From Ascidiaceihabitans donghaensis (lineage in GTDB: Bacteria; Pseudomonadota; Alphaproteobacteria; Rhodobacterales; Rhodobacteraceae): a DNA stretch of 64,000 bases. Position 1 is the first letter of the stretch, and the number at the start of each line of letters is the position of its first letter. Where the stretch lies: the NCBI RefSeq assembly GCF_900302465.1, contig NZ_OMOR01000003.1:1-64000 (forward strand), given 5' to 3'. Shown piece by piece: positions 1-64,000 of this stretch. Below the pieces are notes generated by a model. It made no database searches, was not told the DNA's origin, and saw nothing but the letters and a program-made list of their open reading frames with translations. A program made the position numbers and the translations under genes.

Positions 1-951
1 CGGCGCAGCAATCTGAAACCGGTTCAGTGCGATCTGCGTGTGCTATGCACAGATACCCTGACTTTGCTAAAACGCACGATCGGGGCATCGTACCGGATCA
101 GAACCGATTTTGCGGCCGAACTGGCTCCGGTGATGATTGATCCGGTTCAGCTGCAATCTGCTTTGATGAACCTTGCGCTCAATTCCCGTGACGCAATGGG
201 AAGCGGTGGCGAATTGCTGGTCTCAATTGCCAATGTAGTGATCGACGACAGCTATATGGCGCAAGAAACGGACATTGAGCCGGGTGATTACGTGCGTCTG
301 TCGGTCAGTGATGATGGTGCGGGCATGGGTCTTGAGGCACAACGCCGCGCATTCGAGCCTTTTTTCACAACCAAAGAGGAAGGCGGCGGCACCGGGCTTG
401 GGCTGGCGATGGTGTACGGGTTCGTGCGCCAATCAGGCGGCCACGTGACACTGTATAGCGAATTGGGTCTGGGCACGAGTTTCGGGCTGTATTTTCCCGC
501 TGTTCCGCACGAAATGCTGACAAAAGATGTGCCGCTGGCAGGCCATCAGCACCACGCGCTGCCACGCGGAAACGGCGAAACGATCCTGATCGTGGAAGAC
601 AATCCGCGTGTGCGCAAACTGTCTGTGGAACGCATTCACGATCTGGGCTTTGCGACACTTGAAGCCGAAAATGGCGATCGCGCTTATGAGATGCTGAAAA
701 GTGGTGCGCAGGTGGATTTGGTGTTTTCCGATCTGGTGATGCCCGGAACGCTGAACGGCTATGATCTGGCGGCGAAAATCACAAAGGAATTTCCAGATTT
801 AAAAGTTTTGCTGGCGTCTGGCTATGCCAGCGATGTGATTACAAGTTCAATGGAACACGACGGGCCTTTGGACATTTTGCACAAACCCTACCGCCAGTCC
901 GACTTGGCAAAGCGCCTTCACGCTATGTTGGTGGACACCGCCGAAGACTGA
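1..951 (+). CDS. Hybrid sensor histidine kinase with C-terminal receiver domain (5' partial)
   Basis: The reading frame is open from the first base, so the true start lies outside the window; the GTG at position 40 is only an internal codon. What remains is an HATPase_c ATP-binding domain (N box NLALNSRDA, G1 box DDGAGM, FEPFFTTK and GTGLGLAMV) followed by a linker and a receiver domain (ILIVEDN, phospho-acceptor in VFSDLVMPG, conserved Lys in HKPYR). The phospho-acceptor His and the sensor region are missing because they lie upstream. This architecture is typical of hybrid kinases that hand phosphate to a receiver or phosphotransfer protein. Its 3' end overlaps, tail to tail, the OmpR-type regulator on the other strand by 34 bp, so the two are not co-transcribed. 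Whether they signal to each other is not shown by the sequence. Confidence 0.92.
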   Translation, partial: RRSNLKPVQCDLRVLCTDTLTLLKRTIGASYRIRTDFAAELAPVMIDPVQLQSALMNLALNSRDAMGSGGELLVSIANVVIDDSYMAQETDIEPGDYVRLSVSDDGAGMGLEAQRRAFEPFFTTKEEGGGTGLGLAMVYGFVRQSGGHVTLYSELGLGTSFGLYFPAVPHEMLTKDVPLAGHQHHALPRGNGETILIVEDNPRVRKLSVERIHDLGFATLEAENGDRAYEMLKSGAQVDLVFSDLVMPGTLNGYDLAAKITKEFPDLKVLLASGYASDVITSSMEHDGPLDILHKPYRQSDLAKRLHAMLVDTAED

Positions 952-1673
952 ACAATCTCTACGTTGCTTGCAAAGGTATAGCCGATCCCGCGCACCGTTT
1001 TGATCAGTGTTGGGTTTGCAGGGTTGCGTTCAATCTTTTTGCGCAGGCGTGCGACTTGATTGTCGATAGTCCGGTCCAGAGGGCTCCATTCCAGGCCGCC
1101 GGTTTTATCCATCAGTTGATCGCGGGACAGGACCCGTTTGGGGCTGTTCAAGAACACATTCAGCAGTTTGAAATCACCGCTGGTCAGCTCACATGGCGCG
1201 TTGTCCCGGTCCAGCAGCTCAAGCCGATCAGGAAACGCTGTCATACCATCAAACTTGAAGCGGGGGCTGCCAACGGGGGCATCTGCCGCGGAAACTGGCG
1301 CGGGCGTTGCGGACCGGCGCAACACGCTTCGGATGCGGGCAATCACTTCGCGGACGTGAAAAGGTTTGGTGATGTAATCATCTGCCCCGACTTCCAGTCC
1401 GACAACACGGTCAATCACGTCGTCTTTTCCCGTCACCATAATGATGGGCACTTGCGACACGGTTCGGATTTGCCGTGCGATGTCGATGCCGTTGTCCGCG
1501 CCAAGATGAAGATCCAACGTGACCAAACCAAGCGTGTTTTCCGCCATCACCCGCATGACGTCGGCGCCTGTTTCGGCCTCGACCACCTGCGCGCCTTCGT
1601 CTTCAAGCACATTGCGCAAAAGGGTTCTGATCTTGGGATCGTCTTCAACAACAAGGATCGTTTGATCTTTCAT
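918..1673 (-). CDS. OmpR/PhoB-family response regulator
   Basis: A 251-residue two-domain response regulator. Residues 1-120 form a receiver domain with the acidic pair (VVEDD), phospho-acceptor Asp in LVTLDLHLG, the TGKDD switch region and the conserved Lys in ITKPFH. Residues 150-240 are a winged-helix Trans_reg_C domain (LTSGDFKLLNVF, SRDQLMDK, RTIDNQVARLRKKIE, and the wing TVRGIGYTF). It therefore binds DNA as a phosphorylation-dependent transcription factor. It overlaps the hybrid kinase gene end to end and is divergent from a Crp/FNR regulator, with 174 bp between the starts. That gap holds a 10-bp-period direct repeat of the type such regulators bind, which could serve autoregulation. 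The cognate kinase and target genes cannot be named from sequence alone. Confidence 0.93.
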   Translation of the reverse strand: MKDQTILVVEDDPKIRTLLRNVLEDEGAQVVEAETGADVMRVMAENTLGLVTLDLHLGADNGIDIARQIRTVSQVPIIMVTGKDDVIDRVVGLEVGADDYITKPFHVREVIARIRSVLRRSATPAPVSAADAPVGSPRFKFDGMTAFPDRLELLDRDNAPCELTSGDFKLLNVFLNSPKRVLSRDQLMDKTGGLEWSPLDRTIDNQVARLRKKIERNPANPTLIKTVRGIGYTFASNVEIVQSSAVSTNIA

Positions 1674-1754
1674 ACGGGCCTCGTTGGGTCGGTTGCCTGG
1701 GCGGATTTACGGACAACGCCGGTTGCGTGTCGAAGTGGTGCAAAAGCGGATACG

Positions 1755-1774
1755 TTACAAAAAGATACAAAAAA
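1755..1774. promoter_or_regulatory. 10-bp-period direct repeat, candidate response-regulator operator
   Basis: Two adjacent 10-mers, TTACAAAAAG and ATACAAAAAA, share 8 of 10 bases and sit in the same helical phase between the divergent response-regulator and Crp/FNR genes. OmpR/PhoB-family dimers typically bind tandem half-sites about 10-11 bp apart. No clear -35/-10 pair was recognised next to it. The assignment to the neighbouring regulator is inference. Confidence 0.35.
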
Positions 1775-1847
1775 CGTCTCCCGAACGATAATTCAAAATA
1801 CATATCCAGATCAAGGTGACCTTAAACCAACACAGAGGTCCGCCAAA

Positions 1848-2522
1848 ATGTATGTCACACTTCCCAGCGAATTCACAACGGAACCGTCTGTGGCCCCATT
1901 GGACTGCGCCACGCCCAAAACAACGCAAACACATCTAAAGCCCGGGACCTATCTTTACTTTGAAGGGGATGAGGTCGAATGGCTGTATCAGGTCACGCAC
2001 GGTGTTTTGCGATTGACCCGACTGCTGGCGGACGGACGCCGACAAGTCATCGCCTTTGGTTATCCGGGCGATATTGTGGGCTTTCCGGCAAAGGATTTGC
2101 ATCACACCGATTGCGAGGCACTGACGGATGTGCGGCTGCAACCCTTTCGGCGGGCGCATCTGGAAAGCGGAGATGGCGATCCGGCCCTGCATTGCGCGTT
2201 GCTGCAAGCCGCCTTGCGGGAAATAAGCGCGATGCAGGATCATTTCATGATGCTGGGCCGTAAGTCGGCGACAGAAAAACTGGCTTCGTTTCTGTGTGTG
2301 TTGTCAGATCGTGTTGGCGATGATCATGGGGCTTTTCGCCAGATAAGCCTGCCCATGAGCCGTTCTGACATCGCCGATTTTCTGGGCCTGACCACCGAAA
2401 CCGTCAGCCGCACCTTCACCCAATTGCGCAAAAGCCAGATCATTGCGATCGACAACATTCACACAATAATCATCCAACGCCCCAAAGCGTTGCTTGGCCT
2501 GACAGAAGGTGCGCGCGACTGA
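1848..2522 (+). CDS. Crp/FNR-family transcriptional regulator (FixK-like)
   Basis: A 224-residue regulator with an N-terminal cyclic-nucleotide-binding-type beta roll (about residues 25-110, including HLKPGTYLYFEGDEVEWLY) and a C-terminal Crp-type winged helix. The recognition helix reads TTETVSRTF; the E-x-x-S-R pattern is the FNR-type specificity motif for TTGAT-N4-ATCAA. The cysteine cluster that holds the 4Fe-4S cluster in true FNR is not seen: there is only one Cys in the N-terminal part, so it resembles oxygen-insensitive FixK/DNR-type members. The frame stays open far upstream, antisense to the response regulator, but the ATG at 1848 is preceded by AGAGG and starts the conserved domain. 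A perfect FNR box lies just downstream of the gene, ahead of a universal stress protein, which suggests a local regulon. Confidence 0.88.
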   Translation: MYVTLPSEFTTEPSVAPLDCATPKTTQTHLKPGTYLYFEGDEVEWLYQVTHGVLRLTRLLADGRRQVIAFGYPGDIVGFPAKDLHHTDCEALTDVRLQPFRRAHLESGDGDPALHCALLQAALREISAMQDHFMMLGRKSATEKLASFLCVLSDRVGDDHGAFRQISLPMSRSDIADFLGLTTETVSRTFTQLRKSQIIAIDNIHTIIIQRPKALLGLTEGARD

Positions 2523-2531
2523 ACGCTTTGA

Positions 2532-2545
2532 TTGATCATGATCAA
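2532..2545. promoter_or_regulatory. Perfect FNR/FixK box upstream of the universal stress protein gene
   Basis: The sequence TTGATCATGATCAA matches TTGAT-N4-ATCAA at all ten specified bases and is palindromic throughout. It lies 96 bp before the start codon of the first universal stress protein gene. A TGATAG element about 19 bp after the box could be a -10 region, giving an activator position near -40, as in class II FNR promoters. The Crp/FNR gene immediately upstream has the matching recognition-helix motif. Start-site and binding data are not available from sequence. Confidence 0.75.
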
Positions 2546-2640
2546 TTGCTCCGGTCCGTGCCCTGATAGGCATGAATGGACACACCTAGGGTCAGCGCAT
2601 CAAGACGCTTTGGTCCAGACCCCTTCAAAGGAGATAACCC

Positions 2641-3480
2641 ATGGCCCCCAAGACAATTCTGGTATGCCTCACCACGCCTGATCATGCCAATACGCTGCTG
2701 AAAACAGCAGTGCCGTTGGCGCGCAAACATGGCGCGCATTTGATCGGATTGCATACTATTGAAGCCCTCGTGGTATACCCCGGTATTGCCATGCACATTC
2801 CCGACACAGCCTTTGCATCTTTCAATGAAAGCCAGAAACAAGAGGCCGAAGCCATCAAGGCAGTCTTCGAAAAACACACAGCCATCGAGGATTTCGTAAG
2901 CGAATTTCGTCTGGTCAGGGCCGAGGCACAATCGGCCAGCGCGCGAATGATCGAAAGTGCGCGGGCGGCAGATTTGGTGATTATGGCCCATGAAGACCCC
3001 AACAGCGATCGCTACGATCAGCGTCATGCGCAAACTCAGGTGATCCGCGAAAGCGGGCGCCCCGTGATCGTGGTGCCCCTTGATTATGACGGTCCTGAAA
3101 TCGGCGCAAACATTTTGCTGGGTTGGAGCGATACACGCGAAGCGGCCCGCGCAGCCCATGATATGCTGGGCCTTGCTGATGATGGGGCGGCACTTACGGT
3201 GCTGCGTGTGGGTCCCCCGCCTAAGACAGCGTTCCAGGATTCCAATGCCATCGACACCGTGGAAATGTATGCCCGGCACGGCCTGAAGGCGACGCTGATC
3301 CACCGAGATCCCAAGGGGGAAAGCATTGCAGATGTACTGCAAAATGTTGCCTTTGAAACGGGGGCGGACCTGATCGTGACAGGCGCGTTTGGTCATTCCC
3401 GTGCCTACGACTTTGTTTTGGGGGCCACCACCTATGCCTTGTTACGGGATCAGAAACTGCCGGTTTTGTTCAGCAAATAG
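2641..3480 (+). CDS. Universal stress protein, two UspA domains
   Basis: A 279-residue cytosolic protein made of two tandem UspA folds (about residues 1-145 and 155-279). The second domain ends with the ATP-binding signature GAFGHSRAYDFVLGATT, matching G-x2-G-x9-G-(S/T); the first domain lacks a clear copy, so it may be a structural repeat. Start ATG is preceded by AAAGGAGAT, a strong ribosome-binding site. The promoter carries a perfect FNR box, so expression probably rises under low oxygen through the adjacent Crp/FNR regulator. A second tandem UspA gene lies 1.5 kb downstream. The gene end overlaps the EEP-family gene on the other strand by 11 bp. Function is inferred as stress or energy-limitation survival; no enzymatic activity is implied. 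Confidence 0.9.
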   Translation: MAPKTILVCLTTPDHANTLLKTAVPLARKHGAHLIGLHTIEALVVYPGIAMHIPDTAFASFNESQKQEAEAIKAVFEKHTAIEDFVSEFRLVRAEAQSASARMIESARAADLVIMAHEDPNSDRYDQRHAQTQVIRESGRPVIVVPLDYDGPEIGANILLGWSDTREAARAAHDMLGLADDGAALTVLRVGPPPKTAFQDSNAIDTVEMYARHGLKATLIHRDPKGESIADVLQNVAFETGADLIVTGAFGHSRAYDFVLGATTYALLRDQKLPVLFSK

Positions 3481-4174
3481 CTGCAGGCACCACAATGTCG
3501 GACCATATTGGCAAATGGTCCGACGCCACGCGGGCCAAGGGGCTTTGGTCTACGCCACCGTCGTGAAGCGAAACACCATGAGACAGCGCAAACCGGTCAA
3601 GTGCTGCGATGGGGCGGCGTGCGTGAAAAGATCGTCCGGGGCTGTGTGTTTCAAACCGTGCAGCCAAGGGGTCAAAGCCTTTCGTGGCAGACCATTCGTT
3701 GAAATCGCCGGCTATAACGCAATGCTGATCCGCGGCCGTGGCCCTGTTCAACTTTTCAAGTTGGGCTTGCCTGTCGCGCCGGCGCAAACCCAGATGTGCG
3801 GCAACAACTGTCAGCCCTTCCCCCACATTGACTTTTAAACGTACAGCACCGCGCGGTTCAAATCCCGGCAATTCCAAAAGGTCAACGTGTTGCACCTCAA
3901 TGCCCTTGCGCATCAATATGGCATTGCCATGCCACCCGATACTGACGCTGTTTTGCGATACAGCAACCACATCAAAATCCGTTTGGGCCGCGATCATTGC
4001 ACGCGGTAAAGCAGAGGGGCGTTGGCCCAACCGTTTGTCAGCCTCTTGCAGCACCACAATGTCCGCATTCAATCCATTGATCACGTCCAATGTGCGGCTG
4101 GGCCGTCGTTTCTGGTCAAGACCCCGCGCCTTGCGCATGTTATAGCTTGCGATGCGTATACGAGTTTCGTGCAT
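3470..4174 (-). CDS. Endonuclease/exonuclease/phosphatase (EEP) family hydrolase
   Basis: A 234-residue protein of the EEP metallo-hydrolase fold. The family motifs appear in order: RIASYNMRK (Asn), VVLQEAD (metal-binding Glu), VVAAHLGL, CVIAGDFNEW (Asp/Asn pair) and the terminal VASDHLPIW (catalytic Asp-His). The family cleaves phosphodiester or phosphomonoester bonds in nucleic acids, phosphoinositides or sphingolipids, and the substrate cannot be told from sequence. No signal peptide is seen. I chose the ATG at 4174, directly before the conserved beta strand; an in-frame TTG at 4222 would add 16 residues with no similarity. It is convergent with the universal stress protein gene and divergent from the DUF2238 gene 56 bp away. 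Confidence 0.85.
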   Translation of the reverse strand: MHETRIRIASYNMRKARGLDQKRRPSRTLDVINGLNADIVVLQEADKRLGQRPSALPRAMIAAQTDFDVVAVSQNSVSIGWHGNAILMRKGIEVQHVDLLELPGFEPRGAVRLKVNVGEGLTVVAAHLGLRRRDRQAQLEKLNRATAADQHCVIAGDFNEWSATKGFDPLAARFETHSPGRSFHARRPIAALDRFALSHGVSLHDGGVDQSPLARVASDHLPIWSDIVVPAAIC

Positions 4175-4230
4175 AGTGCCTATATAGGAACGATCACGTT
4201 CGTTTTTAACACCGTCAACCAAGGCCGCCT

Positions 4231-4884
4231 GTGAAACTGATCAAAGACAGCAGTGCAATCATGCTCGTGATCTGGGCGATGCTTTTAAGCACCGCTATGA
4301 TTGCACTTGTGCTGTCGCGCTGGCCTTTGGCCTTTGTCAGCTTTGCCACATTGTTTTTGTCCCTTTTGCCACCGCTGCTTGCGGCACGCTTGTCGCTGAA
4401 ACTGCCATTGCCGTTTTTGTTGTTCACAACCCTGTTTTTCTTTGGGTCGATCTTTCTGGGCGAAGCTTTTGATTTTTACGAACGCCTCTGGTGGTGGGAT
4501 ATCGCATTGCACGGGCTTTCAGCGCTTGGGTTTGGGCTGACGGGGTTTCTGTTTGTTTTCATGTTGTTTGAGGGCGACAGATTTGCGGCCCCACCTTCGG
4601 CCATCGCGTTCATCAGCTTTTGTGTCGCTATGACAGTTGGTGCGATCTGGGAGATTTTTGAATTCGCCATGGATGTGACATTCGGGCTGAATATGCAAAA
4701 GTCGGGTCTGGATGACACCATGGGTGATCTGATTGTTGACGCTTTGGGCGGGCTGATCGGCAGCCTGACGGGCTACGTTTATCTGCGCCATGATGCTGCT
4801 GGATGGCTGGGACGCGGTTTGCGACAATTTATTGATATGAACCAGCGTCTGTACCGAAAGTACAAACAACGCATCAAAAAGTAA
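4231..4884 (+). CDS. DUF2238 (YjdF-like) integral membrane protein
   Basis: A 217-residue multi-pass inner-membrane protein with about six hydrophobic segments. The conserved core RLWWWDIALHG, the following GAIWEIFEFAMD and the motif LDDTMGDLIVDALGG identify the DUF2238/YjdF family; several charged residues (Asp, His, Glu) lie in or near membrane segments, as is usual for it. The biochemical role of the family is unknown to me. The start is a GTG, with an alternative ATG at 4261 that would cut into the first membrane helix. The basic tail (YRKYKQRIKK) is probably cytoplasmic. It sits between two universal stress protein genes and is probably transcribed separately from them. Confidence 0.85.
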   Translation: MKLIKDSSAIMLVIWAMLLSTAMIALVLSRWPLAFVSFATLFLSLLPPLLAARLSLKLPLPFLLFTTLFFFGSIFLGEAFDFYERLWWWDIALHGLSALGFGLTGFLFVFMLFEGDRFAAPPSAIAFISFCVAMTVGAIWEIFEFAMDVTFGLNMQKSGLDDTMGDLIVDALGGLIGSLTGYVYLRHDAAGWLGRGLRQFIDMNQRLYRKYKQRIKK

Positions 4885-4912
4885 CGCATCCTGTCTACTG
4901 TGGCGCGTAGTA

Positions 4913-4926
4913 TTGATCTTTGTCAG
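4913..4926. promoter_or_regulatory. Imperfect FNR/FixK-type box upstream of the second universal stress protein gene
   Basis: TTGATCTTTGTCAG fits the core TTGA-N6-TCAA at seven of eight positions, with the last base differing. It lies 82 bp before the start codon, close to the distance of the perfect box ahead of the first universal stress gene. One near-match can arise by chance; the parallel placement is what supports it. Confidence 0.4.
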
Positions 4927-5007
4927 TTGGTTGACTGCACAAAGTGACACCTTGTCTTGAAAAGACACCGCTTACCCGTTTGAAACTTCTGCCGAAGGAA
5001 AACTGCC

Positions 5008-5853
5008 ATGCACCGCCGCACGATACTTTTTGTTCTAAACACAGACACGCCAGACGCGCAGATTTCGCAGGCTGCCGAAGCGGCCGCGCGTGATGAATCG
5101 CATTTGGTTTGCCTGTTGCTTGGGCAAGCGTCTGCGCTGCCGGTATATGCATATGGCGGTTCACCGTACGGCGGGATGACGATACCGGACAACTGGAACG
5201 AGACGATCGTAGCGGCACAGAACGTGCAAAAGGCCCGCGTGGATGCCATCGAAGCTTTGCTTGCCAAAAGCAACACATCGGGCGACATCCAGTCCGCCCT
5301 TTGTGTGGCCACAGACGTGAAACATCATGTATCCCGTCTTGCCCGTGTCAGTGATGAAGCCTTTTTGGACGCCAGTTTGCGTGATACGCCCGATGTCATG
5401 CGGGAGGCTGTAGCAGGGGTATTGTTCCACTCTCCGATCGGGCTTCGTTTGAACGGGTCAGTCGCCCAGAAAGCCGCCCGCGTGTTTGTGGCATGGAACA
5501 GCAGCGAAGCTGCGGCAACTGCAGTGCATGCAGCATTACCCTATCTGAAAGAGGCAGACGAAATTGTCATTGGGTGCTTTGATCCTGTCATGACGCCTGT
5601 GCAAGACGGGCAGGATCCCGGTGTAGATGTGGCCAAATGGCTAAGCCATCACGGGTGCAATGTGACCGTTTCCCAATACCCGAGCGGTGGCCGCGAATTG
5701 GGGGCATCCATTCAGGAACGCGCCGCAGAAACGGGTGCCGATCTTATTGTGATGGGGGCCTACGGGCACGCCCGTATGATCCAGACCGTTCTGGGTGGCA
5801 CCACCCGCACCATGATTGAACAGGCTGACGTGCCGCTTTTGTTGGCGCACTAA
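5008..5853 (+). CDS. Universal stress protein, two UspA domains (second copy)
   Basis: A 281-residue protein with two UspA folds. The C-terminal domain carries GAYGHARMIQTVLGGTT, the complete ATP-binding signature; the N-terminal domain is more divergent. It differs clearly from the first universal stress protein in this window, so this is an old pair rather than a recent duplication. The start ATG follows GAAGGAAAAC, a good ribosome-binding site. An FNR-like box lies upstream. The gene ends three bases before the stop codon of the convergent SulP permease gene, leaving no room for a separate intergenic terminator. Confidence 0.9.
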   Translation: MHRRTILFVLNTDTPDAQISQAAEAAARDESHLVCLLLGQASALPVYAYGGSPYGGMTIPDNWNETIVAAQNVQKARVDAIEALLAKSNTSGDIQSALCVATDVKHHVSRLARVSDEAFLDASLRDTPDVMREAVAGVLFHSPIGLRLNGSVAQKAARVFVAWNSSEAAATAVHAALPYLKEADEIVIGCFDPVMTPVQDGQDPGVDVAKWLSHHGCNVTVSQYPSGGRELGASIQERAAETGADLIVMGAYGHARMIQTVLGGTTRTMIEQADVPLLLAH

Positions 5854-5856
5854 GGG

Positions 5857-7623
5857 TCAGGCGCTGCCCGGCTGTGCCAAATCAGAAACCTTGTCCGCTT
5901 GGCCGCGCAAAGCACAAAACGCGGCAAACTGTGACAGGTAAACACGTCCCGTCAGATGCTTTAACAAGCCCCCCCTCTGTAGACGGTCCATGACGGGGCC
6001 TTTGACCTCGGACAAAGACAGGTCAATGCCCAGTTCCTTCAGCCTGACGTTGATCAGTTCCAAAGTTTCCAAAGCGCTTAGATCTATCTCGTTCACCGCG
6101 GAACACATCAGAACGACGTGTTTAATGTCGGTGTCATCGATGATGCGGTTGTAGATGTGATCCTCAAGAAAGCGTGCGTTTGCGAAGTATAGGCTTTGGT
6201 CGATGCGCAGGGTCAGAACGGAGGGATCTGTGACAACGTCGTGGCGCAAGATATTGCGGAAATGCTCGGTGCCTTTGATCATTCCGACTTCGGCAATGTG
6301 CGGTCGGGATGTGTCAAACAAGACGATCAGCAAAGATAGCATCACACCAGCCACCACGCCCAGCTCAACGCCAAGTCCCAGCGTCAACACGACGGTGATG
6401 GCTACGGCTCCAAAATCCCGTTTTGAATATGCCCAGCTTTCCCGCAACGTCTTTAAATCCACCAAAGACAACACCGCCACGATGATCGTCGCGGCAAGCG
6501 TCGCTTTGGGCAAAAAATAGATAAGGGGCGTCAGAAAAACCGCGGCCACGGCCAACCCGATCGCCGTAAGGGCCCCCGCCGCAGGGGTTTCCGCGCCTGC
6601 ATCAAAGTTGACCACAGACCGTGAAAACCCACCTGTTACTGGAAACCCGCCTGTCAGCGATGCGCCGATGTTGGCGGCACCCAAGCCAATCAGCTCTTGA
6701 TCCGGATCGATGCGTTGCCGCTTTTTGGTGGCGAGTGTTTGCGCCACAGAAATAGATTCGACAAACCCGATGATCGAAATCAGCGCCGCTGGCCCAAAGA
6801 GAGCAGCCAGAAGGTCCGTTGACACATTCGGCAACGTAAAAGGTGGCAAGCTTTGCGGGACGGCCCCGACAATCTGGACGCCTGTCTGCGCAAGATCAAA
6901 ATGCCACGCCAGCAGCGTCGTTGCGACAACGGCCAGAACCGGGCCTGCTTTTGTCGCAAAATCTGCCGCACCCGGTCGCAGCCCCATGCGGATCAGCGCC
7001 GGCCGCAATCCTTTACGCACCCAGAACAGAAACGCGATGGCGCCCGCTCCGATGGCCAGCGTCAACAGGTTTGTGTCAGACGCATGGCTTAGGATCGACT
7101 CCAGAAGATCCGGCATCGTGTGGCCGTGTGCCTTGATCCCCAGCACGTGTTTGATCTGGCTCATCGCAATAAGAATTCCTGACGCGGTGATGAATCCTGA
7201 AATGACCGGATGGGATAGGAAGTTGGCAATAAACCCCATCCGTAGAACCCCCATCGCCAGCAATATCAGGCCCGACAAACCAGCAAGGCTAAGGGCCGCA
7301 GTGGCGTATCCGACATCAATGGTCTGTGTGACGTCTGCCAATGTTGCTGCCGTCATAAGGGAAACAACGGCCACCGGCCCCACGGCCAACGACCGGCTGG
7401 TGCCGAAAATGCTATACAGAAGGATCGGCACAATCGACGCGTAAAGTCCGGCTTCCGGTGGCAATCCGGCCAGCATGGCATAGGCCAACGACTGCGGGAT
7501 CAGCATGATTGTCACAATGACCGCCGCCGTCAGATCGTTGATCGCGGCGGTACGGGAATACGTCCGCCCCCACGCGAGTATCGGCAAATGACGCGTCAGG
7601 GCATAGGTGTTTGCCATCTTCAC
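5857..7623 (-). CDS. SulP-family anion permease with C-terminal STAS domain
   Basis: A 588-residue SLC26/SulP transporter. Residues 20-430 hold the helical core, with the family signature near the N terminus (IPQSLAYAMLAGLPPEAGLYAS) and the conserved GLVGAANIGASLTGGFPVTGG-like region (here IGLGAANIGAS). Residues 455-570 form a STAS regulatory domain (VLMCSAVNEIDLSALETL). Members move sulfate, bicarbonate or other anions across the inner membrane. Position as the last gene of the persulfide dioxygenase-SQR operon makes sulfate or sulfite a likely substrate, but that is inference. The start is a GTG that overlaps the SQR stop codon in the form GTGA, indicating translational coupling; an ATG two codons later is an alternative. 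Confidence 0.92.
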   Translation of the reverse strand: MKMANTYALTRHLPILAWGRTYSRTAAINDLTAAVIVTIMLIPQSLAYAMLAGLPPEAGLYASIVPILLYSIFGTSRSLAVGPVAVVSLMTAATLADVTQTIDVGYATAALSLAGLSGLILLAMGVLRMGFIANFLSHPVISGFITASGILIAMSQIKHVLGIKAHGHTMPDLLESILSHASDTNLLTLAIGAGAIAFLFWVRKGLRPALIRMGLRPGAADFATKAGPVLAVVATTLLAWHFDLAQTGVQIVGAVPQSLPPFTLPNVSTDLLAALFGPAALISIIGFVESISVAQTLATKKRQRIDPDQELIGLGAANIGASLTGGFPVTGGFSRSVVNFDAGAETPAAGALTAIGLAVAAVFLTPLIYFLPKATLAATIIVAVLSLVDLKTLRESWAYSKRDFGAVAITVVLTLGLGVELGVVAGVMLSLLIVLFDTSRPHIAEVGMIKGTEHFRNILRHDVVTDPSVLTLRIDQSLYFANARFLEDHIYNRIIDDTDIKHVVLMCSAVNEIDLSALETLELINVRLKELGIDLSLSEVKGPVMDRLQRGGLLKHLTGRVYLSQFAAFCALRGQADKVSDLAQPGSA

Positions 7624-9293
7624 CGCACCGTCAGCTTTTCAGGCGCGGCCATCCATTCGCGCCCTTTCAACATTGCTTTCCAATAGACCGGGGGCAGTAT
7701 CTTTTCTTTCAAAAGCCACGCGAGGCGGCTGGGTTTGGTCCCGTCAATCAGCCAGTTTGGAAAACTGGGTTGCAAGGTCCCGCCATAGCCGAATTCAGCC
7801 AGAACGATTTTGCCACGTTCCACCGTCAGCGGGCACGATCCATAGCCATCATATTGCGACACCGGCGCACGACCGTCGATGTCAGCGATAATGTTGTCCG
7901 CCACCACAGGGGCTTGTTTGCGCGCTGCGGCTGCGGTCTTGGCGTTGGGGGCGTTCATCACATCGCCAAGCGACCAGATGTTTTCATGGGTTTTGTGGCG
8001 CAGGGTTGCCTGATCCACATCAACCCACCCCGCCCCATCAGCCAGAGGTGACACCGAAATGAAGTCGGGTGCGCATTGCGGCGGGGTGACGTGGATCATG
8101 TCAAATTCGACCTCGATCCGTTCCACCGGAGTGTCAGGCTTGGCCACATCAAACCACGCCTTTTTGGCCGGGCCATCAATCGCCACAAGGTTGCTAAAAA
8201 AGTTCAACCCAATGCGATATTTATCAACATAGGTTTGCAGTGCAGGCACATAATCCTTCACGCCAAAAAGCACACCGCCCGCGTTGTGAAATTCGATCTC
8301 GATGTTGTTGATGGTTTCGGTGCGCGTCCAGTGATCTGCCGACAGATAGATTGCCTTTTGGGGCGCCCCTGCGCATTTTATCGGCATGGGCGGCTGTGTG
8401 AAAATCGCCCGCCCGGACGTCATGCCCGACACCAGTTCCCACGTGTAGGGGGCCAAATCGTACCGGTAATTCGATGTCACGCCATTGCGGCCCAGTGTGT
8501 CCACAAGCCCTTCAACACGGTGCCAGTCCAGTTTCAAACCCGGACACACAACCAGCCGTTTGTATTTGACCACGCGGCACCCATCGAGGATCACCGCATC
8601 CTTTTCAGGTTCAAACGCGGCCACCGCCGATTTCAGCCAATGCACGCCCTTCGGCACCAAAGACCCCATCGTGCGCACTGTGTCTTGTGCCGCAAAAACG
8701 CCACCACCCACCATGGTCCATCCAGGTTGGTAGTAGTGCGCATCTGCCGGATCAATCACGGCGATTTCCAACTCTGGTTTGCGGGCCTTAAGACTTGAGG
8801 CCGCGGCAATACCCGACGCCCCCGCCCCGACAATCACAACGTCATAAGACGCGTCCGCCTGATCTGCCGGGGTCGTGCCACCATTCGCGATGCGCCGCAC
8901 AACGCCTTTCATGTCGTATCCAGCAGCCTTGGTCGCACTTAGGATATCAGCCAGCGGCATGTCTTTGGCCTGTGCCAAAGACCAAAGCGTCGCAGACCGC
9001 GTTCCGGTGCGACAATAGGCCAGCACGGGCTTAGGCAACGCCTTAAGTTCTGCCGCAAAATCGTGGGTATCGGCATCGTGAACCATGCCACCGGATACAG
9101 GGATATACCGCATGTCCAACCCGAGTTTTTCAGCGGTTTTCGCCAGTTCCTCAAATGTGGGTTGATCTGCACCTTCACCGTCTGGGCGGTTGCAGATGAC
9201 GGATTTAATACCCCGTTCTTTAATTGCCGCCAGATCGGTTTCCGAAATTTGCGCGGCAACAAGGAACTGGTCCGAGATTTTGTGAAGATTCAT
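7620..9293 (-). CDS. sqr: DUF442 phosphatase-like domain fused to sulfide:quinone oxidoreductase
   Basis: A 557-residue fusion. Residues 1-110 are a DUF442 (Blh-type, protein-tyrosine-phosphatase fold) domain with the active-site loop YCRTGTRS (Cys94, Arg99). Residues 150-557 are a flavoprotein with the FAD-binding GAGASG motif. Cys307 in VKCAGAPQK-like IKCAGAPQK and Cys487 in YDGYGSCPL align by motif with the redox cysteines of SQOR-type (type II) sulfide:quinone oxidoreductases, which oxidise H2S to a persulfide and reduce ubiquinone. The start chosen is the ATG preceded by AAAGAGAA; thirteen in-frame residues upstream lack conservation. It lies between the persulfide dioxygenase and SulP genes, with tight spacing, so the operon probably turns sulfide into sulfite and moves an anion. 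Fusions of DUF442 to such oxidoreductases are known in databases; the role of the phosphatase-like part is unclear. Confidence 0.9.
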   Translation of the reverse strand: MNLHKISDQFLVAAQISETDLAAIKERGIKSVICNRPDGEGADQPTFEELAKTAEKLGLDMRYIPVSGGMVHDADTHDFAAELKALPKPVLAYCRTGTRSATLWSLAQAKDMPLADILSATKAAGYDMKGVVRRIANGGTTPADQADASYDVVIVGAGASGIAAASSLKARKPELEIAVIDPADAHYYQPGWTMVGGGVFAAQDTVRTMGSLVPKGVHWLKSAVAAFEPEKDAVILDGCRVVKYKRLVVCPGLKLDWHRVEGLVDTLGRNGVTSNYRYDLAPYTWELVSGMTSGRAIFTQPPMPIKCAGAPQKAIYLSADHWTRTETINNIEIEFHNAGGVLFGVKDYVPALQTYVDKYRIGLNFFSNLVAIDGPAKKAWFDVAKPDTPVERIEVEFDMIHVTPPQCAPDFISVSPLADGAGWVDVDQATLRHKTHENIWSLGDVMNAPNAKTAAAARKQAPVVADNIIADIDGRAPVSQYDGYGSCPLTVERGKIVLAEFGYGGTLQPSFPNWLIDGTKPSRLAWLLKEKILPPVYWKAMLKGREWMAAPEKLTVR

Positions 9294-9341
9294 ATGCGTT
9301 TCTCTTTGTGGGGCGTTTAAGGCCAGTTTCAAAAGGTGCTT

Positions 9342-10226
9342 TCAGATCGCGTTGACGGGCACCTTAAGCACAGGTTTGCCGTCTTCCGACTTGGGCACAT
9401 CGCCTGCGCGCATGTTCACCTGAAGCGAGGGCAAAATCAGCTTTGGCACATCGAGGGTCGCATCCCGTGTTTCGCGGAATTTGACGAACTCTTCCCGGCT
9501 TTTGCCTTGGCCGACATGGATGTTTTCGGCCTTTTGCGTGGCTACCGTGGTTTCCCACATGATATCGCGGCCACCGGGCCCATAGTCATGGCACATGAAC
9601 AGGCGCATATCGTCGGGCAGCGCCAACACCTTTTGAATAGAATCGTAAAGCGCGCCTGCGTCTCCGCCGGGGAAATCTGCCCGCGCCGACCCACCATCTG
9701 GCATAAACAGCGTATCGCCTGCAAAGGCCGCATCGCCAATCACATGCACCATACAGGCAGGTGTGTGGCCCGGTGTGTGCATCGCAACGCCGGTCATGCC
9801 ACCAATGTTGTACGTGTCGCCGTCTTTGAACAACCTGTCGAATTGCGACCCGTCACGCTGGAACTCGGTGCCTTCGTTGAACACTTTGCCGAAGGTTTCC
9901 TGCACGACCGTGATTTGATCCCCGATCCCGATTTGGCCACCAAGCTTGGATTGAATGTAAGGGGCCGCAGACAAGTGATCTGCATGCACATGTGTTTCAA
10001 TCAGCCATTCCAACTGCAACTTGTGCTTTTCGATATAGGCGATGATCTGATCTGCGTGTTCGTAGGTGATCCGTCCGGCAGCATAGTTGATGTCCATCAC
10101 GGAATCGATCACAGCGCATGACGATGATGCGGGGTCTGTCACCACGTAGCTGATCGTGTTGGTTTGCGCGTCAAAGAAGGGTTCGATCTTTGGGTGAATG
10201 TGCATGTTGGTCGGAACCTTGGCCAT
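9342..10226 (-). CDS. MBL-fold persulfide dioxygenase (ETHE1/Blh type)
   Basis: A 294-residue metallo-beta-lactamase-fold protein. Iron ligands are visible in THVHADHLSA (HxHxDH), HTPGHTPACM (third His), FAGDTLF (bridging Asp) and MCHDYGPGG (final His). The GDTLFMPDGGSARADFPGG stretch is typical of persulfide dioxygenases that oxidise glutathione persulfide to sulfite. It is the first gene of a three-gene operon with SQR, 48 bp ahead of the SQR start. I chose the ATG at 10226 because GGAG sits seven bases before it; an ATG twelve bases upstream would overlap that ribosome-binding site. No ArsR/BigR-type repressor gene, which often accompanies this pair, is present; two inverted repeats in the divergent promoter may bind a regulator encoded elsewhere. 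Confidence 0.92.
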   Translation of the reverse strand: MAKVPTNMHIHPKIEPFFDAQTNTISYVVTDPASSSCAVIDSVMDINYAAGRITYEHADQIIAYIEKHKLQLEWLIETHVHADHLSAAPYIQSKLGGQIGIGDQITVVQETFGKVFNEGTEFQRDGSQFDRLFKDGDTYNIGGMTGVAMHTPGHTPACMVHVIGDAAFAGDTLFMPDGGSARADFPGGDAGALYDSIQKVLALPDDMRLFMCHDYGPGGRDIMWETTVATQKAENIHVGQGKSREEFVKFRETRDATLDVPKLILPSLQVNMRAGDVPKSEDGKPVLKVPVNAI

Positions 10227-10282
10227 TTGGATCTCCATTTTTGGCTTTGGTTAGATTTCGCACCATCGGCACTTGGCCGTCA

Positions 10283-10295
10283 GTGACATGGTCAC
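10283..10295. promoter_or_regulatory. Inverted repeat GTGAC-N3-GTCAC in the divergent sulfur operon/effector module promoter
   Basis: A perfect 5-bp inverted repeat with a three-base spacer, 57 bp upstream of the persulfide dioxygenase start and about 135 bp upstream of the DUF4123 start. Its size suits a small dimeric repressor. The regulator is not identified. Confidence 0.4.
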
Positions 10296-10305
10296 ACTCC
10301 GCGCG

Positions 10306-10320
10306 ATCCTCGACTAGGAT
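10306..10320. promoter_or_regulatory. Inverted repeat ATCCT-N5-AGGAT in the same divergent promoter
   Basis: A second perfect 5-bp inverted repeat, with its centre 24 bp from the centre of the first, so both lie on nearly the same face of the helix. The pair may form a compound operator. It is followed by GCACACTATATTG, which could contain a -10 element for the rightward gene. Assignment is inference. Confidence 0.35.
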
Positions 10321-10429
10321 GCACACTATATTGCCATAAGCCGCCGAACCCCGCGGCTGGGGCTTTTCGCCCAAATCGGAATGCTGTAAGCACCGCGCAT
10401 CGGGTTATGTGTTCGGGGTCAAAGGTGCG

Positions 10430-11128
10430 ATGTCTGACGGAGATGTGTGGACAGGGATTGCGGCGCAACCGGACGTATCGGGACAACAAGCGCCGCGGTT
10501 TCAACTGAAAATCGAACGGCACCCGACCACACAACCTGCCGCATTGGAAAATGTACCGCCATGGGACCGCCCTTGGGTTGATCCGGATGCGGGTGATGTG
10601 CTGTTTCAAAAACAAATCACATCCCCACGACGCCATACATACCTTTTGGTTGACGCGGGATTGCGGGCCAAGACCGCGGGGTTCTTTGATCTGGACGAAG
10701 TGGATGTGCCCTGCCGCTGCTTGTTCAAAGGCAAAGCTGCGCAGGATTTGAAAAACGTTGCGCCGTACCTGATTGATCTGACTTTGCCTGAGGGCGCGTG
10801 GGACGATGCGGGCCTTGTCCCGCAGTTCCACAAGAATTTCTTTGCCAAACACTGGTCCACGGAAACAGGTATTTTGATCCAGTCCACAGCCACATTAGAT
10901 GAGGTCTGGGCGCATTTTCGCAAGTTCACCAAAGTTATGATGCCCGACAAGAAAGTGGCGTATTTCCGGTTCTGGGATCCGCGCATGCTGATCCATTTCC
11001 TTCAGGCATGCACCCCTGCCGAACTTGAGCATTTCTTCCTGCACCCCGATGATGCGCTGTTTTCCGTCACCTTTTCAGAGCTGTTTCAATCCATTTCGTT
11101 GCGCAGTGCACGGCTGGAGGCCATTTGA
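10430..11128 (+). CDS. DUF4123 T6SS effector adaptor/chaperone
   Basis: A 232-residue protein of the DUF4123 family (Tap/TEC). Family features seen: a start-of-domain strand (YLLVDAGLR), a central LFKGKAAQDLKNVAPYLIDL, then TGILIQSTATLDEVWAHFRKFTKV and the hallmark FRFWDPRML. DUF4123 proteins are cytosolic adaptors that load a cargo effector, usually encoded next door, onto the VgrG spike of a T6SS. Start ATG follows AAAGGTG; a GTG seven codons upstream is a weaker option. It is the first gene of a four-gene module (stop/start overlap with the next gene) that stands alone here, 28 kb from the T6SS structural genes and without vgrG. The likely cargo is the HExxH protein two genes downstream. 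Confidence 0.85.
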   Translation: MSDGDVWTGIAAQPDVSGQQAPRFQLKIERHPTTQPAALENVPPWDRPWVDPDAGDVLFQKQITSPRRHTYLLVDAGLRAKTAGFFDLDEVDVPCRCLFKGKAAQDLKNVAPYLIDLTLPEGAWDDAGLVPQFHKNFFAKHWSTETGILIQSTATLDEVWAHFRKFTKVMMPDKKVAYFRFWDPRMLIHFLQACTPAELEHFFLHPDDALFSVTFSELFQSISLRSARLEAI

Positions 11129-11889
11129 TGTTTGCCATCACGCCAGCCCACGAAGCAGGGTTTGAAGACTACCGCCGCGAACGGTTCATAGAAGAACTGG
11201 CGCTTGGCAGTTATGATTTCATCGCTGATGACGCGCCGTTTCTGACAAAAGACCAACGGTTGAAGGGCGCAAGGTTCATCTACCAAAGTGCGGAAAACGC
11301 AGGCTACGAAACGCGGGGCGGTTGTTTCTTTTGGTTGAACATGGCGGTGCTGTTTGGATCGCATTTTTCGAGCGACCCGCAGTTTGGCATCATCGCGCCC
11401 CGTCACGGTCAAACAGGGGGGTCACGCGAACTGGCGGATCTCAGCCGCGTCTACACGCAGGTCGCCAACTATGTCAGTCAGGTTCTGGGCGGCCCGTCCA
11501 ACCGGATTTACAATGCGGCTGTGGCGGAATTCGTGACGCAAATGGACGATGTGCACGGGCTGCAAGACCTGACAGATGCCGCAAGTGTGTCGGCGCGCCT
11601 GTCCGCGCTTTATCCGCAAAAACAAAAGTCGCATGGGCGTGTCTATCTGGGAAAGCTGGACAGCGGTGCCTATCAGGCAAAAGCCCTGCGATTGTTTCAA
11701 GCCGATGACATGCGTACAGTGTATTTTGTGGCCGCCATGGAAATGTTCTTTGGCCATCAGTTCGAGACAGATTTTTTCAAACCCTGGATTGGGGCGGCCA
11801 TTGCGGAGTGTGGTCCCTCTGGAACAGATGGTCCTTTGGATGTGCGTCCGCTGACAAAGCAGGTTAAGCTGTGGGTAGACAATGAGTAG
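11128..11889 (+). CDS. Unknown protein in DUF4123 effector module
   Basis: I do not recognise this 253-residue protein. It has no signal peptide or membrane helix. It is rich in aromatic residues and has a long middle part with a helical look (ELADLSRVYTQVANYVSQ). Its ATG overlaps the DUF4123 stop codon as TGATG, so translation is coupled and the two products are probably made in fixed ratio. The following zincin gene begins 11 bp after its stop. By position it could be a co-chaperone, a spike-tip accessory or an effector domain separated from its adaptor. Start by the overlapping ATG is preferred over the TTG one codon earlier. Confidence 0.75.
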   Translation: MFAITPAHEAGFEDYRRERFIEELALGSYDFIADDAPFLTKDQRLKGARFIYQSAENAGYETRGGCFFWLNMAVLFGSHFSSDPQFGIIAPRHGQTGGSRELADLSRVYTQVANYVSQVLGGPSNRIYNAAVAEFVTQMDDVHGLQDLTDAASVSARLSALYPQKQKSHGRVYLGKLDSGAYQAKALRLFQADDMRTVYFVAAMEMFFGHQFETDFFKPWIGAAIAECGPSGTDGPLDVRPLTKQVKLWVDNE

Positions 11890-11900
11890 GATGGTAGCGA

Positions 11901-12623
11901 ATGGGACGTGAAGCCGCGTTACAAGACCCCAACCAGCGTGCCGGCGCGGGCGAACGTGTCACGTGTATATCCGGCAATTGTTGCGACCCCGCCACGTGGC
12001 CCGCGCGGTGGGATATGGTGTGCATCAGGTGTATCTTTTGCCCCGATGATGCTGATGTCATGTCGTATATCCGCAGCAATCTCAAAGTGTTGACATACGA
12101 TCGCATCTATTGGGAAGACCCCTATTTTGACGGAACACGGTGGGGCACACGTACCATCGAAGGACTGGGATCGGCGGACGGCAACACCATTACCATCCTC
12201 TCTGGGAAAAGCTGCCCTGAAGCCGCTGACATTTTGTACCACGAAACATGGCACACACATCAACCCGAAGACATGCTGGCCAACGCCAAGGAACTGGAAG
12301 CCTACACCGTCACGGAAAGCTGGCTTATCCGCAAGGAATTGCCCGGAACCGCCGAATTCCGCATGGTTGATTCTTATGGAAACACAGTGCCTGATCCGGT
12401 GGCCATTCAGGAATTTATTGACCGCGAATACCCCGGCGGCACGTCAGACGCCCCGTCCATGGTGCCCCAAAGCTTTCAAGCTGATCCGCCAATGACCGAA
12501 TTTTATGACTATGACAAAGGTGAATATGTGTGGTTGCCATCGAAAGAAGGCGACAGCTTGTATGGGCCTCAATTCACCGTGGGTGGCGGCGAAATTCCCG
12601 CAGACGAATTTTATTGTGAGTGA
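11901..12623 (+). CDS. Predicted zinc metallopeptidase (HExxH), candidate T6SS effector
   Basis: A 240-residue protein with LYHETWHTHQ: His114, Glu115 and His118 form an HExxH motif, and Glu131 or Glu133 in KELEAYTVTESW is well placed as the third ligand, as in gluzincins. This HExxH plus ELxAY layout is common in toxin-associated metallopeptidase domains. The N-terminal 50 residues contain six Cys (CISGNCC and CIRCIFC), unusual for a cytosolic enzyme and compatible with metal or disulfide bonding after delivery. There is no signal peptide, as expected for T6SS cargo. AGGATGG lies just before the ATG. It sits behind the DUF4123 adaptor and before a small protein that might be its immunity partner. 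The family is not one I can name; substrate unknown. Confidence 0.65.
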   Translation: MGREAALQDPNQRAGAGERVTCISGNCCDPATWPARWDMVCIRCIFCPDDADVMSYIRSNLKVLTYDRIYWEDPYFDGTRWGTRTIEGLGSADGNTITILSGKSCPEAADILYHETWHTHQPEDMLANAKELEAYTVTESWLIRKELPGTAEFRMVDSYGNTVPDPVAIQEFIDREYPGGTSDAPSMVPQSFQADPPMTEFYDYDKGEYVWLPSKEGDSLYGPQFTVGGGEIPADEFYCE

Positions 12624-12652
12624 TCGGATGACAGCCAAAAAGGCAAAATCAT

Positions 12653-13063
12653 ATGGACTATCCTGTCGACGCCTTTGCGGTCATCCATCCTTTGAGTGTG
12701 CAAGTGGAGCATCACGTGTCTGAAACAGTTGCCCTGAAATGTGGCGAGATATTTGTCGATGTGCCCAAAGGCCAAGCGCAGCAGTTTGCGGATGCTTTGG
12801 ACACCTATCTGGCCGATGAAAAGAACACAGCCACGATCGACCCGTCTTTGCAGCGCTATGTTTTGTCGCCGCGCAAATTCGAATATCTGCCGGATCGCCA
12901 ATTGATCCGCCACGGGGCGTGGCAGTTGCGCTGCTCGGGTCCGGGGCTGTTTCACTGGATGTTGCAACCTGTGCGCAAATTCATGTTTTCGGCTGATTTG
13001 GCTTATGTCAAAGACGACGATGTGTGGGGTGTGTACAAGTTGCGCACCACGCGTTTTCGCTAA
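12653..13063 (+). CDS. Small unknown protein, last gene of effector module
   Basis: A 136-residue protein with no signal peptide, no membrane helix and no family I recognise. It is mixed alpha/beta in appearance, with an aromatic and basic C-terminal half (WQLRC, FHWMLQPVRKFMFS). It starts 29 bp after the zincin gene on the same strand, and the ribosome-binding site (AAGG) is weak. Position behind a presumed toxin gene makes an immunity protein the simplest guess. Against this, a periplasm-targeted toxin would need an exported immunity protein, and this one has no export signal. The gene ends 33 bp before a convergent membrane protein gene. Confidence 0.6.
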   Translation: MDYPVDAFAVIHPLSVQVEHHVSETVALKCGEIFVDVPKGQAQQFADALDTYLADEKNTATIDPSLQRYVLSPRKFEYLPDRQLIRHGAWQLRCSGPGLFHWMLQPVRKFMFSADLAYVKDDDVWGVYKLRTTRFR

Positions 13064-13096
13064 GACGGCACAATCGCGGGCCAACCTTTTGGCGCT

Positions 13097-13765
13097 TTAG
13101 TGCCCGTTCAGCGCGGCCCAAATTCCAAAGGTGCCCACCAGAACCAAGCTGACGGCCCACACAAGATCAAGGTTGAACCAGGTCTTGGACAAAAACCGCA
13201 ACCCAAGCCATTTGTAAATGACAACGGCAATGACCCCGCCCGCGACGGTCATGGCACCAGTGTGGGTCAACGCCACCACAAAGGCTGTCATTATGTTGGC
13301 TTGCATCAAGGTTTCGGCCGCCTGGTGTCCTGCGTCGGCGTCAATGCCGCAAATGCCAAGGAATAGTGGCACCAGCATCAATCCGGCCCCATGTGCGTTC
13401 GCCGCAATAAAAGACCACAGCGCCAGTCGGGCGGGATGAATACGTGCCAGAATTTTGGGATGACGGCGGTTGATCAGCAAATAGACCCCCATGGCAATCA
13501 CCAAGGCCCCTGCCCCCACGCGCAGTTCAACCTGCCATTCTACCAAAAAGAACATCAGCGAAAAAGGCAGCAGAATTGCCAGCATCGCCAGAAAATGCCC
13601 AAGCGCCAAAAGCCCCAACGCTTTCGGCAAAGCGCTGCGTTTGCGTTCCATCAACGCGGCGGAGACGGCCAAAGGCCACCCCATGCCGGGGTTCAATCCG
13701 TGGTACAGTCCTGACAGGATGACGGCCCACCAAAGGGCCGCCACTGTGCTTATGTCACCCAGCAC
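13097..13765 (-). CDS. Multi-pass membrane protein with intramembrane histidines, partner of MtoX
   Basis: A 222-residue protein with about six membrane helices. Three helices contain His in conserved-looking settings: GLYHGLNPGMGWP, ANAHGAGLM and ALTHTGAM. Such patterns resemble the NicO/RcnA and related metal-handling permease groups, but I cannot assign a family. The GTG start follows directly on the TAA stop of the mtoX gene, so the two are co-transcribed and probably coupled. Methanethiol oxidases of the SBP56 family are known to need copper, and other mtoX operons carry SCO1/SenC and MauG-type maturation genes; none is seen here. A metal-supply role for this protein is therefore an attractive but unproven inference. 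Confidence 0.75.
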   Translation of the reverse strand: MLGDISTVAALWWAVILSGLYHGLNPGMGWPLAVSAALMERKRSALPKALGLLALGHFLAMLAILLPFSLMFFLVEWQVELRVGAGALVIAMGVYLLINRRHPKILARIHPARLALWSFIAANAHGAGLMLVPLFLGICGIDADAGHQAAETLMQANIMTAFVVALTHTGAMTVAGGVIAVVIYKWLGLRFLSKTWFNLDLVWAVSLVLVGTFGIWAALNGH

Positions 13766-15163
13766 TTAGACCGATGGATAACAGAAACTGTCTGTGGAAC
13801 AGTCGCCGCCCTCTAGCCGGATTTGGTGGCTGCGATAGCCTTTGGGGAAGTCGATGTAGAACTTTGGGTCCAGATGGAATCCGTTCTCATCGTTGTTGGC
13901 CATGACCATCTGACCACCTTCGTCGTCTGGATAAAACTGGTCGTCCCATGTGGAATAAAGCGAATTCGTCCAGTACACACGTTTGCCATCGCGGCTGACC
14001 TCGACCATTTGCGGACCATAGGCAAAGGGTTTGCCGTTGGGATGGTTTTCACCTTTGGCGATGCCGCCCAGTTCCACCTTGCCTGCAAGGACGGGGTTCA
14101 TCGGGTCAGTGACGTCATATTGGTGCATTTCGCCCAGACCCCAGCAGGCGACATACAGATATTTGTCGTCCAGACTGAGGTCGATGTCGGTGACCAGCGG
14201 CGGCACAGCACCAAAGCCCTGCAACAAAGGCGGCAGGTTCGCGGGGTCTTCGGGACGCGGATCGATGGTGATGGTCTTCTTGGACTGCCATACCCCATCG
14301 TCATCCCGCCACCACGTGAAGATCGCGCCTTGCAGGTTGCTGGTGTCTACGACCACGCCGCAGAAGCCGTAAGTTTTGGTGGGATCATGGGCGGGGCGAA
14401 TTTCCAACGCCATCTGGTAGTTTTCACCAAAGTCCATGGTCTGGATATTCTTGCGCGCACGCAGGTCCCAGAAATGGATGGAATGGCCGTATTTGTTGGA
14501 CAGCAGGTCTTCGGGCACGACCCCGTTTTCAAACTGCGGCGGCAGACCCCATTCAGAGCTGACCATGTAATCTTGCGGCAGGTTCCACCAAAAATCATAG
14601 TGTTTGTCTTGCTTGCCGCGGTCCATTTCATAGCGGCCAATGATTTCGAAGGTCTCGCAATCCATGATGAAAATACCGGGAGGGCCGTCGGTGCCATCTT
14701 CACCGCCACCGCCAAGGGTCGAAACATAAATGCCTTCGGGACCGCAATGAATAGTGTGGGGGCGCGAATACCCCGTCTTCTCAAAGATTTCTTCGGGTTC
14801 GATGGTCTTGTGGATTTTCGCCTTCAAGGGTTCCTTGACATCGATGATGAAAATACGCGACGACCGGATGCCGGGCACGATCAGATAGCGGCGTTCTAGA
14901 AAGGCATGGCCTGTCAAAGGGGATAAAGACGACGAACAGGCGTTCCAGCCAAAGTGGTGAAATTCGTCCCCTTTTGTGGGTACAATCACCTGATGCACAA
15001 TTTCGCCGTACGTGTCGCTGCCTTCACGCAAATCGACAACAGCGATTCCGTCGGACTGCGACCCATCGGGACTAAGCATCACGGTAAAGGCAAAGTTTTC
15101 AACAGGCGCTTGCATCGCAAGCTTTGGCGACGCGTGAAACGTCGGGTCTGGTCGTAAATTCAT
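13766..15163 (-). CDS. mtoX: Methanethiol oxidase, SBP56/selenium-binding protein family
   Basis: A 465-residue SBP56-family beta-propeller protein, full length for the family. The metal-site region FHHFGWNACSSS includes the conserved His69-His70 and Cys76 (Cys57 in human SELENBP1). Further family landmarks are YSRPHTIHCGPEGIYVS, FWWNLPQDYMVSSEWG and SHQIRLEGGDCSTDSFCYP at the C terminus. The bacterial enzyme converts methanethiol to formaldehyde, H2S and H2O2. No signal peptide is seen, so it is probably cytosolic here. The ATG is preceded by GGGAGGAC; ten upstream in-frame residues are not conserved. A hairpin and an inverted repeat lie in the leader. The sulfide it would release can be handled by the SQR-persulfide dioxygenase operon 3.5 kb away. 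Confidence 0.9.
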   Translation of the reverse strand: MNLRPDPTFHASPKLAMQAPVENFAFTVMLSPDGSQSDGIAVVDLREGSDTYGEIVHQVIVPTKGDEFHHFGWNACSSSLSPLTGHAFLERRYLIVPGIRSSRIFIIDVKEPLKAKIHKTIEPEEIFEKTGYSRPHTIHCGPEGIYVSTLGGGGEDGTDGPPGIFIMDCETFEIIGRYEMDRGKQDKHYDFWWNLPQDYMVSSEWGLPPQFENGVVPEDLLSNKYGHSIHFWDLRARKNIQTMDFGENYQMALEIRPAHDPTKTYGFCGVVVDTSNLQGAIFTWWRDDDGVWQSKKTITIDPRPEDPANLPPLLQGFGAVPPLVTDIDLSLDDKYLYVACWGLGEMHQYDVTDPMNPVLAGKVELGGIAKGENHPNGKPFAYGPQMVEVSRDGKRVYWTNSLYSTWDDQFYPDDEGGQMVMANNDENGFHLDPKFYIDFPKGYRSHQIRLEGGDCSTDSFCYPSV

Positions 15164-15187
15164 TTTGTCCTCCCAATTGACATGGCG

Positions 15188-15228
15188 CATCGTTTTTCGA
15201 TGGTCGTCTTTTTGGGTCCCTTTGGACC
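15188..15228 (-). promoter_or_regulatory. Leader hairpin and inverted repeat upstream of mtoX
   Basis: Two inverted repeats lie in the 155-bp gap between gspF and mtoX. CATCG-TTTTT-CGATG (15188-15202) is 25 bp before the start codon and could fold in the mRNA leader. GGTCC-CTTT-GGACC (15215-15228) is a perfect 5-bp repeat that could be an operator. I saw no clear -35/-10 pair. No function is proven. Confidence 0.35.
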
Positions 15229-15318
15229 AGTCCGCTCCTCGTGTAGATCACTCTGCCTAAGTCTGGATCAAAAACAAGAAATAAGTTCCACCTGAAGATG
15301 TCATGGCGGAACAGAATT

Positions 15319-16521
15319 CTAAACCATCGCCTGCAAATCAAAGATAGGCAGCAGCACTGCCAACACAATCACCAACACAAACGCACCAACCAGCATCATC
15401 AGCATCGGCTCTAGCAAAGCGGCGATGCGTTTGCGTTCGGTCGAAAGCCCGTTTTCCACCAGCATCGCGGCGCGTTCGGTCATGGGTGCTATGCGCACGG
15501 ATGCTTCGCCAGCCATGATAAGCTGGCGGGCTACGGGGGGAACAATCGTTAAGTGTTCCAATGCTTTGGACAGGGTTTCGCCTTTGTGGATCGCATCCGA
15601 CACTTGTGCGCCCTCAGATCGGAACTGGGCAATATCCAGCACATCAGAGGCGTTTTCAACAGCACTTGGAACGGTGTTCTTGCTGGCCAACACCAACGCA
15701 AGGGTGCGCAAATATTGCACAGCCGCAGACAGGCGCATGAAGTGGCCGACCATCGGCAACCGCAAAAACAAGCGGTCGCGGGATTGGCGCAAAGCGGGAA
15801 CCGTGGCAGAGGCCACACCAAGGCCGACCAAGACTAAAGCAACGCACGCCAGTATCAAAAAGTTGTTCTGGATCCATGTGCTGGCTGCCAGAACGGTGCG
15901 GGTGATTTGCGGTAAGGGCCGCCCCGAAACCTCGAACATGGCCACGATTTCCGGGGCCACGTTCACCATCAAAATCCCACAGACCAAAAAGGACACGGCC
16001 GCCACAAATGCAGGATAGATCAGGGCAGTAGAAATCTGTGCCTTGTCGATGCTTTGGGCTTCCAGATAGTCGGCCAGTTCACCAAACACACCCGCCAAAT
16101 TGCCTGCGACCTCGCCTGCGCGAACCGACGCCAGATAATAGGGGGCAAATCCCGCGCCGGACACGGTCAGCGCATCAGATAAAGTCGCCCCGTCCATTAG
16201 GGCAGCACGGGCTTTGGCAGCGACTGTATCAAGGGCGGGATGTCCCCCTTGGCGCACGGCCTCCAACGCGGCTTCTATAGGCATTTCGGCATCCATAAGC
16301 ACTGCCATCTGACGGGTGAAAACGGCCTGAAGATCAGGGTTCAAAGCAGCACGGCGCCCTGTGGTAAAGCGTTGGCTTTTCTCCGAACGGGCGGTCAGTT
16401 CAGAGACAAACAACCCCTGCCCGCCCAACTGCGCAGAGGCTTGGCTTTCGGTTTCGGCCACAACGGTGCCTGCCTTGCGCTTGCCGTCTTCGGTAAAGGC
16501 AACATAGGCGAAAGCCTTCAT
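15319..16521 (-). CDS. gspF: Type II secretion inner-membrane platform protein GspF
   Basis: A 400-residue GspF/PilC-type polytopic protein. Two cytoplasmic T2SSF domains (about residues 60-185 and 260-380) alternate with three membrane helices; typical motifs are FTRQMAVLMDAEMPIEAALEAV and the repeated equivalent MRLSAAVQYLRTLALVLASK. The short N-terminal YVAFTEDGKRKAGTVVAE strand matches the family. It links the GspE ATPase to the assembling pseudopilus. Its ATG overlaps the gspE stop codon by 4 bp, the last junction of the gspC-D-E-F operon. The C-terminal membrane helix ends the protein at MVxxx-like LQAMV, and no terminator is evident between it and mtoX. Confidence 0.93.
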   Translation of the reverse strand: MKAFAYVAFTEDGKRKAGTVVAETESQASAQLGGQGLFVSELTARSEKSQRFTTGRRAALNPDLQAVFTRQMAVLMDAEMPIEAALEAVRQGGHPALDTVAAKARAALMDGATLSDALTVSGAGFAPYYLASVRAGEVAGNLAGVFGELADYLEAQSIDKAQISTALIYPAFVAAVSFLVCGILMVNVAPEIVAMFEVSGRPLPQITRTVLAASTWIQNNFLILACVALVLVGLGVASATVPALRQSRDRLFLRLPMVGHFMRLSAAVQYLRTLALVLASKNTVPSAVENASDVLDIAQFRSEGAQVSDAIHKGETLSKALEHLTIVPPVARQLIMAGEASVRIAPMTERAAMLVENGLSTERKRIAALLEPMLMMLVGAFVLVIVLAVLLPIFDLQAMV

Positions 16522-18020
16522 GCCACGTCCCCCACCACGCGCAATGTCTCGGACAGGCTTGTGTGTCCGGCCGCGACCTGTTCCAGTCCTTGCCCGAACA
16601 GCGTTTCGCTTTCCTTCAGTGCCAAAGCGCGCATCTGGGTTTCATTTGCGCCTGCATCAATGGCGCCGCGCAACGCTTCGCCAACTTCGATCATCTCGAA
16701 AATACCAACGCGCCCCAAATATCCCGACGGGCCACATGTATCGCAGCCCACGGGTTCGTTCAGATGGGCGGGAACATCAATGCCGTGCCGTGTGAACAGG
16801 GCCGTTTCAGATGTGGTTAAAGCGCGCGGCGCTGTGCATTCGGAACACAATCGGCGCAACAGCCGCTGGGCCACAACGCCCCGCAAGGTCGCCGCAATCA
16901 GAAAATCATCCAGCCCCAAGTCGCGCAAACGTACCACCGCACCAACCGATCCATTTGCGTGCAGCGATGAAAATACCAAATGCCCCGTCAAAGCGGCCTG
17001 TGCGGCCACGCTGCCGGTTTCCGCGTCCCTGATTTCGCCAACCAAAATCACGTCGGGGTCCTGACGCAGCGTGGCGCGCAGCCCGTTGGCGAACGTCATG
17101 CCAATGTCCGCGTTGATCTGGCTTTGGCTGATGCCAGGCAAATCATATTCGATGGGGTCTTCGACGGTGACGATGTTGCGCTCGTCCCGGTTGGCGAGTT
17201 TCAACAGCGAATATAGCGTTGTGGTTTTGCCCGCGCCCGTGGGCCCAGTGGCCAGAATGATGCCGTTGGGCAGTGCCGACATGCGTTCCAACAGGGCCAC
17301 TTGTCGGTCTGATAACCCAAGATCGGTCAGTTCCATCAAGCCGGCAGAGCGATCCAAAATCCGCAAAACGATGCGTTCGCCATAATTGCCGGGCAGTGAA
17401 CTGACCCGCGTGTCAATCATCCGCCCCCCCATCGACAGCGGGATGCGCCCGTCTTGGGGCAGGCGCGTTTCTGCGATATCCAGCCCCGCCATAACCTTCA
17501 GGCGCGACACAACGCGGCGCACTGGCACGTCATTGCGATCCATGATCTTTTGCAAAAACCCGTCCACCCGCATACGCGCCCGCAATCCGCCCTCATAGGG
17601 TTCAATGTGCAAATCCGATGCACCAGAAGACACAGCACGCCGCAGCAATTGGTTCACAAGCTGAATGACAGGCGCATCGCTGCTGTCTTCCAGCAAATCA
17701 GGTTGGCGGTTGGGGCCTGCGGTCTCGGCCAGATCAAAGGATAAACCAGTATCAGAGGCATCGCTGCCCGCCTGATACACACGGTTCAATGCGGCTGTAA
17801 AATCCGTTTCGGTGCTATCCAGAACCGTCAGAGCCGCCCCAATGCCAGATGCGCGCCTTTGGGCTTCGCGCAGACCCATATCCGTGGCCGATGGCCCCAC
17901 AATCAGTTGCGTGCCATCCAAAATCACCTGCTGGTCGCGGGCAAACGCAAAGGGCAGACGATCAATCGAAGCGGAGCCTGCTTGGGAGCGGAGGGTAGTT
18001 TCTGCTTTGGGCAAAGTCAT
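16518..18020 (-). CDS. gspE: Type II secretion ATPase GspE
   Basis: A 500-residue hexameric traffic ATPase. Seen in order: N-terminal GspE_N part, linker, then the ATPase core with Walker A (GPTGAGKTTTLYSLL), Asp box (TVEDPIEY), Walker B (DVILVGEIRDAET) and His box (GHLVFSSLHANG). A zinc-binding insert with two Cys pairs (CSECTAP and CDTCGPSG) is intact. The likely start ATG lies 59 bp inside the 3' end of gspD, an unusually long overlap; the in-frame TTG at 18038 would lengthen it and is less likely. I found no later start that keeps the conserved N-terminal LPFAFARDQQV segment. The enzyme works at the cytoplasmic face with GspL and GspF to drive pseudopilus growth. Confidence 0.93.
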   Translation of the reverse strand: MTLPKAETTLRSQAGSASIDRLPFAFARDQQVILDGTQLIVGPSATDMGLREAQRRASGIGAALTVLDSTETDFTAALNRVYQAGSDASDTGLSFDLAETAGPNRQPDLLEDSSDAPVIQLVNQLLRRAVSSGASDLHIEPYEGGLRARMRVDGFLQKIMDRNDVPVRRVVSRLKVMAGLDIAETRLPQDGRIPLSMGGRMIDTRVSSLPGNYGERIVLRILDRSAGLMELTDLGLSDRQVALLERMSALPNGIILATGPTGAGKTTTLYSLLKLANRDERNIVTVEDPIEYDLPGISQSQINADIGMTFANGLRATLRQDPDVILVGEIRDAETGSVAAQAALTGHLVFSSLHANGSVGAVVRLRDLGLDDFLIAATLRGVVAQRLLRRLCSECTAPRALTTSETALFTRHGIDVPAHLNEPVGCDTCGPSGYLGRVGIFEMIEVGEALRGAIDAGANETQMRALALKESETLFGQGLEQVAAGHTSLSETLRVVGDVA

Positions 18021-19914
18021 CGACAAATCCGGCGTCAAAAGGTTGGTTCAAATCCGCCCCGTCAAAGGGCAACGCGCCCTGAGGCGTGCGCGGATACTGT
18101 CCACCATCCGGGGCCTTCAATGCAAGGCTTGCGCGTTTGGCTTCGCGTGCGGCTTCTTGGGTCAGGCGTTTGGCTTCTGCGTCGGTTTTGACCACGCGCG
18201 GGCGCAGCATCACCAGTAACACGCGTTGGTTCTGGTCTGACCGCTTACCCCGAAACAACCCCCCCAACACTGGCAAACGGCTGAGGCCCGGAACCTTTTG
18301 CGACACCGACCCCGACCCGTCTTCCAGCAAACCACCCAGCATAATGACATTACCGTCGCGCACCAGAACGGTGGTGGACAAGGCACGGCGCGCGGTGATT
18401 TCACCCCCCGCAGCCGAAGAATTGCTGGTCAGGCTCGAGACCTCTTGATTGATTTGCAGACGCACTGTGCGGTCCGCATTGATCTGGGGGGTCACGTTCA
18501 GGGTTAGGCCCACGTCTTGGCGTTCAATCGTCTGGAACGGGTTGTCTGGTTGGTTGCTTTCGCCCACTTGACTGAATGATCCGGTGACAAATGGCACGTT
18601 CTGCGCCACCACGATTTCGGCTTCTTCATTGTTCAGCGTCAGAATGGATGGTGTGGACAACAGGCGCGTCGAGGTGGTTGATGAAATGGCCGTCAAAAGC
18701 CCCGCTATGCCTTTGGCGCCGCTGCCCGCGCCCACAGCGATGGACCCGCCGCCGCCAGTCGATGGCACTTCATTCTTTAATACAGACGATACCAACCCAG
18801 TCAGGCTCGGTCGCCCTTCCAGCGCAAATTCGACACCGCCCACAACGGCATTGTTCAACACAGCCCCGAACTGCGCCGACAAATCTGCATAGCCGTCTAC
18901 CGACATTTCGAAAATGACCGCCTCGACAAGAACTTGCGTCGGGCGCCGGTCCAGAAAATGCACAATCTTGGCGATGTCGGCCAAGCGTTCTTCGGGGGCG
19001 GTAATCAAAAGCGTGTTGGTTTGCGCTTCGGGCACGATGCGAACTTGCGCTTGGCCTTCCACGGGCACTTCGTTGTTGATGGCGCGCAAAACGACATCCG
19101 CCAATGTCGTTGCATCGGCATAGTTCAACTGGATTGCAGTAGAGGTGACGTTGTTGCGCTGGGTGTCCAAACGGGACGCCAGAATACGCAGCCGTTGACG
19201 CAGATCATCGGGGCCAGACACCACAAGCGCGTTAGACCTGCGGTCAACGGACACGGCAGCCCCATCGGGGATAATGTCCATGGACTGAATGACTTGCAGC
19301 ACCTCGCCTGCATTGGCATTGCGCAAACGGATCATTTCAATCGGCTTTTCGCGGGGCTTATCAAGACGTCGTACAAGGGCTGCGATACGGGCGTGGTTTT
19401 GGCCACGATCCGACAGGATCAACAGCTTTGAGCCAGGCACAGGGGTCAACACAGCTTCGGCAGGCAAAAGCGGGCGAATGACGTCGATGATTTCGGTCAA
19501 AGGCACGTTTTGCACTTCTATGATGCGGGTCTCAAACCCGGCTTGGGTGATGTCGACGTCACCTGTGGCCAGTTCGCGGGCCACATTCATGGGCACGATG
19601 CGCGTGACGCTGCCGCCCTCTACAACCGTTAGGCGGTTGATTTCCAACACGCTTAAAAACACCTCGTACAGTTCGTCAGCGGTTAGCGTTTCAGCGGACA
19701 AGACCGTGACTGTGCCGCGCACACCGGAATCCAGCACAAAGCTGCGGCCTGTCGCTTCCGACACGATTTCAACGAAGTTGCCAAGATCTGCGTCACGCAA
19801 ATTCAGCCGCACTTGCGCCGATGCAGGCGCGGTAGAAAGGGCCAGAAAAACGGCCTGTGACACAAGCAAAACAAAGGCCAGAAATGTGGCCCGTAGGGTA
19901 AATGTATAAGTCAT
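17962..19914 (-). CDS. gspD: Type II secretion outer-membrane secretin GspD
   Basis: A 650-residue secretin. A Sec signal peptide ends at ASA-Q (about residue 33). The N0 domain follows (LNLRDADLGNFVEIVSEATG), then three N1-N3 KH-like repeats, then the secretin channel domain with the hallmark VPGLSRLPVLGGLFRG and VLVRDGNVIMLGGLLEDG near the end. It would form the outer-membrane exit pore. The ATG at 19914 is preceded by AGAGAG and begins the signal peptide; the frame upstream has no other support. gspC lies upstream across a 147-bp gap, and gspE begins inside the gspD end. The C-terminal tail of about 70 residues has no domain I recognise; it could be where a pilotin binds. Confidence 0.94.
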   Translation of the reverse strand: MTYTFTLRATFLAFVLLVSQAVFLALSTAPASAQVRLNLRDADLGNFVEIVSEATGRSFVLDSGVRGTVTVLSAETLTADELYEVFLSVLEINRLTVVEGGSVTRIVPMNVARELATGDVDITQAGFETRIIEVQNVPLTEIIDVIRPLLPAEAVLTPVPGSKLLILSDRGQNHARIAALVRRLDKPREKPIEMIRLRNANAGEVLQVIQSMDIIPDGAAVSVDRRSNALVVSGPDDLRQRLRILASRLDTQRNNVTSTAIQLNYADATTLADVVLRAINNEVPVEGQAQVRIVPEAQTNTLLITAPEERLADIAKIVHFLDRRPTQVLVEAVIFEMSVDGYADLSAQFGAVLNNAVVGGVEFALEGRPSLTGLVSSVLKNEVPSTGGGGSIAVGAGSGAKGIAGLLTAISSTTSTRLLSTPSILTLNNEEAEIVVAQNVPFVTGSFSQVGESNQPDNPFQTIERQDVGLTLNVTPQINADRTVRLQINQEVSSLTSNSSAAGGEITARRALSTTVLVRDGNVIMLGGLLEDGSGSVSQKVPGLSRLPVLGGLFRGKRSDQNQRVLLVMLRPRVVKTDAEAKRLTQEAAREAKRASLALKAPDGGQYPRTPQGALPFDGADLNQPFDAGFVDDFAQSRNYPPLPSRLRFD

Positions 19915-20061
19915 GACTGCTCTCTGCCTGCCTGTCAGGTGACGGTTCTTGTGCCGCACGTCTGACTGATTGCCATGTTATTTTTGTCTATAGTAACGCA
20001 TCACGCCACTTTTCGCATCATAAAATGCCAAAAAGCGCAGGCTGTGGCCGTGCTGCCATCT

Positions 20062-20550
20062 TCAACCCTCGGTCGCGAACCCAAGCAAGATTAGCTCTTC
20101 GCCGCCATTGTCGATCCAAAGGCCCGCTTCGTCGATTTTGCGCACGGTGACGCCTTGGGCCAAATCATCGCCCACACGCACCACCTGATCACCTGTCGGA
20201 TGTGACACCATACCCCACACGCTGCGTCCGGCACGAACGACGCCCTTCAAGGCATATCCAAGCGCTTCAATGGGCGGGCCAGTCGGAGCGGGTGCGGCTT
20301 GTTCATCTGTGATTTCAGTGGGTTGAGGTTCCTGATACAGAGTTGGTGCTTGCAATTCCCCAAAAACAGACGCCCACCGAAAAGACAGGTCCTGACGGGT
20401 CGCTGTTGCAGGTTCCGCCAGCGCTGCGTTGGCTGCTGTCACGCCTTTGGATTGGGCGGGTGACGTGGTTAAAGCAAGATGCAATTTTTGCCCCGCAACC
20501 GCGGCTGCCGCCAAAGCGACCAGTGTCATAATCGCAGCAATCAGCCGCAT
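20062..20550 (-). CDS. gspC: Type II secretion protein GspC
   Basis: A 162-residue protein with one N-terminal membrane anchor (RLIAAIMTLVALAAAAVAG) and a periplasmic part that ends in a homology-region (HR) fold: YALKGVVRAGRSVWGMVSH followed by VRVGDDLAQGVTVRKI. GspC couples the inner-membrane platform to the GspD secretin. No C-terminal PDZ domain is present, so this is the short class. The chosen ATG has GGAG at good distance; an ATG at 20607 would add 19 cytoplasmic residues but lacks a ribosome-binding site. It is the first gene of the gspC-D-E-F operon and is divergent from the TPR lipoprotein gene 99 bp away. Assignment rests on position as much as on the HR motif. Confidence 0.85.
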   Translation of the reverse strand: MRLIAAIMTLVALAAAAVAGQKLHLALTTSPAQSKGVTAANAALAEPATATRQDLSFRWASVFGELQAPTLYQEPQPTEITDEQAAPAPTGPPIEALGYALKGVVRAGRSVWGMVSHPTGDQVVRVGDDLAQGVTVRKIDEAGLWIDNGGEELILLGFATEG

Positions 20551-20649
20551 AATGCTGTCTCCGCACCCATCTTCCTTGTGCAATTGTGGACGAAACGGTG
20601 TCTGCATGGTAGGGGTTGGGTAATAAAATAATAAAATTCGAGCAGGTAA

Positions 20650-21165
20650 ATGCAGGTTTTCACATGTCTTCGGGTTGGCTTTGCCAGTCTGTCTGTTTTG
20701 GCGCTTGTCAGTTGTGACGAAGGCGCAATTTTTGGTCAGGGCAATTTTCAGGCCCAATATTCCGGTGCCCGCGACGCATTGGAAAAAGGGCGCTACGATC
20801 AGGCCTCAAAGGCGTACACGCGCCTTTTGCCCGTCTCAGGGTCGTTGGCCCCCCGCATCCGGCTTGAACTGGCCCACAGTTATTTGCGCGGTGGTAATTT
20901 TGCGGCGGCCGCAAAAGAAGCCCGCGGCCTGTCCAGCAGCCAATCCGGTGACGCACGGGCCGCAGCCTTGACGGTACAGGCGACTGCAGACCACGAACTG
21001 GGGTTGAAAGCTCTGGCAAAGGGCGACACAAAAACCGGCAAGCAGTTGCTGCGCCAAGCGGACAAAGCGATGGCTTCGGTGCTTAAATCACATCCAAAGA
21101 TGGATCCCCTTGGTGCTTTGGCCGGTCGACGCGCCAGCATTGCTGTGCGCCTCAAGGCTTTGTAA
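20650..21165 (+). CDS. TPR-type lipoprotein between the two gsp operons
   Basis: A 171-residue predicted lipoprotein: the signal peptide ends with the lipobox LVSC (about residue 22-25), followed by Asp, a residue that in some bacteria favours inner-membrane retention. The mature part has tetratricopeptide-like helical pairs (SGARDALEKGRYDQASKAYTRLL and IRLELAHSYLRGGNFAAAAKEA). It lies on the opposite strand, squeezed between gspC and gspM; its end is three bases from the gspM stop. PilF/PilW-type pilotins of secretins are TPR lipoproteins, so a pilotin role for GspD is a reasonable inference, although the Asp after Cys is a mild argument against outer-membrane sorting if the Lol +2 rule applies. 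Confidence 0.8.
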   Translation: MQVFTCLRVGFASLSVLALVSCDEGAIFGQGNFQAQYSGARDALEKGRYDQASKAYTRLLPVSGSLAPRIRLELAHSYLRGGNFAAAAKEARGLSSSQSGDARAAALTVQATADHELGLKALAKGDTKTGKQLLRQADKAMASVLKSHPKMDPLGALAGRRASIAVRLKAL

Positions 21166-21168
21166 AGT

Positions 21169-21651
21169 TTAAGCGTCTGAGGGTGTCAGCACCAGACTGG
21201 CGCTGACCTTGCCCGGCGCGTCAAGCGCTTCAAACCGGAAACTCGTCAGATCATAGCCCCAGTCGGTTTCATTGTCTGACAGCCAATTGGCCAATTGCGT
21301 GAACGTCACCGTGTCGAAACGCAATTCGATCACGCCTTCGTCGCGCACCCCCAAATCGCTAATGAAGGGACGCAGGCCAGCGTCGATCAGGCGCTCTTCG
21401 ATGCCGCTGGACCCGATAGGGGCTTTGGGTGTGGTGTCCTTTACAGGGCCAAGCGCTGCCGCGTCCACAGCACGGGTCGCCACCCAGATGTGCAATGCAG
21501 CCGTGCGCGCTTCGGCCTCTTTTGCGGCCTCTTTTGCGTCATGAAGGGGCAACAAAACCCCGAACGCGATAGCCAACGGCACCACGACCAACCCCAGAAC
21601 GGCCAGAATCCGGCGTTCGCTGTGGGTGCGTTTCAACAAAAATTCGATCAT
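21169..21651 (-). CDS. gspM: Type II secretion protein GspM
   Basis: A 160-residue single-pass inner-membrane protein. After a short basic cytoplasmic start (LLKRTHSERR), a membrane helix (ILAVLGLVVVPLAIAFGVLLPL) is followed by a helical stretch and a small ferredoxin-like periplasmic domain (IELRFDTVTFTQLANWLSD), the pattern of GspM. It forms a platform with GspL, GspF and GspE. Its ATG overlaps the gspL stop codon by 4 bp, and it is the last gene of the gspG-to-gspM operon. The T2SS has no gspN here, which is common. Confidence 0.87.
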   Translation of the reverse strand: MIEFLLKRTHSERRILAVLGLVVVPLAIAFGVLLPLHDAKEAAKEAEARTAALHIWVATRAVDAAALGPVKDTTPKAPIGSSGIEERLIDAGLRPFISDLGVRDEGVIELRFDTVTFTQLANWLSDNETDWGYDLTSFRFEALDAPGKVSASLVLTPSDA

Positions 21652-22787
21652 GAGGCCACCGCTGTCACACGCAGTTCGCTGCGCACACCGCTTGTGGTGT
21701 CGCTGACGCGCGATTCAATCACGTCTACGTTCAGATCGGCCGCGCGCAGTGCATCCGCCAATTGATCAGAGGCTGCAAAATCCGCCACCCGCAGCACCAA
21801 GATCACTTCGCGCGGCGTGGCTGAGGTCACGGCCTCGATTGTGGCGGATTGATCGGCAATCACTGTGCTGGCGCGGGCAAACAACGTCAAAGCGGTGATT
21901 TGGGATTGCCCCTGCCCTGCCGCAACCTGTGCGTTCACGATGGCACGGCTGACTTGACTGCGTACATCAAGGATCGGGCCGTTTGGAACGAAATGAGTGC
22001 GCACCAACGCGCGGGTTTCAGCGGCCAAAGCTGCGGAGCGGGCTTCAATCGTGCGTGTTTCAATGATCTGTGCCGCAGCCCAAACAGCAGCGGCCACCCC
22101 CCCGATCAATGCAGGCCACCGCCATGGCAATACCTTGCGCCGCAGTCGCACACGCGCTTGCCGCGGATCACGACGCAAATCAAAGCTGATTTCACTGTGG
22201 CTTAGGGATTTCAGGCCCGTCTGATCATCTGACACGGCGATGTCTTCATCTGCCAACACAGTTTCGATCGCCGGCACATCCGGCCCAACGCGCACCATCT
22301 TTTCGGGGCGACTGTTGCGCAATTTGCGCCGTAGCATGGCACAGGCCACATCAACATTTGCACTGAACCCGTCGTGTGGCCCAAAGCGCACCGCGACGCC
22401 GTCTGTACTGGCGGCAAAGCTCCAGACTCCATCAGCTGTCGGCAGAGCCAGATAATCAGGCAGCACGGCCTTGCACGATTGTCCCAACTTGCGCCACCCG
22501 GCCAAAGATGCGGCGTCGGCCAGCAACACGTGAGACCACGTTTCCTTGTCCTTAAGACCATGGAACGGGCGGATTTCGACAGCTTTGTCGTCTAGCCCCA
22601 TCCGGTCCAAAACTTGCCTGCGCGCCACTTGTTCACGTGCTTCGCCGCGCAAACCCGATGGCAAGTCCAGTGGCAGCACCGGCACCAAAGCCCCCGGCAC
22701 CAAAGCGACTTGGCGGGACTTGGGCGCTGTGTCTGCGTTTAGGTCAACGAAGCTTGCGCCAAAAATGGATGTGGATGGGCGCGTCAC
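21648..22787 (-). CDS. gspL: Type II secretion protein GspL
   Basis: A 379-residue bitopic protein. Residues 1-215 are the cytoplasmic actin-like domain that binds GspE (with LPLDLPSG, LLADAASLAGWRKL). One membrane helix follows (WPALIGGVAAAVWAAAQII, about residues 225-243), then a periplasmic ferredoxin-like part with EVILVLRVADFAASDQLADALRAADLNV. The start appears to be a GTG with no strong ribosome-binding site; it lies 82 bp after gspK, the only sizeable gap in an otherwise overlapping operon. Sequence conservation within this family is low, so assignment relies on domain order and on position between gspK and gspM. Confidence 0.87.
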   Translation of the reverse strand: MTRPSTSIFGASFVDLNADTAPKSRQVALVPGALVPVLPLDLPSGLRGEAREQVARRQVLDRMGLDDKAVEIRPFHGLKDKETWSHVLLADAASLAGWRKLGQSCKAVLPDYLALPTADGVWSFAASTDGVAVRFGPHDGFSANVDVACAMLRRKLRNSRPEKMVRVGPDVPAIETVLADEDIAVSDDQTGLKSLSHSEISFDLRRDPRQARVRLRRKVLPWRWPALIGGVAAAVWAAAQIIETRTIEARSAALAAETRALVRTHFVPNGPILDVRSQVSRAIVNAQVAAGQGQSQITALTLFARASTVIADQSATIEAVTSATPREVILVLRVADFAASDQLADALRAADLNVDVIESRVSDTTSGVRSELRVTAVAS

Positions 22788-22869
22788 GTGGAAGCGGGCC
22801 TTTCAAAGGGTGTCGCGCAAAGATGCCGCCCCACGCAAGGTTTAGCAATGGGGTCTGACTTGGATATCA

Positions 22870-23784
22870 TCATGGATATGTGCTGACGCGGTAAGTCACG
22901 ATTGCGCCCAAAGGCAAAGACTGGCGAAACATCACAGCTTTGCGGCTGCCGCTGTGGTCGTTCAATGCCGCCGTCGCTTCCATTTCGAACCAGTCCGACG
23001 CCACATCAAAGCGCCCCCTGTCAAAGGTTTCACCCAATCCGGCGCCTTGGGCGGCTTCGATTGCCTCCAAGAACGCATCGGCTGATGGAAACGGGTCCAA
23101 TTTTCTGCCTGCAAGCACTGCGTTTACGACGCTTGGTTTCGTGTCGGGGAAAAAACCGCGCACCACAGTCGCAGAGGCCGTGTTGATATTCAAAGGCAAA
23201 GCCCCTGTCAGCGCTGTGATATAAGGCCTTAACCGGTCCAGCTGTGCGCCATCTATGCCCGGCATTCCGTTTAATTGGTCGATATGCAAAAGAGCTCCGC
23301 CCACAGGGTCTATCGGTGGCGTCAATTGCGCGAAAGCGCTGCGTGCGCCCTGTCCACCGGGCTCCATAAAGGCAAGGATCGCGGTGACCGTTTGATCCGA
23401 CACCCCAAGGCGCTGCACCAGATCATCGAATGCAGTTTTGGCGGCAGTGTCTTCGGCGTTCGTCAACCAATTAAGGTTAAAACGCCCCTGCATGTCATGC
23501 ACACTGCCACGCACGGTGCCGCGGTCCAACGGCACCGATTGCACGTCTTGCGCCCACCCTTCGCCCAGATGGTCGGTGCCGGCTGCAGATGCGTCACGGT
23601 TCAATGTCTGACGGGCCAATGCCTCAAATGCATCAAGATAGGCTGTCAATTGGTCGGCGGTTTGGGCTGCATGGATTTGTGCGCGCCCTGTCTCAGACCG
23701 TGACAACAAGAAAACGGCTGCTGCGGCCATGGCAGCCACCAGAACCAATGCGTTGACCAAGACAAATCCGCGATCACGGTTCAT
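22870..23784 (-). CDS. gspK: Type II secretion minor pseudopilin GspK
   Basis: A 304-residue large minor pseudopilin. The N terminus MNRDRG-FVLVNALVLVAAMAAAAVFLL has a prepilin cleavage site after Gly and a hydrophobic helix, but the usual Glu at +5 is replaced (FVLVN), as is typical for GspK at the tip. A long globular insert (about residues 90-240) holds the helix-hairpin-helix-like element TGALPLNINTASATVVRGFFP common in GspK. The start ATG lies 4 bp inside gspJ; the frame stays open upstream but only antisense/out of frame to gspJ. GspI, GspJ and GspK form the pseudopilus tip complex. Confidence 0.9.
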   Translation of the reverse strand: MNRDRGFVLVNALVLVAAMAAAAVFLLSRSETGRAQIHAAQTADQLTAYLDAFEALARQTLNRDASAAGTDHLGEGWAQDVQSVPLDRGTVRGSVHDMQGRFNLNWLTNAEDTAAKTAFDDLVQRLGVSDQTVTAILAFMEPGGQGARSAFAQLTPPIDPVGGALLHIDQLNGMPGIDGAQLDRLRPYITALTGALPLNINTASATVVRGFFPDTKPSVVNAVLAGRKLDPFPSADAFLEAIEAAQGAGLGETFDRGRFDVASDWFEMEATAALNDHSGSRKAVMFRQSLPLGAIVTYRVSTYP

Positions 23785-24437
23785 TGCAGCGTCTCCACCA
23801 ATCGAATGGCACCGTGGTGCTTGGTGTCTACCGTGATCTCTATGGCGCGGGGCAATGTGTCCGAATAGACTTCGGGCGCGCCGCCAGTCTGATCCCCATC
23901 CGCCAAGGGTGGCGCGAAAGACCCGTTGGGGTTGGCCCATCCGTCGCGCCACCCCAAGCCAGACCAATAGCTGCGAAAGCGCAGGTCTGTGACGTCTTGA
24001 AGAACAGCAATTTGCGGCATCAGTGCCGATGTTTTGGCCGGGTTCAACACGGACCACACTTGTCGGTGCAAAGTGCCCGTGGCTTTGTCCAACTGCCACT
24101 GGCTGCGCTGGGTACTGCTGGTTGTTCCGGTGGCGCCGAACCCCGGCTGTCCACCCAAAGACATCGCAAATCCGGAGGCGTCGGTTGTCAGCGCAGACAG
24201 GGGCGTGGCCCGTTCCGGTGGAAAGAACAGCATTGGCACAACAGCATCCATATCGTGGCGCAGCATCGCAAGGCCCGCGCCCAGTTCTGACGCCGCGTCG
24301 CCCGTACGCACAAGTTGATCGCGGCTGCGCAAAAGCCCTGTCAGGCTTTGCAACCCCATGACTGCGACCAGAGCGAACACGGCCATGGCCACCACCAGTT
24401 CCATCAAGCTAAGACCTTGATCGCGGCGGTGTCTCAT
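23781..24437 (-). CDS. gspJ: Type II secretion minor pseudopilin GspJ
   Basis: A 218-residue minor pseudopilin with a class III signal, RRDQG-LSLMELVVAMAVFALVAVMGLQ, cleaved after Gly, with Glu at +5. The C-terminal part (VTDLRFRSYW and RAIEITVDTKHHGAI) has the beta-rich GspJ pattern and an acidic/aromatic globular domain. Both ends overlap neighbours by 4 bp (gspI upstream, gspK downstream), so translation of the tip components is coupled. It must be processed by the prepilin peptidase encoded 1.4 kb away. Confidence 0.9.
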   Translation of the reverse strand: MRHRRDQGLSLMELVVAMAVFALVAVMGLQSLTGLLRSRDQLVRTGDAASELGAGLAMLRHDMDAVVPMLFFPPERATPLSALTTDASGFAMSLGGQPGFGATGTTSSTQRSQWQLDKATGTLHRQVWSVLNPAKTSALMPQIAVLQDVTDLRFRSYWSGLGWRDGWANPNGSFAPPLADGDQTGGAPEVYSDTLPRAIEITVDTKHHGAIRLVETLQ

Positions 24438-24787
24438 CCCCCTGTCCCATCAGGCAAATACACCACAAGGGCAGCCCCCGGCCCGCGCCCGGATTGTGCG
24501 ATAATTGTCACCTCACGCAGCCCACTCGCTGTTGCTTTGGATGTGCGGCGCAGATCAAAGCGCGTGCCGTTCAAAGTGATAAAGTCCGGCAAAACCGCAG
24601 CATGTCCCAACAGGTGCAGTTCCTCGGCGCGGTTGCGTACGGCGACCTGCGCCAGAACACGATCCTGCGCCCCGCCAATCGACACACGCGCTTGATCCGA
24701 TGCGCGAATGGCCGCCAATGCCCCGATGGACAGTACAAGCACCGCAATCGCCAGCTCAAGCAAAGTCAGCCCTGTGTCACGTCTCAT
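24434..24787 (-). CDS. gspI: Type II secretion minor pseudopilin GspI
   Basis: A 117-residue minor pseudopilin beginning MRRDTG-LTLLELAIAVLVLSIGALAAI, with the prepilin cleavage Gly and Glu at +5. The conserved ASDQARVSIGGAQDRVLAQVAVRNRAEEL stretch fits GspI. I chose the ATG that overlaps the gspH stop codon as ATGA and gives the usual short, basic leader; ATGs up to 13 codons upstream would give longer leaders inside gspH. It initiates tip assembly with GspJ and GspK. Confidence 0.88.
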   Translation of the reverse strand: MRRDTGLTLLELAIAVLVLSIGALAAIRASDQARVSIGGAQDRVLAQVAVRNRAEELHLLGHAAVLPDFITLNGTRFDLRRTSKATASGLREVTIIAQSGRGPGAALVVYLPDGTGG

Positions 24788-25233
24788 CTTGTGCATGACA
24801 GCCCCGTCCAGCCATCGCTTTGACACGACACGCCATCGTCAAAGGTAATCGCGAATGGTGTGGTTTGCCCGTTGGCCAGCATGATGATGTCAGGGGCCCC
24901 GGTTTGCGGTCTGATGCTGCGCAAAGACACGCGGGATTTCCAATTGCGCGGGGTACCTTTTGCCCAGCCTTCAGGGGTGGTTTTGGCGGTGCTGATTGCG
25001 CTTTGGGTGACAAACAACCCGCGACTTTGCCGGCTTTGAATGGCAAGGGCACGGGCTGTATCGAATTGTGTGCGAAACCAAGCCAGATCGGTCGTACCTT
25101 GCTGCGAAGTGGTTGCGATCCCTGCCCCGACAGCCAAAACAGCCAGAATAGCAACCACAACCAGAAGCTCCACCAAGGTGATGCCCGTTTGGTGTGTCGT
25201 GTTTTTTGTGGCGGGTTCTAATTCACCGCCCAT
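24784..25233 (-). CDS. gspH: Type II secretion minor pseudopilin GspH
   Basis: A 149-residue pseudopilin with a leader ending in HQTG followed by ITLVELLVVVAILAVLAVGAGI (Glu at +5). The rest is a small globular domain with two Cys (VSCQSDGWTGLSCTR) at the C terminus that could form a disulfide after export. The start overlaps the gspG end by 16 bp. GspH is the connector between the major pseudopilin shaft and the tip complex. GspH sequences are poorly conserved, so the position after gspG is part of the evidence. Confidence 0.87.
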   Translation of the reverse strand: MGGELEPATKNTTHQTGITLVELLVVVAILAVLAVGAGIATTSQQGTTDLAWFRTQFDTARALAIQSRQSRGLFVTQSAISTAKTTPEGWAKGTPRNWKSRVSLRSIRPQTGAPDIIMLANGQTTPFAITFDDGVSCQSDGWTGLSCTR

Positions 25234-25682
25234 GATCCGATGTCAGCATCCGCACCGCTGCCCCCCTCGACCCCGTCAGCGCCATAGCTAAAAACATCAA
25301 AGTCTTTGCTGAACACGCCTGGCGTCAGATATTGATAGGGTTGGCCCCACGGATCAACAGGCAAACGATCCATATAGCCGCTAGTTGCCCAATTGGCCGG
25401 GGCAGGATCCGTGGCCGGTTGAGTGACCAAGGCTTGCAAACCCTGTTCTGTTGACGGGAACGTCAGGTTGTCCAGCTTGTAAAGCTTCACAGCACTGGCA
25501 ATGGCTGCGATGTCGGATTGGGCGCGTGCGGCGCGTGCCTGATCGGGGCGGTCGATCACCCGCGGTACGATCACAAGCGCAAGGATCGACAAGATCACGA
25601 CCACAACCATAAGTTCCAAAAGGGAAAATCCCGCATCACGCGCGGCGTCGGATTTGCAATGTTTGCGCTGTTTCAACATCAT
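25218..25682 (-). CDS. gspG: Type II secretion major pseudopilin GspG
   Basis: A 154-residue major pseudopilin: leader ending DAG, mature start FSLLELMVVVVILSILALVIVP (N-methylated Phe, Glu at +5), then the family-specific LYKLDNLTFPSTEQGLQALVTQP and the calcium-loop region PWGQPYQYLTPG with FDVFSYGADG. It polymerises into the pseudopilus. Two adjacent ATG codons follow AAAGGGCGAC; the first of the pair is listed. It is the first gene of the gspG-H-I-J-K-L-M operon, with a plausible sigma70 promoter just upstream and the divergent gspO gene beyond it. Confidence 0.94.
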   Translation of the reverse strand: MMLKQRKHCKSDAARDAGFSLLELMVVVVILSILALVIVPRVIDRPDQARAARAQSDIAAIASAVKLYKLDNLTFPSTEQGLQALVTQPATDPAPANWATSGYMDRLPVDPWGQPYQYLTPGVFSKDFDVFSYGADGVEGGSGADADIGSWAVN

Positions 25683-25703
25683 GTCGCCCTTTATATCCCG
25701 CAC

Positions 25704-25733
25704 ATGATAGGATCGCTTTTACGACGTTGTCCA
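25704..25733 (-). promoter_or_regulatory. Candidate sigma70 promoter of the gspG operon
   Basis: On the minus strand TGGACA and TATCAT, each matching consensus at five of six bases, are separated by 18 bp. A start point near 25697 would give a leader of about 15 bases, enough for the AAAGGG ribosome-binding site. Confidence 0.5.
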
Positions 25734-25760
25734 TGCGCCGCAGTCAGAAAGATGCGGGGT

Positions 25761-25789
25761 TTGGCACCTCTTTTGCGTGATTGCATAAT
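25761..25789 (+). promoter_or_regulatory. Candidate promoter of gspO, readable as sigma70 or sigma54
   Basis: TTGGCA and CATAAT, five of six matches each, lie 17 bp apart, a good sigma70 promoter. The same DNA also reads TTGGCAC-N5-TTGC with GG and GC exactly 10 bases apart (25761-25776), the sigma54 -24/-12 pattern. Either would place the start point shortly before the gspO ATG, which supports that ATG over the TTG at 25781. Confidence 0.5.
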
Positions 25790-25810
25790 CCAAGGTTGAA
25801 GTTGCAGAAT

Positions 25811-26539
25811 ATGACATCTTTTTCAGTCTTTCTTTTGTGCATAAGCCCCTGTGTCGGATCGTTCCTTGCCCTTTTGGTAGACCGGCTGCCACGAGACGAA
25901 GACGTGATCCGCACCCCGTCTGCCTGTCGCAGTTGCCGCACACGGTTGGGCTGGGCGGACCTAATCCCTATGCTGTCTTTTGTTTTGTCGCGCGGACGGT
26001 GCCGCCGATGTGGCGCGGTTATTCCACCTTGGGTGCTTTATGCCGAAATCTTGGCGATGGGCGCAGGGGTTTTGGCCATCAGCGCAGGCGGCAGCCCGCT
26101 GGAAATCACTTTAACCGCCGTGATGCTTTGGGCCCTCATCGCCTTGGCGTTAACAGACCTGTTGTGGTTGCGTCTGCCTGATGCTTTGACCTTGACCTTG
26201 GCTTTGGCGACTTTCGGGCTGGCCGCCTTGCCTATTGGCATTGGTCTGGCGCCAGCATTCTGGGGCGCTGTTTTCGGCGCGGGCAGTTTTTGGGCAGTAC
26301 GTGTCGCTTACAAAAAACTGCGGGGGCGCGACGGATTGGGGCTTGGCGATGTGAAGCTGATGGTGGGGCTTGGGGCGCTGGCTGGCCCTTATGAATTGCC
26401 AGTGTTGGTCTTGGTCGGGGCAGTGATCGGGTTGGGGCTGGCCCTGTGGCAGCGCAAATTGGACGCGCACCATCCGGTGCCATTCGGGGCCGCTTTATGT
26501 TGTGCAGGGGCGTTGATATGGCTGTTCTTCTTGGCTTGA
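25811..26539 (+). CDS. gspO: Prepilin peptidase / N-methyltransferase GspO
   Basis: A 242-residue aspartic membrane protease of the GspO/PilD family. The zinc-binding cytoplasmic loop is complete (CRSCRTRLGW ... CRRCGAVIP, two Cys pairs), indicating the bifunctional methylating class. The two catalytic aspartates are in LTDLLWLRLPD and GLGDVKLMVG (GxGD motif). About seven membrane helices follow the usual layout; the N-terminal helix ends in the conserved GSFLALLVDRLPR. It cleaves the leaders of GspG, H, I, J and K and methylates the new N terminus. It is divergent from gspG; the start ATG fits a strong upstream promoter. A Sel1-repeat gene follows 55 bp downstream and may be in the same transcript. 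Confidence 0.94.
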   Translation: MTSFSVFLLCISPCVGSFLALLVDRLPRDEDVIRTPSACRSCRTRLGWADLIPMLSFVLSRGRCRRCGAVIPPWVLYAEILAMGAGVLAISAGGSPLEITLTAVMLWALIALALTDLLWLRLPDALTLTLALATFGLAALPIGIGLAPAFWGAVFGAGSFWAVRVAYKKLRGRDGLGLGDVKLMVGLGALAGPYELPVLVLVGAVIGLGLALWQRKLDAHHPVPFGAALCCAGALIWLFFLA

Positions 26540-26594
26540 CGCGACCCTTCACCTGACTATCGTCGCAGCTATTGATTTAAGGATATCTGCCCTG

Positions 26595-28151
26595 ATGTTT
26601 CGCCCCCTTTGCCTTGCTATTTTCCTGTTGATCAGCCCTGCCGTGGCTCAAGACGGGTCCCAAACCGGGACCCCGCCCGACATGGCACAGGTTGAACAGG
26701 CCTGGGCGCGGGGCGATTTCGTGTTTGTGCGCAAAGGTCTGGCGTATCTGGCCCAGGAAAACGGCAGTGCTCTGGCGCAATATCGGTATGGGCGTGTGTT
26801 GCTGGAAGGCCGCGGGGGGCCAGCCGATCCGGAAAACGCAAAGCTTTGGTTGGAAAAAGCCGTGGCGCAGAACAACACGGATGCCGCGACGCTTTTGGGG
26901 CAAATCCTGCTGACGCGCGGGCCGGCACGTGATGCCACCCGCGCCGCCACTTTGTTCGAGGCCGCAGCGGCCCGCGGAAAGACGCAAGCGCAGTATTTTC
27001 TGGGGCGGCTTTATGCAGAAGGCGATGGCGTGCCGCAGGATGCGACAACCGCCTTTAACTGGTTTTTGGCGGCTGCCGAAGATGGCAACAAAGACGCCCA
27101 ATATGCATTAAGCCAAGCCTATGCCGAAGGGCGCGGGGTGGCACAAAGTGCCCCTGACGCTTTGCGCTGGCTGGAAGAAGCAGCCAGCAACGGCGTGCCT
27201 GAAGCCCAGTACAATCTTGCTGTTGCATATGACACAGGGCGCGGGGCAAACAAATCCGCCACAGCGGCTTTGGACAACTATCGCCGTGCAGCCGAAGCGG
27301 GCCATGTGCTGGCGCAACGGGCGTTGGGCACCAAATACTTGCAAGGCACACAAGATTTCGATCCCGACCCCACAGAGGCATTGCGTTGGCTTCAGGCCGC
27401 CGCACAAGCAGGTGATCCCGGTGCGATGTCGAATTTGGGGTTTGGATACACACAAGGCACCGTCTTGCCGCGCGACGACGCCTTGGCGGCGCAGTGGTAT
27501 CAACGTGCCTCTGACCGCGGTTTGGCGCGGGCGACATTGGCACTTGCGCGCATGGTAGAAACCGGGCGTGGAGTGCAGGCAGATCCCGCGGCCTCTTTTG
27601 CTTTGTACCAGCTGGCTGTCGAACAAGGATCGACATTGGCCGCGCAACTGTTGGGCCAACGCACACTGGCAGGCGATTTCGATGCGACGCTTGCGCCACA
27701 TGACGCTGTTGGGTGGGTTGCGGTTTTGCTGGACGGTGACCAATCAGACGCGGCACAGGTCTGGCTGACCACACAAGCCGATGCAGGTGTGCGCCCTGCG
27801 CAGGCGGCGTTGGGCCAGTGGCTGCTGACACAAGAAAGCCGTGCCACGGACGCCATCCGTTGGCTGGAACTCGCAGCTTTGGCAGGTCACGTGCCATCGC
27901 AATACCGGTTGGGCGACGCCTATAGCACCGGTGCCGGTGCCCCCCTGGATTATGTGCAGGCCCATGCGTGGATGAACATCGCAGCGGCCAGCGGCCACAT
28001 CAAAGCAAGCGAAACCCGCAGCCTTCTGAACGATCTGATGACACCAGATAATGTGGCAAAGGCCCAAACGATTGCGCGGACGTTTTTTGAACGTGCGGAT
28101 GCACAGGTGCCCCAGACAGCGCAGACAGTCACACAAAGCGACACCAAATGA
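26595..28151 (+). CDS. Exported Sel1-repeat (SLR) protein
   Basis: A 518-residue protein with a Sec signal peptide (LCLAIFLLISPAVAQ) followed by about eleven Sel1-like repeats of 35-36 residues, e.g. AQYFLGRLYAEGDGVPQDATT and AQYALSQAYAEGRGVAQSA. The repeats form a right-handed superhelix used for protein-protein contact; no catalytic site is seen. It is probably periplasmic. Its last codons overlap the start of a second Sel1 protein (ATGA), so they are likely made together and may form a pair. The gene lies just after gspO, but nothing in it specifies a secretion role. Confidence 0.88.
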   Translation: MFRPLCLAIFLLISPAVAQDGSQTGTPPDMAQVEQAWARGDFVFVRKGLAYLAQENGSALAQYRYGRVLLEGRGGPADPENAKLWLEKAVAQNNTDAATLLGQILLTRGPARDATRAATLFEAAAARGKTQAQYFLGRLYAEGDGVPQDATTAFNWFLAAAEDGNKDAQYALSQAYAEGRGVAQSAPDALRWLEEAASNGVPEAQYNLAVAYDTGRGANKSATAALDNYRRAAEAGHVLAQRALGTKYLQGTQDFDPDPTEALRWLQAAAQAGDPGAMSNLGFGYTQGTVLPRDDALAAQWYQRASDRGLARATLALARMVETGRGVQADPAASFALYQLAVEQGSTLAAQLLGQRTLAGDFDATLAPHDAVGWVAVLLDGDQSDAAQVWLTTQADAGVRPAQAALGQWLLTQESRATDAIRWLELAALAGHVPSQYRLGDAYSTGAGAPLDYVQAHAWMNIAAASGHIKASETRSLLNDLMTPDNVAKAQTIARTFFERADAQVPQTAQTVTQSDTK

Positions 28152-29275
28152 AGCAAACTGTTCTGGCCATAACTTTGGCTTTTGGGCTGGGGCTTGGATT
28201 TGGCGCACAGGCCCAAGAGACCGAATACGCCCTTGGCCTGCAATACCACTCTGGCGAGGGGGTGGTGCAAAACTATGCGGCCGCCGCGCGCTATTTCGAA
28301 CAGGCCGCAAGCCTTGGCTTCGCCCCTGCCCAGAATTTTCTGGGCCGCTATCTGTTTGAAGGCTTGGGTGTACCGCAAGACACAGTGGCCGCCCTTCAGT
28401 ATCTGGAACAAGCAGCCGCAGGTGGCGATCCACAGTATATTTTTGATCTCGCAAAAATTCTGGAACTGGATGATGCGTCCGTGGTGCGCGCGGCGCAGCT
28501 GTATGAAACCGCCACAGACCTTGGCCACCTTGAAGCGGCTGTGCATCTTGGGGTGCTGTTCCAAGAAGGACGCGGTGTTGCCCAGGATCTGATCAAAGCC
28601 CGCACCCTTTACGAAGGTCCTGCCCGCCAAGGCAACCCACGGGCTTTGAACAATTTGGGGCTGCTGTATGTGCGCGGCACAGGGGTGCCGCAAGATTATG
28701 AAAAAGCCGTAGAATTCTTTAAAGCGGCGGCTGATCAGGGGCTGAAGACGGCCATGACCAACCTTGGGGTCATGTATGAAAACGGATACGGAGTGCCCAT
28801 AGACGAAGCGCAAGCCGCAGCCTTGTACCGTGCGGGCGGACGCGGGACCGAGGCCGTCGACACCGTGCCTTTCGTCTACGACACACGGCTGAAACCCGTC
28901 ACGCAGAATACCGATGCGCTGGATCTGTTGCGCCGCGCGGCAGATGCGGGTGAACCTGTTGCGCAGTTTCAGTTGGGTTGGGTGTTGGTGCAGAACGCCG
29001 ACACGTCGTTTGATACCTTCAAACGCGCAGCGCGTTTGTTTGAAAGCGGGGCCAAAGCCGGGCATGGGCCTTCCATGATTAACTTGGCCGGTATGTACTT
29101 GCGCGCCGAGGGCCTGCCACAAGACTATGTACTGGCACAGATGTGGGTTTTGTTGGCGCGATCACATGGCGCAGATGTGCCTGCCAATCTTGGCGATGCG
29201 CTGAATCAAAAAATGACACCTGAACAGGTGAACATGGCCCAGTCACTGGCCAGCACATTTTTCAACCAAGACTAG
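28148..29275 (+). CDS. Second exported Sel1-repeat (SLR) protein
   Basis: A 375-residue protein with a signal peptide (ITLAFGLGLGFGAQA) and about seven Sel1 repeats (YALGLQYHSGEGVVQNYAAAARY, LNNLGLLYVRGTGVPQDYEKA). The C-terminal repeat LPQDYVLAQMWVLLARSHGA resembles that of the preceding protein (LDYVQAHAWMNIAAASGH), and both then end in a similar helical tail with MTPEQVNMAQSLA or MTPDNVAKAQTIA, so the two genes arose by duplication. Role unknown: probably a periplasmic scaffold. A 187-bp gap with a candidate promoter follows. Confidence 0.88.
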   Translation: MKQTVLAITLAFGLGLGFGAQAQETEYALGLQYHSGEGVVQNYAAAARYFEQAASLGFAPAQNFLGRYLFEGLGVPQDTVAALQYLEQAAAGGDPQYIFDLAKILELDDASVVRAAQLYETATDLGHLEAAVHLGVLFQEGRGVAQDLIKARTLYEGPARQGNPRALNNLGLLYVRGTGVPQDYEKAVEFFKAAADQGLKTAMTNLGVMYENGYGVPIDEAQAAALYRAGGRGTEAVDTVPFVYDTRLKPVTQNTDALDLLRRAADAGEPVAQFQLGWVLVQNADTSFDTFKRAARLFESGAKAGHGPSMINLAGMYLRAEGLPQDYVLAQMWVLLARSHGADVPANLGDALNQKMTPEQVNMAQSLASTFFNQD

Positions 29276-29358
29276 AAAGTGCGTGTTGCCAGTGGCTTAT
29301 CCACCTTTTTGGATTTGATTGCATGATCAAATTTCAAAAGGTTGGCACAAAGAACAGT

Positions 29359-29388
29359 TTGCCTCAAAAACAAAAATTGTGCTATTGT
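29359..29388 (+). promoter_or_regulatory. Candidate sigma70 promoter for the small exported protein gene
   Basis: TTGCCT and TATTGT (four of six matches each) are 18 bp apart inside an A-rich tract (CAAAAACAAAAATTG). This would leave a leader of about 70 bases before the gene with the TGGAGGCGAC ribosome-binding site. The match is modest. Confidence 0.35.
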
Positions 29389-29462
29389 TATCTGTGTTTC
29401 AAACGCCGTTGTGCGTGTGGTATTTTATGTTTTGATTTAGCGGCCGCCAGTGGAGGCGACAT

Positions 29463-29879
29463 ATGAAGACAAAATTGATCAGTTTCGGACTGGCGCTTGG
29501 CATGGCCGCTTCGGTGGCGATTGCAAAAGAAACGCCAAAACCTGTGCAACAGCACAATTCAAATGCGGTCTGGTTCGAAAACTGGACGGGCCTGACCAAC
29601 ACATCAATGATCATTCAGGCCCCGGACGGCGCTGTAACGACCATTTTCGCAAAATCGGGCACACCGGTGTTCCAACTGAATGGCGACCAAGTTCAAGACG
29701 GAATTTACCGTTACGAATTGTCGGCAGCCACGGAAAACACGGTTAAGATCGTGAACAAACAAAACAATGGACGCGGTGACGCAAGCAAAGACAGCTTGGC
29801 CGAAGCCTACCGTCTGAACGGCCATTTTACGGTGTACCGTGGCGTGATTGTGACGCCGAAAGACGTCAAAGAAGAATAA
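29463..29879 (+). CDS. Small exported protein of unknown function
   Basis: A 138-residue protein with a clear signal peptide (KTKLISFGLALGMAASVAIA). The mature 115 residues look like a single beta-rich domain (AVWFENWTGLTNTSMII, GTPVFQLNGDQVQDGIYRYEL) and lack Cys. I do not recognise a family. The leader is lower in GC than surrounding genes and the ribosome-binding site is strong (TGGAGGCGAC), suggesting good expression. The next gene, 61 bp away on the same strand, encodes another exported protein; the pair probably forms one transcription unit. The nearby type II secretion genes make this a candidate secreted substrate or a chaperone for its neighbour. Confidence 0.75.
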   Translation: MKTKLISFGLALGMAASVAIAKETPKPVQQHNSNAVWFENWTGLTNTSMIIQAPDGAVTTIFAKSGTPVFQLNGDQVQDGIYRYELSAATENTVKIVNKQNNGRGDASKDSLAEAYRLNGHFTVYRGVIVTPKDVKEE

Positions 29880-29940
29880 CATTGCAAGGTCGTCGTGGGT
29901 GGCGCTGATGCATTTCAAAAAAGACCTTTAGGGGGACAAG

Positions 29941-31134
29941 ATGACAAACTATTCCAAAAAACTGCGCCTTAGCACGGCTTTGACAACCGGGGCGTTGGTA
30001 TTGATGGCCAACACCAGTTTTGCTGACAACGTGATCGTTGACGATTTGATCGTTCAAGGATCGGCGTGTATCGGCATCGACTGCAACAATGGCGAAAGCT
30101 TCGGTTTTGATACGCTGCGGCTTAAGGAAAACAACTTGCGCATCCGCGCAGACGATACATCAGTCTCGGCCAGCTTCCCCTCCACCGATTGGCAGCTGAC
30201 ATTTAACGATTCAAGCAATGGCGGCGCCAACAAATTCTCCGTTGAAGATCTGACGGCAAGCCGTGTGCCGTTCACTATCGAAGGCAGCGCTCCGACCGAT
30301 TCCGTATACATCGAGGATGGTGGTCGCGTGGGCTTTGGCACCAACACACCAGTCGTTAACCTTCACGTTAAAGAGGGCAACACACCAACATTACGCTTGG
30401 AACAAGACGGGTCCAGCGGGTTCACGCCCCAGATTTGGGACATGGCAGGCAACGAAGCGAACTTCTTTATTCGCGACGCAACAAACAGCAGCAAACTGCC
30501 GCTGCGCATCCAGCCAAATTCAGCTGATGCGTCGATTATGATTACCTCGAATAATCGCGTGGGCTTTGGCACCACATCGCCAAATGCGGCTTTGCACTTG
30601 CGCCGCACTGACGGCACAGCAGGGTTTCTTGTTGAAGAAGCTGATTCTTCAGTAAGCAACCGTACCTTGATGCAACTGTCCAACAACGGCGGCGTATTTT
30701 TCAGCTTGAAAGACAGCTCACAAGCATCTGGCGGCAACTGGAATATCCAGAACAATTCTACCGAATTGCGGTTCTCTAACAACCTTGTTTCAGGTCTGGA
30801 AATGAAGCTGGACACCAGCGGAAACCTGACCTTGCTGGGCGGCTTGGTGACAGGCACGTCCGGGATTTGTGACGCTGGCACGCCGTGTGACGCGGTCTTT
30901 GATCCCGATGTTTACACTGTCCCTACCATCGAAGCCCATGCGGAACAAATGTGGGCAAACAAGCACTTGCCTGCTGTTGGTCCAACCCTTCCCGACCAGC
31001 CTTTGGACGTGACGACAAAGATGCTGCGTATGCTGAACGAGCTTGAGCACGCGCACATCTTTATCCAACAACTCAACGCCGAGATTGGCGTGTTGGAAGC
31101 GCGTCTGAACGAGATGGAAGCCGACGAAGGCTAA
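29941..31134 (+). CDS. Exported tail-fibre-like repeat protein with C-terminal coiled coil
   Basis: A 397-residue protein with a signal peptide (LSTALTTGALVLMANTSFA). Two copies of a motif common in phage tail fibres and surface adhesins are visible: GRVGFGTNTPVVNLHVKEG and NRVGFGTTSPNAALHLRR, about 80 residues apart. A Cys pair near each end (ACIGIDC and ICDAGTPC) could form disulfides. The C-terminal 80 residues (TKMLRMLNELEHAHIFIQQ then LNAEIGVLEARLNEMEADE) form a coiled coil, which suggests trimerisation. It is Asn/Ser/Thr-rich like cell-surface proteins. AGGGGGAC precedes the ATG, and a strong terminator follows. Type II secretion or outer-membrane display is possible but unproven. Confidence 0.8.
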   Translation: MTNYSKKLRLSTALTTGALVLMANTSFADNVIVDDLIVQGSACIGIDCNNGESFGFDTLRLKENNLRIRADDTSVSASFPSTDWQLTFNDSSNGGANKFSVEDLTASRVPFTIEGSAPTDSVYIEDGGRVGFGTNTPVVNLHVKEGNTPTLRLEQDGSSGFTPQIWDMAGNEANFFIRDATNSSKLPLRIQPNSADASIMITSNNRVGFGTTSPNAALHLRRTDGTAGFLVEEADSSVSNRTLMQLSNNGGVFFSLKDSSQASGGNWNIQNNSTELRFSNNLVSGLEMKLDTSGNLTLLGGLVTGTSGICDAGTPCDAVFDPDVYTVPTIEAHAEQMWANKHLPAVGPTLPDQPLDVTTKMLRMLNELEHAHIFIQQLNAEIGVLEARLNEMEADEG

Positions 31135-31156
31135 GCCCAAAGGTCTTTGACTTTGC

Positions 31157-31199
31157 AAGGCCCCGGACGCATTTTGTGACCGGGGCCTTGTTTGTTTTC
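31157..31199 (+). terminator. Rho-independent terminator after the tail-fibre-like gene
   Basis: A perfect 10-bp stem, AAGGCCCCGG paired with CCGGGGCCTT, a 13-base loop and then GTTTGTTTTC. It separates the exported-protein pair from the permease fusion gene. Confidence 0.9.
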
Positions 31200-31233
31200 A
31201 ACCAAAGAATTGGCCGCATCTTGAGGGATTTTC

Positions 31234-34200
31234 GTGTCTGACGTGACCGTATCGCACCATGCGAAACCAGGATTAATACATCCGGGCCAAGGGCTCCGCT
31301 TTGCGTTAGCGGTGTTGATCGTTGTTGTGTTGGCCTATCTTTTCTGGACTGGATCGCGTTATCCCGCATTGGATGAAAAGGCGATGATGTCAGGGGCTAT
31401 CCAGCTCGAAGACCCGCTGGGATTTGAGGCGTGGTTCACCCTGACCCCCGACATGACCCTGTTCGAGCGGGTCTTTTTCAGCACCCTCAACTGGATCAAC
31501 ACCAACAAAAAAGGCATGAGCTTTGGCATCCTGTTTGCCGCAGCCTTCCTGACAGTGGTGCCGTTTCTGACAACCCGGTCATTTCGCAACAGCTTTGCCA
31601 ATGCAGCCCTTGGACTGGTGATCGGCACCCCTCTTGGCGTTTGTGTCAACTGCGCAGCCCCGATTGCACGCGGCATGTATTCCGCAGGGTTGCGGGCTGA
31701 AACGACACTGGCCGCAATGATCGCATCGCCCACATTGAACATCGTTGTGTTAACGATGCTGTTTTCCCTGTTGCCGTTCTATATGGCCGTGACCAAAATC
31801 GCCCTAAGCCTATTTGTCATCCTGATCGCCGTGCCATTGATCTGCCGTATATTGCCACAGATTGAATTGCCCGCGGACGAAGTCATCTGCCCCCTTCCGG
31901 CACCTTTGCAGGCAGGGGCACAAACTGGGGTACGTCCGCGCCCAGACACGCTTTGGACGGCCTTTGTGGCAGTTGCCAAAAGCTATGTTTCGAACCTTTG
32001 GTACATTGCCAGAATGACAGTGCCCTTGATGGTGCTGGCGGGTTTCTTGGGGGCGCTGACCGCCACCCTTTTGCCCCCCTCCCTGATCACCGGCATCGGG
32101 TTTTCTGTAATAGTGCTGGTTCTGGTCGCTGGTGTCGGGCTATTCTTGCCCGCCCCCATCGCCTTTGACGTGGTCCTGTGTGGCGTCTTGATCAGCGCAG
32201 GACTGGCCCATGGATATGTGATGGCCTTGCTGTTCACGCTTGGCACGTTTTCAATCTATTCGTTTTTTATCGTGCGGCAGTCTGTCGGTCTGAAGGCTGC
32301 GACCTATTTGTCAGGCGTCGTCTGTGCCTTGGGTATTGCGGCGGGGGCGGGGGCGCAGGGGTATTACAATTGGCAATCCCAGCGCGCCCTGGATCTTTTG
32401 CTGCAAGGCAACGCACAGCCTGAGCCGGTATTTTGGGGCGCACATGCCAGCGAAGCGTACCCTTGGACCGCATCTGATGATATTACCGTGACCGCGCAGC
32501 CACTGGCCCCTGTGTCCGCCCCGGCCACCACGCCGTTCACCCGCGCAGAAGCGCGTACAATAGGCATTCACAAGCCTTTGGAATTTTCCATGCGCGATAT
32601 GTGGCCACCCTTTTGGGAAGGGCGCAGTGTGGCATCGGGTGATTTCGACCGCGACGGCGATTTGGATCTGGTGATCGCCTCGACCCAAGCGGGGGTGTAT
32701 CTGTCTACGAACACAGGCGACGGGCAGTTTGCACCTGTTGATCTGGGTGAATTCACGGCTTTGCGGGACATGCTTATTTTTAACGCTGTTTTGGTGGATA
32801 TCGACAATGACGGCTGGCTTGATTTGTTTCTGGCAACCTATTTGACGGGCAATTTCATCGTACCAAACACACAAGGGCGGTTCGATTTTGCGGCGATGCG
32901 CCCCGTGAAAAACCGTGACGATGCAGTGATGACAATGGCCCTTAGCTTTGCTGATGTGGACCGCGACGGTGATTTGGACGCGGCCTTGGGCAATTGGGCG
33001 GCTGGTTGGTATCGTCGCATCCCCGGCGAGGAATCCCGCAACCGCGTGATCTGGAACAACGGCGCACTGTCTGGCGACGCCTTCACCGATTTGCCCGGCA
33101 TCCCCGGCGAAACACTCAGCATTCTGTTCACAGATTTTGACGCCAACGGCACAGCGGACCTGATCGTGGGCAACGATTTTGAAATCCCCGATTATTTCTA
33201 CAAAGGCGACGGGGCGGGCGCGTTGGATATGGTTGTGGCAGACGACGCCTTGATCCCGCACACCACCGACACCACTATGGCCGTAAAAACCGCCGACCTG
33301 ATGAACAACGGCCATCCCGACATTTATCTTGCACAGATTGCAGGACGATCTTCGGGAGTGTCCGAAACGCTGAAAATGCAGCCTTTGGCGCAGTATTGCG
33401 ACGGCGTCGACCATGCCGAAGACAAAGCCAAATGTCTTGAAAACATGGCCATCAAAGGCTGGTACAAATCGGGCAACAACTTTGACCCGACATATGCTGC
33501 GCGTTGCCAGACGCTGTCAGGCGTCAACAAAGACCAATGCCGCGCGATGCTGGTCAAGGACCTCGCCATCCAAAAACGTGACCCTAATGTGTGCAAGCTG
33601 ATCCCTGTGGGCCAACCCGTGGCGCAAGCCTATTGTGCGCTGCATTTCAAACCCTCCCGCACGCCAACGGCTTTGGAAATTGCGCTGACGCATTTGCAAA
33701 TCCGGCGATCCAACGTGCTTTTAACGTGGCAAGGCTCCGCGTTCGAGGATCAGGCCGAACCGCGCGGACTGGATGTCGGCGGCTGGAGCTGGGACACCAA
33801 GATTGCCGATTTTGATCATGACGGATGGCAAGACGTCTATATCGTGAACGGCACATGGGTCCCCAACGAGGTGTCCCCCTCAAACCTGTTTTTCCACAAC
33901 ACGGGTGGCACATTTGTCGAAGCATCAGGGCCGTTTGGGCTGGAAGATTACATGATGACCGCAGCCGCCACACGCTTTGACATGGACAATGATGGAGATC
34001 TGGACATGATCACCCATACGGTAAACGGCCCCATCACAGTTTTCACCAACAACACACAGACACGTGGCATTGTTTTTGATCTACAGGATTTGCAAGGCAA
34101 TCGCGACGGTATCGGAGCCGTGGTGAAACTACATGACGCAAGCGGGCGCATTCAACGCCGCGAGGTTCAGTTGGGCGGTGGTTTTATGTCCTTCGACGCG

Positions 34201-34341
34201 CCCCGCGTTCACTTTGGGTTGGGGGATGAAACCCATGCCACGAAGGTCGATGTGCATTGGGCCACTGGCGAGGCCAGCACGATCGAAGGGCGATTGGAGA
34301 TCGGTCAAAAATACACCATCACACGCCACCCGGCACAATAA
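31234..34341 (+). CDS. Permease (YraQ/ArsP-like) fused to FG-GAP propeller and ASPIC/UnbV domain
   Basis: A 1035-residue membrane protein. Residues 20-375 hold about nine membrane helices in the pattern of the YraQ/ArsP permease group, including GTPLGVCVNCAAPIARG with Cys137 and Cys140 and a second conserved loop MIASPTLNIVVL. From about 460 on it is extracytoplasmic: at least seven FG-GAP/VCBS calcium-binding loops of the form DxDxDGxxD (DFDRDGDLDLV, DIDNDGWLDLF, DVDRDGDLDAA, DFDANGTADLI, DFDHDGWQDVY, DMDNDGDLDMI). One blade is interrupted by a Cys-containing helical insert (about 700-800). The last 90 residues match an ASPIC/UnbV domain (GIGAVVKLH, ATKVDVHWATG). GTG start with GAGGG ribosome-binding site. 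The frame is continuous, so the fusion is not a sequencing artefact by eye. The transported substrate is unknown. Confidence 0.85.
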   Translation: MSDVTVSHHAKPGLIHPGQGLRFALAVLIVVVLAYLFWTGSRYPALDEKAMMSGAIQLEDPLGFEAWFTLTPDMTLFERVFFSTLNWINTNKKGMSFGILFAAAFLTVVPFLTTRSFRNSFANAALGLVIGTPLGVCVNCAAPIARGMYSAGLRAETTLAAMIASPTLNIVVLTMLFSLLPFYMAVTKIALSLFVILIAVPLICRILPQIELPADEVICPLPAPLQAGAQTGVRPRPDTLWTAFVAVAKSYVSNLWYIARMTVPLMVLAGFLGALTATLLPPSLITGIGFSVIVLVLVAGVGLFLPAPIAFDVVLCGVLISAGLAHGYVMALLFTLGTFSIYSFFIVRQSVGLKAATYLSGVVCALGIAAGAGAQGYYNWQSQRALDLLLQGNAQPEPVFWGAHASEAYPWTASDDITVTAQPLAPVSAPATTPFTRAEARTIGIHKPLEFSMRDMWPPFWEGRSVASGDFDRDGDLDLVIASTQAGVYLSTNTGDGQFAPVDLGEFTALRDMLIFNAVLVDIDNDGWLDLFLATYLTGNFIVPNTQGRFDFAAMRPVKNRDDAVMTMALSFADVDRDGDLDAALGNWAAGWYRRIPGEESRNRVIWNNGALSGDAFTDLPGIPGETLSILFTDFDANGTADLIVGNDFEIPDYFYKGDGAGALDMVVADDALIPHTTDTTMAVKTADLMNNGHPDIYLAQIAGRSSGVSETLKMQPLAQYCDGVDHAEDKAKCLENMAIKGWYKSGNNFDPTYAARCQTLSGVNKDQCRAMLVKDLAIQKRDPNVCKLIPVGQPVAQAYCALHFKPSRTPTALEIALTHLQIRRSNVLLTWQGSAFEDQAEPRGLDVGGWSWDTKIADFDHDGWQDVYIVNGTWVPNEVSPSNLFFHNTGGTFVEASGPFGLEDYMMTAAATRFDMDNDGDLDMITHTVNGPITVFTNNTQTRGIVFDLQDLQGNRDGIGAVVKLHDASGRIQRREVQLGGGFMSFDAPRVHFGLGDETHATKVDVHWATGEASTIEGRLEIGQKYTITRHPAQ

Positions 34342-34365
34342 CATCCGCCACGGCCACGCCACCGT

Positions 34366-34815
34366 TTAGATATCGTCGAATGTGCCCGCTTCATCGCGGA
34401 TCATAAGGCGCAGCGCCTCGTTCAGACTGTCGTGCTGGTCTGCGGTTAATTTGTTCAGGAAATGATCCTGATTGGCCTGCACCAGCGGCCAACAGGTCGC
34501 GACTTTTTGCTTTCCGCGGGCTGTAACCATGATTTGGCGGGCGCGACCGTCCTCATGGTTCAAGCGGCGTTCGATCAGCCCGTCTTTTGTCATAGCCTTA
34601 AGCAACCGCGACATCGCGGGACGTGTAATTCCGATGTTGTCGGCCAATTCCGAAGGCGTGTTCAGATGCTCCATCTCGACGCTGGCCAGCACACACCATT
34701 TCAAACGGGTCAAACCATGTGCCGCCAAATCCGCCCCAAGGCGGCTTTGCATGATACGCGACAAACGGCTGAGTTTGAAACCAAGTCGATTCTGGAGCTG
34801 GTAAGTCATGCGCAT
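34366..34815 (-). CDS. MarR-family transcriptional regulator
   Basis: A 149-residue winged-helix regulator: dimerisation helices (LGFKLSRLSRIMQSRLGADLAAHGLT), the DNA-binding helix pair (NTPSELADNIGITRPAMSRLLKAMTKDGLI) and the wing with the conserved DGRARQIMVTARG. MarR proteins usually repress a divergent gene and release DNA on binding an aromatic ligand. The divergent gene is the reductive dehalogenase 143 bp away, so a halogenated aromatic inducer is a reasonable inference. The start is the first of two ATGs two codons apart, neither with a strong ribosome-binding site; longer frames upstream lack similarity. A short CAAT-TTG-ATTG palindrome at 34900-34910 in the shared promoter might belong to an operator. 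Confidence 0.87.
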   Translation of the reverse strand: MRMTYQLQNRLGFKLSRLSRIMQSRLGADLAAHGLTRLKWCVLASVEMEHLNTPSELADNIGITRPAMSRLLKAMTKDGLIERRLNHEDGRARQIMVTARGKQKVATCWPLVQANQDHFLNKLTADQHDSLNEALRLMIRDEAGTFDDI

Positions 34816-34958
34816 GGGTCCAAATCTGAAAGAGCAGGCAACGTCATGCCAATATGCACAAGATGAGGCGGCGAAAACAGGCAGTTTTGCAGGTACATTC
34901 AATTTGATTGCTTATGATAACTATTTACGTTTGCAATCTTCCTGTTAAACCTGAGGCC

Positions 34959-37900
34959 ATGACATCTCGTTTTTTTTCTGACAAAGACCGTCCGGTCCAT
35001 ATGGGCCCCTATCCCACCGAACGCTTGGCCCGTCGTGCGACGGCACCGGACTTGTCCGCCGTGCCCCCGATTCAACAGCTTCGCTTTGACGCCCCCGACA
35101 ATACATCGTCCATCATCAACGCGATGCGCGAACATCAGGCCATGCTGGACGCCATCCGCGATGGCCTGATCAACGGGGCAATCGCTGAAACGCCCCACGA
35201 CCGCAAGACGCGCGCCAACCACCTGAAGGCATTTGGATATTTCGCAGATGCCGCTGACGTGGGCGTCTGTACATTGCCAACCGATGCGCTGTTGCGCAGG
35301 CCATTCATCAACCTCGACGTCGGTCGCTTGGCCGAGGACCTGAAAACGCGCCAAACCAAAACACTGGCCGCCGGCATCGACATGATAATGGCCGACCTGA
35401 AAGAATCCATCGCAGCAAGCCCAACTGATATTGGGGCACACACCCATGCGCTTGTGTTTTTGTACGAAAACCCGCGCGATCCCCATAAAGACGAAGAAGG
35501 CACCGCATGGATAAAGGACGCGCAAGCGCACCGTGCAGGGTTGTTGGCCGCGGAAACCGCCGTAGTGCTTGCCAATTACCTCCGGCTTTTGGGCTATGAT
35601 GCGCGTGGTCACACGGTTGCTTCATCGGACGTTGATCTGGGGAAGCTTGCGGTTGCAGCGGGGCTGGCGACCGTCGAAAACGGCACTTTGATGCATCCCT
35701 ACATCGGAACGCGGTTCGGGATCGGGGCCGTCACCACCACATTTGAATTGGCTGCGGATCAGCCGTTGGCGCCCCTGTCTGCCCAACCTAAATCGGCCTT
35801 TGGTGCTGCGTGGCGGTTGGGCACCTCCTCAGCCAAAAACGCGATGAACGCCGTGCCATATGCCAAGCGCCGATTTGTAGATGGGGCGCATCCGTTTGAA
35901 AAACTGAAACGTGTCAACACCCCCACCACATACATCGACGAAGACCGTGTGGCGCGTGTGCCCAAACGCACCGATATGTTTGCGCGGGCGCAGTTTGGTG
36001 ACATGGGCAAAAAAATGCAGGATGGGGCGAAAGGCGGACGCTATGTTGCCCAAGCGCCAACCAGCATGGCGCAACGCCGCGCACTTGGGGCCTTTGTGCT
36101 GTTGCAAGACGGGGACGCCGCCGACCGCAAAGTGCCAATGTCACCACAAGACGCAGCCGCACTGGTCAAGGCCACATCCTACTGGTTGGGCGCCGACGCC
36201 GTTGGCATTTCACGTTGCCCCGATTGGGCATGGTACAGCCATGACGCACGGGGCGACGTCATTGATCCGCCCCATGATCAGGCCATCAACATGATCATCG
36301 ATCAGGGCTATGAAACCATGGAAGGCTCCTCTGGTGACGACTGGATCGCCGTGGCCCAATCCATGCGCGCCTATTTGCGCTTTTCGTTGTTGGGCGGTGT
36401 AATCGCCAAGCAAATCCGCAACCTTGGCTATAAGGCAAAGGCCCATACCGTTATGGACGGCGAAGTATTGCAGCCCCCCTTGTTGCTGCTTTCGGGGCTG
36501 GGTGAGGTCAGCCGCATCGGCGAGGTCATTCTGAACCCCTATCTGGGGCCGCGCCTGAAATCGGGCACGATCACCACCGATCTGCCTATGACACATGACA
36601 AACCCATCGACTTTGGGCTGCAAACCTTCTGCGGGTCGTGCAACAAATGTGCGCGCGAATGTCCGTCAGGCGCCATCACGGCAGGCCCCAAACTGATGTT
36701 CAATGGCTATGAGATTTGGAAATCTGACAGCCAGAAATGCGCAACCTACCGCATCACGACCCCCGGTGGGGCCATGTGCGGGCGCTGCATGAAAACCTGC
36801 CCATGGAACTTGGAAGGCATCTTTCGCGATAAACCTGTGCGGTGGGCCGCGATGAACGTGCCACAACTGGCCCCGGCGCTGGCCAAATTGGACGATGTTG
36901 TGGGCAACGGCGGTTTGAACCCTGTGAAAAAGTGGTGGTGGGATCTGGAGATCGAGGAAGACGGCGGCTACCGCCCCACCAAACATCCCGTAAACGCCCG
37001 CACCTTGCAAAAAGATCTGGACCTGAAATACGAGGACCAGACGCTGGCCGTTTACCCTGCGCCTCTGGCCCCCCATCCCTACCCCTATCCGTTTCCGATG
37101 GACCGCGAAGCAGGGATCAAAGCCTACAAAGCGATGATCCCCGCCGACACCTACAAAGCACGACTGGCCCAAGGCGACGAAAGTGCCGTGCATCTGTATC
37201 CGGCGCATGGGGACAGCCCCGTCATTCAAGTTCAAATCACCCGCGCGACAGAAACGGCCCAAGGCATCACCCTTTACGAATTTACGCCGGTAGATGGTGC
37301 TGATTTGCCCCCTTGGGCCGCCGGGGCGCACCTTGATATTGTCGTGGCCCCCGAATTTCTGCGTCAATATTCCATGTCTGGCAATCCTGCGGACCGCTCG
37401 AAATACCAGATAGCTGTGCTGCGAGAGGCCGAGGGCCGCGGCGGATCAAAACTGCTGCACCGCATATTCACGGTTGGCCGAAAGGTTTTTATCTCGCATC
37501 CGGTCAATCACTTTGGACTGGACCCATCCGCGTCAAAATCCATCCTGATGGGGGGTGGCATCGGGATTACGCCAATGATTGCAATGGCACATGAACTGCA
37601 TGCGCAGAGCCGTGATTTTGTGTTGCACTACTCGGGGCGGTCACGGTCAACCATGGCGCTTTTGGATGAGATTGCCCAATTCCCTTGGGCGCAGAACGTG
37701 CACATCCATGTCACCGATGAAGACACCCGCGCCGATTTCGATACGATTTTGAAAGGCTATTCAGAAGGTTGGCACCTTTATACCTGTGGGGCCGAACGTT
37801 ACATGACGGCCGTGCTGGATGCAGCCACGCAGGCGGGTTTTCCTGAAGATGCGCAGCATCTGGAGTATTTCTCGGTGCCTGACCAACCCGATTTTGAAAA

Positions 37901-38168
37901 CCATGCCTTTACACTAAAGCTGGCGAAATCGGGACGTACTCTGGCTGTGCCTGCCGACAAAACAGCCACGGATGTTTTGCAGGACAACGGCATCGCGGTG
38001 GACGTCAAATGCGCTGACGGTATTTGCGGGGTCTGCAAATGCGGCGTTCTGGCCGGCGAGGTGGAGCACCGGGATTTTGTGCTATCTCGTGCGCAGCGCG
38101 CCAACACGATGATCTTGTGCCAAAGTCGGGCCGCAACCAAGGACGGGGTTCTGGAAATCGACCTTTGA
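34959..38168 (+). CDS. rdhA: Self-sufficient reductive dehalogenase (RdhA-flavin reductase-2Fe-2S fusion)
   Basis: A 1069-residue fusion like the respiration-independent enzymes NpRdhA and BhbA. Residues 1-270 are an N-terminal pseudo-repeat of the cobalamin-binding fold (LGYDARGHTV, HPYIGTRFGIGAVTTTFELA), and 380-550 the true corrinoid domain (LGYKAKAHTV, NPYLGPRLKSGTITTDLPM). Two 4Fe-4S motifs follow: Cys558/561/564/568 and Cys594/607/610/614. Residues 745-970 are an FMN/NAD(P)H reductase (RQYSMSGN, MGGGIGITPMI), and the tail a plant-type 2Fe-2S ferredoxin (Cys1018, 1023, 1026, 1054). No Tat signal, so cytosolic; this points to catabolic dehalogenation of halogenated aromatics rather than respiration. 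It needs cobalamin. The ATG was chosen for GAGG just before it; a TTG 17 codons upstream is possible. A MarR regulator is divergent. Confidence 0.95.
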   Translation: MTSRFFSDKDRPVHMGPYPTERLARRATAPDLSAVPPIQQLRFDAPDNTSSIINAMREHQAMLDAIRDGLINGAIAETPHDRKTRANHLKAFGYFADAADVGVCTLPTDALLRRPFINLDVGRLAEDLKTRQTKTLAAGIDMIMADLKESIAASPTDIGAHTHALVFLYENPRDPHKDEEGTAWIKDAQAHRAGLLAAETAVVLANYLRLLGYDARGHTVASSDVDLGKLAVAAGLATVENGTLMHPYIGTRFGIGAVTTTFELAADQPLAPLSAQPKSAFGAAWRLGTSSAKNAMNAVPYAKRRFVDGAHPFEKLKRVNTPTTYIDEDRVARVPKRTDMFARAQFGDMGKKMQDGAKGGRYVAQAPTSMAQRRALGAFVLLQDGDAADRKVPMSPQDAAALVKATSYWLGADAVGISRCPDWAWYSHDARGDVIDPPHDQAINMIIDQGYETMEGSSGDDWIAVAQSMRAYLRFSLLGGVIAKQIRNLGYKAKAHTVMDGEVLQPPLLLLSGLGEVSRIGEVILNPYLGPRLKSGTITTDLPMTHDKPIDFGLQTFCGSCNKCARECPSGAITAGPKLMFNGYEIWKSDSQKCATYRITTPGGAMCGRCMKTCPWNLEGIFRDKPVRWAAMNVPQLAPALAKLDDVVGNGGLNPVKKWWWDLEIEEDGGYRPTKHPVNARTLQKDLDLKYEDQTLAVYPAPLAPHPYPYPFPMDREAGIKAYKAMIPADTYKARLAQGDESAVHLYPAHGDSPVIQVQITRATETAQGITLYEFTPVDGADLPPWAAGAHLDIVVAPEFLRQYSMSGNPADRSKYQIAVLREAEGRGGSKLLHRIFTVGRKVFISHPVNHFGLDPSASKSILMGGGIGITPMIAMAHELHAQSRDFVLHYSGRSRSTMALLDEIAQFPWAQNVHIHVTDEDTRADFDTILKGYSEGWHLYTCGAERYMTAVLDAATQAGFPEDAQHLEYFSVPDQPDFENHAFTLKLAKSGRTLAVPADKTATDVLQDNGIAVDVKCADGICGVCKCGVLAGEVEHRDFVLSRAQRANTMILCQSRAATKDGVLEIDL

Positions 38169-38315
38169 GGCCGAAACAACACCGTTCGACACGTATAAAG
38201 TGCACACAACACCAGCTAATCGACACTGCCCTCTTGACCAGTCCCCCTGTTTTTGTGGACAGTTGCGCACGTTAACATTTCTAAATTCCTGTTTTGATTC
38301 TGGGCCTTGATCACG

Positions 38316-38909
38316 ATGAATGATGTATTGAATGAGGACGACGCAGACAAAACGCGCCCACCCCAAGGGGCGCTTCGGTTTGATACACCACAGGATTTAT
38401 ATGCAGCTCTGCCCCAGATCGCAGAACTGACCCAACAACGCCCGCGCGAGAACGAAGACGCCTTGCACTATCTGGGACGGTTGCGGTCTTCGACCACACC
38501 GGAAGAGGCCGTGACCTACACCGCCTTTGCGGCTTTGCCCCAGATGGCGATTTGGTGGGGCCACGAATGTTTGCGTGTGATGCCCGAAGTGCTGGACCAG
38601 CGCGACCGCGCCTTTATGGAAATGATCGCGGCCTGGATCGCAACGCCGACCAAGGATTTGCGCCACAGCATCATGAAAGAAGCGCTTTGGGCCAACGGGC
38701 GCACCCCTGCAGTGATGTTAGGGCTGGCCGTGGGCTGGTCTGGCGGATCCATCGCGCCCAATGATCCAGCACCCGTGCCGCCCTACCGCGCGCCCCGGTC
38801 CATAAACTCTAGCGTATTGTCCTGTCTGGCCCGCGCCGACCTTACACGCCGCCCCGTGTATCTGGCGCGCTTCATCGACATGGCGGAATCGCTTTATCGG
38901 GTTTACTAA
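38316..38909 (+). CDS. DUF6931-type protein, first gene of the T6SS operon
   Basis: A 197-residue cytosolic protein, helical and rich in Trp/Met in the centre (MAIWWGHECLRVM, IAAWIATPTKDLRHSIMKEAL), with a conserved-looking WSGGSIAP and a final PVYLARFIDMAESLYRVY. I believe it belongs to the DUF6931 family, which recurs in T6SS loci, but I hold this with moderate confidence. No signal peptide or membrane helix. Start ATG chosen over a TTG three codons earlier. It begins 147 bp after the dehalogenase gene, and tagH follows 52 bp later, so it is probably the first gene of the T6SS transcript. Role unknown. Confidence 0.7.
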   Translation: MNDVLNEDDADKTRPPQGALRFDTPQDLYAALPQIAELTQQRPRENEDALHYLGRLRSSTTPEEAVTYTAFAALPQMAIWWGHECLRVMPEVLDQRDRAFMEMIAAWIATPTKDLRHSIMKEALWANGRTPAVMLGLAVGWSGGSIAPNDPAPVPPYRAPRSINSSVLSCLARADLTRRPVYLARFIDMAESLYRVY

Positions 38910-38961
38910 CCTCCACCAGCATTTACATTAAAACGCCCATAGGCGCACACGGCGAGACTTC

Positions 38962-40470
38962 ATGACCCTGACGTTGCAAATCGAAAACTATGACATGCTG
39001 GATGATGGTGGTCCTGCCCAGTTCTCTGTGACAGGACAGGGCGCACAGATCGGGCGTGCGTCGGTGCGCGACTGGACACTGCCCGATCCGACCAAGCATA
39101 TTTCGGGGCACCACTTTAACATTCTGTTTCAGGATGGCGCTTATTTTTTGCAAGACGTGTCCACCAATGGCACTTTTTTGCAGGGCAGTCGCTACCGCCT
39201 TGAACAACCGCACCGTTTGAATTCCGGCGACCGTTTTCAGGTGGGACCGTATTACATCGTGGCCCACATCCAAAGCGCCGCACAAGCAGCTCCACCCGCC
39301 GCGCAAGCCAACACATGGGCCCCCGCCGCCGCCGCGACCCCCGCAGCAAGTGGCGATCCGTGGGACATGGGCGGTCACGCGGCCCCCGTTGATGTGGCCC
39401 CGCAAGCACCCACCGCGCGGCGCGAAGACTTTGCTGATGATTTCATCGCCAACCCCGTGTCTATGCCGCCCGTCACCCCACAGCCTTTGGACGATGACCC
39501 TTTTGCGCTGCCGTCCAGCTTTGATCCAGCGCCTGCGGCCCCGCAGGGTGGTGGCAATATCCAGATGCCTGCCCATCTGACAACGCCCCCCCAAGCGATG
39601 CCGACCCCTGCCCCGATTGCGGCACCGCCGATGCCAACACCCGCGCCGCAGCCTGCGCCACAACCCATACCACAAGCGGCTCCGCAGCCTGTCCCACAAG
39701 CGGCGCCCCAGCCGCCACTTGATGCGCCCATTTACACAAACCCGACGGCCCCACCCGTTGAAATGCCTGTCCCAGGCGCACCTGCCCCCTTAGCCGCTGC
39801 CCCGCGCCCAGATGCCGCCCAAATGGCACGTCCCGACCCGATCCCTGTGCCAGCCGCAGCCCCTGCGATGGGGTCCGGTCAAAACGATGTCGTGCGCGCC
39901 TTTTGTGAAGCTGCAGGCATTTCGCCTGATGCCTACGGCGATGTCGATCCCGTGGAATTGGCCCGCGCCCTTGGGCAAAGCACACGGCATGTGGCAGGTG
40001 AGCTGATGACGTTGTTGCAGGTGCGCGACGCGGCCAAGCAGTTTACGCGTGGCGGCGAACGCACCATGCGGCGCAACTCTGACAACAACCCGCTCAAGTT
40101 CTTGCCCGATGCCGAACAAGCCATCGAAGCCATGTACCTCAAGCACCGTGCGGGGTTTTTGAAAGGGCCCGAAGGCGTGGCCGAAGCCCTGCGGGACGTA
40201 CGGGTTCACCAAACGGCAGTGTTCGCCGCCATCCAGCCTGCGTTGGCCCAGCTTTTGACCGGGCTTTACCCTGAAGAAATCGAAGAAAGCGCAGGCAGCG
40301 GGGGCGGCATGTTGGGCAGCGTGGGCGGCGGCAAACGCACCAAGGCCTGGGAAACCTTTGTAGAGCGGTGGGACCAGAAAACATCACCCCATGAGAACGG
40401 TATGCTTGGCGAATTTTTAGTCCATTTTGCAAAAGCTTACGCAGATGTCGTTGGCAATGAAGGGTCGTAG
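38962..40470 (+). CDS. tagH: T6SS-associated FHA-domain protein TagH (Fha)
   Basis: A 502-residue protein. Residues 20-105 are a forkhead-associated domain with its phosphothreonine-binding residues (IGRAS, KHISGHHFNI, STNGTFL). A long Pro/Ala-rich linker (about residues 110-305, repeats such as APQPAPQP) leads to the C-terminal TagH domain (FCEAAGISPDAYGDVDPVELARALG to the end). Fha proteins bind phosphopeptides made by PpkA and promote T6SS assembly; ppkA and pppA genes are present at the other end of this locus, so the switch is complete here. It is the second gene of the operon, before tssA. Confidence 0.92.
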   Translation: MTLTLQIENYDMLDDGGPAQFSVTGQGAQIGRASVRDWTLPDPTKHISGHHFNILFQDGAYFLQDVSTNGTFLQGSRYRLEQPHRLNSGDRFQVGPYYIVAHIQSAAQAAPPAAQANTWAPAAAATPAASGDPWDMGGHAAPVDVAPQAPTARREDFADDFIANPVSMPPVTPQPLDDDPFALPSSFDPAPAAPQGGGNIQMPAHLTTPPQAMPTPAPIAAPPMPTPAPQPAPQPIPQAAPQPVPQAAPQPPLDAPIYTNPTAPPVEMPVPGAPAPLAAAPRPDAAQMARPDPIPVPAAAPAMGSGQNDVVRAFCEAAGISPDAYGDVDPVELARALGQSTRHVAGELMTLLQVRDAAKQFTRGGERTMRRNSDNNPLKFLPDAEQAIEAMYLKHRAGFLKGPEGVAEALRDVRVHQTAVFAAIQPALAQLLTGLYPEEIEESAGSGGGMLGSVGGGKRTKAWETFVERWDQKTSPHENGMLGEFLVHFAKAYADVVGNEGS

Positions 40471-40582
40471 CTATGTGCACTTGCGCGGCATCAAAGGTAA
40501 GGACATCCGTACTTGACTTTACCCCCCGTCTCCGCTGACTTTAAGACTTTGTTAAACCCGCGTTAAGAGGACCGTATTTTAG

Positions 40583-41971
40583 ATGTCGTTTGAATGGCTC
40601 ACACAGCCGATCCACCCAGATGAGCCATGCGGCTTGGATTTGGATCTTGAAGGTGATGATGATTACATCGATTACCTCGACGACGTTGATATTCGCCTGC
40701 CCTCCATTTACGCCAAGAAGGTCTTTGGTGGCGAAAAGGGTGAAACAGCACAGTTTGAAGTGTTCAAGCCGTCCTCTGTCAAAATCAAACAAGAACGCAA
40801 AGCCGTCGAAGATTTGCTGCAAAACACCCGCGACATCCGGTTGCTGGTATATTTAGCGCAATGGGAAATTCTGGCAGGCGAACTTGAAGGCTTCATGGAA
40901 GCCGTGGAAGCCATCGCAGCCCTGATCGAAGCCTTTGGTCCTGATGTCCACCCCGCGCTGACTGCTGATCCAAACGACCGCAAACTGGCGCTTGAAGCTT
41001 TGACAAAAAGCGACACAGTTCTGCAACCGATGCAGCATGTTTCGCTGACTGGCGCGGACGATGTCACCTACCGCCTGTATCAGGTCGCCACCCAAGCCGT
41101 AACAGCGCGTGGCGGCGAAGAAAGCGCAGATGCCGGCCGCATCATGAGCGACATAGGCTCTGCCTCCGAAGTCGAAGACACACACGCCTTTCTGACGCGC
41201 ACTGCCCAAGCCCTGCACAAAATTATGGTGCTGTCCAAGAAGGCACCGGAAGGGGCATTCACCCCGAAACTGGAAGGGTTGTTCCGTATCATCGCGGACA
41301 TCCAAGGGTTGATCCGCTCGGGCCGTGCAGATTTGCAAGTCTGGTCCGCTGAAGACGCCGGTGACATGGACGACAGCGCCGATGACGCAATCGCGAACGA
41401 AGATGCAGGCGCCGCCGGGGACGATCCAGCCACCGGGGACGCGCCCGCCGCGACCAAAGCGACGTCTGTGGCGGATGCCCCCGCTGCAGGTTCGATCACC
41501 ACACAGCCCGAAGCCCGCGTGACATTGCGCGCCATCGAGACGTATTTGGCACGGTTTGAACCGTCGTCAGCGGCTTTGTTGTTGGTCACACAGTCACGCC
41601 TTTTGATAGGGCGGCCCCTGATCGAGGCGCTGGAAACCCTGTTGCCCGGCGAAGCCAACAAGGCCGTGATTGATTTTGGCCCCGGCACCGGATTTGCATT
41701 GAACATGGACAAATTGCGGACGCTGGCCAGCGAAGGTCTGGGCGCGGTCAGTACCGCTGATGATCCAAGCCAACCTGATCCTACGCCGCCTGTATTGAAC
41801 AACCGCGCAGACGTCGCCGCACAATTGCGCGCCGTGGAAGATTTTTTCCGTCGCAATGAGCCGACAAGCCCTATTCCTTTACTTTTGGTGCGGGCACGGG
41901 TCTATTTAGACAAAGATTTCGAGGCGATTGTCGCCGATTTAATACCTAAACAAGTCAGCACAGGGGACTGA
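40583..41971 (+). CDS. tssA: T6SS baseplate/cap protein TssA
   Basis: A 462-residue TssA. The N-terminal ImpA_N domain is visible in about residues 1-120 (FEWLTQPIHPDEPCGLDLD, RDIRLLVYLAQWEILAGELEGFMEAVEAIA, FGPDVHPALTADPNDR). An acidic, low-complexity linker (DDSADDAIANEDAGAAGDD, residues 265-310) precedes a C-terminal helical domain (RAIETYLARFEPSSAALLLVTQSRLLIGRP and a related copy AVEDFFRRNEPTSPIPLLLVRARVYLD), which repeat each other. TssA guides baseplate and sheath assembly. It lies between tagH and tssB; an inverted repeat follows it. Confidence 0.92.
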   Translation: MSFEWLTQPIHPDEPCGLDLDLEGDDDYIDYLDDVDIRLPSIYAKKVFGGEKGETAQFEVFKPSSVKIKQERKAVEDLLQNTRDIRLLVYLAQWEILAGELEGFMEAVEAIAALIEAFGPDVHPALTADPNDRKLALEALTKSDTVLQPMQHVSLTGADDVTYRLYQVATQAVTARGGEESADAGRIMSDIGSASEVEDTHAFLTRTAQALHKIMVLSKKAPEGAFTPKLEGLFRIIADIQGLIRSGRADLQVWSAEDAGDMDDSADDAIANEDAGAAGDDPATGDAPAATKATSVADAPAAGSITTQPEARVTLRAIETYLARFEPSSAALLLVTQSRLLIGRPLIEALETLLPGEANKAVIDFGPGTGFALNMDKLRTLASEGLGAVSTADDPSQPDPTPPVLNNRADVAAQLRAVEDFFRRNEPTSPIPLLLVRARVYLDKDFEAIVADLIPKQVSTGD

Positions 41972-41986
41972 TGCCAATCCGTGTAA

Positions 41987-42004
41987 AACAGCGTTAATGC
42001 TGTT
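41987..42004. promoter_or_regulatory. Inverted repeat between tssA and tssB
   Basis: AACAGC-N6-GCTGTT is a perfect 6-bp inverted repeat, 52 bp before the tssB start. It has no T-tract, so it is unlikely to terminate transcription; it may be an operator or an mRNA hairpin ahead of the abundantly needed sheath genes. Confidence 0.35.
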
Positions 42005-42055
42005 GACTCGAGACACAGCTAAAGGTTCACTGTTTTCAACTAGGGAGATAAGTTA

Positions 42056-42589
42056 ATGGCTTCTGATAAAGCGACGGATTTCGTCAAAACAAACAACCCG
42101 GGCCGGGTTAACATTTCATATGAAGACCCATATGACAGCGAAAAAATGGTGGAACTGCCGTTTGTGATGGGCATCATGTCCGATCTGTCCGGTAATGCAT
42201 CCGAAAAAGAAAAAGCGCCAGTTGGCGAACGTGATTTCCGTGAAGTGTCCGCCAAGAAGCTGGACGAATTCATGGCCGACGTTGAGCCGGGCCTGTCGTT
42301 CCGTGTCGACAACAAGCTGACGGACGAAGGCGGCAAGCTGGGTGTGAACCTCAAGTTTTCGTCCATGGACGACTTTGGCCCCGCACAGGTCGCCGAACAG
42401 GTGCCGTCGCTGAAAAAGCTGTTGGATGCGCGCAAGCACCTTGCCAACCTGCAACGCTACATGAACGGCAAGCCCGAAGCGCAAGCCAAAATCAAAGAGC
42501 TTTTGAATGACCCTGATCTGATGTCTGCTTTGGCAGAACGTGCAGCGGCAGAAAAAGCGGAAGGCTCTGACGAGCAGGAGAACGATTGA
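42056..42589 (+). CDS. tssB: T6SS contractile sheath small subunit TssB (VipA)
   Basis: A 177-residue sheath subunit with the family landmarks PGRVNISYEDPYD, LPFVMGIMSDLSGN, DFREVSAKKLDEFMADVEPGLSFRVDNKL and a helical C terminus (LKKLLDARKHLANLQRYMNGKPEAQAKIKELL) that interlocks with TssC. It has a strong ribosome-binding site (AGGGAGAT). Its stop overlaps the tssC ATG, so the two subunits are translated together, as required for a 1:1 sheath. Confidence 0.96.
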   Translation: MASDKATDFVKTNNPGRVNISYEDPYDSEKMVELPFVMGIMSDLSGNASEKEKAPVGERDFREVSAKKLDEFMADVEPGLSFRVDNKLTDEGGKLGVNLKFSSMDDFGPAQVAEQVPSLKKLLDARKHLANLQRYMNGKPEAQAKIKELLNDPDLMSALAERAAAEKAEGSDEQEND

Positions 42590-44079
42590 TGAGTGACGCA
42601 ACTTCACAGGTCGAAGAAAGCGCAGGCGGTTTAACGGAGCTTGACGAATTCTCGGACATGCTCAAGCAGAAGATCAAGCCACGTGGCAAGGTCGCCGAAA
42701 CCGAAGTCGACAACGCCGTTGTGTCCCTGGTGCAAGAAGCACTGGGCGACAACAGCCTGATCGCGGATGATGTGATCGACACGCTTGACGCCATTCTAGC
42801 CAAGCTGGACGAACAGCTGACTGTTCAGGTCAACGAAATCATCCACAACGAAGAATTCCAGAAGCTGGAAAGCAGCTGGCGCGGTTTGGCGTATACGCTG
42901 GACAACACGCGCACGGATTCCTCGATGAAAATCAAGGTTTTCAATGCGTCCAAAGACGAATTGAACGCACAGTTCCGTCAATATCGTGGCGACAAGTGGA
43001 TCACGTCCCCACTGTACAAAAAGATCTTCCAGGAAGAACTGGGTACGTTGGGCGGCAAACCCTACGGTTGCCTTGTGGGCGATTACCACTTTGGCATGGA
43101 CAGCCCCGATGTCACGTTTTTGCGTGAAATCAGCCGTATTGCGGCGGTGGCCCACGCGCCGTTCATTTCGGCTGCGTCGCCTGAATTGTTGGGCATGGAC
43201 AGCTACAACGAAATGGATGTTCCAGATGACATCGGTTCGATCTTTGATCGCCCTGAATACGCCAAATGGAACGGCATGCGCGAAAGCGAAAATTCGCGTT
43301 ATCTGGCGCTGACATTGCCCCGCGTGCTTGCACGTGAGCCTTACAGTCAGAACACAAATTCCGTGGTTGAAGAATTCAACTTCGAGGAAGAAACCGACGG
43401 TCACGATGGCATGAAATACGGGTGGATGAACTCTGCCCATGCTATGGCCGTCAACATCAACCGCGCCCACAAAGCGCATGGTTGGACAGTACAAATCCGT
43501 GGTGTGCAATCGGGGGGGGAAGTGTTGAACCTGCCCAGCCACACGTTTGACACGGGTGATGGCGGTAAAGATCTGAAATGTCCGACAGAAGTCGCCATTC
43601 CGGACAGCCGTGAGAAAGAGTTAAGCGATGCAGGCCTGATCGGTTTGTTGCACCGCAAAAATACAGACAAGGCAGCGTTTATCGGGGCCCAAACCCTCTA
43701 TAAACCGACGCAACGCATGGACGCGGAAGCCACGGCTTCTGACAATCTGTCGTCGCGCCTGCCCTATATCTTCGCCGTGTCACGGTTCAGCCACTTCTTG
43801 AAGTGCATGATGCGTGACAAAATCGGGAAAAGCGACGATCGCATCAAGATCGAGAAGGACTTGCAGACGTGGATCAACAAATACGTCCATGCAAATCCGG
43901 AAACCGCAAACGATCTCGATAAGGCGAAGAAACCCTTGGCAGGGGCCAAGGTCGAAGTCATTGAAGACGAAGAGAACCCGGGGTACTACACTTCGAATTT
44001 CTACCTTAAGCCGCATTTCCAATTGGAAGGCGTCAATGTAGGTATGTCTCTCGTGTCCAAGATTCCGAACGGCAAATAA
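42589..44079 (+). CDS. tssC: T6SS contractile sheath large subunit TssC (VipB)
   Basis: A 496-residue sheath subunit. Motifs of the family include NEEFQKLESSWRGLAYTLDN, KIFQEELGTLGGKPYGCLVGDYHF, DVTFLREISRIAAVAHAPFISAASPELLG and FSHFLKCMMRDKIGK. With TssB it forms the cytoplasmic sheath that contracts to expel the Hcp tube and is later disassembled by ClpV. The ATG overlaps the tssB stop as TGATG; a TTG one codon before is not needed. hcp follows 37 bp downstream. Confidence 0.96.
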   Translation: MSDATSQVEESAGGLTELDEFSDMLKQKIKPRGKVAETEVDNAVVSLVQEALGDNSLIADDVIDTLDAILAKLDEQLTVQVNEIIHNEEFQKLESSWRGLAYTLDNTRTDSSMKIKVFNASKDELNAQFRQYRGDKWITSPLYKKIFQEELGTLGGKPYGCLVGDYHFGMDSPDVTFLREISRIAAVAHAPFISAASPELLGMDSYNEMDVPDDIGSIFDRPEYAKWNGMRESENSRYLALTLPRVLAREPYSQNTNSVVEEFNFEEETDGHDGMKYGWMNSAHAMAVNINRAHKAHGWTVQIRGVQSGGEVLNLPSHTFDTGDGGKDLKCPTEVAIPDSREKELSDAGLIGLLHRKNTDKAAFIGAQTLYKPTQRMDAEATASDNLSSRLPYIFAVSRFSHFLKCMMRDKIGKSDDRIKIEKDLQTWINKYVHANPETANDLDKAKKPLAGAKVEVIEDEENPGYYTSNFYLKPHFQLEGVNVGMSLVSKIPNGK

Positions 44080-44116
44080 GCGTAACCACTATCCCATCTG
44101 TAAAAGGAGCTATTAA

Positions 44117-44614
44117 ATGGCTGTCGATATTTTTCTGAAACTCGGTAACAACATCAAAGGCGAATCTCAGGACGCCACACATAAGGACAACATCGACGTC
44201 CTGGCGTGGAACTGGGGTCTGTCGCAGTCCGGCACAACCCACATGGGCAAAGGCGGCGGCGGCGGCAAAGTCGACGTACAAGACATCACTTTGACAAAAT
44301 ACGTGGATCTCGCATCTAACGACCTGATCCGCCGCTGCACAAACGGCGAGCACATCGAAGACGGTGAGCTGATCGTGCGTAAATCCGGTGGCGCAAACCC
44401 AATCGAATACTTCCGCATCAAGATGGAAAACATCATGATCACAACGTATTCCACAGGTGGTTCCAAAGACGGTCTGGACCGTATCCAAGAAACACTGACA
44501 TTGAACTTCCGCAAGTTCGAAGTGTTCTACACATTGCAAGAAGAGTCCGGTGCAGCAGGCGCCGAGACAATGATGGGCTGGGATATCGCCGAGAACATCG
44601 TCTGGTCTTCCTAA
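44117..44614 (+). CDS. hcp: T6SS inner-tube protein Hcp (TssD)
   Basis: A 165-residue Hcp. It has the usual beta-barrel pattern: VDIFLKLGNNIKGESQD at the start, then VLAWNWGLSQSG, the conserved ITLTKYVDLAS, and NPIEYFRIKMENIMI. A Gly-rich loop (KGGGGGK) is present in the extended loop region. Hexameric rings stack into the tube carried inside the sheath and also chaperone small effectors. The AAAAGGAG ribosome-binding site is near-perfect, and a terminator lies right after the gene, consistent with extra short transcripts from an abundant protein. Confidence 0.96.
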   Translation: MAVDIFLKLGNNIKGESQDATHKDNIDVLAWNWGLSQSGTTHMGKGGGGGKVDVQDITLTKYVDLASNDLIRRCTNGEHIEDGELIVRKSGGANPIEYFRIKMENIMITTYSTGGSKDGLDRIQETLTLNFRKFEVFYTLQEESGAAGAETMMGWDIAENIVWSS

Positions 44615-44643
44615 TTGCCGACCGGCTTTTGAAAATACAAAAG

Positions 44644-44671
44644 GGCCGGCGCATTGCGTCGGCCTTTTTTT
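44644..44671 (+). terminator. Rho-independent terminator between hcp and tssE
   Basis: GGCCGGCGC and GCGTCGGCC form a 9-bp stem (one G-U pair) with a 3-base loop, followed by seven T. It lies inside the T6SS operon, so tssE onward must depend on read-through or on a further promoter. Confidence 0.88.
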
Positions 44672-44712
44672 GGCCCAAAATCTGATAGGCAGCCTGACGG
44701 GCTAAATTAAAT

Positions 44713-45306
44713 ATGCGTTCATCCAGCACCGAAAAAGACGCGCGCGCACAGCGCCGGGGCGCCCGCCAAAACAAGCGGTTGGTGTCGATGATGCAGGTGT
44801 TCCGATCCGCCGCTGCCAACAAGACCGCCCAACGCGATATGGCCGTGCGCGACGGCGAAGATACCAATCTAACCACCCGTTCCAAACAAATCCGTGAAAG
44901 CGTTGATGAAAGCGAATTGCGCAACCACCTGAACATCGATCTGGATTTCCTAATGGCAACCACCCGTTTGGATTCCATCGTTGATTTGGAAGAAGACAGC
45001 TATGTGGAACGGTCTATCCTGAATTACGGGTTCCGGGATCTGTCCAAGCTGACGCGGTCCCACACAACCGACCAGAAGATCGCCGAAAGCATCCGCGAAT
45101 CCATGATCCGCCATGAACCGCGCCTGATCCCCGAAAGCATCAAAGTCACCATTGTTCCCGAAGCCGACAGCGCCACGGGCCGCGTGTCTTACGAGGTCTT
45201 CGCCGTGATGGTCGCGGACCCTATTGATCTGCCTTTGGATTTTGTCGCCGAAGTCGACATGGGGGCCTGCAAAGTCAAGATGAAGCGCCTGCGGGTGTCC
45301 TCATGA
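44713..45306 (+). CDS. tssE: T6SS baseplate protein TssE (gp25-like)
   Basis: A 197-residue baseplate protein. The C-terminal 110 residues form the gp25/lysozyme-like domain with VERSILNYGFRDLSKLTR, ESIRESMIRHEPRLI and PLDFVAEVDM near the end. The N-terminal 80 residues are basic and predicted helical, longer than in many TssE proteins. Its stop codon overlaps the tssF ATG by 4 bp. It nucleates sheath assembly with TssF, TssG and TssK. The gene begins 42 bp after a terminator, without a clear promoter in between. Confidence 0.92.
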   Translation: MRSSSTEKDARAQRRGARQNKRLVSMMQVFRSAAANKTAQRDMAVRDGEDTNLTTRSKQIRESVDESELRNHLNIDLDFLMATTRLDSIVDLEEDSYVERSILNYGFRDLSKLTRSHTTDQKIAESIRESMIRHEPRLIPESIKVTIVPEADSATGRVSYEVFAVMVADPIDLPLDFVAEVDMGACKVKMKRLRVSS

Positions 45307-47222
45307 AGAAAAGTTTCCGCGACGCCTACAACCGTGAACTGTCTTTGCTGTATGAACGTGCCGCTGAATTCGCAGCCGAATTCCCCGGCATCGCCGACAG
45401 CCTGGGCGGAGTTCTGCGCGAAAACACCGACCCCGGTGTCGCGGGCTTATTGGAAGGCACCGCCTTTCTGTCCGCCAATGTGCAGCACAAAATGGACGAG
45501 GAATTCCGCAACTTCACCACGGAATTGTTGGACCAGATCTTCCCCGAAGCACTGGCCCCTGTCCCGTCCATCATGATGGCCAAAGCGCAGCCGCCCTGGG
45601 ACAACAAAGACCTTGCCGAAAGCATTGTCTTTGACGCCGAAAGCCCCGTGGACGCCCGATTTGTCGACGCGGACCAACGCGTATCTTGCCAATTCCGCCT
45701 GTGCGCCCCACTGACGCTGTGGCCATTGCGCATCGAAGACGTAAGCTATTTGGCCAGCCCAGCCCCATTGGAAAAGCTTGGGTTGGACACGGAAGTCGGC
45801 TCCAAGGCAGGTATTCAGATCGAAATCACCCGCCCCGAAGAAGCCGGTGAAGGTCCACTGTCCGATTTTGCAATCGATGAATTGCCCTTGCATTTCGTGG
45901 GTGAAATGTCCGAAGCGGCAAAACTTTATGAGCAAATTCAATGCAATATGGTCCGCGCCACGATCCGTTATCTGGATAAAAACGGCGATGCTACGTTCAA
46001 GATTATTCCGTTAGAGCATCTTCAGCAGGTTGGTTTTGGCAACGACGAACGGTTGCTGCCACGTCCCGGTCAGCTTTTTGACGGCTTCGCCCTACTGCGC
46101 GAAGCCTTCGCCTTTCCGCGGAAGTTTCTGGGCGTAAAACTGGTGGGGCTACAGCAACTTTGGACCAGTTTGGGCGCACAATCGGCGCAGATCATTTTGG
46201 AATTTGACCGCTCTGATCCGGTGTTAGCGGCCCGTCTGGGCGTCGATGACATTTGTCTGTTTGCAGCCCCCGCCGTGAACCTTTTTGTGGAAAATGCCCG
46301 TCAGCGTGTGGACCGCAAACGCCACGAATTTGAAGTCCGCCCCGACCGTTCCCCCATCACCCACTTTGAAGTGCAACGCATCGAAAAGATCTATGCCCAC
46401 TACACCGGCAACCAAAGCAAGGTGAAAGTGTATCCGCTGTACGGTGTGGCCGATGGCGAAGTGAACCCGCGTCAAACATTGTATTTCACGTCGCGTCGGA
46501 AACCGCGCCGTTTGACTGAACACGAACGCCGCTTTGGGGTGCAGCACCGCTATCGTGGCACCGAAACCTTTGTGGCGCTGTATGAGCCACCCGACACACC
46601 GGAAGAAGCTTCGGTGCAGCGTTTGCAGATCACCACCCTGTGTTCCAACCGCCATTTGCCGGAATATCTGCCCATCGCCGGATCGCAAAACGACTTCTAT
46701 ATGTCTGACGACACCACGGTGAACATCGCCTGTGTCGCAGGCCCGACACCGCCCCGCGAACCCCTGTCCGAGATGGAAAACGACGCACCGCACCGCGCGG
46801 TTCAGGGCGATGTGTACTGGCGGCTGATCAGCTATTTGTCCCTGTCCCATTTTGGTCTGGATGATCGCGGTGGACGCGACGGGGCCGCCGCCCTGCGCGA
46901 AATGTTATCGCTGTTTGCCGATCTATCCGACAGCATCACAGAGGCACAGATCGAAGGCTTGATCGGGTTGGAGACATCCGTTGTCACCCAATCCATCCAG
47001 CGCAATGACGGGTTTTTCCCTGCGCGCGGCTTGAAGGTGAAACTGACCTTTGACGAAGAAAACTTCGAGGGCAGCGGCATTGTCCTTTTGGGCGCTATTC
47101 TGGATCGTTTTCTGGCGGAATACGCATCGGTTAACAGCTTTACCCAAACGCAAATCGCGTCCCGCCAGCGCGGCGTTTTGAAAACCTTTGCGGCGCGCAC
47201 CGGCAACGGGCCGTTGTTATGA
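45303..47222 (+). CDS. tssF: T6SS baseplate protein TssF
   Basis: A 639-residue TssF (VasA/ImpG). The N terminus SFRDAYNRELSLLYERAAEFAAEFPGIADSLGG and the DPGVAGLLEGTAFLSANVQHKMDEEFRNFTTELLDQIFP block are diagnostic; the centre has FLGVKLVGLQQLW and LCLFAAPAVNLF-like ICLFAAPAVNLF. Two copies pair with one TssG in each baseplate wedge. Both ends overlap neighbours by 4 bp, so tssE-tssF-tssG are translationally coupled. Confidence 0.96.
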   Translation: MKKSFRDAYNRELSLLYERAAEFAAEFPGIADSLGGVLRENTDPGVAGLLEGTAFLSANVQHKMDEEFRNFTTELLDQIFPEALAPVPSIMMAKAQPPWDNKDLAESIVFDAESPVDARFVDADQRVSCQFRLCAPLTLWPLRIEDVSYLASPAPLEKLGLDTEVGSKAGIQIEITRPEEAGEGPLSDFAIDELPLHFVGEMSEAAKLYEQIQCNMVRATIRYLDKNGDATFKIIPLEHLQQVGFGNDERLLPRPGQLFDGFALLREAFAFPRKFLGVKLVGLQQLWTSLGAQSAQIILEFDRSDPVLAARLGVDDICLFAAPAVNLFVENARQRVDRKRHEFEVRPDRSPITHFEVQRIEKIYAHYTGNQSKVKVYPLYGVADGEVNPRQTLYFTSRRKPRRLTEHERRFGVQHRYRGTETFVALYEPPDTPEEASVQRLQITTLCSNRHLPEYLPIAGSQNDFYMSDDTTVNIACVAGPTPPREPLSEMENDAPHRAVQGDVYWRLISYLSLSHFGLDDRGGRDGAAALREMLSLFADLSDSITEAQIEGLIGLETSVVTQSIQRNDGFFPARGLKVKLTFDEENFEGSGIVLLGAILDRFLAEYASVNSFTQTQIASRQRGVLKTFAARTGNGPLL

Positions 47223-48217
47223 CCGCAATAGAAGACAAAGGGGCCGAAGACGCCTTTCGCCGCGGCCTTTTTGCGACGCTGCGCGAATTGGAACGGCAAC
47301 ATCCCGACAAACCCCGCATCGGGCGGTCCGTGCGGCTAAAAGACGAATACATCGCCATCGGTCAGGACCCGACATTGGCTTTCCCGTCTTCTGACATCCG
47401 CCGCTATGAACGCCGCCCCGACGGCAAAATGGATATCCGGTCACAGGTTCTGGGCTTTTTCGGCCCCCAAGGTGCGCTGCCTTTGGATGTCACTAAAGAA
47501 GCCGCCGAATGGAAGGCTGCAGGCGACGAAAGCTTTGTGCGCTTCACCGATATGCTGGGCACACGTTTCTTTCAGCTGTTCTTTCGTGCCTGGTCCGACG
47601 CCCATGCGATCAGCCAGTTCGACCATCCCGAAAGTGACCGGTTTGCCAGCTATATTGGTGCTCTTAGCGGAGTGTCCACGCCCGCATTTTTGGAAAAAGA
47701 CAGCATCGAAGATGTGCACAAAGCGTCGCTTGTGCCGCTTCATGCCAACCGGGTCAAAAGCCCTGTGCGTTTGCGCCAGCTGATCGAATTGCATTTGGGG
47801 GCTCAGGTCGAAGTTGTCGAACACGCGCCTTCGTGGCTGGATTTTGAAGAAGCGGACCAGAACCGCATGGGCCAGCGCGGCAGCATGCTGGGGCAGAACA
47901 TGTTTCTGGGTGCGCGAATGCAGACCGTCAATGACCGGATCGAATTGAAGATCCAGACCCGCAGCCTGAAAGACTATCGGCGCTATTTGCCGGGTGGTCT
48001 GGCCCACAAAAACCTTGAAGATCTGGTGTTCTGGTATCTGGGCAAAACAATCGAAGTGGGTGTGGAATTGTCCCTGCCCGCCGAAGAAATTCCGCCTGCG
48101 CAGTTGGGGCAGACGGTGGAACTGGGATGGATGGCCGCCGTCCTTCCCGCAAATGACAACACAAAGAAGACTGGCTTTGTGACAGTCGCCAAGTACACTT
48201 TGGGCCAAGCCGCATAA
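47219..48217 (+). CDS. tssG: T6SS baseplate protein TssG
   Basis: A 332-residue TssG (VasB/ImpH). Family features are the N-terminal AFRRGLFATLRELERQHPDKPRIGRS, FPSSDIRRYERR, QVLGFFGPQGALPLDVT, ARTSxxDAHAIS-like FRAWSDAHAISQF and the later LGQNMFLGARMQTVNDRI. It acts with TssF and TssK in the wedge complex. It overlaps tssF by 4 bp and is followed after 39 bp by clpV. Confidence 0.95.
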   Translation: MTAIEDKGAEDAFRRGLFATLRELERQHPDKPRIGRSVRLKDEYIAIGQDPTLAFPSSDIRRYERRPDGKMDIRSQVLGFFGPQGALPLDVTKEAAEWKAAGDESFVRFTDMLGTRFFQLFFRAWSDAHAISQFDHPESDRFASYIGALSGVSTPAFLEKDSIEDVHKASLVPLHANRVKSPVRLRQLIELHLGAQVEVVEHAPSWLDFEEADQNRMGQRGSMLGQNMFLGARMQTVNDRIELKIQTRSLKDYRRYLPGGLAHKNLEDLVFWYLGKTIEVGVELSLPAEEIPPAQLGQTVELGWMAAVLPANDNTKKTGFVTVAKYTLGQAA

Positions 48218-48256
48218 AAAATGGCAGCCTGTTTATAACGAATTAGGGTGAGGGAT

Positions 48257-50905
48257 ATGACAGAAATTACGATTGAAAAATACGCCGGTAAAATGAATCG
48301 CGCGGGCTATGACGCATTTTTGCAGTCGATGCGCTTTGCGCGCGGCGAAGGCAACCGCCACGTGGAATTGGTCCATTGGCTGTTTCACGCCATCAGCAAC
48401 CAGAAATGCGATATCTCAACCACGCTCGCTGAATTGAAGATCGACCGCGGCGCAGTCCTGAAGGCGCTTGATAAATCCATGGCGTCCTTGGCCAAGAACG
48501 TCACCGAGAACCCGCAAATTTCGCAGACTTTGGCCGATGCGCTAAACTCGGCTTGGGTCTATGCCACCTTGTTCTTTGGCGAAGCCCAAATTCGCACAGG
48601 CCATGTGTTGGTTGCGATCCTGAACGACCCGACATTGCGCCGCGAGTTGCTGTCCTCTGTGTCGATGTTGTCCGAACTTTCCGTGGATCACATCAGCAAG
48701 GAAACCCGCGCCCTTTGGGGAAGCTCTGAAGAAGAAGACATGCGGCCAATGGATGGCTCCGGTCTTGCGTCTGGTGGGTCAGGCGACGGCGCGTCTGCGG
48801 CAGGTGGTGCGGCCACCGCTTTGGGTCGCTATTCCCAGGACATGACAGCCGAGGCCGCAGAGGGCAACATGGACCCCATCGTGGGCCGCGACGAGGAAAT
48901 CCGCCAGATCGTTGACGTGCTGTTGCGCCGCCGCCAGAACAACCCGATCCTGACGGGCGAAGCAGGCGTGGGCAAAACCGCCGTTGTTGAAGGCTTTGCC
49001 CAACGTCTCGCCGCCGGTGACGTGCCGCCCAAGCTGAAAGGCACCCGCCTGCACGCTTTGGACATTCAAGCCATGCAAGCCGGTGCGTCGATGAAAGGCG
49101 AATTCGAGGAACGCCTGAAATCCGTCATCGACGAGGTGCAGTCTTCGCCCACCCCCATCATTCTGTTCATCGACGAAGCCCATACGCTGATTGGTGCAGG
49201 CGGGTCCGCAGGCACAGGCGATGCCGCGAACCTGCTGAAACCCGCCTTGGCGCGTGGCACCTTGCGCACCATTGGCGCGACGACCTTCGCAGAATACCGC
49301 ACGTATTTTGAAAAAGACCCGGCCCTGACCCGCCGTTTCCAGCCTGTGAATGTCGAAGAACCCGACATCGACAAATGCTGCTACATGATGCGCGGCATTC
49401 TGGGGCCGATGGAAAAGCACCACCAGGTCCGCATCTCGGACGAGGCCATTGTGGCCGCCGTGTCCCTGTCCGCCCGCTACATCCCCTCGCGCCAGTTGCC
49501 GGACAAAGCCGTGTCTTTGCTGGATACCGCTTGCGCCCGCGTGGCCGTGTCTCAGGCCAGCACCCCTGCCCGCATCGCGGATTTCAAAGCGCTGATTGCA
49601 TCGCTTGAGAAAGAGATCGAAGGCAAAATTTCGCAACGTGATCTGGGCGAGACCAACGAGGAACGCCTGCTGGAAGCCCAAGCGCAGAAAGGCAAAGCAG
49701 AAGCTGATCTGGTGGAAGCCGAAGCGATGTATGCGACGGAAAAAGGCGTGGTCGACGCCATTCTTGATCTGCGCCGCCGCATTGCCGAAGACGGCGAGGC
49801 CGACGCGGAAATGTCCGACGACGAAATGCGCACCGACATGGCCAAGCGCATGGCAGAGTTGGAAGCCACAGACGCCGACAACCGCATGGTCTATGCCCAC
49901 GTGGATGAACAGGCCGTGGCCTCTGTCATCTCCGATTGGACAGGCATCCCAGCGGGCCGCATGGTCACGGATGAGTTGGAACAAATCCTGCAATTGTCCG
50001 AACATTTGGGCGAGCGTGTCATTGGTCAGGATCACGGGTTGAAGATGATCTCCAAGCGCATTGAGACATCCCGCGCGGGCCTCTCTAACCCCAACAAACC
50101 CATCGGGGTGTTCATGTTGGCAGGCCCCTCTGGCGTTGGTAAAACCGAAACCGCGCTGGCGCTGGCCGAAACGCTTTATGGTGGCGAACAAAACATCATC
50201 ACCATCAACATGTCCGAATTCCAAGAGGCGCACTCGGTGTCCCTGCTGAAAGGCGCACCTCCCGGCTATGTCGGCTACGGCGAAGGCGGGCGTCTGACCG
50301 AAGCGGTGCGGCGCAAGCCCTATTCCGTGGTGCTTTTGGACGAGGTCGAAAAGGCCCACCCCGACATCCACGAACTGTTCTTTCAGGTGTTCGACAAAGG
50401 CATCATGGAGGACGGCAACGGGCGGGCGATCAACTTCAAAAACTGCCTGATCTTGCTGACGTCCAACGTGGGCACCGATGTGATCATGGAGATGGGCCAA
50501 AACGGCGAGGTCGTGCCAGACTTTGACGAACTTGACGCCGCGATGAAGCCGTTCTTGCTCGAAGTCTTCCCGCCCGCCTTGCTGGGCCGGATCGTGACGA
50601 TCCCGTATTTCCCATTGGGCCACGAAGTGCTGGGCGGCATCACCCGTTTGAAGCTGAATTCTGTGGTGAAACGCCTGTCGGATGCGCATGGCGCAAAACT
50701 GACCTATTCCGACGAGGTGCTGGCCCATATCGTCGATCAATGCCGCGACCCCGACAGCGGCGGGCGGATGATCGACAACATCATCTCCAATTCAATCCTG
50801 CCCGACCTGTCGCGTCAGGTCTTGGCGCGCATGGTGTCGGGCGAAGAAATGAAAACGGTAGAGATCACGCTGAAAGACGATACTTACGACTACGTGTTTA
50901 CCTAA
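48257..50905 (+). CDS. clpV: T6SS sheath-recycling AAA+ ATPase ClpV (TssH)
   Basis: An 882-residue class I AAA+ unfoldase: N-terminal Clp repeat domain (residues 8-150), first ATPase domain (Walker A GEAGVGKTA, Walker B IILFIDEAHTLIGAGG), coiled-coil middle domain, second ATPase domain (Walker A GPSGVGKTETALALAE, Walker B SVVLLDEVEKAH) and ClpB_D2-small C-terminal domain. It binds contracted TssC and recycles the sheath. The ATG lies behind GAGGG; a GTG three codons earlier overlaps that site. It is the last gene of the plus-strand T6SS operon. Confidence 0.96.
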   Translation: MTEITIEKYAGKMNRAGYDAFLQSMRFARGEGNRHVELVHWLFHAISNQKCDISTTLAELKIDRGAVLKALDKSMASLAKNVTENPQISQTLADALNSAWVYATLFFGEAQIRTGHVLVAILNDPTLRRELLSSVSMLSELSVDHISKETRALWGSSEEEDMRPMDGSGLASGGSGDGASAAGGAATALGRYSQDMTAEAAEGNMDPIVGRDEEIRQIVDVLLRRRQNNPILTGEAGVGKTAVVEGFAQRLAAGDVPPKLKGTRLHALDIQAMQAGASMKGEFEERLKSVIDEVQSSPTPIILFIDEAHTLIGAGGSAGTGDAANLLKPALARGTLRTIGATTFAEYRTYFEKDPALTRRFQPVNVEEPDIDKCCYMMRGILGPMEKHHQVRISDEAIVAAVSLSARYIPSRQLPDKAVSLLDTACARVAVSQASTPARIADFKALIASLEKEIEGKISQRDLGETNEERLLEAQAQKGKAEADLVEAEAMYATEKGVVDAILDLRRRIAEDGEADAEMSDDEMRTDMAKRMAELEATDADNRMVYAHVDEQAVASVISDWTGIPAGRMVTDELEQILQLSEHLGERVIGQDHGLKMISKRIETSRAGLSNPNKPIGVFMLAGPSGVGKTETALALAETLYGGEQNIITINMSEFQEAHSVSLLKGAPPGYVGYGEGGRLTEAVRRKPYSVVLLDEVEKAHPDIHELFFQVFDKGIMEDGNGRAINFKNCLILLTSNVGTDVIMEMGQNGEVVPDFDELDAAMKPFLLEVFPPALLGRIVTIPYFPLGHEVLGGITRLKLNSVVKRLSDAHGAKLTYSDEVLAHIVDQCRDPDSGGRMIDNIISNSILPDLSRQVLARMVSGEEMKTVEITLKDDTYDYVFT

Positions 50906-50907
50906 AC

Positions 50908-50941
50908 GAAAAAGGGCGGCAAGGATGTGATCCCGCCGCCC
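50908..50941 (-). terminator. Terminator hairpin between clpV and the convergent unknown gene
   Basis: GGGCGGC and GCCGCCC form a 7-bp GC stem, and a further GGAT/ATCC pair closes inside the loop. Reading leftward, the stem is followed by TTTTTCG, so it is a proper intrinsic terminator for the minus-strand gene; in the plus direction the hairpin lacks a T-tract. Confidence 0.75.
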
Positions 50942-50966
50942 ATTCTGTCTACCTCTGCGACGTAGG

Positions 50967-51782
50967 TTACATGTATTGCTGACATTCTTCAAACGATGCC
51001 ACGGCGTTGCTCAGGTCGGTTTGTAGACGGCGCATTCCCATGATGTAATTGTGCTCTGTCGCAAAGGCAGAGGATTGCAAACGGTCGTGTTCTGACCAGT
51101 AATTGTCCTGTGCTGTGTCCAGCGCAAAGCCGTAAGAAGACGCAGCCTTGGCCACGCGCATACCTGCACCAACCTTGCCCATTACGGGCTGGTTTTTGGT
51201 CATGTCGGTGATCAGGATCGCATTGTCAAAACTCACATCTACCGCATATTTCAATCCGGCTTTTTGTGTGGCCGCCTTGTCCCCCTTGAACGCCGTGTTG
51301 GCAACGCCCGCCGCGCCAATGTGCGTTTGGGCGACATGGTTGCTGGCGATGCCTATGGGTGTAGAGGACGATTTATAGTTGCTGAATTCACTGGCGGCCT
51401 TCAGCGCCACATCACCCATGTTTGCATCGCCGGTGTAATACTCGCCCATCGTTTGTGTGCTGGTGATCAGAGTCGATCCGATGCCCGCAAACTTTTGCTG
51501 TTGCTCCGTCGGGGCCAAGGCTGCGGCCATGTCCAGAAAGCCCACGCAGGTATCGCGAATGATCGTGGCCACCAGCAACCCTTTGTTCAGGCGCATCTGC
51601 AAGGCATTGTTGGATTTTTGTGCCTGCGTGATGTCTTCCAGCGATTTGATCTGGGATTCGATGTTCCGGATCTTTGCAGACAGATCAACACAGCTTTGCG
51701 GCGTCAGCGTTCCGTTCTTTTTATAGCTCAGATCGACAAGCTGAAAGTTCGAGGACATCGCGATGGGGGCGTGGGGCATCAT
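50967..51782 (-). CDS. Unknown protein encoded inside the T6SS locus
   Basis: A 271-residue protein I do not recognise. It has no signal peptide or strong membrane helix. An N-terminal helical part with coiled-coil character (DLSAKIRNIESQIKSLEDITQAQKSNNALQM) is followed by an Ala/Gly/Thr-rich middle (GIASNHVAQTHIGAAGVANTAFKGDKAATQ) and a helical end with two Cys-containing motifs (FEECQQYM). Two adjacent ATGs follow AGGAAAA; the first is listed. The gene is convergent with clpV, has its own terminator and is upstream of nothing else on its strand. A T6SS cargo, pore-forming effector or regulator are all possible; no motif decides between them. Confidence 0.7.
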   Translation of the reverse strand: MMPHAPIAMSSNFQLVDLSYKKNGTLTPQSCVDLSAKIRNIESQIKSLEDITQAQKSNNALQMRLNKGLLVATIIRDTCVGFLDMAAALAPTEQQQKFAGIGSTLITSTQTMGEYYTGDANMGDVALKAASEFSNYKSSSTPIGIASNHVAQTHIGAAGVANTAFKGDKAATQKAGLKYAVDVSFDNAILITDMTKNQPVMGKVGAGMRVAKAASSYGFALDTAQDNYWSEHDRLQSSAFATEHNYIMGMRRLQTDLSNAVASFEECQQYM

Positions 51783-51864
51783 TTTTCCTAACCAATTACA
51801 ATTTGAGGCAAGTTTAGTGACTGCCCGTGGACTGTCTATATCAAACTGCACAAACGCCGGCTTT

Positions 51865-54180
51865 TCACCCCACCTCTTTCAGCACCTGATCCACAAGGTC
51901 CTTGTAGACCTTGACCTCGGGCGACACGGGCTTGGGCGGGGCGGCAACCACGACGCTACCCTTGCCCCGTCCGCGCATCTTCCGATCCGCCCAGTTTTTC
52001 AGATCAAGCACAGAATAGTTACGCAGGAACGGGTTGGCTTTGACCACCCCCGCCCCCATCAGACGCGCGATGGTGTCGTCGTTGGCGGCACTCAGCACAG
52101 TGTGCGCCCCCCCTGGCCCCAAAAAGTGCGATAGATAAAGCCGGCCGGCCGTGATGTTGTGGCCGCGCTTGCGCAAGAAGCTTTCGTTTTCCTGCGCCAG
52201 TTTGGTCACCATCTCACGGGACAAAGTCGGATCACGGCGCAAATTCAGAAGGTCCTGCTTGGACATCGTGCTGTGTAACTCGGGGCGATAATCGCGCATC
52301 ATGCGCAACCATGTGCTGGAAATAAACTGCCCCAGCCCCGTGGCAGAAGACAACGGGTTTTTGGCGTTGGCATTGCCCGCGCTTTCGACCTTGATGATCT
52401 GCGCCACCAATGCCTCGACAGCGCCGGATGCCACCACAGGTGCGCCCCCATTCAGCAGCCCCATAGGATCAACGGGCGTGCCGTTCAATCGTGTCTCGAA
52501 GTGCAAATGCGGTCCTGTTGAACGTCCGGTCGTCCCAACATACCCAATCAGATCACCGGCCTGCACCAAGCCACCTGTTTTCCCTTTCGGGGCAAATTTG
52601 TTCAGGTGCGCATAGCGGGATTCAAGACCGCCGGGGTGCTTGATAATCACCAGATTGCCGTAACCCTTGCCGTCGCCTGCATGGCTGACTTTGCCGGGCG
52701 CTGCGGCATAAACAGGCGTTCCAGTGGGGGCCGCCCAATCAATGCCCGCATGCAAACGCACAACTTTGTGGATGGGATGTTTGCGGGGGCCGAACTTGGA
52801 CGTCAAAATACCCTGTACCGGCGAAATAATCGCTCCGCCAGAAGACGGGCGGCGCTTGTTGGGGTCGAAACACTTGAACCCCCCTTCGTCTTTGTCGGGA
52901 ATAACATAGCATTGCATATCACCCGATGGCCCCTTGATGGCGGCATACATCAACTGCCCTGATGCACTGCCACCCGGCCCGTGTTGTGGGGCGTAAGCAA
53001 AGGTGAACTGATCGCCGGTCTTGGCGAATTTATCCAGATCATGCACCTTGGACATCAAAGCGATCATTTCACCGACCAGCGTGGTGGGGACGCCATTGCG
53101 CACGGCTGCGGAATATACCGCATCCAGCAACCGAAATTGACCATCGGTGGATCCGGTGTCTTCTTCCTCGGTGCCTGCCAGTTCCATCAGATTGTCTTCG
53201 AACCACGGGTCAGAGGCGATCATGACGTTGCCCGCGCGGGTTTGCGCGATCGACCCCACATAGCCCTGAGGGTTGTAATAAGACAGTTGCAACAAGCGCT
53301 GTGTGTTGGGGCCAAGGGGGGCCAAGCGCAATGCAATGATGGATCCCTTGGGGGGCGCATCCACACCGGAAATCAATCCGGTGATCTGCGGGGCAAGGCG
53401 TTTCGCATCCACCTCTGTGATACCGTTCTGGACCAGAACATCCAACAACGTGCGTTCGACCTTGGCCTCGATGACACGGTCCGAAAACAGGGCGATGCGA
53501 AAGGCCTCGCGGCGCACAAAGGCCACGCTGGTGGTGTTTTCAACTTCGGTCTTTTGCACAAAATCTTCTTCGGCGCTGACACCGCTTTCAAGACTTGCCC
53601 CGTAACTGTCGGTCAAATCACCCAAATCGACATCGCCATCGATATTGGCCAGAATATCGATGGGTTCCGCGTTCATGGCGGCATCCATCACTTCCAACGC
53701 CTGACTGCGTTGGGCCTGGAAAAAGGCGAAATCCTCGCGGGTTGATGGTAGGGCCGTCATCAGCTGGCGTTGCATCACCACAAGATTGTCGCGCATCACG
53801 ACCAAACGCTTGGGCTGCTGCAACCCGAAGCGGCGAATGTCCAAGACACCGGGTCCTGCAGTTTCACGCATCACACCTGTGCCGCCACTGGCATCGAACC
53901 GCAAAATCGTCGGATCACCTGCAATATCAACAAAGGCGTTGTTGGGCACGACCGGGGCCACAACGATGTCGGATTCAATCTGCACCAGTTGCAAATCATC
54001 CTGACCGCCACCGAACAGGCCCGCAACCTTGGCCCCCATCCCCGTCAAAAACCAAAGCGGAAGAACAATCACGACGAACGGCAACAAACCGAACACAGCA
54101 AATCGCAACCCGTTGCGGCGCCACTTGCGACCACGGGCTTTCTTGCGTCCTTGCTGAAACCTTGGATCAACTTCGAACAT
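51865..54180 (-). CDS. Membrane-anchored M23 endopeptidase fused to lytic transglycosylase
   Basis: A 771-residue protein. After a basic cytoplasmic start there is one membrane helix (residues 26-46); the rest is periplasmic. Residues 440-580 are an M23/LytM peptidase with zinc ligands His477 and Asp481 (HAGIDW) and His558/His560 (HLHFE). Residues 590-710 are an SLT-type lytic transglycosylase with catalytic Glu599 (KVESAGN) and the following SATGLGQFISSTW. The N-terminal 400 residues are of unknown fold. Both catalytic sets look intact, so it should cut both glycan strands and peptide stems, as needed for a T6SS membrane complex to cross the wall. It is read away from clpV, 17 bp after the caspase-like gene. 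Confidence 0.9.
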   Translation of the reverse strand: MFEVDPRFQQGRKKARGRKWRRNGLRFAVFGLLPFVVIVLPLWFLTGMGAKVAGLFGGGQDDLQLVQIESDIVVAPVVPNNAFVDIAGDPTILRFDASGGTGVMRETAGPGVLDIRRFGLQQPKRLVVMRDNLVVMQRQLMTALPSTREDFAFFQAQRSQALEVMDAAMNAEPIDILANIDGDVDLGDLTDSYGASLESGVSAEEDFVQKTEVENTTSVAFVRREAFRIALFSDRVIEAKVERTLLDVLVQNGITEVDAKRLAPQITGLISGVDAPPKGSIIALRLAPLGPNTQRLLQLSYYNPQGYVGSIAQTRAGNVMIASDPWFEDNLMELAGTEEEDTGSTDGQFRLLDAVYSAAVRNGVPTTLVGEMIALMSKVHDLDKFAKTGDQFTFAYAPQHGPGGSASGQLMYAAIKGPSGDMQCYVIPDKDEGGFKCFDPNKRRPSSGGAIISPVQGILTSKFGPRKHPIHKVVRLHAGIDWAAPTGTPVYAAAPGKVSHAGDGKGYGNLVIIKHPGGLESRYAHLNKFAPKGKTGGLVQAGDLIGYVGTTGRSTGPHLHFETRLNGTPVDPMGLLNGGAPVVASGAVEALVAQIIKVESAGNANAKNPLSSATGLGQFISSTWLRMMRDYRPELHSTMSKQDLLNLRRDPTLSREMVTKLAQENESFLRKRGHNITAGRLYLSHFLGPGGAHTVLSAANDDTIARLMGAGVVKANPFLRNYSVLDLKNWADRKMRGRGKGSVVVAAPPKPVSPEVKVYKDLVDQVLKEVG

Positions 54181-54197
54181 GGTTTAGCGCTGCCGCC

Positions 54198-55706
54198 TCA
54201 CCGGAAGATGCCCGAACCCAGATTGTTGGTATTGATGCCACCGCTGGACGCCGGTGCTTGCTGGCGTGGCTGCTGTCGGGGTTGTTGACGCGGCTGCTGA
54301 CGGGTGGTGCCAGTGTTGTTGCGTGTCCGGTTACCCGCGTTTGAATTGTTACGCGGTGCCGCGGCCTGCACCTGAACAGGACAGGTAACCGCGTCGTTCA
54401 GCAAGATTTTGCGGAACAGTTCGATGGTGGCCTGTTCGGTCGGGGCCGTTTCACCGATCTGCGTGAAGTAAGCACGCACAGAGCGCCGTGATCCCGGTCC
54501 AAAGGCCCCGTCAATGCCGCCAGTGTAGCAATTCATACGTTTCAATTCAGTTTGCAGCGCCCGCGCCACATCCCCTGCCGGATCAAATGCGCCGCTCGCC
54601 ACCAATTGAATGTATAGATCGGGGTCTTGCGCCTTGATGCCTTGGCGCGCTTCAAAACCGGTGCCATCCAGCCCTGTGCCGGCCAACGATCCGCCATCTT
54701 CAGTCGGTGAAAACGCGGCGTTGGTGGGACGGATCACACCCACGATAATCGAAGGTGTGGGCAGACCTGCCGCCGTTGCCACAGCTTGCGGGGCCGCACG
54801 CGGTGCTGCGTTGAAAATCTGCACGCCGCCGGTGCCTGTGCTGGACGGGCGGATCGGGGTAAACGCCACCGATTGCACCGCGCCGCTTACAGTCGTTCCG
54901 GACCCTGTGCCCGATCCTATACTCGTTCCCGTAACGGTGACAGGTGCAACGGCTGTGACCTGAACCGCACGATTGACAGGCGCGGAAATGACCACAGCGT
55001 CGCTGGTCACAGTGACATCGGATGATACAGATGCGGTGGCCCCCAGCATAACCGGCGCCTTCAACCCGTTGGCGACCATGGCCTGCCCCGGCAGGGCCTT
55101 GAACGCGTTCATAACGCCAACACCACTGGTACCCAAAGCCGCAAGCAACCGCTGCGAATAGCCCATTTCGTCTTCTGCCGTTGCGGCACATTCAGCCGCC
55201 TCCGACATCGCGTAGGATATGGAAATGCCGTCAAGATCGGCTTCTTCGGCAGGCAAGGTGGCGGTGTCCTCTGGCATGTAACAGTTTTGCACAAACACCA
55301 GCACGTTTTTCGCGCCTGCCGCGCGGAACTTTTGGGCCGTTCGCACCACGGGCCAGCCACCGCTTGGCGCGTCGCCCAATTGCGCACCCATCAGATACGT
55401 CACGCCCTCGCGCACTTCGGTGCGTCCGGAAAAATACAAAACAACCGTGTCCGCCGCGCGGTTGCCCAAAGCCAGCGTATTTGCATCGGTGTTCTGCCGG
55501 CGGATCACGTCAAACCCCAACCCGATCAAAGCGCGCGACATTTCCAAAGCGTCATCGGCAGGCCCGTCCAGACGGTCCGCGCCATAGCGTTCATTGCCCA
55601 CAACATAAGCCAAGCCCTGCTGCGCCGAAACCATCTGCGGCGCCAGTCCCATGGCGCCCAAAATCAAAGCAAACCCAAATCCACAAACGGATGTATGACG
55701 CGGCAT
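54198..55706 (-). CDS. Exported caspase-fold protein, probably catalytically dead, with peptidoglycan-binding domain
   Basis: A 502-residue protein with a signal peptide (GFALILGAMGLAPQMVSAQ). Residues 31-210 match a caspase-like p20 fold (LAYVVGNERYG, GPADDALEMSRALIGLGFDVI, ADTVVLYFSG). At the catalytic His-Gly position, Arg95-Thr96 stand in for it (SGRT instead of SGHG); a Cys142 remains in VFVQNCYMP. It is therefore probably a pseudo-protease. A long Val/Thr/Ser/Gly-rich linker follows, then a PG_binding_1-like domain (MNCYTGGIDGAFGPGSRRSVRAYF, about 405-430) and a Gln/Arg/Pro repeat tail. AGGAG precedes the ATG. It is co-transcribed with the M23/SLT gene and may hold or position that enzyme. 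Confidence 0.8.
   Translation of the reverse strand: MPRHTSVCGFGFALILGAMGLAPQMVSAQQGLAYVVGNERYGADRLDGPADDALEMSRALIGLGFDVIRRQNTDANTLALGNRAADTVVLYFSGRTEVREGVTYLMGAQLGDAPSGGWPVVRTAQKFRAAGAKNVLVFVQNCYMPEDTATLPAEEADLDGISISYAMSEAAECAATAEDEMGYSQRLLAALGTSGVGVMNAFKALPGQAMVANGLKAPVMLGATASVSSDVTVTSDAVVISAPVNRAVQVTAVAPVTVTGTSIGSGTGSGTTVSGAVQSVAFTPIRPSSTGTGGVQIFNAAPRAAPQAVATAAGLPTPSIIVGVIRPTNAAFSPTEDGGSLAGTGLDGTGFEARQGIKAQDPDLYIQLVASGAFDPAGDVARALQTELKRMNCYTGGIDGAFGPGSRRSVRAYFTQIGETAPTEQATIELFRKILLNDAVTCPVQVQAAAPRNNSNAGNRTRNNTGTTRQQPRQQPRQQPRQQAPASSGGINTNNLGSGIFR
54258..54302 (-). repeat. Arg-Gln-Gln-Pro tandem repeat in the caspase-like gene
   Basis: Four tandem copies of a 12-base unit encode RQQP-RQQP-RQQP-RQQ near the C terminus. 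Such a short in-frame repeat can change length between strains. Confidence 0.7.
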
Positions 55707-55797
55707 GTCTTACTCCTGAACAGCACAAAAACTCGAATGACAACAGCCTAACGGATTCCCCGTCCCCACGCCAATGTTTTGCCCAAAAAATTACAGG

Positions 55798-56217
55798 CTA
55801 TTCCGGTTGTGCGGACACAAACAACGTCCAGCGTTCTGTGCCTTGGGTATCGACCTCCAGAAAGTCTGCCTCTAGAAAGCCGCGCACCAGACAATCGGTC
55901 TGGATGTCTTCCGAAAAACGGTTGGGGCGGACGCAAAGCGGAAAAGACCCGTTCAACAGTTCTTTGCCAAAAACATCTTGCGCAAACACATACACACGCG
56001 GCGTCGTCAGCGCATCACGGATCGCGTTAGAGCATTGATTTGGGCCGATTTTCCACCAGCCGCGCGTCCGGATTTGTCCACGCACCTCGTGACCTATGGC
56101 GACATTTATGACGTCAAACGACTGATTGCATACGGCAAACTGTGCTTTGGCGGGCACAGCGCAAACAGTCAGCGCCAAAGCCATCAAAACTGCCTTAAAA
56201 ATATTATAATTCAACAT
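55798..56217 (-). CDS. Exported DUF1036-family protein
   Basis: A 139-residue protein with a signal peptide (AVLMALALTVCAVPAKA) and a DUF1036-type domain: FAVCNQSFDVINVAIGHEV, the GWWKIGPNQCSNAIRD block, RVYVFAQDV, FPLCVRPNRF and DCLVRGF. Four conserved Cys probably form two disulfides in the periplasm. The family is small and without known function to me. It lies 91 bp upstream of the caspase-like gene on the same strand, so it may be the first gene of that operon; it is divergent from another exported protein gene. The promoter region holds an inverted repeat. Confidence 0.82.
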   Translation of the reverse strand: MLNYNIFKAVLMALALTVCAVPAKAQFAVCNQSFDVINVAIGHEVRGQIRTRGWWKIGPNQCSNAIRDALTTPRVYVFAQDVFGKELLNGSFPLCVRPNRFSEDIQTDCLVRGFLEADFLEVDTQGTERWTLFVSAQPE

Positions 56218-56322
56218 GTTGCGCCTGTCAGTGCCTACGGTCTTTGCGGTAGATCACCACAAAAACACATCCGCGACCATGCCATTTCGGCCAGTTTATG
56301 CCCAAAATGCTGCGCAGAAGTT

Positions 56323-56340
56323 GAAAATTTACAGATTTTC
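56323..56340. promoter_or_regulatory. Inverted repeat in the divergent promoter of the DUF1036 and exported-protein genes
   Basis: GAAAAT-N6-ATTTTC is a perfect 6-bp inverted repeat, 44 bp before the rightward ATG. It is AT-rich and could be an operator or part of a promoter. No regulator is assigned. Confidence 0.35.
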
Positions 56341-56383
56341 GCCTATGTCTGACGGGTGGGGATGAGAATCTGGAGCGTATAAG

Positions 56384-56944
56384 ATGTTTCGTACGATGAT
56401 TTACTGTGCAGGTTTTGCGACTTTGTCCGCAAGTGCTGCCTTTGCGCTTGTCCTTGCGCATGACACTTTGGGGCCAGACCACGGCTTTGACGCCCAAGCT
56501 GAAACTGCCCGCGTCGCACCTGTTGTGCAAAAACCTTTGCCTGCGTTGAAAGCGGCCCCCGCCCAAACTGTGGCGGCGTATTCGGCACCCCTGCAATCTG
56601 CACCTGTTGTGGACGCGCCCGGTGTGATTATCAAAAATGATGTGACGGCGACGGTCACGTCTTTGCGCCCGCAGTTGCGTTTCCAGCCTGCTGCGGTGCA
56701 GACCGCGTCAACGGACCCTTTTGCAGGGATCGAGCGTCTGAACCCGCGTGAACTGCGCAGCGATGTTCCCGTCATGGCATTTCAAGGCACCGCTGGCGGA
56801 CAATCCGCATCCAGTGGTGAACGGTCCGCGCCCGTGACGGAATACAAACCTGTTCGCGCACCGAACCCTTATGTTGCACGGTCCGCACCCGCGACCACAG
56901 GCGAACGTCTGGCCAACAACTGGAATACTGGCGTTTATCGTTAA
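56384..56944 (+). CDS. Exported protein of unknown function in the T6SS locus
   Basis: A 186-residue protein with a signal peptide or N-terminal anchor (MIYCAGFATLSASAAFALVLA). The rest is low-complexity, rich in Ala, Pro, Val and Thr (KPLPALKAAPAQTVAAYSAPL) with no visible fold. Ribosome-binding site CTGGAG. It has no recognised family. Its place ahead of the ExbB-ExbD operon, with another exported protein between, suggests a periplasmic role linked to it, but this is only position. Confidence 0.7.
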   Translation: MFRTMIYCAGFATLSASAAFALVLAHDTLGPDHGFDAQAETARVAPVVQKPLPALKAAPAQTVAAYSAPLQSAPVVDAPGVIIKNDVTATVTSLRPQLRFQPAAVQTASTDPFAGIERLNPRELRSDVPVMAFQGTAGGQSASSGERSAPVTEYKPVRAPNPYVARSAPATTGERLANNWNTGVYR

Positions 56945-57041
56945 CTCTGTAGTTGACTTCAAAACGTAAACTTGCCCCAATTGCACTGACTTAAACGCAG
57001 CGCCCTTTTTGTGCTGCGGTATCAGCATTTGGGGGTTGAGT

Positions 57042-57488
57042 ATGAAACAGATTTTTAAAAATGCATTTCGCGGTGCTGCGTTGGCCGGATCGATTGTCGG
57101 TCTGGGGGCCGCACAGCTTATGGCGCAAGACGATGCGCGGTTTTCTTTGGAACTGAACAATGCCGCGCAGACGGATGCAGGCGGGTGCCGCCTGACATAT
57201 GTGGCCACGAATCAATCTGACCTTGGCCTGAACCAAACCGCCTATCAGGTGGGTGTTTTTGATGCAGGCGGCGTGGTGCGCCGTATTTTGGTGCTGGAAT
57301 TTGGCGCTTTGACCGCTGGCAAAACACGCATCGTGTTGTTCGACCTTGCAGATCAGCCCTGCACCGACATTTCGCGCATTATTGTGAACACGGTTGCCGA
57401 ATGTACCTTGGCAGACGGGCAAGCATCTGATTTCTGCCTGACAGGCCTTGCCACCTCGTCACGCACCGATATCCAGTTCGGCCTATAA
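57042..57488 (+). CDS. Small exported protein of unknown function ahead of exbB
   Basis: A 148-residue protein with a signal peptide (GAALAGSIVGLGAAQLMA). The mature part is a beta-rich domain: RFSLELNNAAQTDAGGCRLTYVATNQSDLGLNQ, KTRIVLFDLADQPCTDISRIIVNTVAECTL and ASDFCLTGLATSSRTDIQFGL. It contains four Cys that are suited to two disulfides. This immunoglobulin-like pattern (a long first strand followed by a VGVFDAGGVV turn) resembles small periplasmic proteins, but I cannot name a family. GTTGAG lies before the ATG. It begins 57 bp before the ExbB gene and is likely in the same operon. It could be a periplasmic ligand of the TonB-like protein. Confidence 0.75.
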   Translation: MKQIFKNAFRGAALAGSIVGLGAAQLMAQDDARFSLELNNAAQTDAGGCRLTYVATNQSDLGLNQTAYQVGVFDAGGVVRRILVLEFGALTAGKTRIVLFDLADQPCTDISRIIVNTVAECTLADGQASDFCLTGLATSSRTDIQFGL

Positions 57489-57545
57489 CGGGGCGGTTTG
57501 ACCGACCTATTTACCATGTTTCGACCGTTACCGGAGTAAGCTTTT

Positions 57546-58175
57546 ATGCTAAGCGCATTTGATCCCGCCACAATTATCGTTTTTGCCGCTTTGGCAATCC
57601 TGTCCGTGATGGCGGTGACGGTGACCTTCTTTAAGGTGATCCAGTTCCGGCGCATGGGTGTGGGCAAAAACAAAACCGCCGAAGCGATCATCGACAGCTG
57701 GTTGAACGGGCGCCCCGAAGAAGCGATGCGGGCTGCAAGCGAACGCGAAACCGTGCTGGCGCGGGTTTTGCAGGCGGTGCTGTCGGGGTTGCGGGCGCGC
57801 CCATCGGATTTCAGCTACGCCGAAGAACTGGGGCGGCAAACGGCGCTTGTGGAACTGTCGGCGATGTCCACACGGATGCGATTGCTGGAAGCGGTTGTGC
57901 AAGCGGCACCTATGCTGGGTCTGCTTGGTACTGTGATCGGGATGATCGACGCCTTTGGCACATTGGCATCCGCCCAAGGCGCTGTTGATCCCGCGCTGTT
58001 GGCAGGGGGCATCTGGACAGCGTTGACAACAACCGCCGTGGGCCTTGCCGTGGCACTGGTCGCGTTCTTCATCGCCAACATTTTCGAAAGCCGGATCGAG
58101 GGCGAACGACAATCCATCGAAACCCTCATATCGGCGGCCATTCATGGGCGTGTAGACACCTCGGCCCCACGCTAA
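57546..58175 (+). CDS. MotA/TolQ/ExbB-family proton channel subunit
   Basis: A 209-residue inner-membrane protein with three helices. The TolQ/ExbB core is clear: TTLVELSAMSTRMRLLEAVVQAAPMLGLLGTVIGMIDAFG for helix 2, and GGIWTALTTTAVGLAVALVAFFIANIFESRIE for helix 3 with its conserved Thr residues. The pentamer surrounds a dimer of ExbD-type subunits and uses the proton-motive force to move a TonB/TolA-type protein. GGAGTAAG precedes the ATG. It is followed by two ExbD-type genes and a TonB/TolA-like gene in one operon. Set inside a T6SS locus, it is unlikely to be the housekeeping Tol or Exb system. Confidence 0.9.
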   Translation: MLSAFDPATIIVFAALAILSVMAVTVTFFKVIQFRRMGVGKNKTAEAIIDSWLNGRPEEAMRAASERETVLARVLQAVLSGLRARPSDFSYAEELGRQTALVELSAMSTRMRLLEAVVQAAPMLGLLGTVIGMIDAFGTLASAQGAVDPALLAGGIWTALTTTAVGLAVALVAFFIANIFESRIEGERQSIETLISAAIHGRVDTSAPR

Positions 58176-58194
58176 TCGGCGTCGGGCGCGAGAT

Positions 58195-58641
58195 ATGACA
58201 CAGTCACGCATAGAACTGCCGGGGGCCAGAAAACGGTCTTACGTCTTTGCATTGACGCCTTTGGCCGATGCGATGTTTCAGCTGTTGATTTTCTTCATGC
58301 TGACCTCATCGCTGACGCCCTATTCCTTGCTGACCTTGGCCAGCGGTCCAGGCACTGCATCGGGCGACACCCAAGAACAGGTGCAAGAAGAACCAAGTGG
58401 CGCAGACAGCGATCCGGCAGCCACATGGACTGTCGAAGATGGTCAGGTTCTGGCAAATGGTCAGGCCTTCGGGTTCGACAGCCTGCCGCAACTGGCCGAA
58501 ATTCTGGTGGCGGCCGACACCCCGCGCGTCATGCTGATCTCGTCCCCCCGCGCCCGGGTTCAAGACCTTGTGACGGTGCTGGAGATTCTGGCAGCCGCAC
58601 AAATCACATCCGTGCAAATCGTATCCATGGGGGGGCCGTGA
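58195..58641 (+). CDS. ExbD/TolR-family protein 1 (canonical Asp)
   Basis: A 148-residue bitopic protein. A basic N terminus is followed by the membrane helix TPLADAMFQLLIFFMLTSSL, in which Asp25 is the conserved proton-carrying residue. The periplasmic part ends in the ExbD/TolR-like domain (AEILVAADTPRVMLISSPRARVQDLVTVLEILAAAQITSVQIVSM). It starts 19 bp after the channel gene and its stop lies just before the second ExbD-type gene. With its Asp intact it should be the active stator partner. Confidence 0.87.
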   Translation: MTQSRIELPGARKRSYVFALTPLADAMFQLLIFFMLTSSLTPYSLLTLASGPGTASGDTQEQVQEEPSGADSDPAATWTVEDGQVLANGQAFGFDSLPQLAEILVAADTPRVMLISSPRARVQDLVTVLEILAAAQITSVQIVSMGGP

Positions 58642-58642
58642 C

Positions 58643-59047
58643 ATGACCCGTCCCCTGCCCCGCCCCAAGAAAGCCACGCAACTTGATGTGTCTTTGGCCA
58701 TCGTCAACATCGTGCTTTTGCTGATCTTTTTCTTTTTGGCAACGGGGCGTCTGCTGAACCCGGTTGGCCCTGATCTGGAGCTTGCGGAAACCTCTGAACT
58801 GCCGCTGGACCAACTGCCATCCCCTATTTTGGTGGTGGCGTCAGATGGCACATGGGAATTGGACGGCAACCCGCTGGCCCCTGATTTTCTGGATATTGCT
58901 TTGCAAAGCATGCCCCAGCCCGTGGTTTTGCATGTGTTGATCAACCGCGCGGCTCCTGCCAATGCGCTGATTGGCATCCTCAACCGTCCTGAACTGGTCG
59001 AAACCGAAGTGAAACTGGTCACGCTGCACAGGCGGAGCGGCCAATGA
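58643..59047 (+). CDS. ExbD/TolR-family protein 2 (lacks the canonical Asp)
   Basis: A 134-residue protein with the ExbD layout: short basic N terminus, one membrane helix (VSLAIVNIVLLLIFFFLA), then a periplasmic domain (SPILVVASDGTWELDGNPLAP and VVLHVLINRAAPANALIGILNRPELVETEVKLVTL). Aligned on LLIFF, the proton-carrying Asp of ExbD is replaced by Val21, with Asn22 next to it. It is therefore probably unable to carry protons and may dimerise with the first ExbD-type protein. It starts one base after the stop of the first ExbD-type gene and its end overlaps the TonB-like gene by 4 bp. Confidence 0.82.
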   Translation: MTRPLPRPKKATQLDVSLAIVNIVLLLIFFFLATGRLLNPVGPDLELAETSELPLDQLPSPILVVASDGTWELDGNPLAPDFLDIALQSMPQPVVLHVLINRAAPANALIGILNRPELVETEVKLVTLHRRSGQ

Positions 59048-60312
59048 TTCTTCAACCTCACCGCGAACGCACCTCAAGCTGGTTGATTGCGCTGTCCATG
59101 TCGACAGCTGTGCATGCCGGCGCCTTTGTTTACGCCTTTGATTTGCTGCCCTTTGGTGTGGCCCCTCCCCCGATTCCTGCGGCCTTTCCACAGATCGAAA
59201 TCACCAACGTGGTCATGCAGCCTGAAACGCCGCTGGCCACCCCCGAGGTCGAAACCCCCGAACCGGTCGATCCGTCAGCAGCCGAGGCTTTGCAACCAGA
59301 AGCGCTTGCTGCTGTAGAACCCGATCCTGTGGAAGCGGTTGAACCAGAAACCGCAGCCCCTGTTGACGAAGCCGAACAATCCGATCTGGAACCCGAAGCT
59401 TTGGCAGCGGTAGAGCCCGAAGACACAGCAACAGCCATTGAACCGGAAGACACAACCGCAGCCCTTGAACCCGAGAACCTGAGCCCGGTTTTACCCGAGG
59501 ACGGCGCAGTTTTGCAGGGGGCTACTGTGGCCCCAACCACCCCCATCGCGCCTGAACGGATTGCAGCGGTGGCGCCCGCAGCCGGCGAAGCGGTTGGCGT
59601 TGTCACAACGGCCCCGCGTGTTGGTGCCGTGAACGCCATTCCTGACAGACCCACCCCGACCCCGGTGGCACAACCGGCTGCAGAACCGCCCTCTCCCGAG
59701 GATCTGGCCCTGCTTGAGGTCATCGACCGTATTCGCACACGTTTTGGCGATCGCTGTCTGGTGGCTTTGCCCCAGTCGGGGGGCGCAACCCCCAGCGTTG
59801 TTTTGGTGTCCGATCAGGACCGCACCATGGCCACCTTTGAACGCGAGGTTCTAAGCGACCCGAACCTGCCTGTTGATGTGCAAAACCTGCTGGTGGACGC
59901 CCGCCAATGTGCCGCGGTGGAATTTGCCCGCGCCCGCGCCGCCTATCCGCTGTTCAAGGTTGATCTGCAACTGCGCAGCCGCGATGTGGCATCCGGAGAA
60001 CGCTTGATCGGCACCATCGGGAACGTCGGCGGGCGCTACACATCCTTGTTGCTGGTAGATGACAACGGCGTGGTTCAGGACTTGCGCCGCTTTACGCGGT
60101 TTGTGGGGTCCAGCGCCGAATTTGACATCCCCGTCACCCGTGACGGATCCGCCCGCGACACCAGCCAGCTTCTTGTTGTGCTGACCACCCCGGGCCGTCC
60201 GGAAACAGTCACCAACCTGTCAGGCCGCTTGGCAGAGGACTTTTTCGGGCCGCTGGACACGGAACTTGGAACACAGGGCCAAATCGCCATCCTGCCTTTC
60301 TTTGTCAGATAG
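59044..60312 (+). CDS. TonB/TolA-like protein with a C-terminal domain shared with the PpkA-type kinase
   Basis: A 422-residue bitopic protein. A TonB/TolA-like N terminus with a single helix (SSWLIALSMSTAVHAGAFVYA, residues 11-32) precedes a long acidic Pro/Glu/Ala spacer with EPE-type repeats (residues 55-210) instead of the usual Pro-Lys spacer. Residues 220-422 form a globular periplasmic domain with Cys238 and Cys289 (QCAAVEFAR), SGERLIGTIGNVGGRY and a final QIAILPFF. That domain resembles the periplasmic end of the PpkA-type kinase encoded next door (QCAALDFAR, SGGTVLGRVRDVRGR). It is the last gene of the ExbB-ExbD-ExbD operon, with ATGA coupling. It is convergent with the kinase gene 33 bp away. 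No classic TonB CTD is seen. Confidence 0.75.
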   Translation: MILQPHRERTSSWLIALSMSTAVHAGAFVYAFDLLPFGVAPPPIPAAFPQIEITNVVMQPETPLATPEVETPEPVDPSAAEALQPEALAAVEPDPVEAVEPETAAPVDEAEQSDLEPEALAAVEPEDTATAIEPEDTTAALEPENLSPVLPEDGAVLQGATVAPTTPIAPERIAAVAPAAGEAVGVVTTAPRVGAVNAIPDRPTPTPVAQPAAEPPSPEDLALLEVIDRIRTRFGDRCLVALPQSGGATPSVVLVSDQDRTMATFEREVLSDPNLPVDVQNLLVDARQCAAVEFARARAAYPLFKVDLQLRSRDVASGERLIGTIGNVGGRYTSLLLVDDNGVVQDLRRFTRFVGSSAEFDIPVTRDGSARDTSQLLVVLTTPGRPETVTNLSGRLAEDFFGPLDTELGTQGQIAILPFFVR

Positions 60313-60345
60313 GGCAGCCAAGGCAAACGCCGCCCCCCGCAGTTT

Positions 60346-62571
60346 TCAGTTCGGTTGCAGTTCAAAAAACCCTGTGCCAGCCGCTGCTGTGCCACCATTT
60401 TTGGCAATTTCCTGCAATAACAAAGGCATGACTTTTTGCACATCGTCACCGTCTTTGATCGCCGCCAGCGTCAACAAAGGGTCGTTGGACGCCAAAGCGA
60501 TCAGCATTTGCGGCGCGGCCTCTGACCCTTCGCCAAGGCTCATTCCGAATTCGAAGGTTTGGGACCCGTCGGGTTGCGCCTGCAGTCTGGGCGACAGGTT
60601 GTAAACGCCACCCGCAGCACTCACGATGCTAAGCCACACAGTCCGACCGCGCACATCACGCACGCGCCCCAGAACAGTACCGCCACTTTGCACCGCATCA
60701 GTGTCCAGCGTCACCACAGGTTCCACCGCTTCACGCCCCTGCAGGGCCCGCGCAAAGTCCAGCGCTGCACATTGGCTGTCGTTGATCTGGCGGTTCACCG
60801 TCGCAGGTTCCGCGCCAAATTTTTCGCCATAGGCTTGCGGCAATTGCGCCAATGCCCCTTCGATGGCTGCAAAAACCTCAAGCTTGCCGGAATTTTCACC
60901 CGATGTGATCCGCGTGGCAAAGGTGCAGGCCGATCCCGCATTGTAGCCTGCCAAAAACCCTTGGCGCGTGTCTGCATCGGGCGCAGGCATCGCCGCTGCC
61001 GCAGTTTCGGTTTCCGTGGGCTCTGTTGCGGTTTCCACCACTTCGGCACTGTCGAACATGCCTGATTGCCACGCGCCTATGCCCGCTCCTGCAACGACCA
61101 ATGCCAGCACCGCCGCAATCAGCCCCGTTTTGCTTTTGGGCGCATCAGCTGTGGTCGGCGCCATCGTTTGCTGGGGCGGAATGGTCTGTGAAAATGGAAC
61201 TTCCGTAGAACCGGCCCCAAAGGGGCTTTGCGACACGTCACCCGTCCCGATACCAATCCCCGTTTGCGTCATCGGGGCCTGCGTCTGTGGAAAACTGGTG
61301 TGTTGGGTAGAGCCGGGCGGTTGCTGCAGCCCGGTTTGGGCACCGAACCCGCCCGTCTGGATAGGCGCACCCGTTTGTTGCGGGGCCATAGTACCGGGCG
61401 TCATTGTGCCAGGGGCCATGGTCCCCGGCGGCATAGATCCCGCGATCATGGTTTGATCCATGTCACCGCCACCCGGTAAAGGTGCCGCACCTGTGTAGCG
61501 CGCTGGTATCGCTTGGCTGCCTTCCACCATCGCGGCCACGTCACTCATGCGGGCGGGGCGGAACTGCGGATCAGGTTCAAGCATATGCGCCAGAAGCGGC
61601 TGCAATTCGGGATAAATATCACTGAGATCAGGAATGGTGCGGCGCGCGTTCACGGCCTCGACAACGGACGATCCCATGTCGATGGGCGTGCCCCGCACCG
61701 CCGCTGCAATCAACAAGCCAAGCCCATAAATGTCGGTGCGCGGACTGATGACACTGTCAAAGTGACCCAGTTGTTCAGGCGAGATATATTTGAACTTGCC
61801 CGCCAGCTGGCCGTGCAAGGTGCCTTCGGTCATTTCAGTGGATTTGGCGATGCCAAAATCGATCAAAACCGCATTGTCGACGTTCCCTTCCGGCAACATC
61901 ACATTGTCTGGCGACAGGTCACGGTGGGTGACTTCACGCGCGTGCGCCTTGTCGAGACCCTTGGCCAATCGCACCAGCAAACGCAGGGATTGATCCAGCG
62001 AAATGGGGCCGCTTTTGGCGACCATATCCGACAACGGCACCCCGTCGATGAAATCCATAATCAGGCAGTAACGGCCCAATTCGGGATCAGGGATAAAGTT
62101 GAAATAACGTACAATGGCCTCGTCGGCCAGTTGGCTTAAAATACGGGCTTCGCGTTTGAAAAGGGTCAGAACCTTTTCGTCTTTGGACAGCGATGGCAGC
62201 ACAATCTTGATGGCCACAGGGTCGCCAGTGTAGATGTGTTCGCCGCGATAAACTTCGCCCATCCCGCCGGCGCTGATCAGTTGCTGCACCTTGTAGTTGT
62301 TGTTGATGACGGCGCCAATAATGGCGTCGGCTTCAGAATCCGCAGGGGTTTCTTCAGGGGCGGCGTCCTGCGCCGGAGCTTGGGTTTCCGCATTTCCGGC
62401 TGCAACTTCGGCAGGCTGTTCGGGGTCCTGAGGCGCGTCCTCGGCAGGGCTTGCCGCCGGTACAGGCGGAATTGGCACTGGCGGAACGGGCAAAGGTGTA
62501 TTGATGCCAGCGATACGGGTTTTGTCGTCGTCGTCCTCAGGTGGGGGCGCGGTGTTGTCGGGGCCAGACAT
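60346..62571 (-). CDS. ppkA: T6SS membrane serine/threonine kinase, PpkA type
   Basis: A 741-residue kinase. A Pro-rich lead is followed by the kinase domain (about 93-345): glycine loop SAGGMGEVY, Lys112 in VAIKIV, catalytic HRDLSPDN (Asp208) and DFG (Asp228). The usual Lys of the HRDLKxxN loop is Ser. A Thr/Met/Gln-rich juxtamembrane linker with PGTM repeats leads to one membrane helix (472-491) and a periplasmic domain with Cys549 and Cys601 (SQCAALDFAR). PpkA senses a periplasmic or membrane signal and phosphorylates T6SS targets read by Fha. The periplasmic domain appears homologous to that of the TonB/TolA-like protein next door. Start ATG lies two bases after the pppA stop. Confidence 0.9.
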   Translation of the reverse strand: MSGPDNTAPPPEDDDDKTRIAGINTPLPVPPVPIPPVPAASPAEDAPQDPEQPAEVAAGNAETQAPAQDAAPEETPADSEADAIIGAVINNNYKVQQLISAGGMGEVYRGEHIYTGDPVAIKIVLPSLSKDEKVLTLFKREARILSQLADEAIVRYFNFIPDPELGRYCLIMDFIDGVPLSDMVAKSGPISLDQSLRLLVRLAKGLDKAHAREVTHRDLSPDNVMLPEGNVDNAVLIDFGIAKSTEMTEGTLHGQLAGKFKYISPEQLGHFDSVISPRTDIYGLGLLIAAAVRGTPIDMGSSVVEAVNARRTIPDLSDIYPELQPLLAHMLEPDPQFRPARMSDVAAMVEGSQAIPARYTGAAPLPGGGDMDQTMIAGSMPPGTMAPGTMTPGTMAPQQTGAPIQTGGFGAQTGLQQPPGSTQHTSFPQTQAPMTQTGIGIGTGDVSQSPFGAGSTEVPFSQTIPPQQTMAPTTADAPKSKTGLIAAVLALVVAGAGIGAWQSGMFDSAEVVETATEPTETETAAAAMPAPDADTRQGFLAGYNAGSACTFATRITSGENSGKLEVFAAIEGALAQLPQAYGEKFGAEPATVNRQINDSQCAALDFARALQGREAVEPVVTLDTDAVQSGGTVLGRVRDVRGRTVWLSIVSAAGGVYNLSPRLQAQPDGSQTFEFGMSLGEGSEAAPQMLIALASNDPLLTLAAIKDGDDVQKVMPLLLQEIAKNGGTAAAGTGFFELQPN

Positions 62572-62573
62572 GG

Positions 62574-63332
62574 CTACACCCCACCATCTTGCGCCATGCA
62601 CTGCATGACAACGCAGGTGACGTTGTCCTTGGCGCCGCGGTCCAACGTCACGGTGATCAATTCATTGCAAACATCTTGCGTGGCCTCGCCAGAACCAATG
62701 CCTTCGAGATGGTCGTGGATGTCGCTGTCGGACAGGTGTTCCGTCAATCCGTCAGAGCACAGCAAAAACACGTCACCGTCTTGCAACTGCCCTTCGATGA
62801 TGTCGCAGCGTGGATCGTCCCAGACCCCCACGGCACGGGTGATGACGTTTTTGCGGGGCCATGTTTCGGCTTCGGCCTCTGAAATGGCACCGTTGGACAG
62901 CAGTTCCTGTACTTCGGTGTGATCCGTGGTTTGCTGCACAAGCTGGCCGTCGCGCAGAAGATAGATGCGGCTGTCACCGGACCACACACAGGCGTAGGTG
63001 TCTTCAAAGGTCAAAAGCGCCACAACTGTCGATCCAACCGTGCCGCCCTGCTGCACAGAAGGATGGGCGCGGATGGTGTCGTGGGCGCGGGTCAGGCGCT
63101 CCATAAAGCGGGCAGTCAGGTCTTGCAAAGACGATGACATACCGACAGAGGCGACTTCATGTGTAATGGCCTGCGACGCGAAATCACCCGCGTCATGGCC
63201 GCCCATGCCGTCCGCGACAACCCACACGCCAAAGTCCTGACGGGTCATCAGGCTGTCTTCGTTGTGATCGCGCACGCGGCCTTGGTCTGTGGCTTTGCCT
63301 GTGCTGAAGCGGAAATATTCGTTCTCGATCAT
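62574..63332 (-). CDS. pppA: T6SS protein phosphatase PppA (PP2C family)
   Basis: A 252-residue PP2C/SpoIIE-type metal-dependent phosphatase. Metal-binding motifs are complete: GRVRDHNEDSLM (Asp), VVADGMGGHDAGD, LLCSDGLTEHL and RGAKDNVTCVVM. It reverses PpkA phosphorylation of Fha-type targets. It lies between tagF and ppkA, with its ATG overlapping the tagF stop region by 4 bp and ppkA starting two bases after its own stop, so the three are translated together. No membrane helix is seen. Confidence 0.94.
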   Translation of the reverse strand: MIENEYFRFSTGKATDQGRVRDHNEDSLMTRQDFGVWVVADGMGGHDAGDFASQAITHEVASVGMSSSLQDLTARFMERLTRAHDTIRAHPSVQQGGTVGSTVVALLTFEDTYACVWSGDSRIYLLRDGQLVQQTTDHTEVQELLSNGAISEAEAETWPRKNVITRAVGVWDDPRCDIIEGQLQDGDVFLLCSDGLTEHLSDSDIHDHLEGIGSGEATQDVCNELITVTLDRGAKDNVTCVVMQCMAQDGGV

Positions 63333-64000
63333 GTGTCCTCGTCCCCTGTTACCAGGTCGGTTTCTTGTTGTTCTGTATCTTGTATGGCGCTTTCGGCCAC
63401 GGGGTCAGCCACGTGTCCAGGCTGTGGCTCGGGTGCGCCTACGCCTGTGATCATCCACGCCAGCGCATCGGGGCCGGGCATGCCCGCCGCCCCCATAAAG
63501 GCCGTGGCACGCACACCGGGCACACCCGCTGACCACCAATAGCTGCGGTGGGACACCGCGCGGACATGATCCACCGGCCCCGCGGCCTTCAAAAGTGCAG
63601 TGGGATCAGGTTCGGGGTTCACAGCCCAATAAAACGCGGGTTCGGGGTCTTGCGCCGCTGCAGGATGCCCGCCAGCCGCAGGTATCAATGCCCCCAAGCT
63701 ATCTGGCACAATCCCGAGGGCTGCCCCTGCCATCTGTTCAGCAGCCGCATAGAACGTCTGGTCGTGGTCCAAAACAGGCGGGCTTTGCGATGCGCCACCC
63801 TGATCCACCAGCGTCAAGGGAAACCGCCGCCCCACCTTATCGCGGCTGGGACAAATGACCCCGCGCACAGGCCACGGTGTGTCCAGCACCGACGGGCCGA
63901 TCCAAAAGCGGATGGGTTGCATCGCATCATAAACCGGCTGCCAATCGTCGCCCACATATTGACGGATGTGGCTAAGGCTTGGGACCAACCAGCTTTCAAA
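63329..64000 (-). CDS. tagF: T6SS-associated protein TagF (5' partial)
   Basis: The frame is open to the right edge of the window, so the start is beyond it; a TTG at 63988 is internal (residues FESW precede it in frame). The visible 223 residues match the TagF/ImpM family: DDWQPVYDAMQPIRFWIGPSVLD, RGVICPSRDKVGRRFPLTLVD and the later FYWAV and RSYWWSAG. TagF represses T6SS activity after translation by sequestering components in related systems. In Agrobacterium-like loci tagF lies next to tssM and tssL, which may be upstream (to the right) here. The C terminus has an acidic extension (TEQQETDLVTGDEDT) that overlaps the pppA start. Confidence 0.9.
   Translation of the reverse strand, partial: FESWLVPSLSHIRQYVGDDWQPVYDAMQPIRFWIGPSVLDTPWPVRGVICPSRDKVGRRFPLTLVDQGGASQSPPVLDHDQTFYAAAEQMAGAALGIVPDSLGALIPAAGGHPAAAQDPEPAFYWAVNPEPDPTALLKAAGPVDHVRAVSHRSYWWSAGVPGVRATAFMGAAGMPGPDALAWMITGVGAPEPQPGHVADPVAESAIQDTEQQETDLVTGDEDT

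Follow-up and report, generated by a model that had tools for sequence, protein, structure and literature searches.

Genes of the operon and its T6SS locus

The window (the whole analysed stretch of 64,000 nucleotides) carries a type VI secretion system (T6SS) locus and, within it, four genes encoding an ExbBD-type motor set with a TonB/TolA-like transducer. The features are listed below with the E-values of their profile matches and, for the genes accompanying the motor, their counts among the 80 public loci compared.

38962..50905, forward: T6SS core genes upstream of the motor (TagH/FHA, TssA, TssB, TssC, Hcp, TssE-like (gp25), TssF, TssG and a ClpV/TssH-type ATPase)
51865..54180, reverse: M23 metallopeptidase with SLT, likely a peptidoglycan hydrolase (PF01551, 4.7e-34; PF01464, 1.3e-5; 54/80 loci)
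54198..55706, reverse: caspase-fold protein (PF00656, 5.6e-7; weak, below-cut-off peptidoglycan-binding match to PF01471, 0.001; 69/80 loci)
55798..56217, reverse: DUF1036 exported protein of the cassette (PF06282, 1e-29; 63/80 loci)
57009..57488, forward: small exported protein, start likely near 57042 (by eye), companion of the T6SS-linked ExbB-ExbD-ExbD family (75/80 loci)
57546..58175, forward: ExbB/TolQ-type proton channel subunit of the T6SS-A motor (PF01618, 4.2e-27)
58195..58641, forward: ExbD1, with the conserved transmembrane Asp (PF02472, 5.5e-13)
58643..59047, forward: ExbD2, with Asn replacing the transmembrane Asp (PF02472, 4.7e-4; 20.7 bits, below the 25.4-bit cut-off)
59044..60312, forward: TonB/TolA-like transducer with an N-terminal membrane helix bearing SxxxH, a linker rich in Ala, Pro and Glu, and a two-Cys domain at the C-terminus (residues ~215-422)
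60346..62601, reverse: PpkA-like Ser/Thr kinase (PF00069, 2.8e-33)
62574..63332, reverse: PppA-like PP2C phosphatase (PF00481, 3.4e-14; Stp1/IreP-type model, 7.1e-61, 205.7 bits against a 230-bit cut-off)
63329..63988, reverse: TagF, start beyond the window end (PF09867, 4.8e-18; longer frame in locus L014)

The four motor genes are tightly packed, with 19 bp between ExbB and ExbD1, 1 bp between ExbD1 and ExbD2, and a 4-bp overlap between ExbD2 and the transducer. This confirms the first-pass annotation of a tightly coupled channel, two ExbD-type subunits and a TonB/TolA-like transducer. That annotation had also placed the motor between peptidoglycan-cleaving and caspase-like genes on one side and ppkA-pppA-tagF on the other, and the flanks found are the M23/SLT, caspase-fold and DUF1036 genes versus the PpkA-like, PppA-like and TagF genes, with TssM, TssL and TssK located just past the window end. 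The comparison of gene order suggested at that stage returned a recurrent cassette with T6SS genes across the 80 loci (M23-Casp-DUF1036-small-ExbB-ExbD-ExbD-transducer-PpkA-PppA-TagF-TssM-L-K). All four motor genes were found in 78 loci, and the block is kept more than expected by chance; the remaining two loci are contigs that break off within the block or are not long enough to reveal it.

The ExbB alignment (86 rows) shows no variation in the LGLLGT columns or, in the helix that follows, in the TTA and G columns. The transmembrane Asp of ExbD1 is present in 86 of 87 rows (one gap), while the equivalent position of ExbD2 holds Asn in 85 of 87 (Ser and Asp once each), so ExbD2 generally lacks this residue. 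The most hydrophobic stretch of the transducer contains SxxxH in 70 of 87 rows, AxxxH in 9, another residue four before the His in 5 and no His in 3, the stretch being possibly misplaced in some of these last 8; the role of the His is taken from portions of PMC12204202. The transducer gave no match up to E 1 in Pfam or NCBIfam, including to a TonB_C or TolA C-terminal domain.

Relation to the Tol-Pal and haem-type sets

The TolQ-TolR-TolA system, a proton-motive-force (PMF)-driven inner-membrane motor with a periplasm-spanning rod, resembles the motor described here, and the first-pass annotation allowed that the operon would be the housekeeping Tol system if the genome held no other tolQ-tolR-tolA set. 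We rejected this identity because the same genome encodes a separate Tol-Pal set on contig C1 (ybgC-tolQ-tolR-(tolA candidate)-tolB-pal-ybgF) and a haem-type exbB-exbD-exbD-tonB set (G000:C1, ~1.777 Mb). In a tree with TolQ and haem-type ExbB proteins, along the lines that had been proposed, the T6SS-A ExbB proteins form one clade of their own (support 100/99), far from the TolQ clade (100/100), and the T6SS motor differs from Tol-Pal also in having two ExbDs.

The nearest relatives of T6SS-A ExbB in this tree belong to the haem-type set, with weak support (94/57). The haem-type operon is alike in gene plan (small protein, ExbB, ExbD, ExbD, transducer), its ExbD2 also has Asn (by eye), and its small protein shares 37% identity over 111 residues (E 9e-24) with that of the window; the operon of the window differs in lying in a T6SS locus. 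The ExbB kinship and the related small protein would suit a TonB-type uptake system serving or adjoining the T6SS, in which the motor energises an outer-membrane receptor importing metal or some other cargo that T6SS activity may help to scavenge. In the same direction, a Leisingera stretch of a second locus type (type B, below) has, at ~8-12 kb from the motor, genes for a TonB-dependent siderophore receptor and iron ABC transporter genes. We consider such a system improbable, however, as the haem-type TonB of the genome matches the TonB model TIGR01352 (E 5e-15) and the T6SS transducer does not, ending instead in a tip common to the PpkA-like kinase, and no TonB-dependent receptor is annotated in the seven type A plasmid stretches examined (incomplete gene table).

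Co-occurrence with the T6SS and the transducer tip

Among 292 genomes of the same order, the transducer of the window's kind (type A) was found in 35, of which 34 have a T6SS, compared to 79 of 292 overall (Fisher 2e-21). The motor lies ≤50 kb from tssG on one contig in 27 of the 35, and a tss or tagF gene falls inside the examined stretch in 60 of the 80 public loci, contrary to the outcome that would have counted against the first-pass view, namely an operon located mainly away from T6SS genes. Strong matches to a second transducer, which ends in a DUF4384-like domain (type B), came from 29 genomes, each of which has a T6SS, and matches to the small exported protein occur in two type B loci too (L108 and L109). 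One or other transducer is present in 61 of the 79 T6SS-bearing genomes; the profile search returned neither in 18.

On the type A side of a TssG tree, the motor accompanies 31 of 33 T6SSs, the exceptions being G148 and G209, a long-branch row whose placement is unsure. G148 has the same T6SS type and a domain-bearing kinase with the whole motor block absent, so the T6SS there either can do without the motor or is itself in decay. The cassette lies >1 Mb from the T6SS in four genomes of one genus, and in G168, G229 and G073 a type A motor is paired with a T6SS having a type B-kind TssG. Co-occurrence and location within T6SS loci support the operon as an accessory linked to the T6SS. Sixteen plasmid records carry a transducer relative, as would suit a passenger that travels on plasmids or chromids beside the T6SS and has no role in it, but this is very improbable given the near-constant presence of the motor in the type A part of the tree, its retention when unlinked from the T6SS, and a second T6SS type that has its own ExbBD motor bearing the domain of its own kinase.

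Within each T6SS type, the transducer and the PpkA-like kinase have homologous C-terminal domains; in the kinase of the window, a hydrophobic stretch (by eye) lies between this domain and the kinase domain. The window pair matched at E 2e-6 by BLASTP, and hhalign gave 99.5% (E 1.7e-22) for the type A pair and 98.5% (E 4e-15) for the type B pair, versus 0.3-9.1% for the four A/B cross pairs, near background (maximum 18.9% in 36 control comparisons). At E < 1e-3, the type A transducer profile matched 45/45 type A kinases and 0/53 type B rows, and the type B profile 24/24 type B kinases (20 of them collected because this profile matched them, four not) and 0/133 type A rows. Such comparisons support a T6SS-type-specific sharing of the tip. 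In AlphaFold2 models, the tips of the type A transducer and of its kinase (pLDDT 93.8 and 95.3) have secondary-structure elements in the same order. DUF4384 (PF14326) matched three type B transducers (2.8e-5, below cut-off; 5.9e-10; 3.6e-7) and, in the Pfam search, neither type A tip, though these tips share the two-Cys pattern.

In type B, a kinase matching the tip profile was found in only 18 of the 29 transducer genomes, and in none of the four that bear TssJ. For seven of the 24 type B kinase rows, the source genome has neither transducer, so the kinase domain works without a motor. Linkage alone could hold both domains in one locus. An arm tipped with a domain of the kinase thought to switch the machine on points to energy-driven control of the T6SS. 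The first-pass proposal that the motor energises sensing, envelope remodelling or gating survives in a form narrowed by this common tip, from which we infer the step that would be driven.

Possible roles of the motor

T6SS power is usually ascribed to sheath contraction and ClpV. The motor and its link to the T6SS are well supported, as are, on sequence comparison, the dedication of the motor to the T6SS, the type-specific sharing of its domain and the conserved cassette. We propose, as an even prospect, a T6SS-dedicated, PMF-driven force transducer acting on an envelope partner sensed by PpkA and energising activation or positioning; the topology, common partner, pulling and effect on PpkA set out here are inferred. 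The co-occurrence, the recurrent gene order, the type-specific tip and the motor residues speak for it, whereas the motor-less G148, the unlinked and mixed-type loci, the 18 genomes with neither transducer, the type B genomes in which no kinase matched and the type B kinases of motor-less genomes speak against it. The ExbD1/ExbD2 pair, in which only ExbD1 retains the Asp, would work with an ExbB oligomer to move the TonB/TolA-like rod, whose tip would be the same domain that PpkA exposes in the periplasm. Both tips may engage one envelope partner, which could be peptidoglycan, TssM, an outer-membrane anchor or the other tip; the motor would pull on or remodel this partner, energising the signal to PpkA; PpkA would then phosphorylate Fha or TssL, and T6SS assembly would be started or placed. 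A partner of this sort has precedent, since Acidovorax TssW, according to portions of PMC12607579, is an outer-membrane anchor binding PpkA, TssM and, weakly, TssJ. More tentatively, and in our view somewhat unlikely, T6SS assembly in this order may be gated by PMF, with a motor carrying a copy of the PpkA sensor domain working on PpkA's outer-membrane or peptidoglycan partner, so that firing would be confined to energised cells and to sites where the envelope yields; the two T6SS types may have acquired their motors independently, each motor tipped with the domain of the cognate kinase.

The motor could instead power a mechanical step in building or opening the channel. It would drive the linked M23/SLT protein in cutting peptidoglycan and would stand in for the lipoprotein TssJ as the bridge between inner-membrane complex and outer membrane, with the PpkA-type domain serving to dock onto the membrane complex and not as a sensor. 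The M23/SLT, caspase-fold and DUF1036 genes accompany the motor even in the far-from-T6SS copy of G015 (the one such copy examined), and TssJ (PF12790) was detected in 4 of 63 T6SSs with the motor against 12 of 20 without (Fisher 1.5e-6) and in 0 of 34 type A T6SS genomes. However, this anticorrelation comprises only four independent pairs (sign test not significant), a diverged TssJ may escape PF12790, TssJ and the type B motor occur together in four T6SSs, and the Leisingera type B annotation has no M23 gene beside the motor (incomplete gene table). We regard a channel-building role as rather unlikely.

No description of a T6SS with an ExbBD-type motor was found in one open-access literature collection, among the matches listed, in agreement with the first-pass claim that none had been described. 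A 2025 survey lists motility, phage defence, type I secretion, membrane stabilisation and nutrient import as jobs of the motor family; T6SS is absent from that list, and neither "T6SS" nor "type VI" occurs in the main text (PMC12204202, in part). The same source, in part, describes vWA-tipped, motor-driven force transducers with a non-TonB domain on a TonB-like helix beside motor genes, alike in plan to the T6SS transducer but with a different tip domain. SiiAB (T1SS) and GldLM (T9SS) are ExbBD-type motors devoted to secretion machines (portions of PMC12204202 and PMC8986121). They are like the T6SS motor in this and differ in the secretion system served. To our knowledge, neither has a tip in common with a T6SS kinase.

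The PpkA-like, PppA-like, TagF and FHA genes of the PpkA-PppA-Fha threonine-phosphorylation pathway are also present in the T6SS-A locus, and few species have known PpkA inputs, as far as the sources covered extend. TagQRST of Pseudomonas, in which TagST is an ABC-transporter-like pair, and TssW of Acidovorax are envelope inputs whose place the motor would take under the force-transducer reading; in contrast to it, neither is described as an ion-driven motor in the portions of literature examined. A dedicated ion-driven motor, carried by 61 of the 79 genomes with a T6SS in this order, would bring a further energy source into T6SS activation or assembly and provide PpkA with a testable upstream partner. 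It would also widen the known tasks of the ExbBD/TolQR motor family to include the T6SS. The asymmetric ExbD1/ExbD2 pair, with its single Asp, is of interest for motor mechanics as well.

Motor operon and its surroundings

The motor genes lie within the T6SS locus as follows.

57546-60312, + strand: four genes encoding an ExbB/TolQ-type channel, two ExbD-type proteins, and a 422-aa transducer
Upstream of the motor, within the window: FHA, TssA, B, C, Hcp, TssE-like, F, G, and a ClpV/TssH-type ATPase
Past the window end, on the same 119-kb contig: TssM, TssL (with an OmpA domain), and TssK

Intergenic gaps along the operon are 19 bp and 1 bp, followed by a 4-bp overlap, and ppkA is convergent to the transducer gene, with 33 bp between their ends. 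In the transducer, an Ala/Pro/Glu-rich linker connects an N-terminal membrane helix to a C-terminal domain (the tip). The second ExbD scored under its Pfam cut-off and the transducer had no match in a Pfam search; despite this, the first-pass annotation had named both well.

The transmembrane Asp was present in ExbD1 in 86/87 aligned rows (the remaining row being a gap), and Asn occupied this position of ExbD2 in 85/87 T6SS-A rows (58643-59047 in the window). Given this Asn in place of the proton-carrying Asp, the ExbD pair may be asymmetric. The transducer helix carried SxxxH in 70/87 rows and AxxxH in 9/87; according to a survey of force transducers of the periplasm, published in 2025, a conserved His in the transducer helix binds the motor (PMC12204202). 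The gene set and residues point to a rod that would be driven by proton-motive force.

We also noted several other genes in the region. A single 1035-aa frame (31234-34338) joins an ArsP-type permease domain to FG-GAP and ASPIC/UnbV repeats, and a 1086-aa frame (34908-38165) has 4Fe-4S, DmmA-like, and 2Fe-2S parts. Flanked by tssH and the M23 gene is an unassigned gene (50967-51851), seen in only 3 of 80 public loci; it is possibly a cargo or immunity gene, judged by position only. Adjoining tssK (L014 11963-19483; G000:C3, about 71.9-79.5 kb) is a giant repeat protein of >2500 aa, autotransporter-like by eye, the end of which matches large T6SS-adjacent genes in several Paracoccus and Rhodovulum loci.

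Other motors of the genome

The genome (4.08 Mb, 7 contigs) holds four MotA/ExbB-family matches, including the T6SS motor. One belongs to a ybgC-tolQ-tolR set (by eye); after it come a tolA candidate (no match in an NCBIfam search) and tolB, pal, and ybgF, these last three exceeding model cut-offs. Another lies in a cluster comprising a receptor, a small protein, ExbB, two ExbDs, and TonB, termed haem-type given that the closest model for the receptor is that of a haem receptor (score under the cut-off) and the neighbours resemble a haem ABC transporter by eye; its ExbD2 (L012 8483-8866) likewise carries Asn (by eye). The fourth is a MotA-like gene (by eye). The separate tolQ-tolR-tolB-pal-ybgF set and the haem-type set rule out that the T6SS motor is the housekeeping Tol system. 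When 57 ExbB-family proteins were placed in a tree, the T6SS-A ExbBs (30 chosen rows) formed a single clade (support 100/99), distant from TolQ (100/100) and nearest, with weak support (94/57), to the haem-type ExbBs. The exported small proteins ahead of ExbB in the T6SS-side and haem-type sets share 37% identity (E 9e-24).

Association with T6SS

Using a tip-domain profile, we searched 292 genomes of the order, 79 of which are T6SS-bearing (identical TssB and TssG sets, 79 each). Matches occurred in 37 genomes: 35 with a strong transducer (type A), G148 with the kinase only, and one weak (dropped). A T6SS was present in 34/35 transducer genomes (Fisher 2.4e-21); in the exception, G280, the operon begins an 11-kb contig. 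The transducer lay ≤50 kb from tssG on the same contig in 27/35 genomes, >1 Mb from the T6SS in four (all one genus), and on a different contig from tssG in three. A kinase-tip match was also present in 31/35, within 1.3 kb of the transducer match in 21/35; two of the four genomes lacking such a match, G036 and G240, encode a PpkA-like kinase with an end similar by eye.

Gene content of the 80 public loci
ExbB 78; ExbD1 79; ExbD2 79; small protein 75
Caspase-fold 69; DUF1036 63; M23 54
TssH 47; PppA 45; PpkA 44; TssM 41
Any tss or tagF gene inside the stretch 60 (10 of the remaining 20 span <17 kb)

Sixteen plasmid records held a transducer relative, which adjoined tss genes in six of the seven stretches examined; the seventh, from a Thioclava plasmid, has a kinase, and none of its annotated genes is a tss gene. 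In G148 (L118 2488-5436), the ExbB-ExbD-ExbD-transducer block is absent between the small gene and ppkA with T6SS genes retained; this locus is a natural motor deletion. In G015 (L121 10376-19999), M23, two caspase-fold frames, DUF1036, the small gene, and the motor lie together >1 Mb from the T6SS, which suggests that the cassette is a separate unit.

Four loci (L108, L109, L110, L112) carry ExbB/ExbD genes together with a transducer of a second type (type B), the end of which consists of a BON-like part (weak match) plus DUF4384. A search of the 292 genomes with a profile of these four tips gave 29 strong transducers, each in a T6SS-bearing genome; two further genomes, both T6SS-less, gave weak matches (2.2e-9, 5.7e-9). 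An annotated example in Leisingera methylohalidivorans adjoins tssA-B-C-hcp-tagJ-E-F-G-H; for a Qingshengfaniella copy, the annotation within 15 kb held no T6SS gene. A motor transducer thus occurs in 61/79 T6SS-bearing genomes (type A 34, type B 29, two with both).

In a TssG tree of 83 T6SSs, a 100/100 branch set 31 type A systems, G148, and the long-branch row G209 apart from the other 50 (29 type B, 18 without either transducer, and G073, G168, and G229). These last three combine a type A motor with a TssG that groups with type B; a motor-signalling module may be passing from one T6SS type to another.

Proposed role and precedents

In a rival reading, the motor may open the envelope or stand in for TssJ. 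TssJ (PF12790) was found in 16/292 genomes, every one T6SS-bearing (0 type A, 4 type B), and anticorrelated with the motor (both 4, motor only 59, TssJ only 12, neither 8; Fisher 1.5e-6); with kinship considered, only 4 independent pairs are left and a sign test is not significant.

Among the literature matches listed (titles and abstract starts in one open-access library), there was no T6SS with an ExbBD motor; 'T6SS' and 'type VI' are absent from the main text of PMC12204202, as is 'ExbD' from a survey of plasmid T6SSs. We hold with high confidence that the motor is real, widespread, and T6SS-linked. Sequence and modelling make a strong case that the type A motor is tied to PpkA via the common tip; for type B, the case is good but partly selected.

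Given a tip domain in common with PpkA, the rod would meet the same partner as PpkA, and the linked peptidoglycan hydrolase perhaps acts together with the transducer. According to PMC12607579, the outer-membrane protein TssW of Acidovorax citrulli sets the T6SS assembly site and has PpkA, TssM, and (weakly) TssJ as binding partners; according to PMC3953482, TagQRST acts upstream of PpkA in Pseudomonas and is absent from Agrobacterium. The mechanism proposed here, at about even odds, is that an ion-driven transducer would fill such a role.
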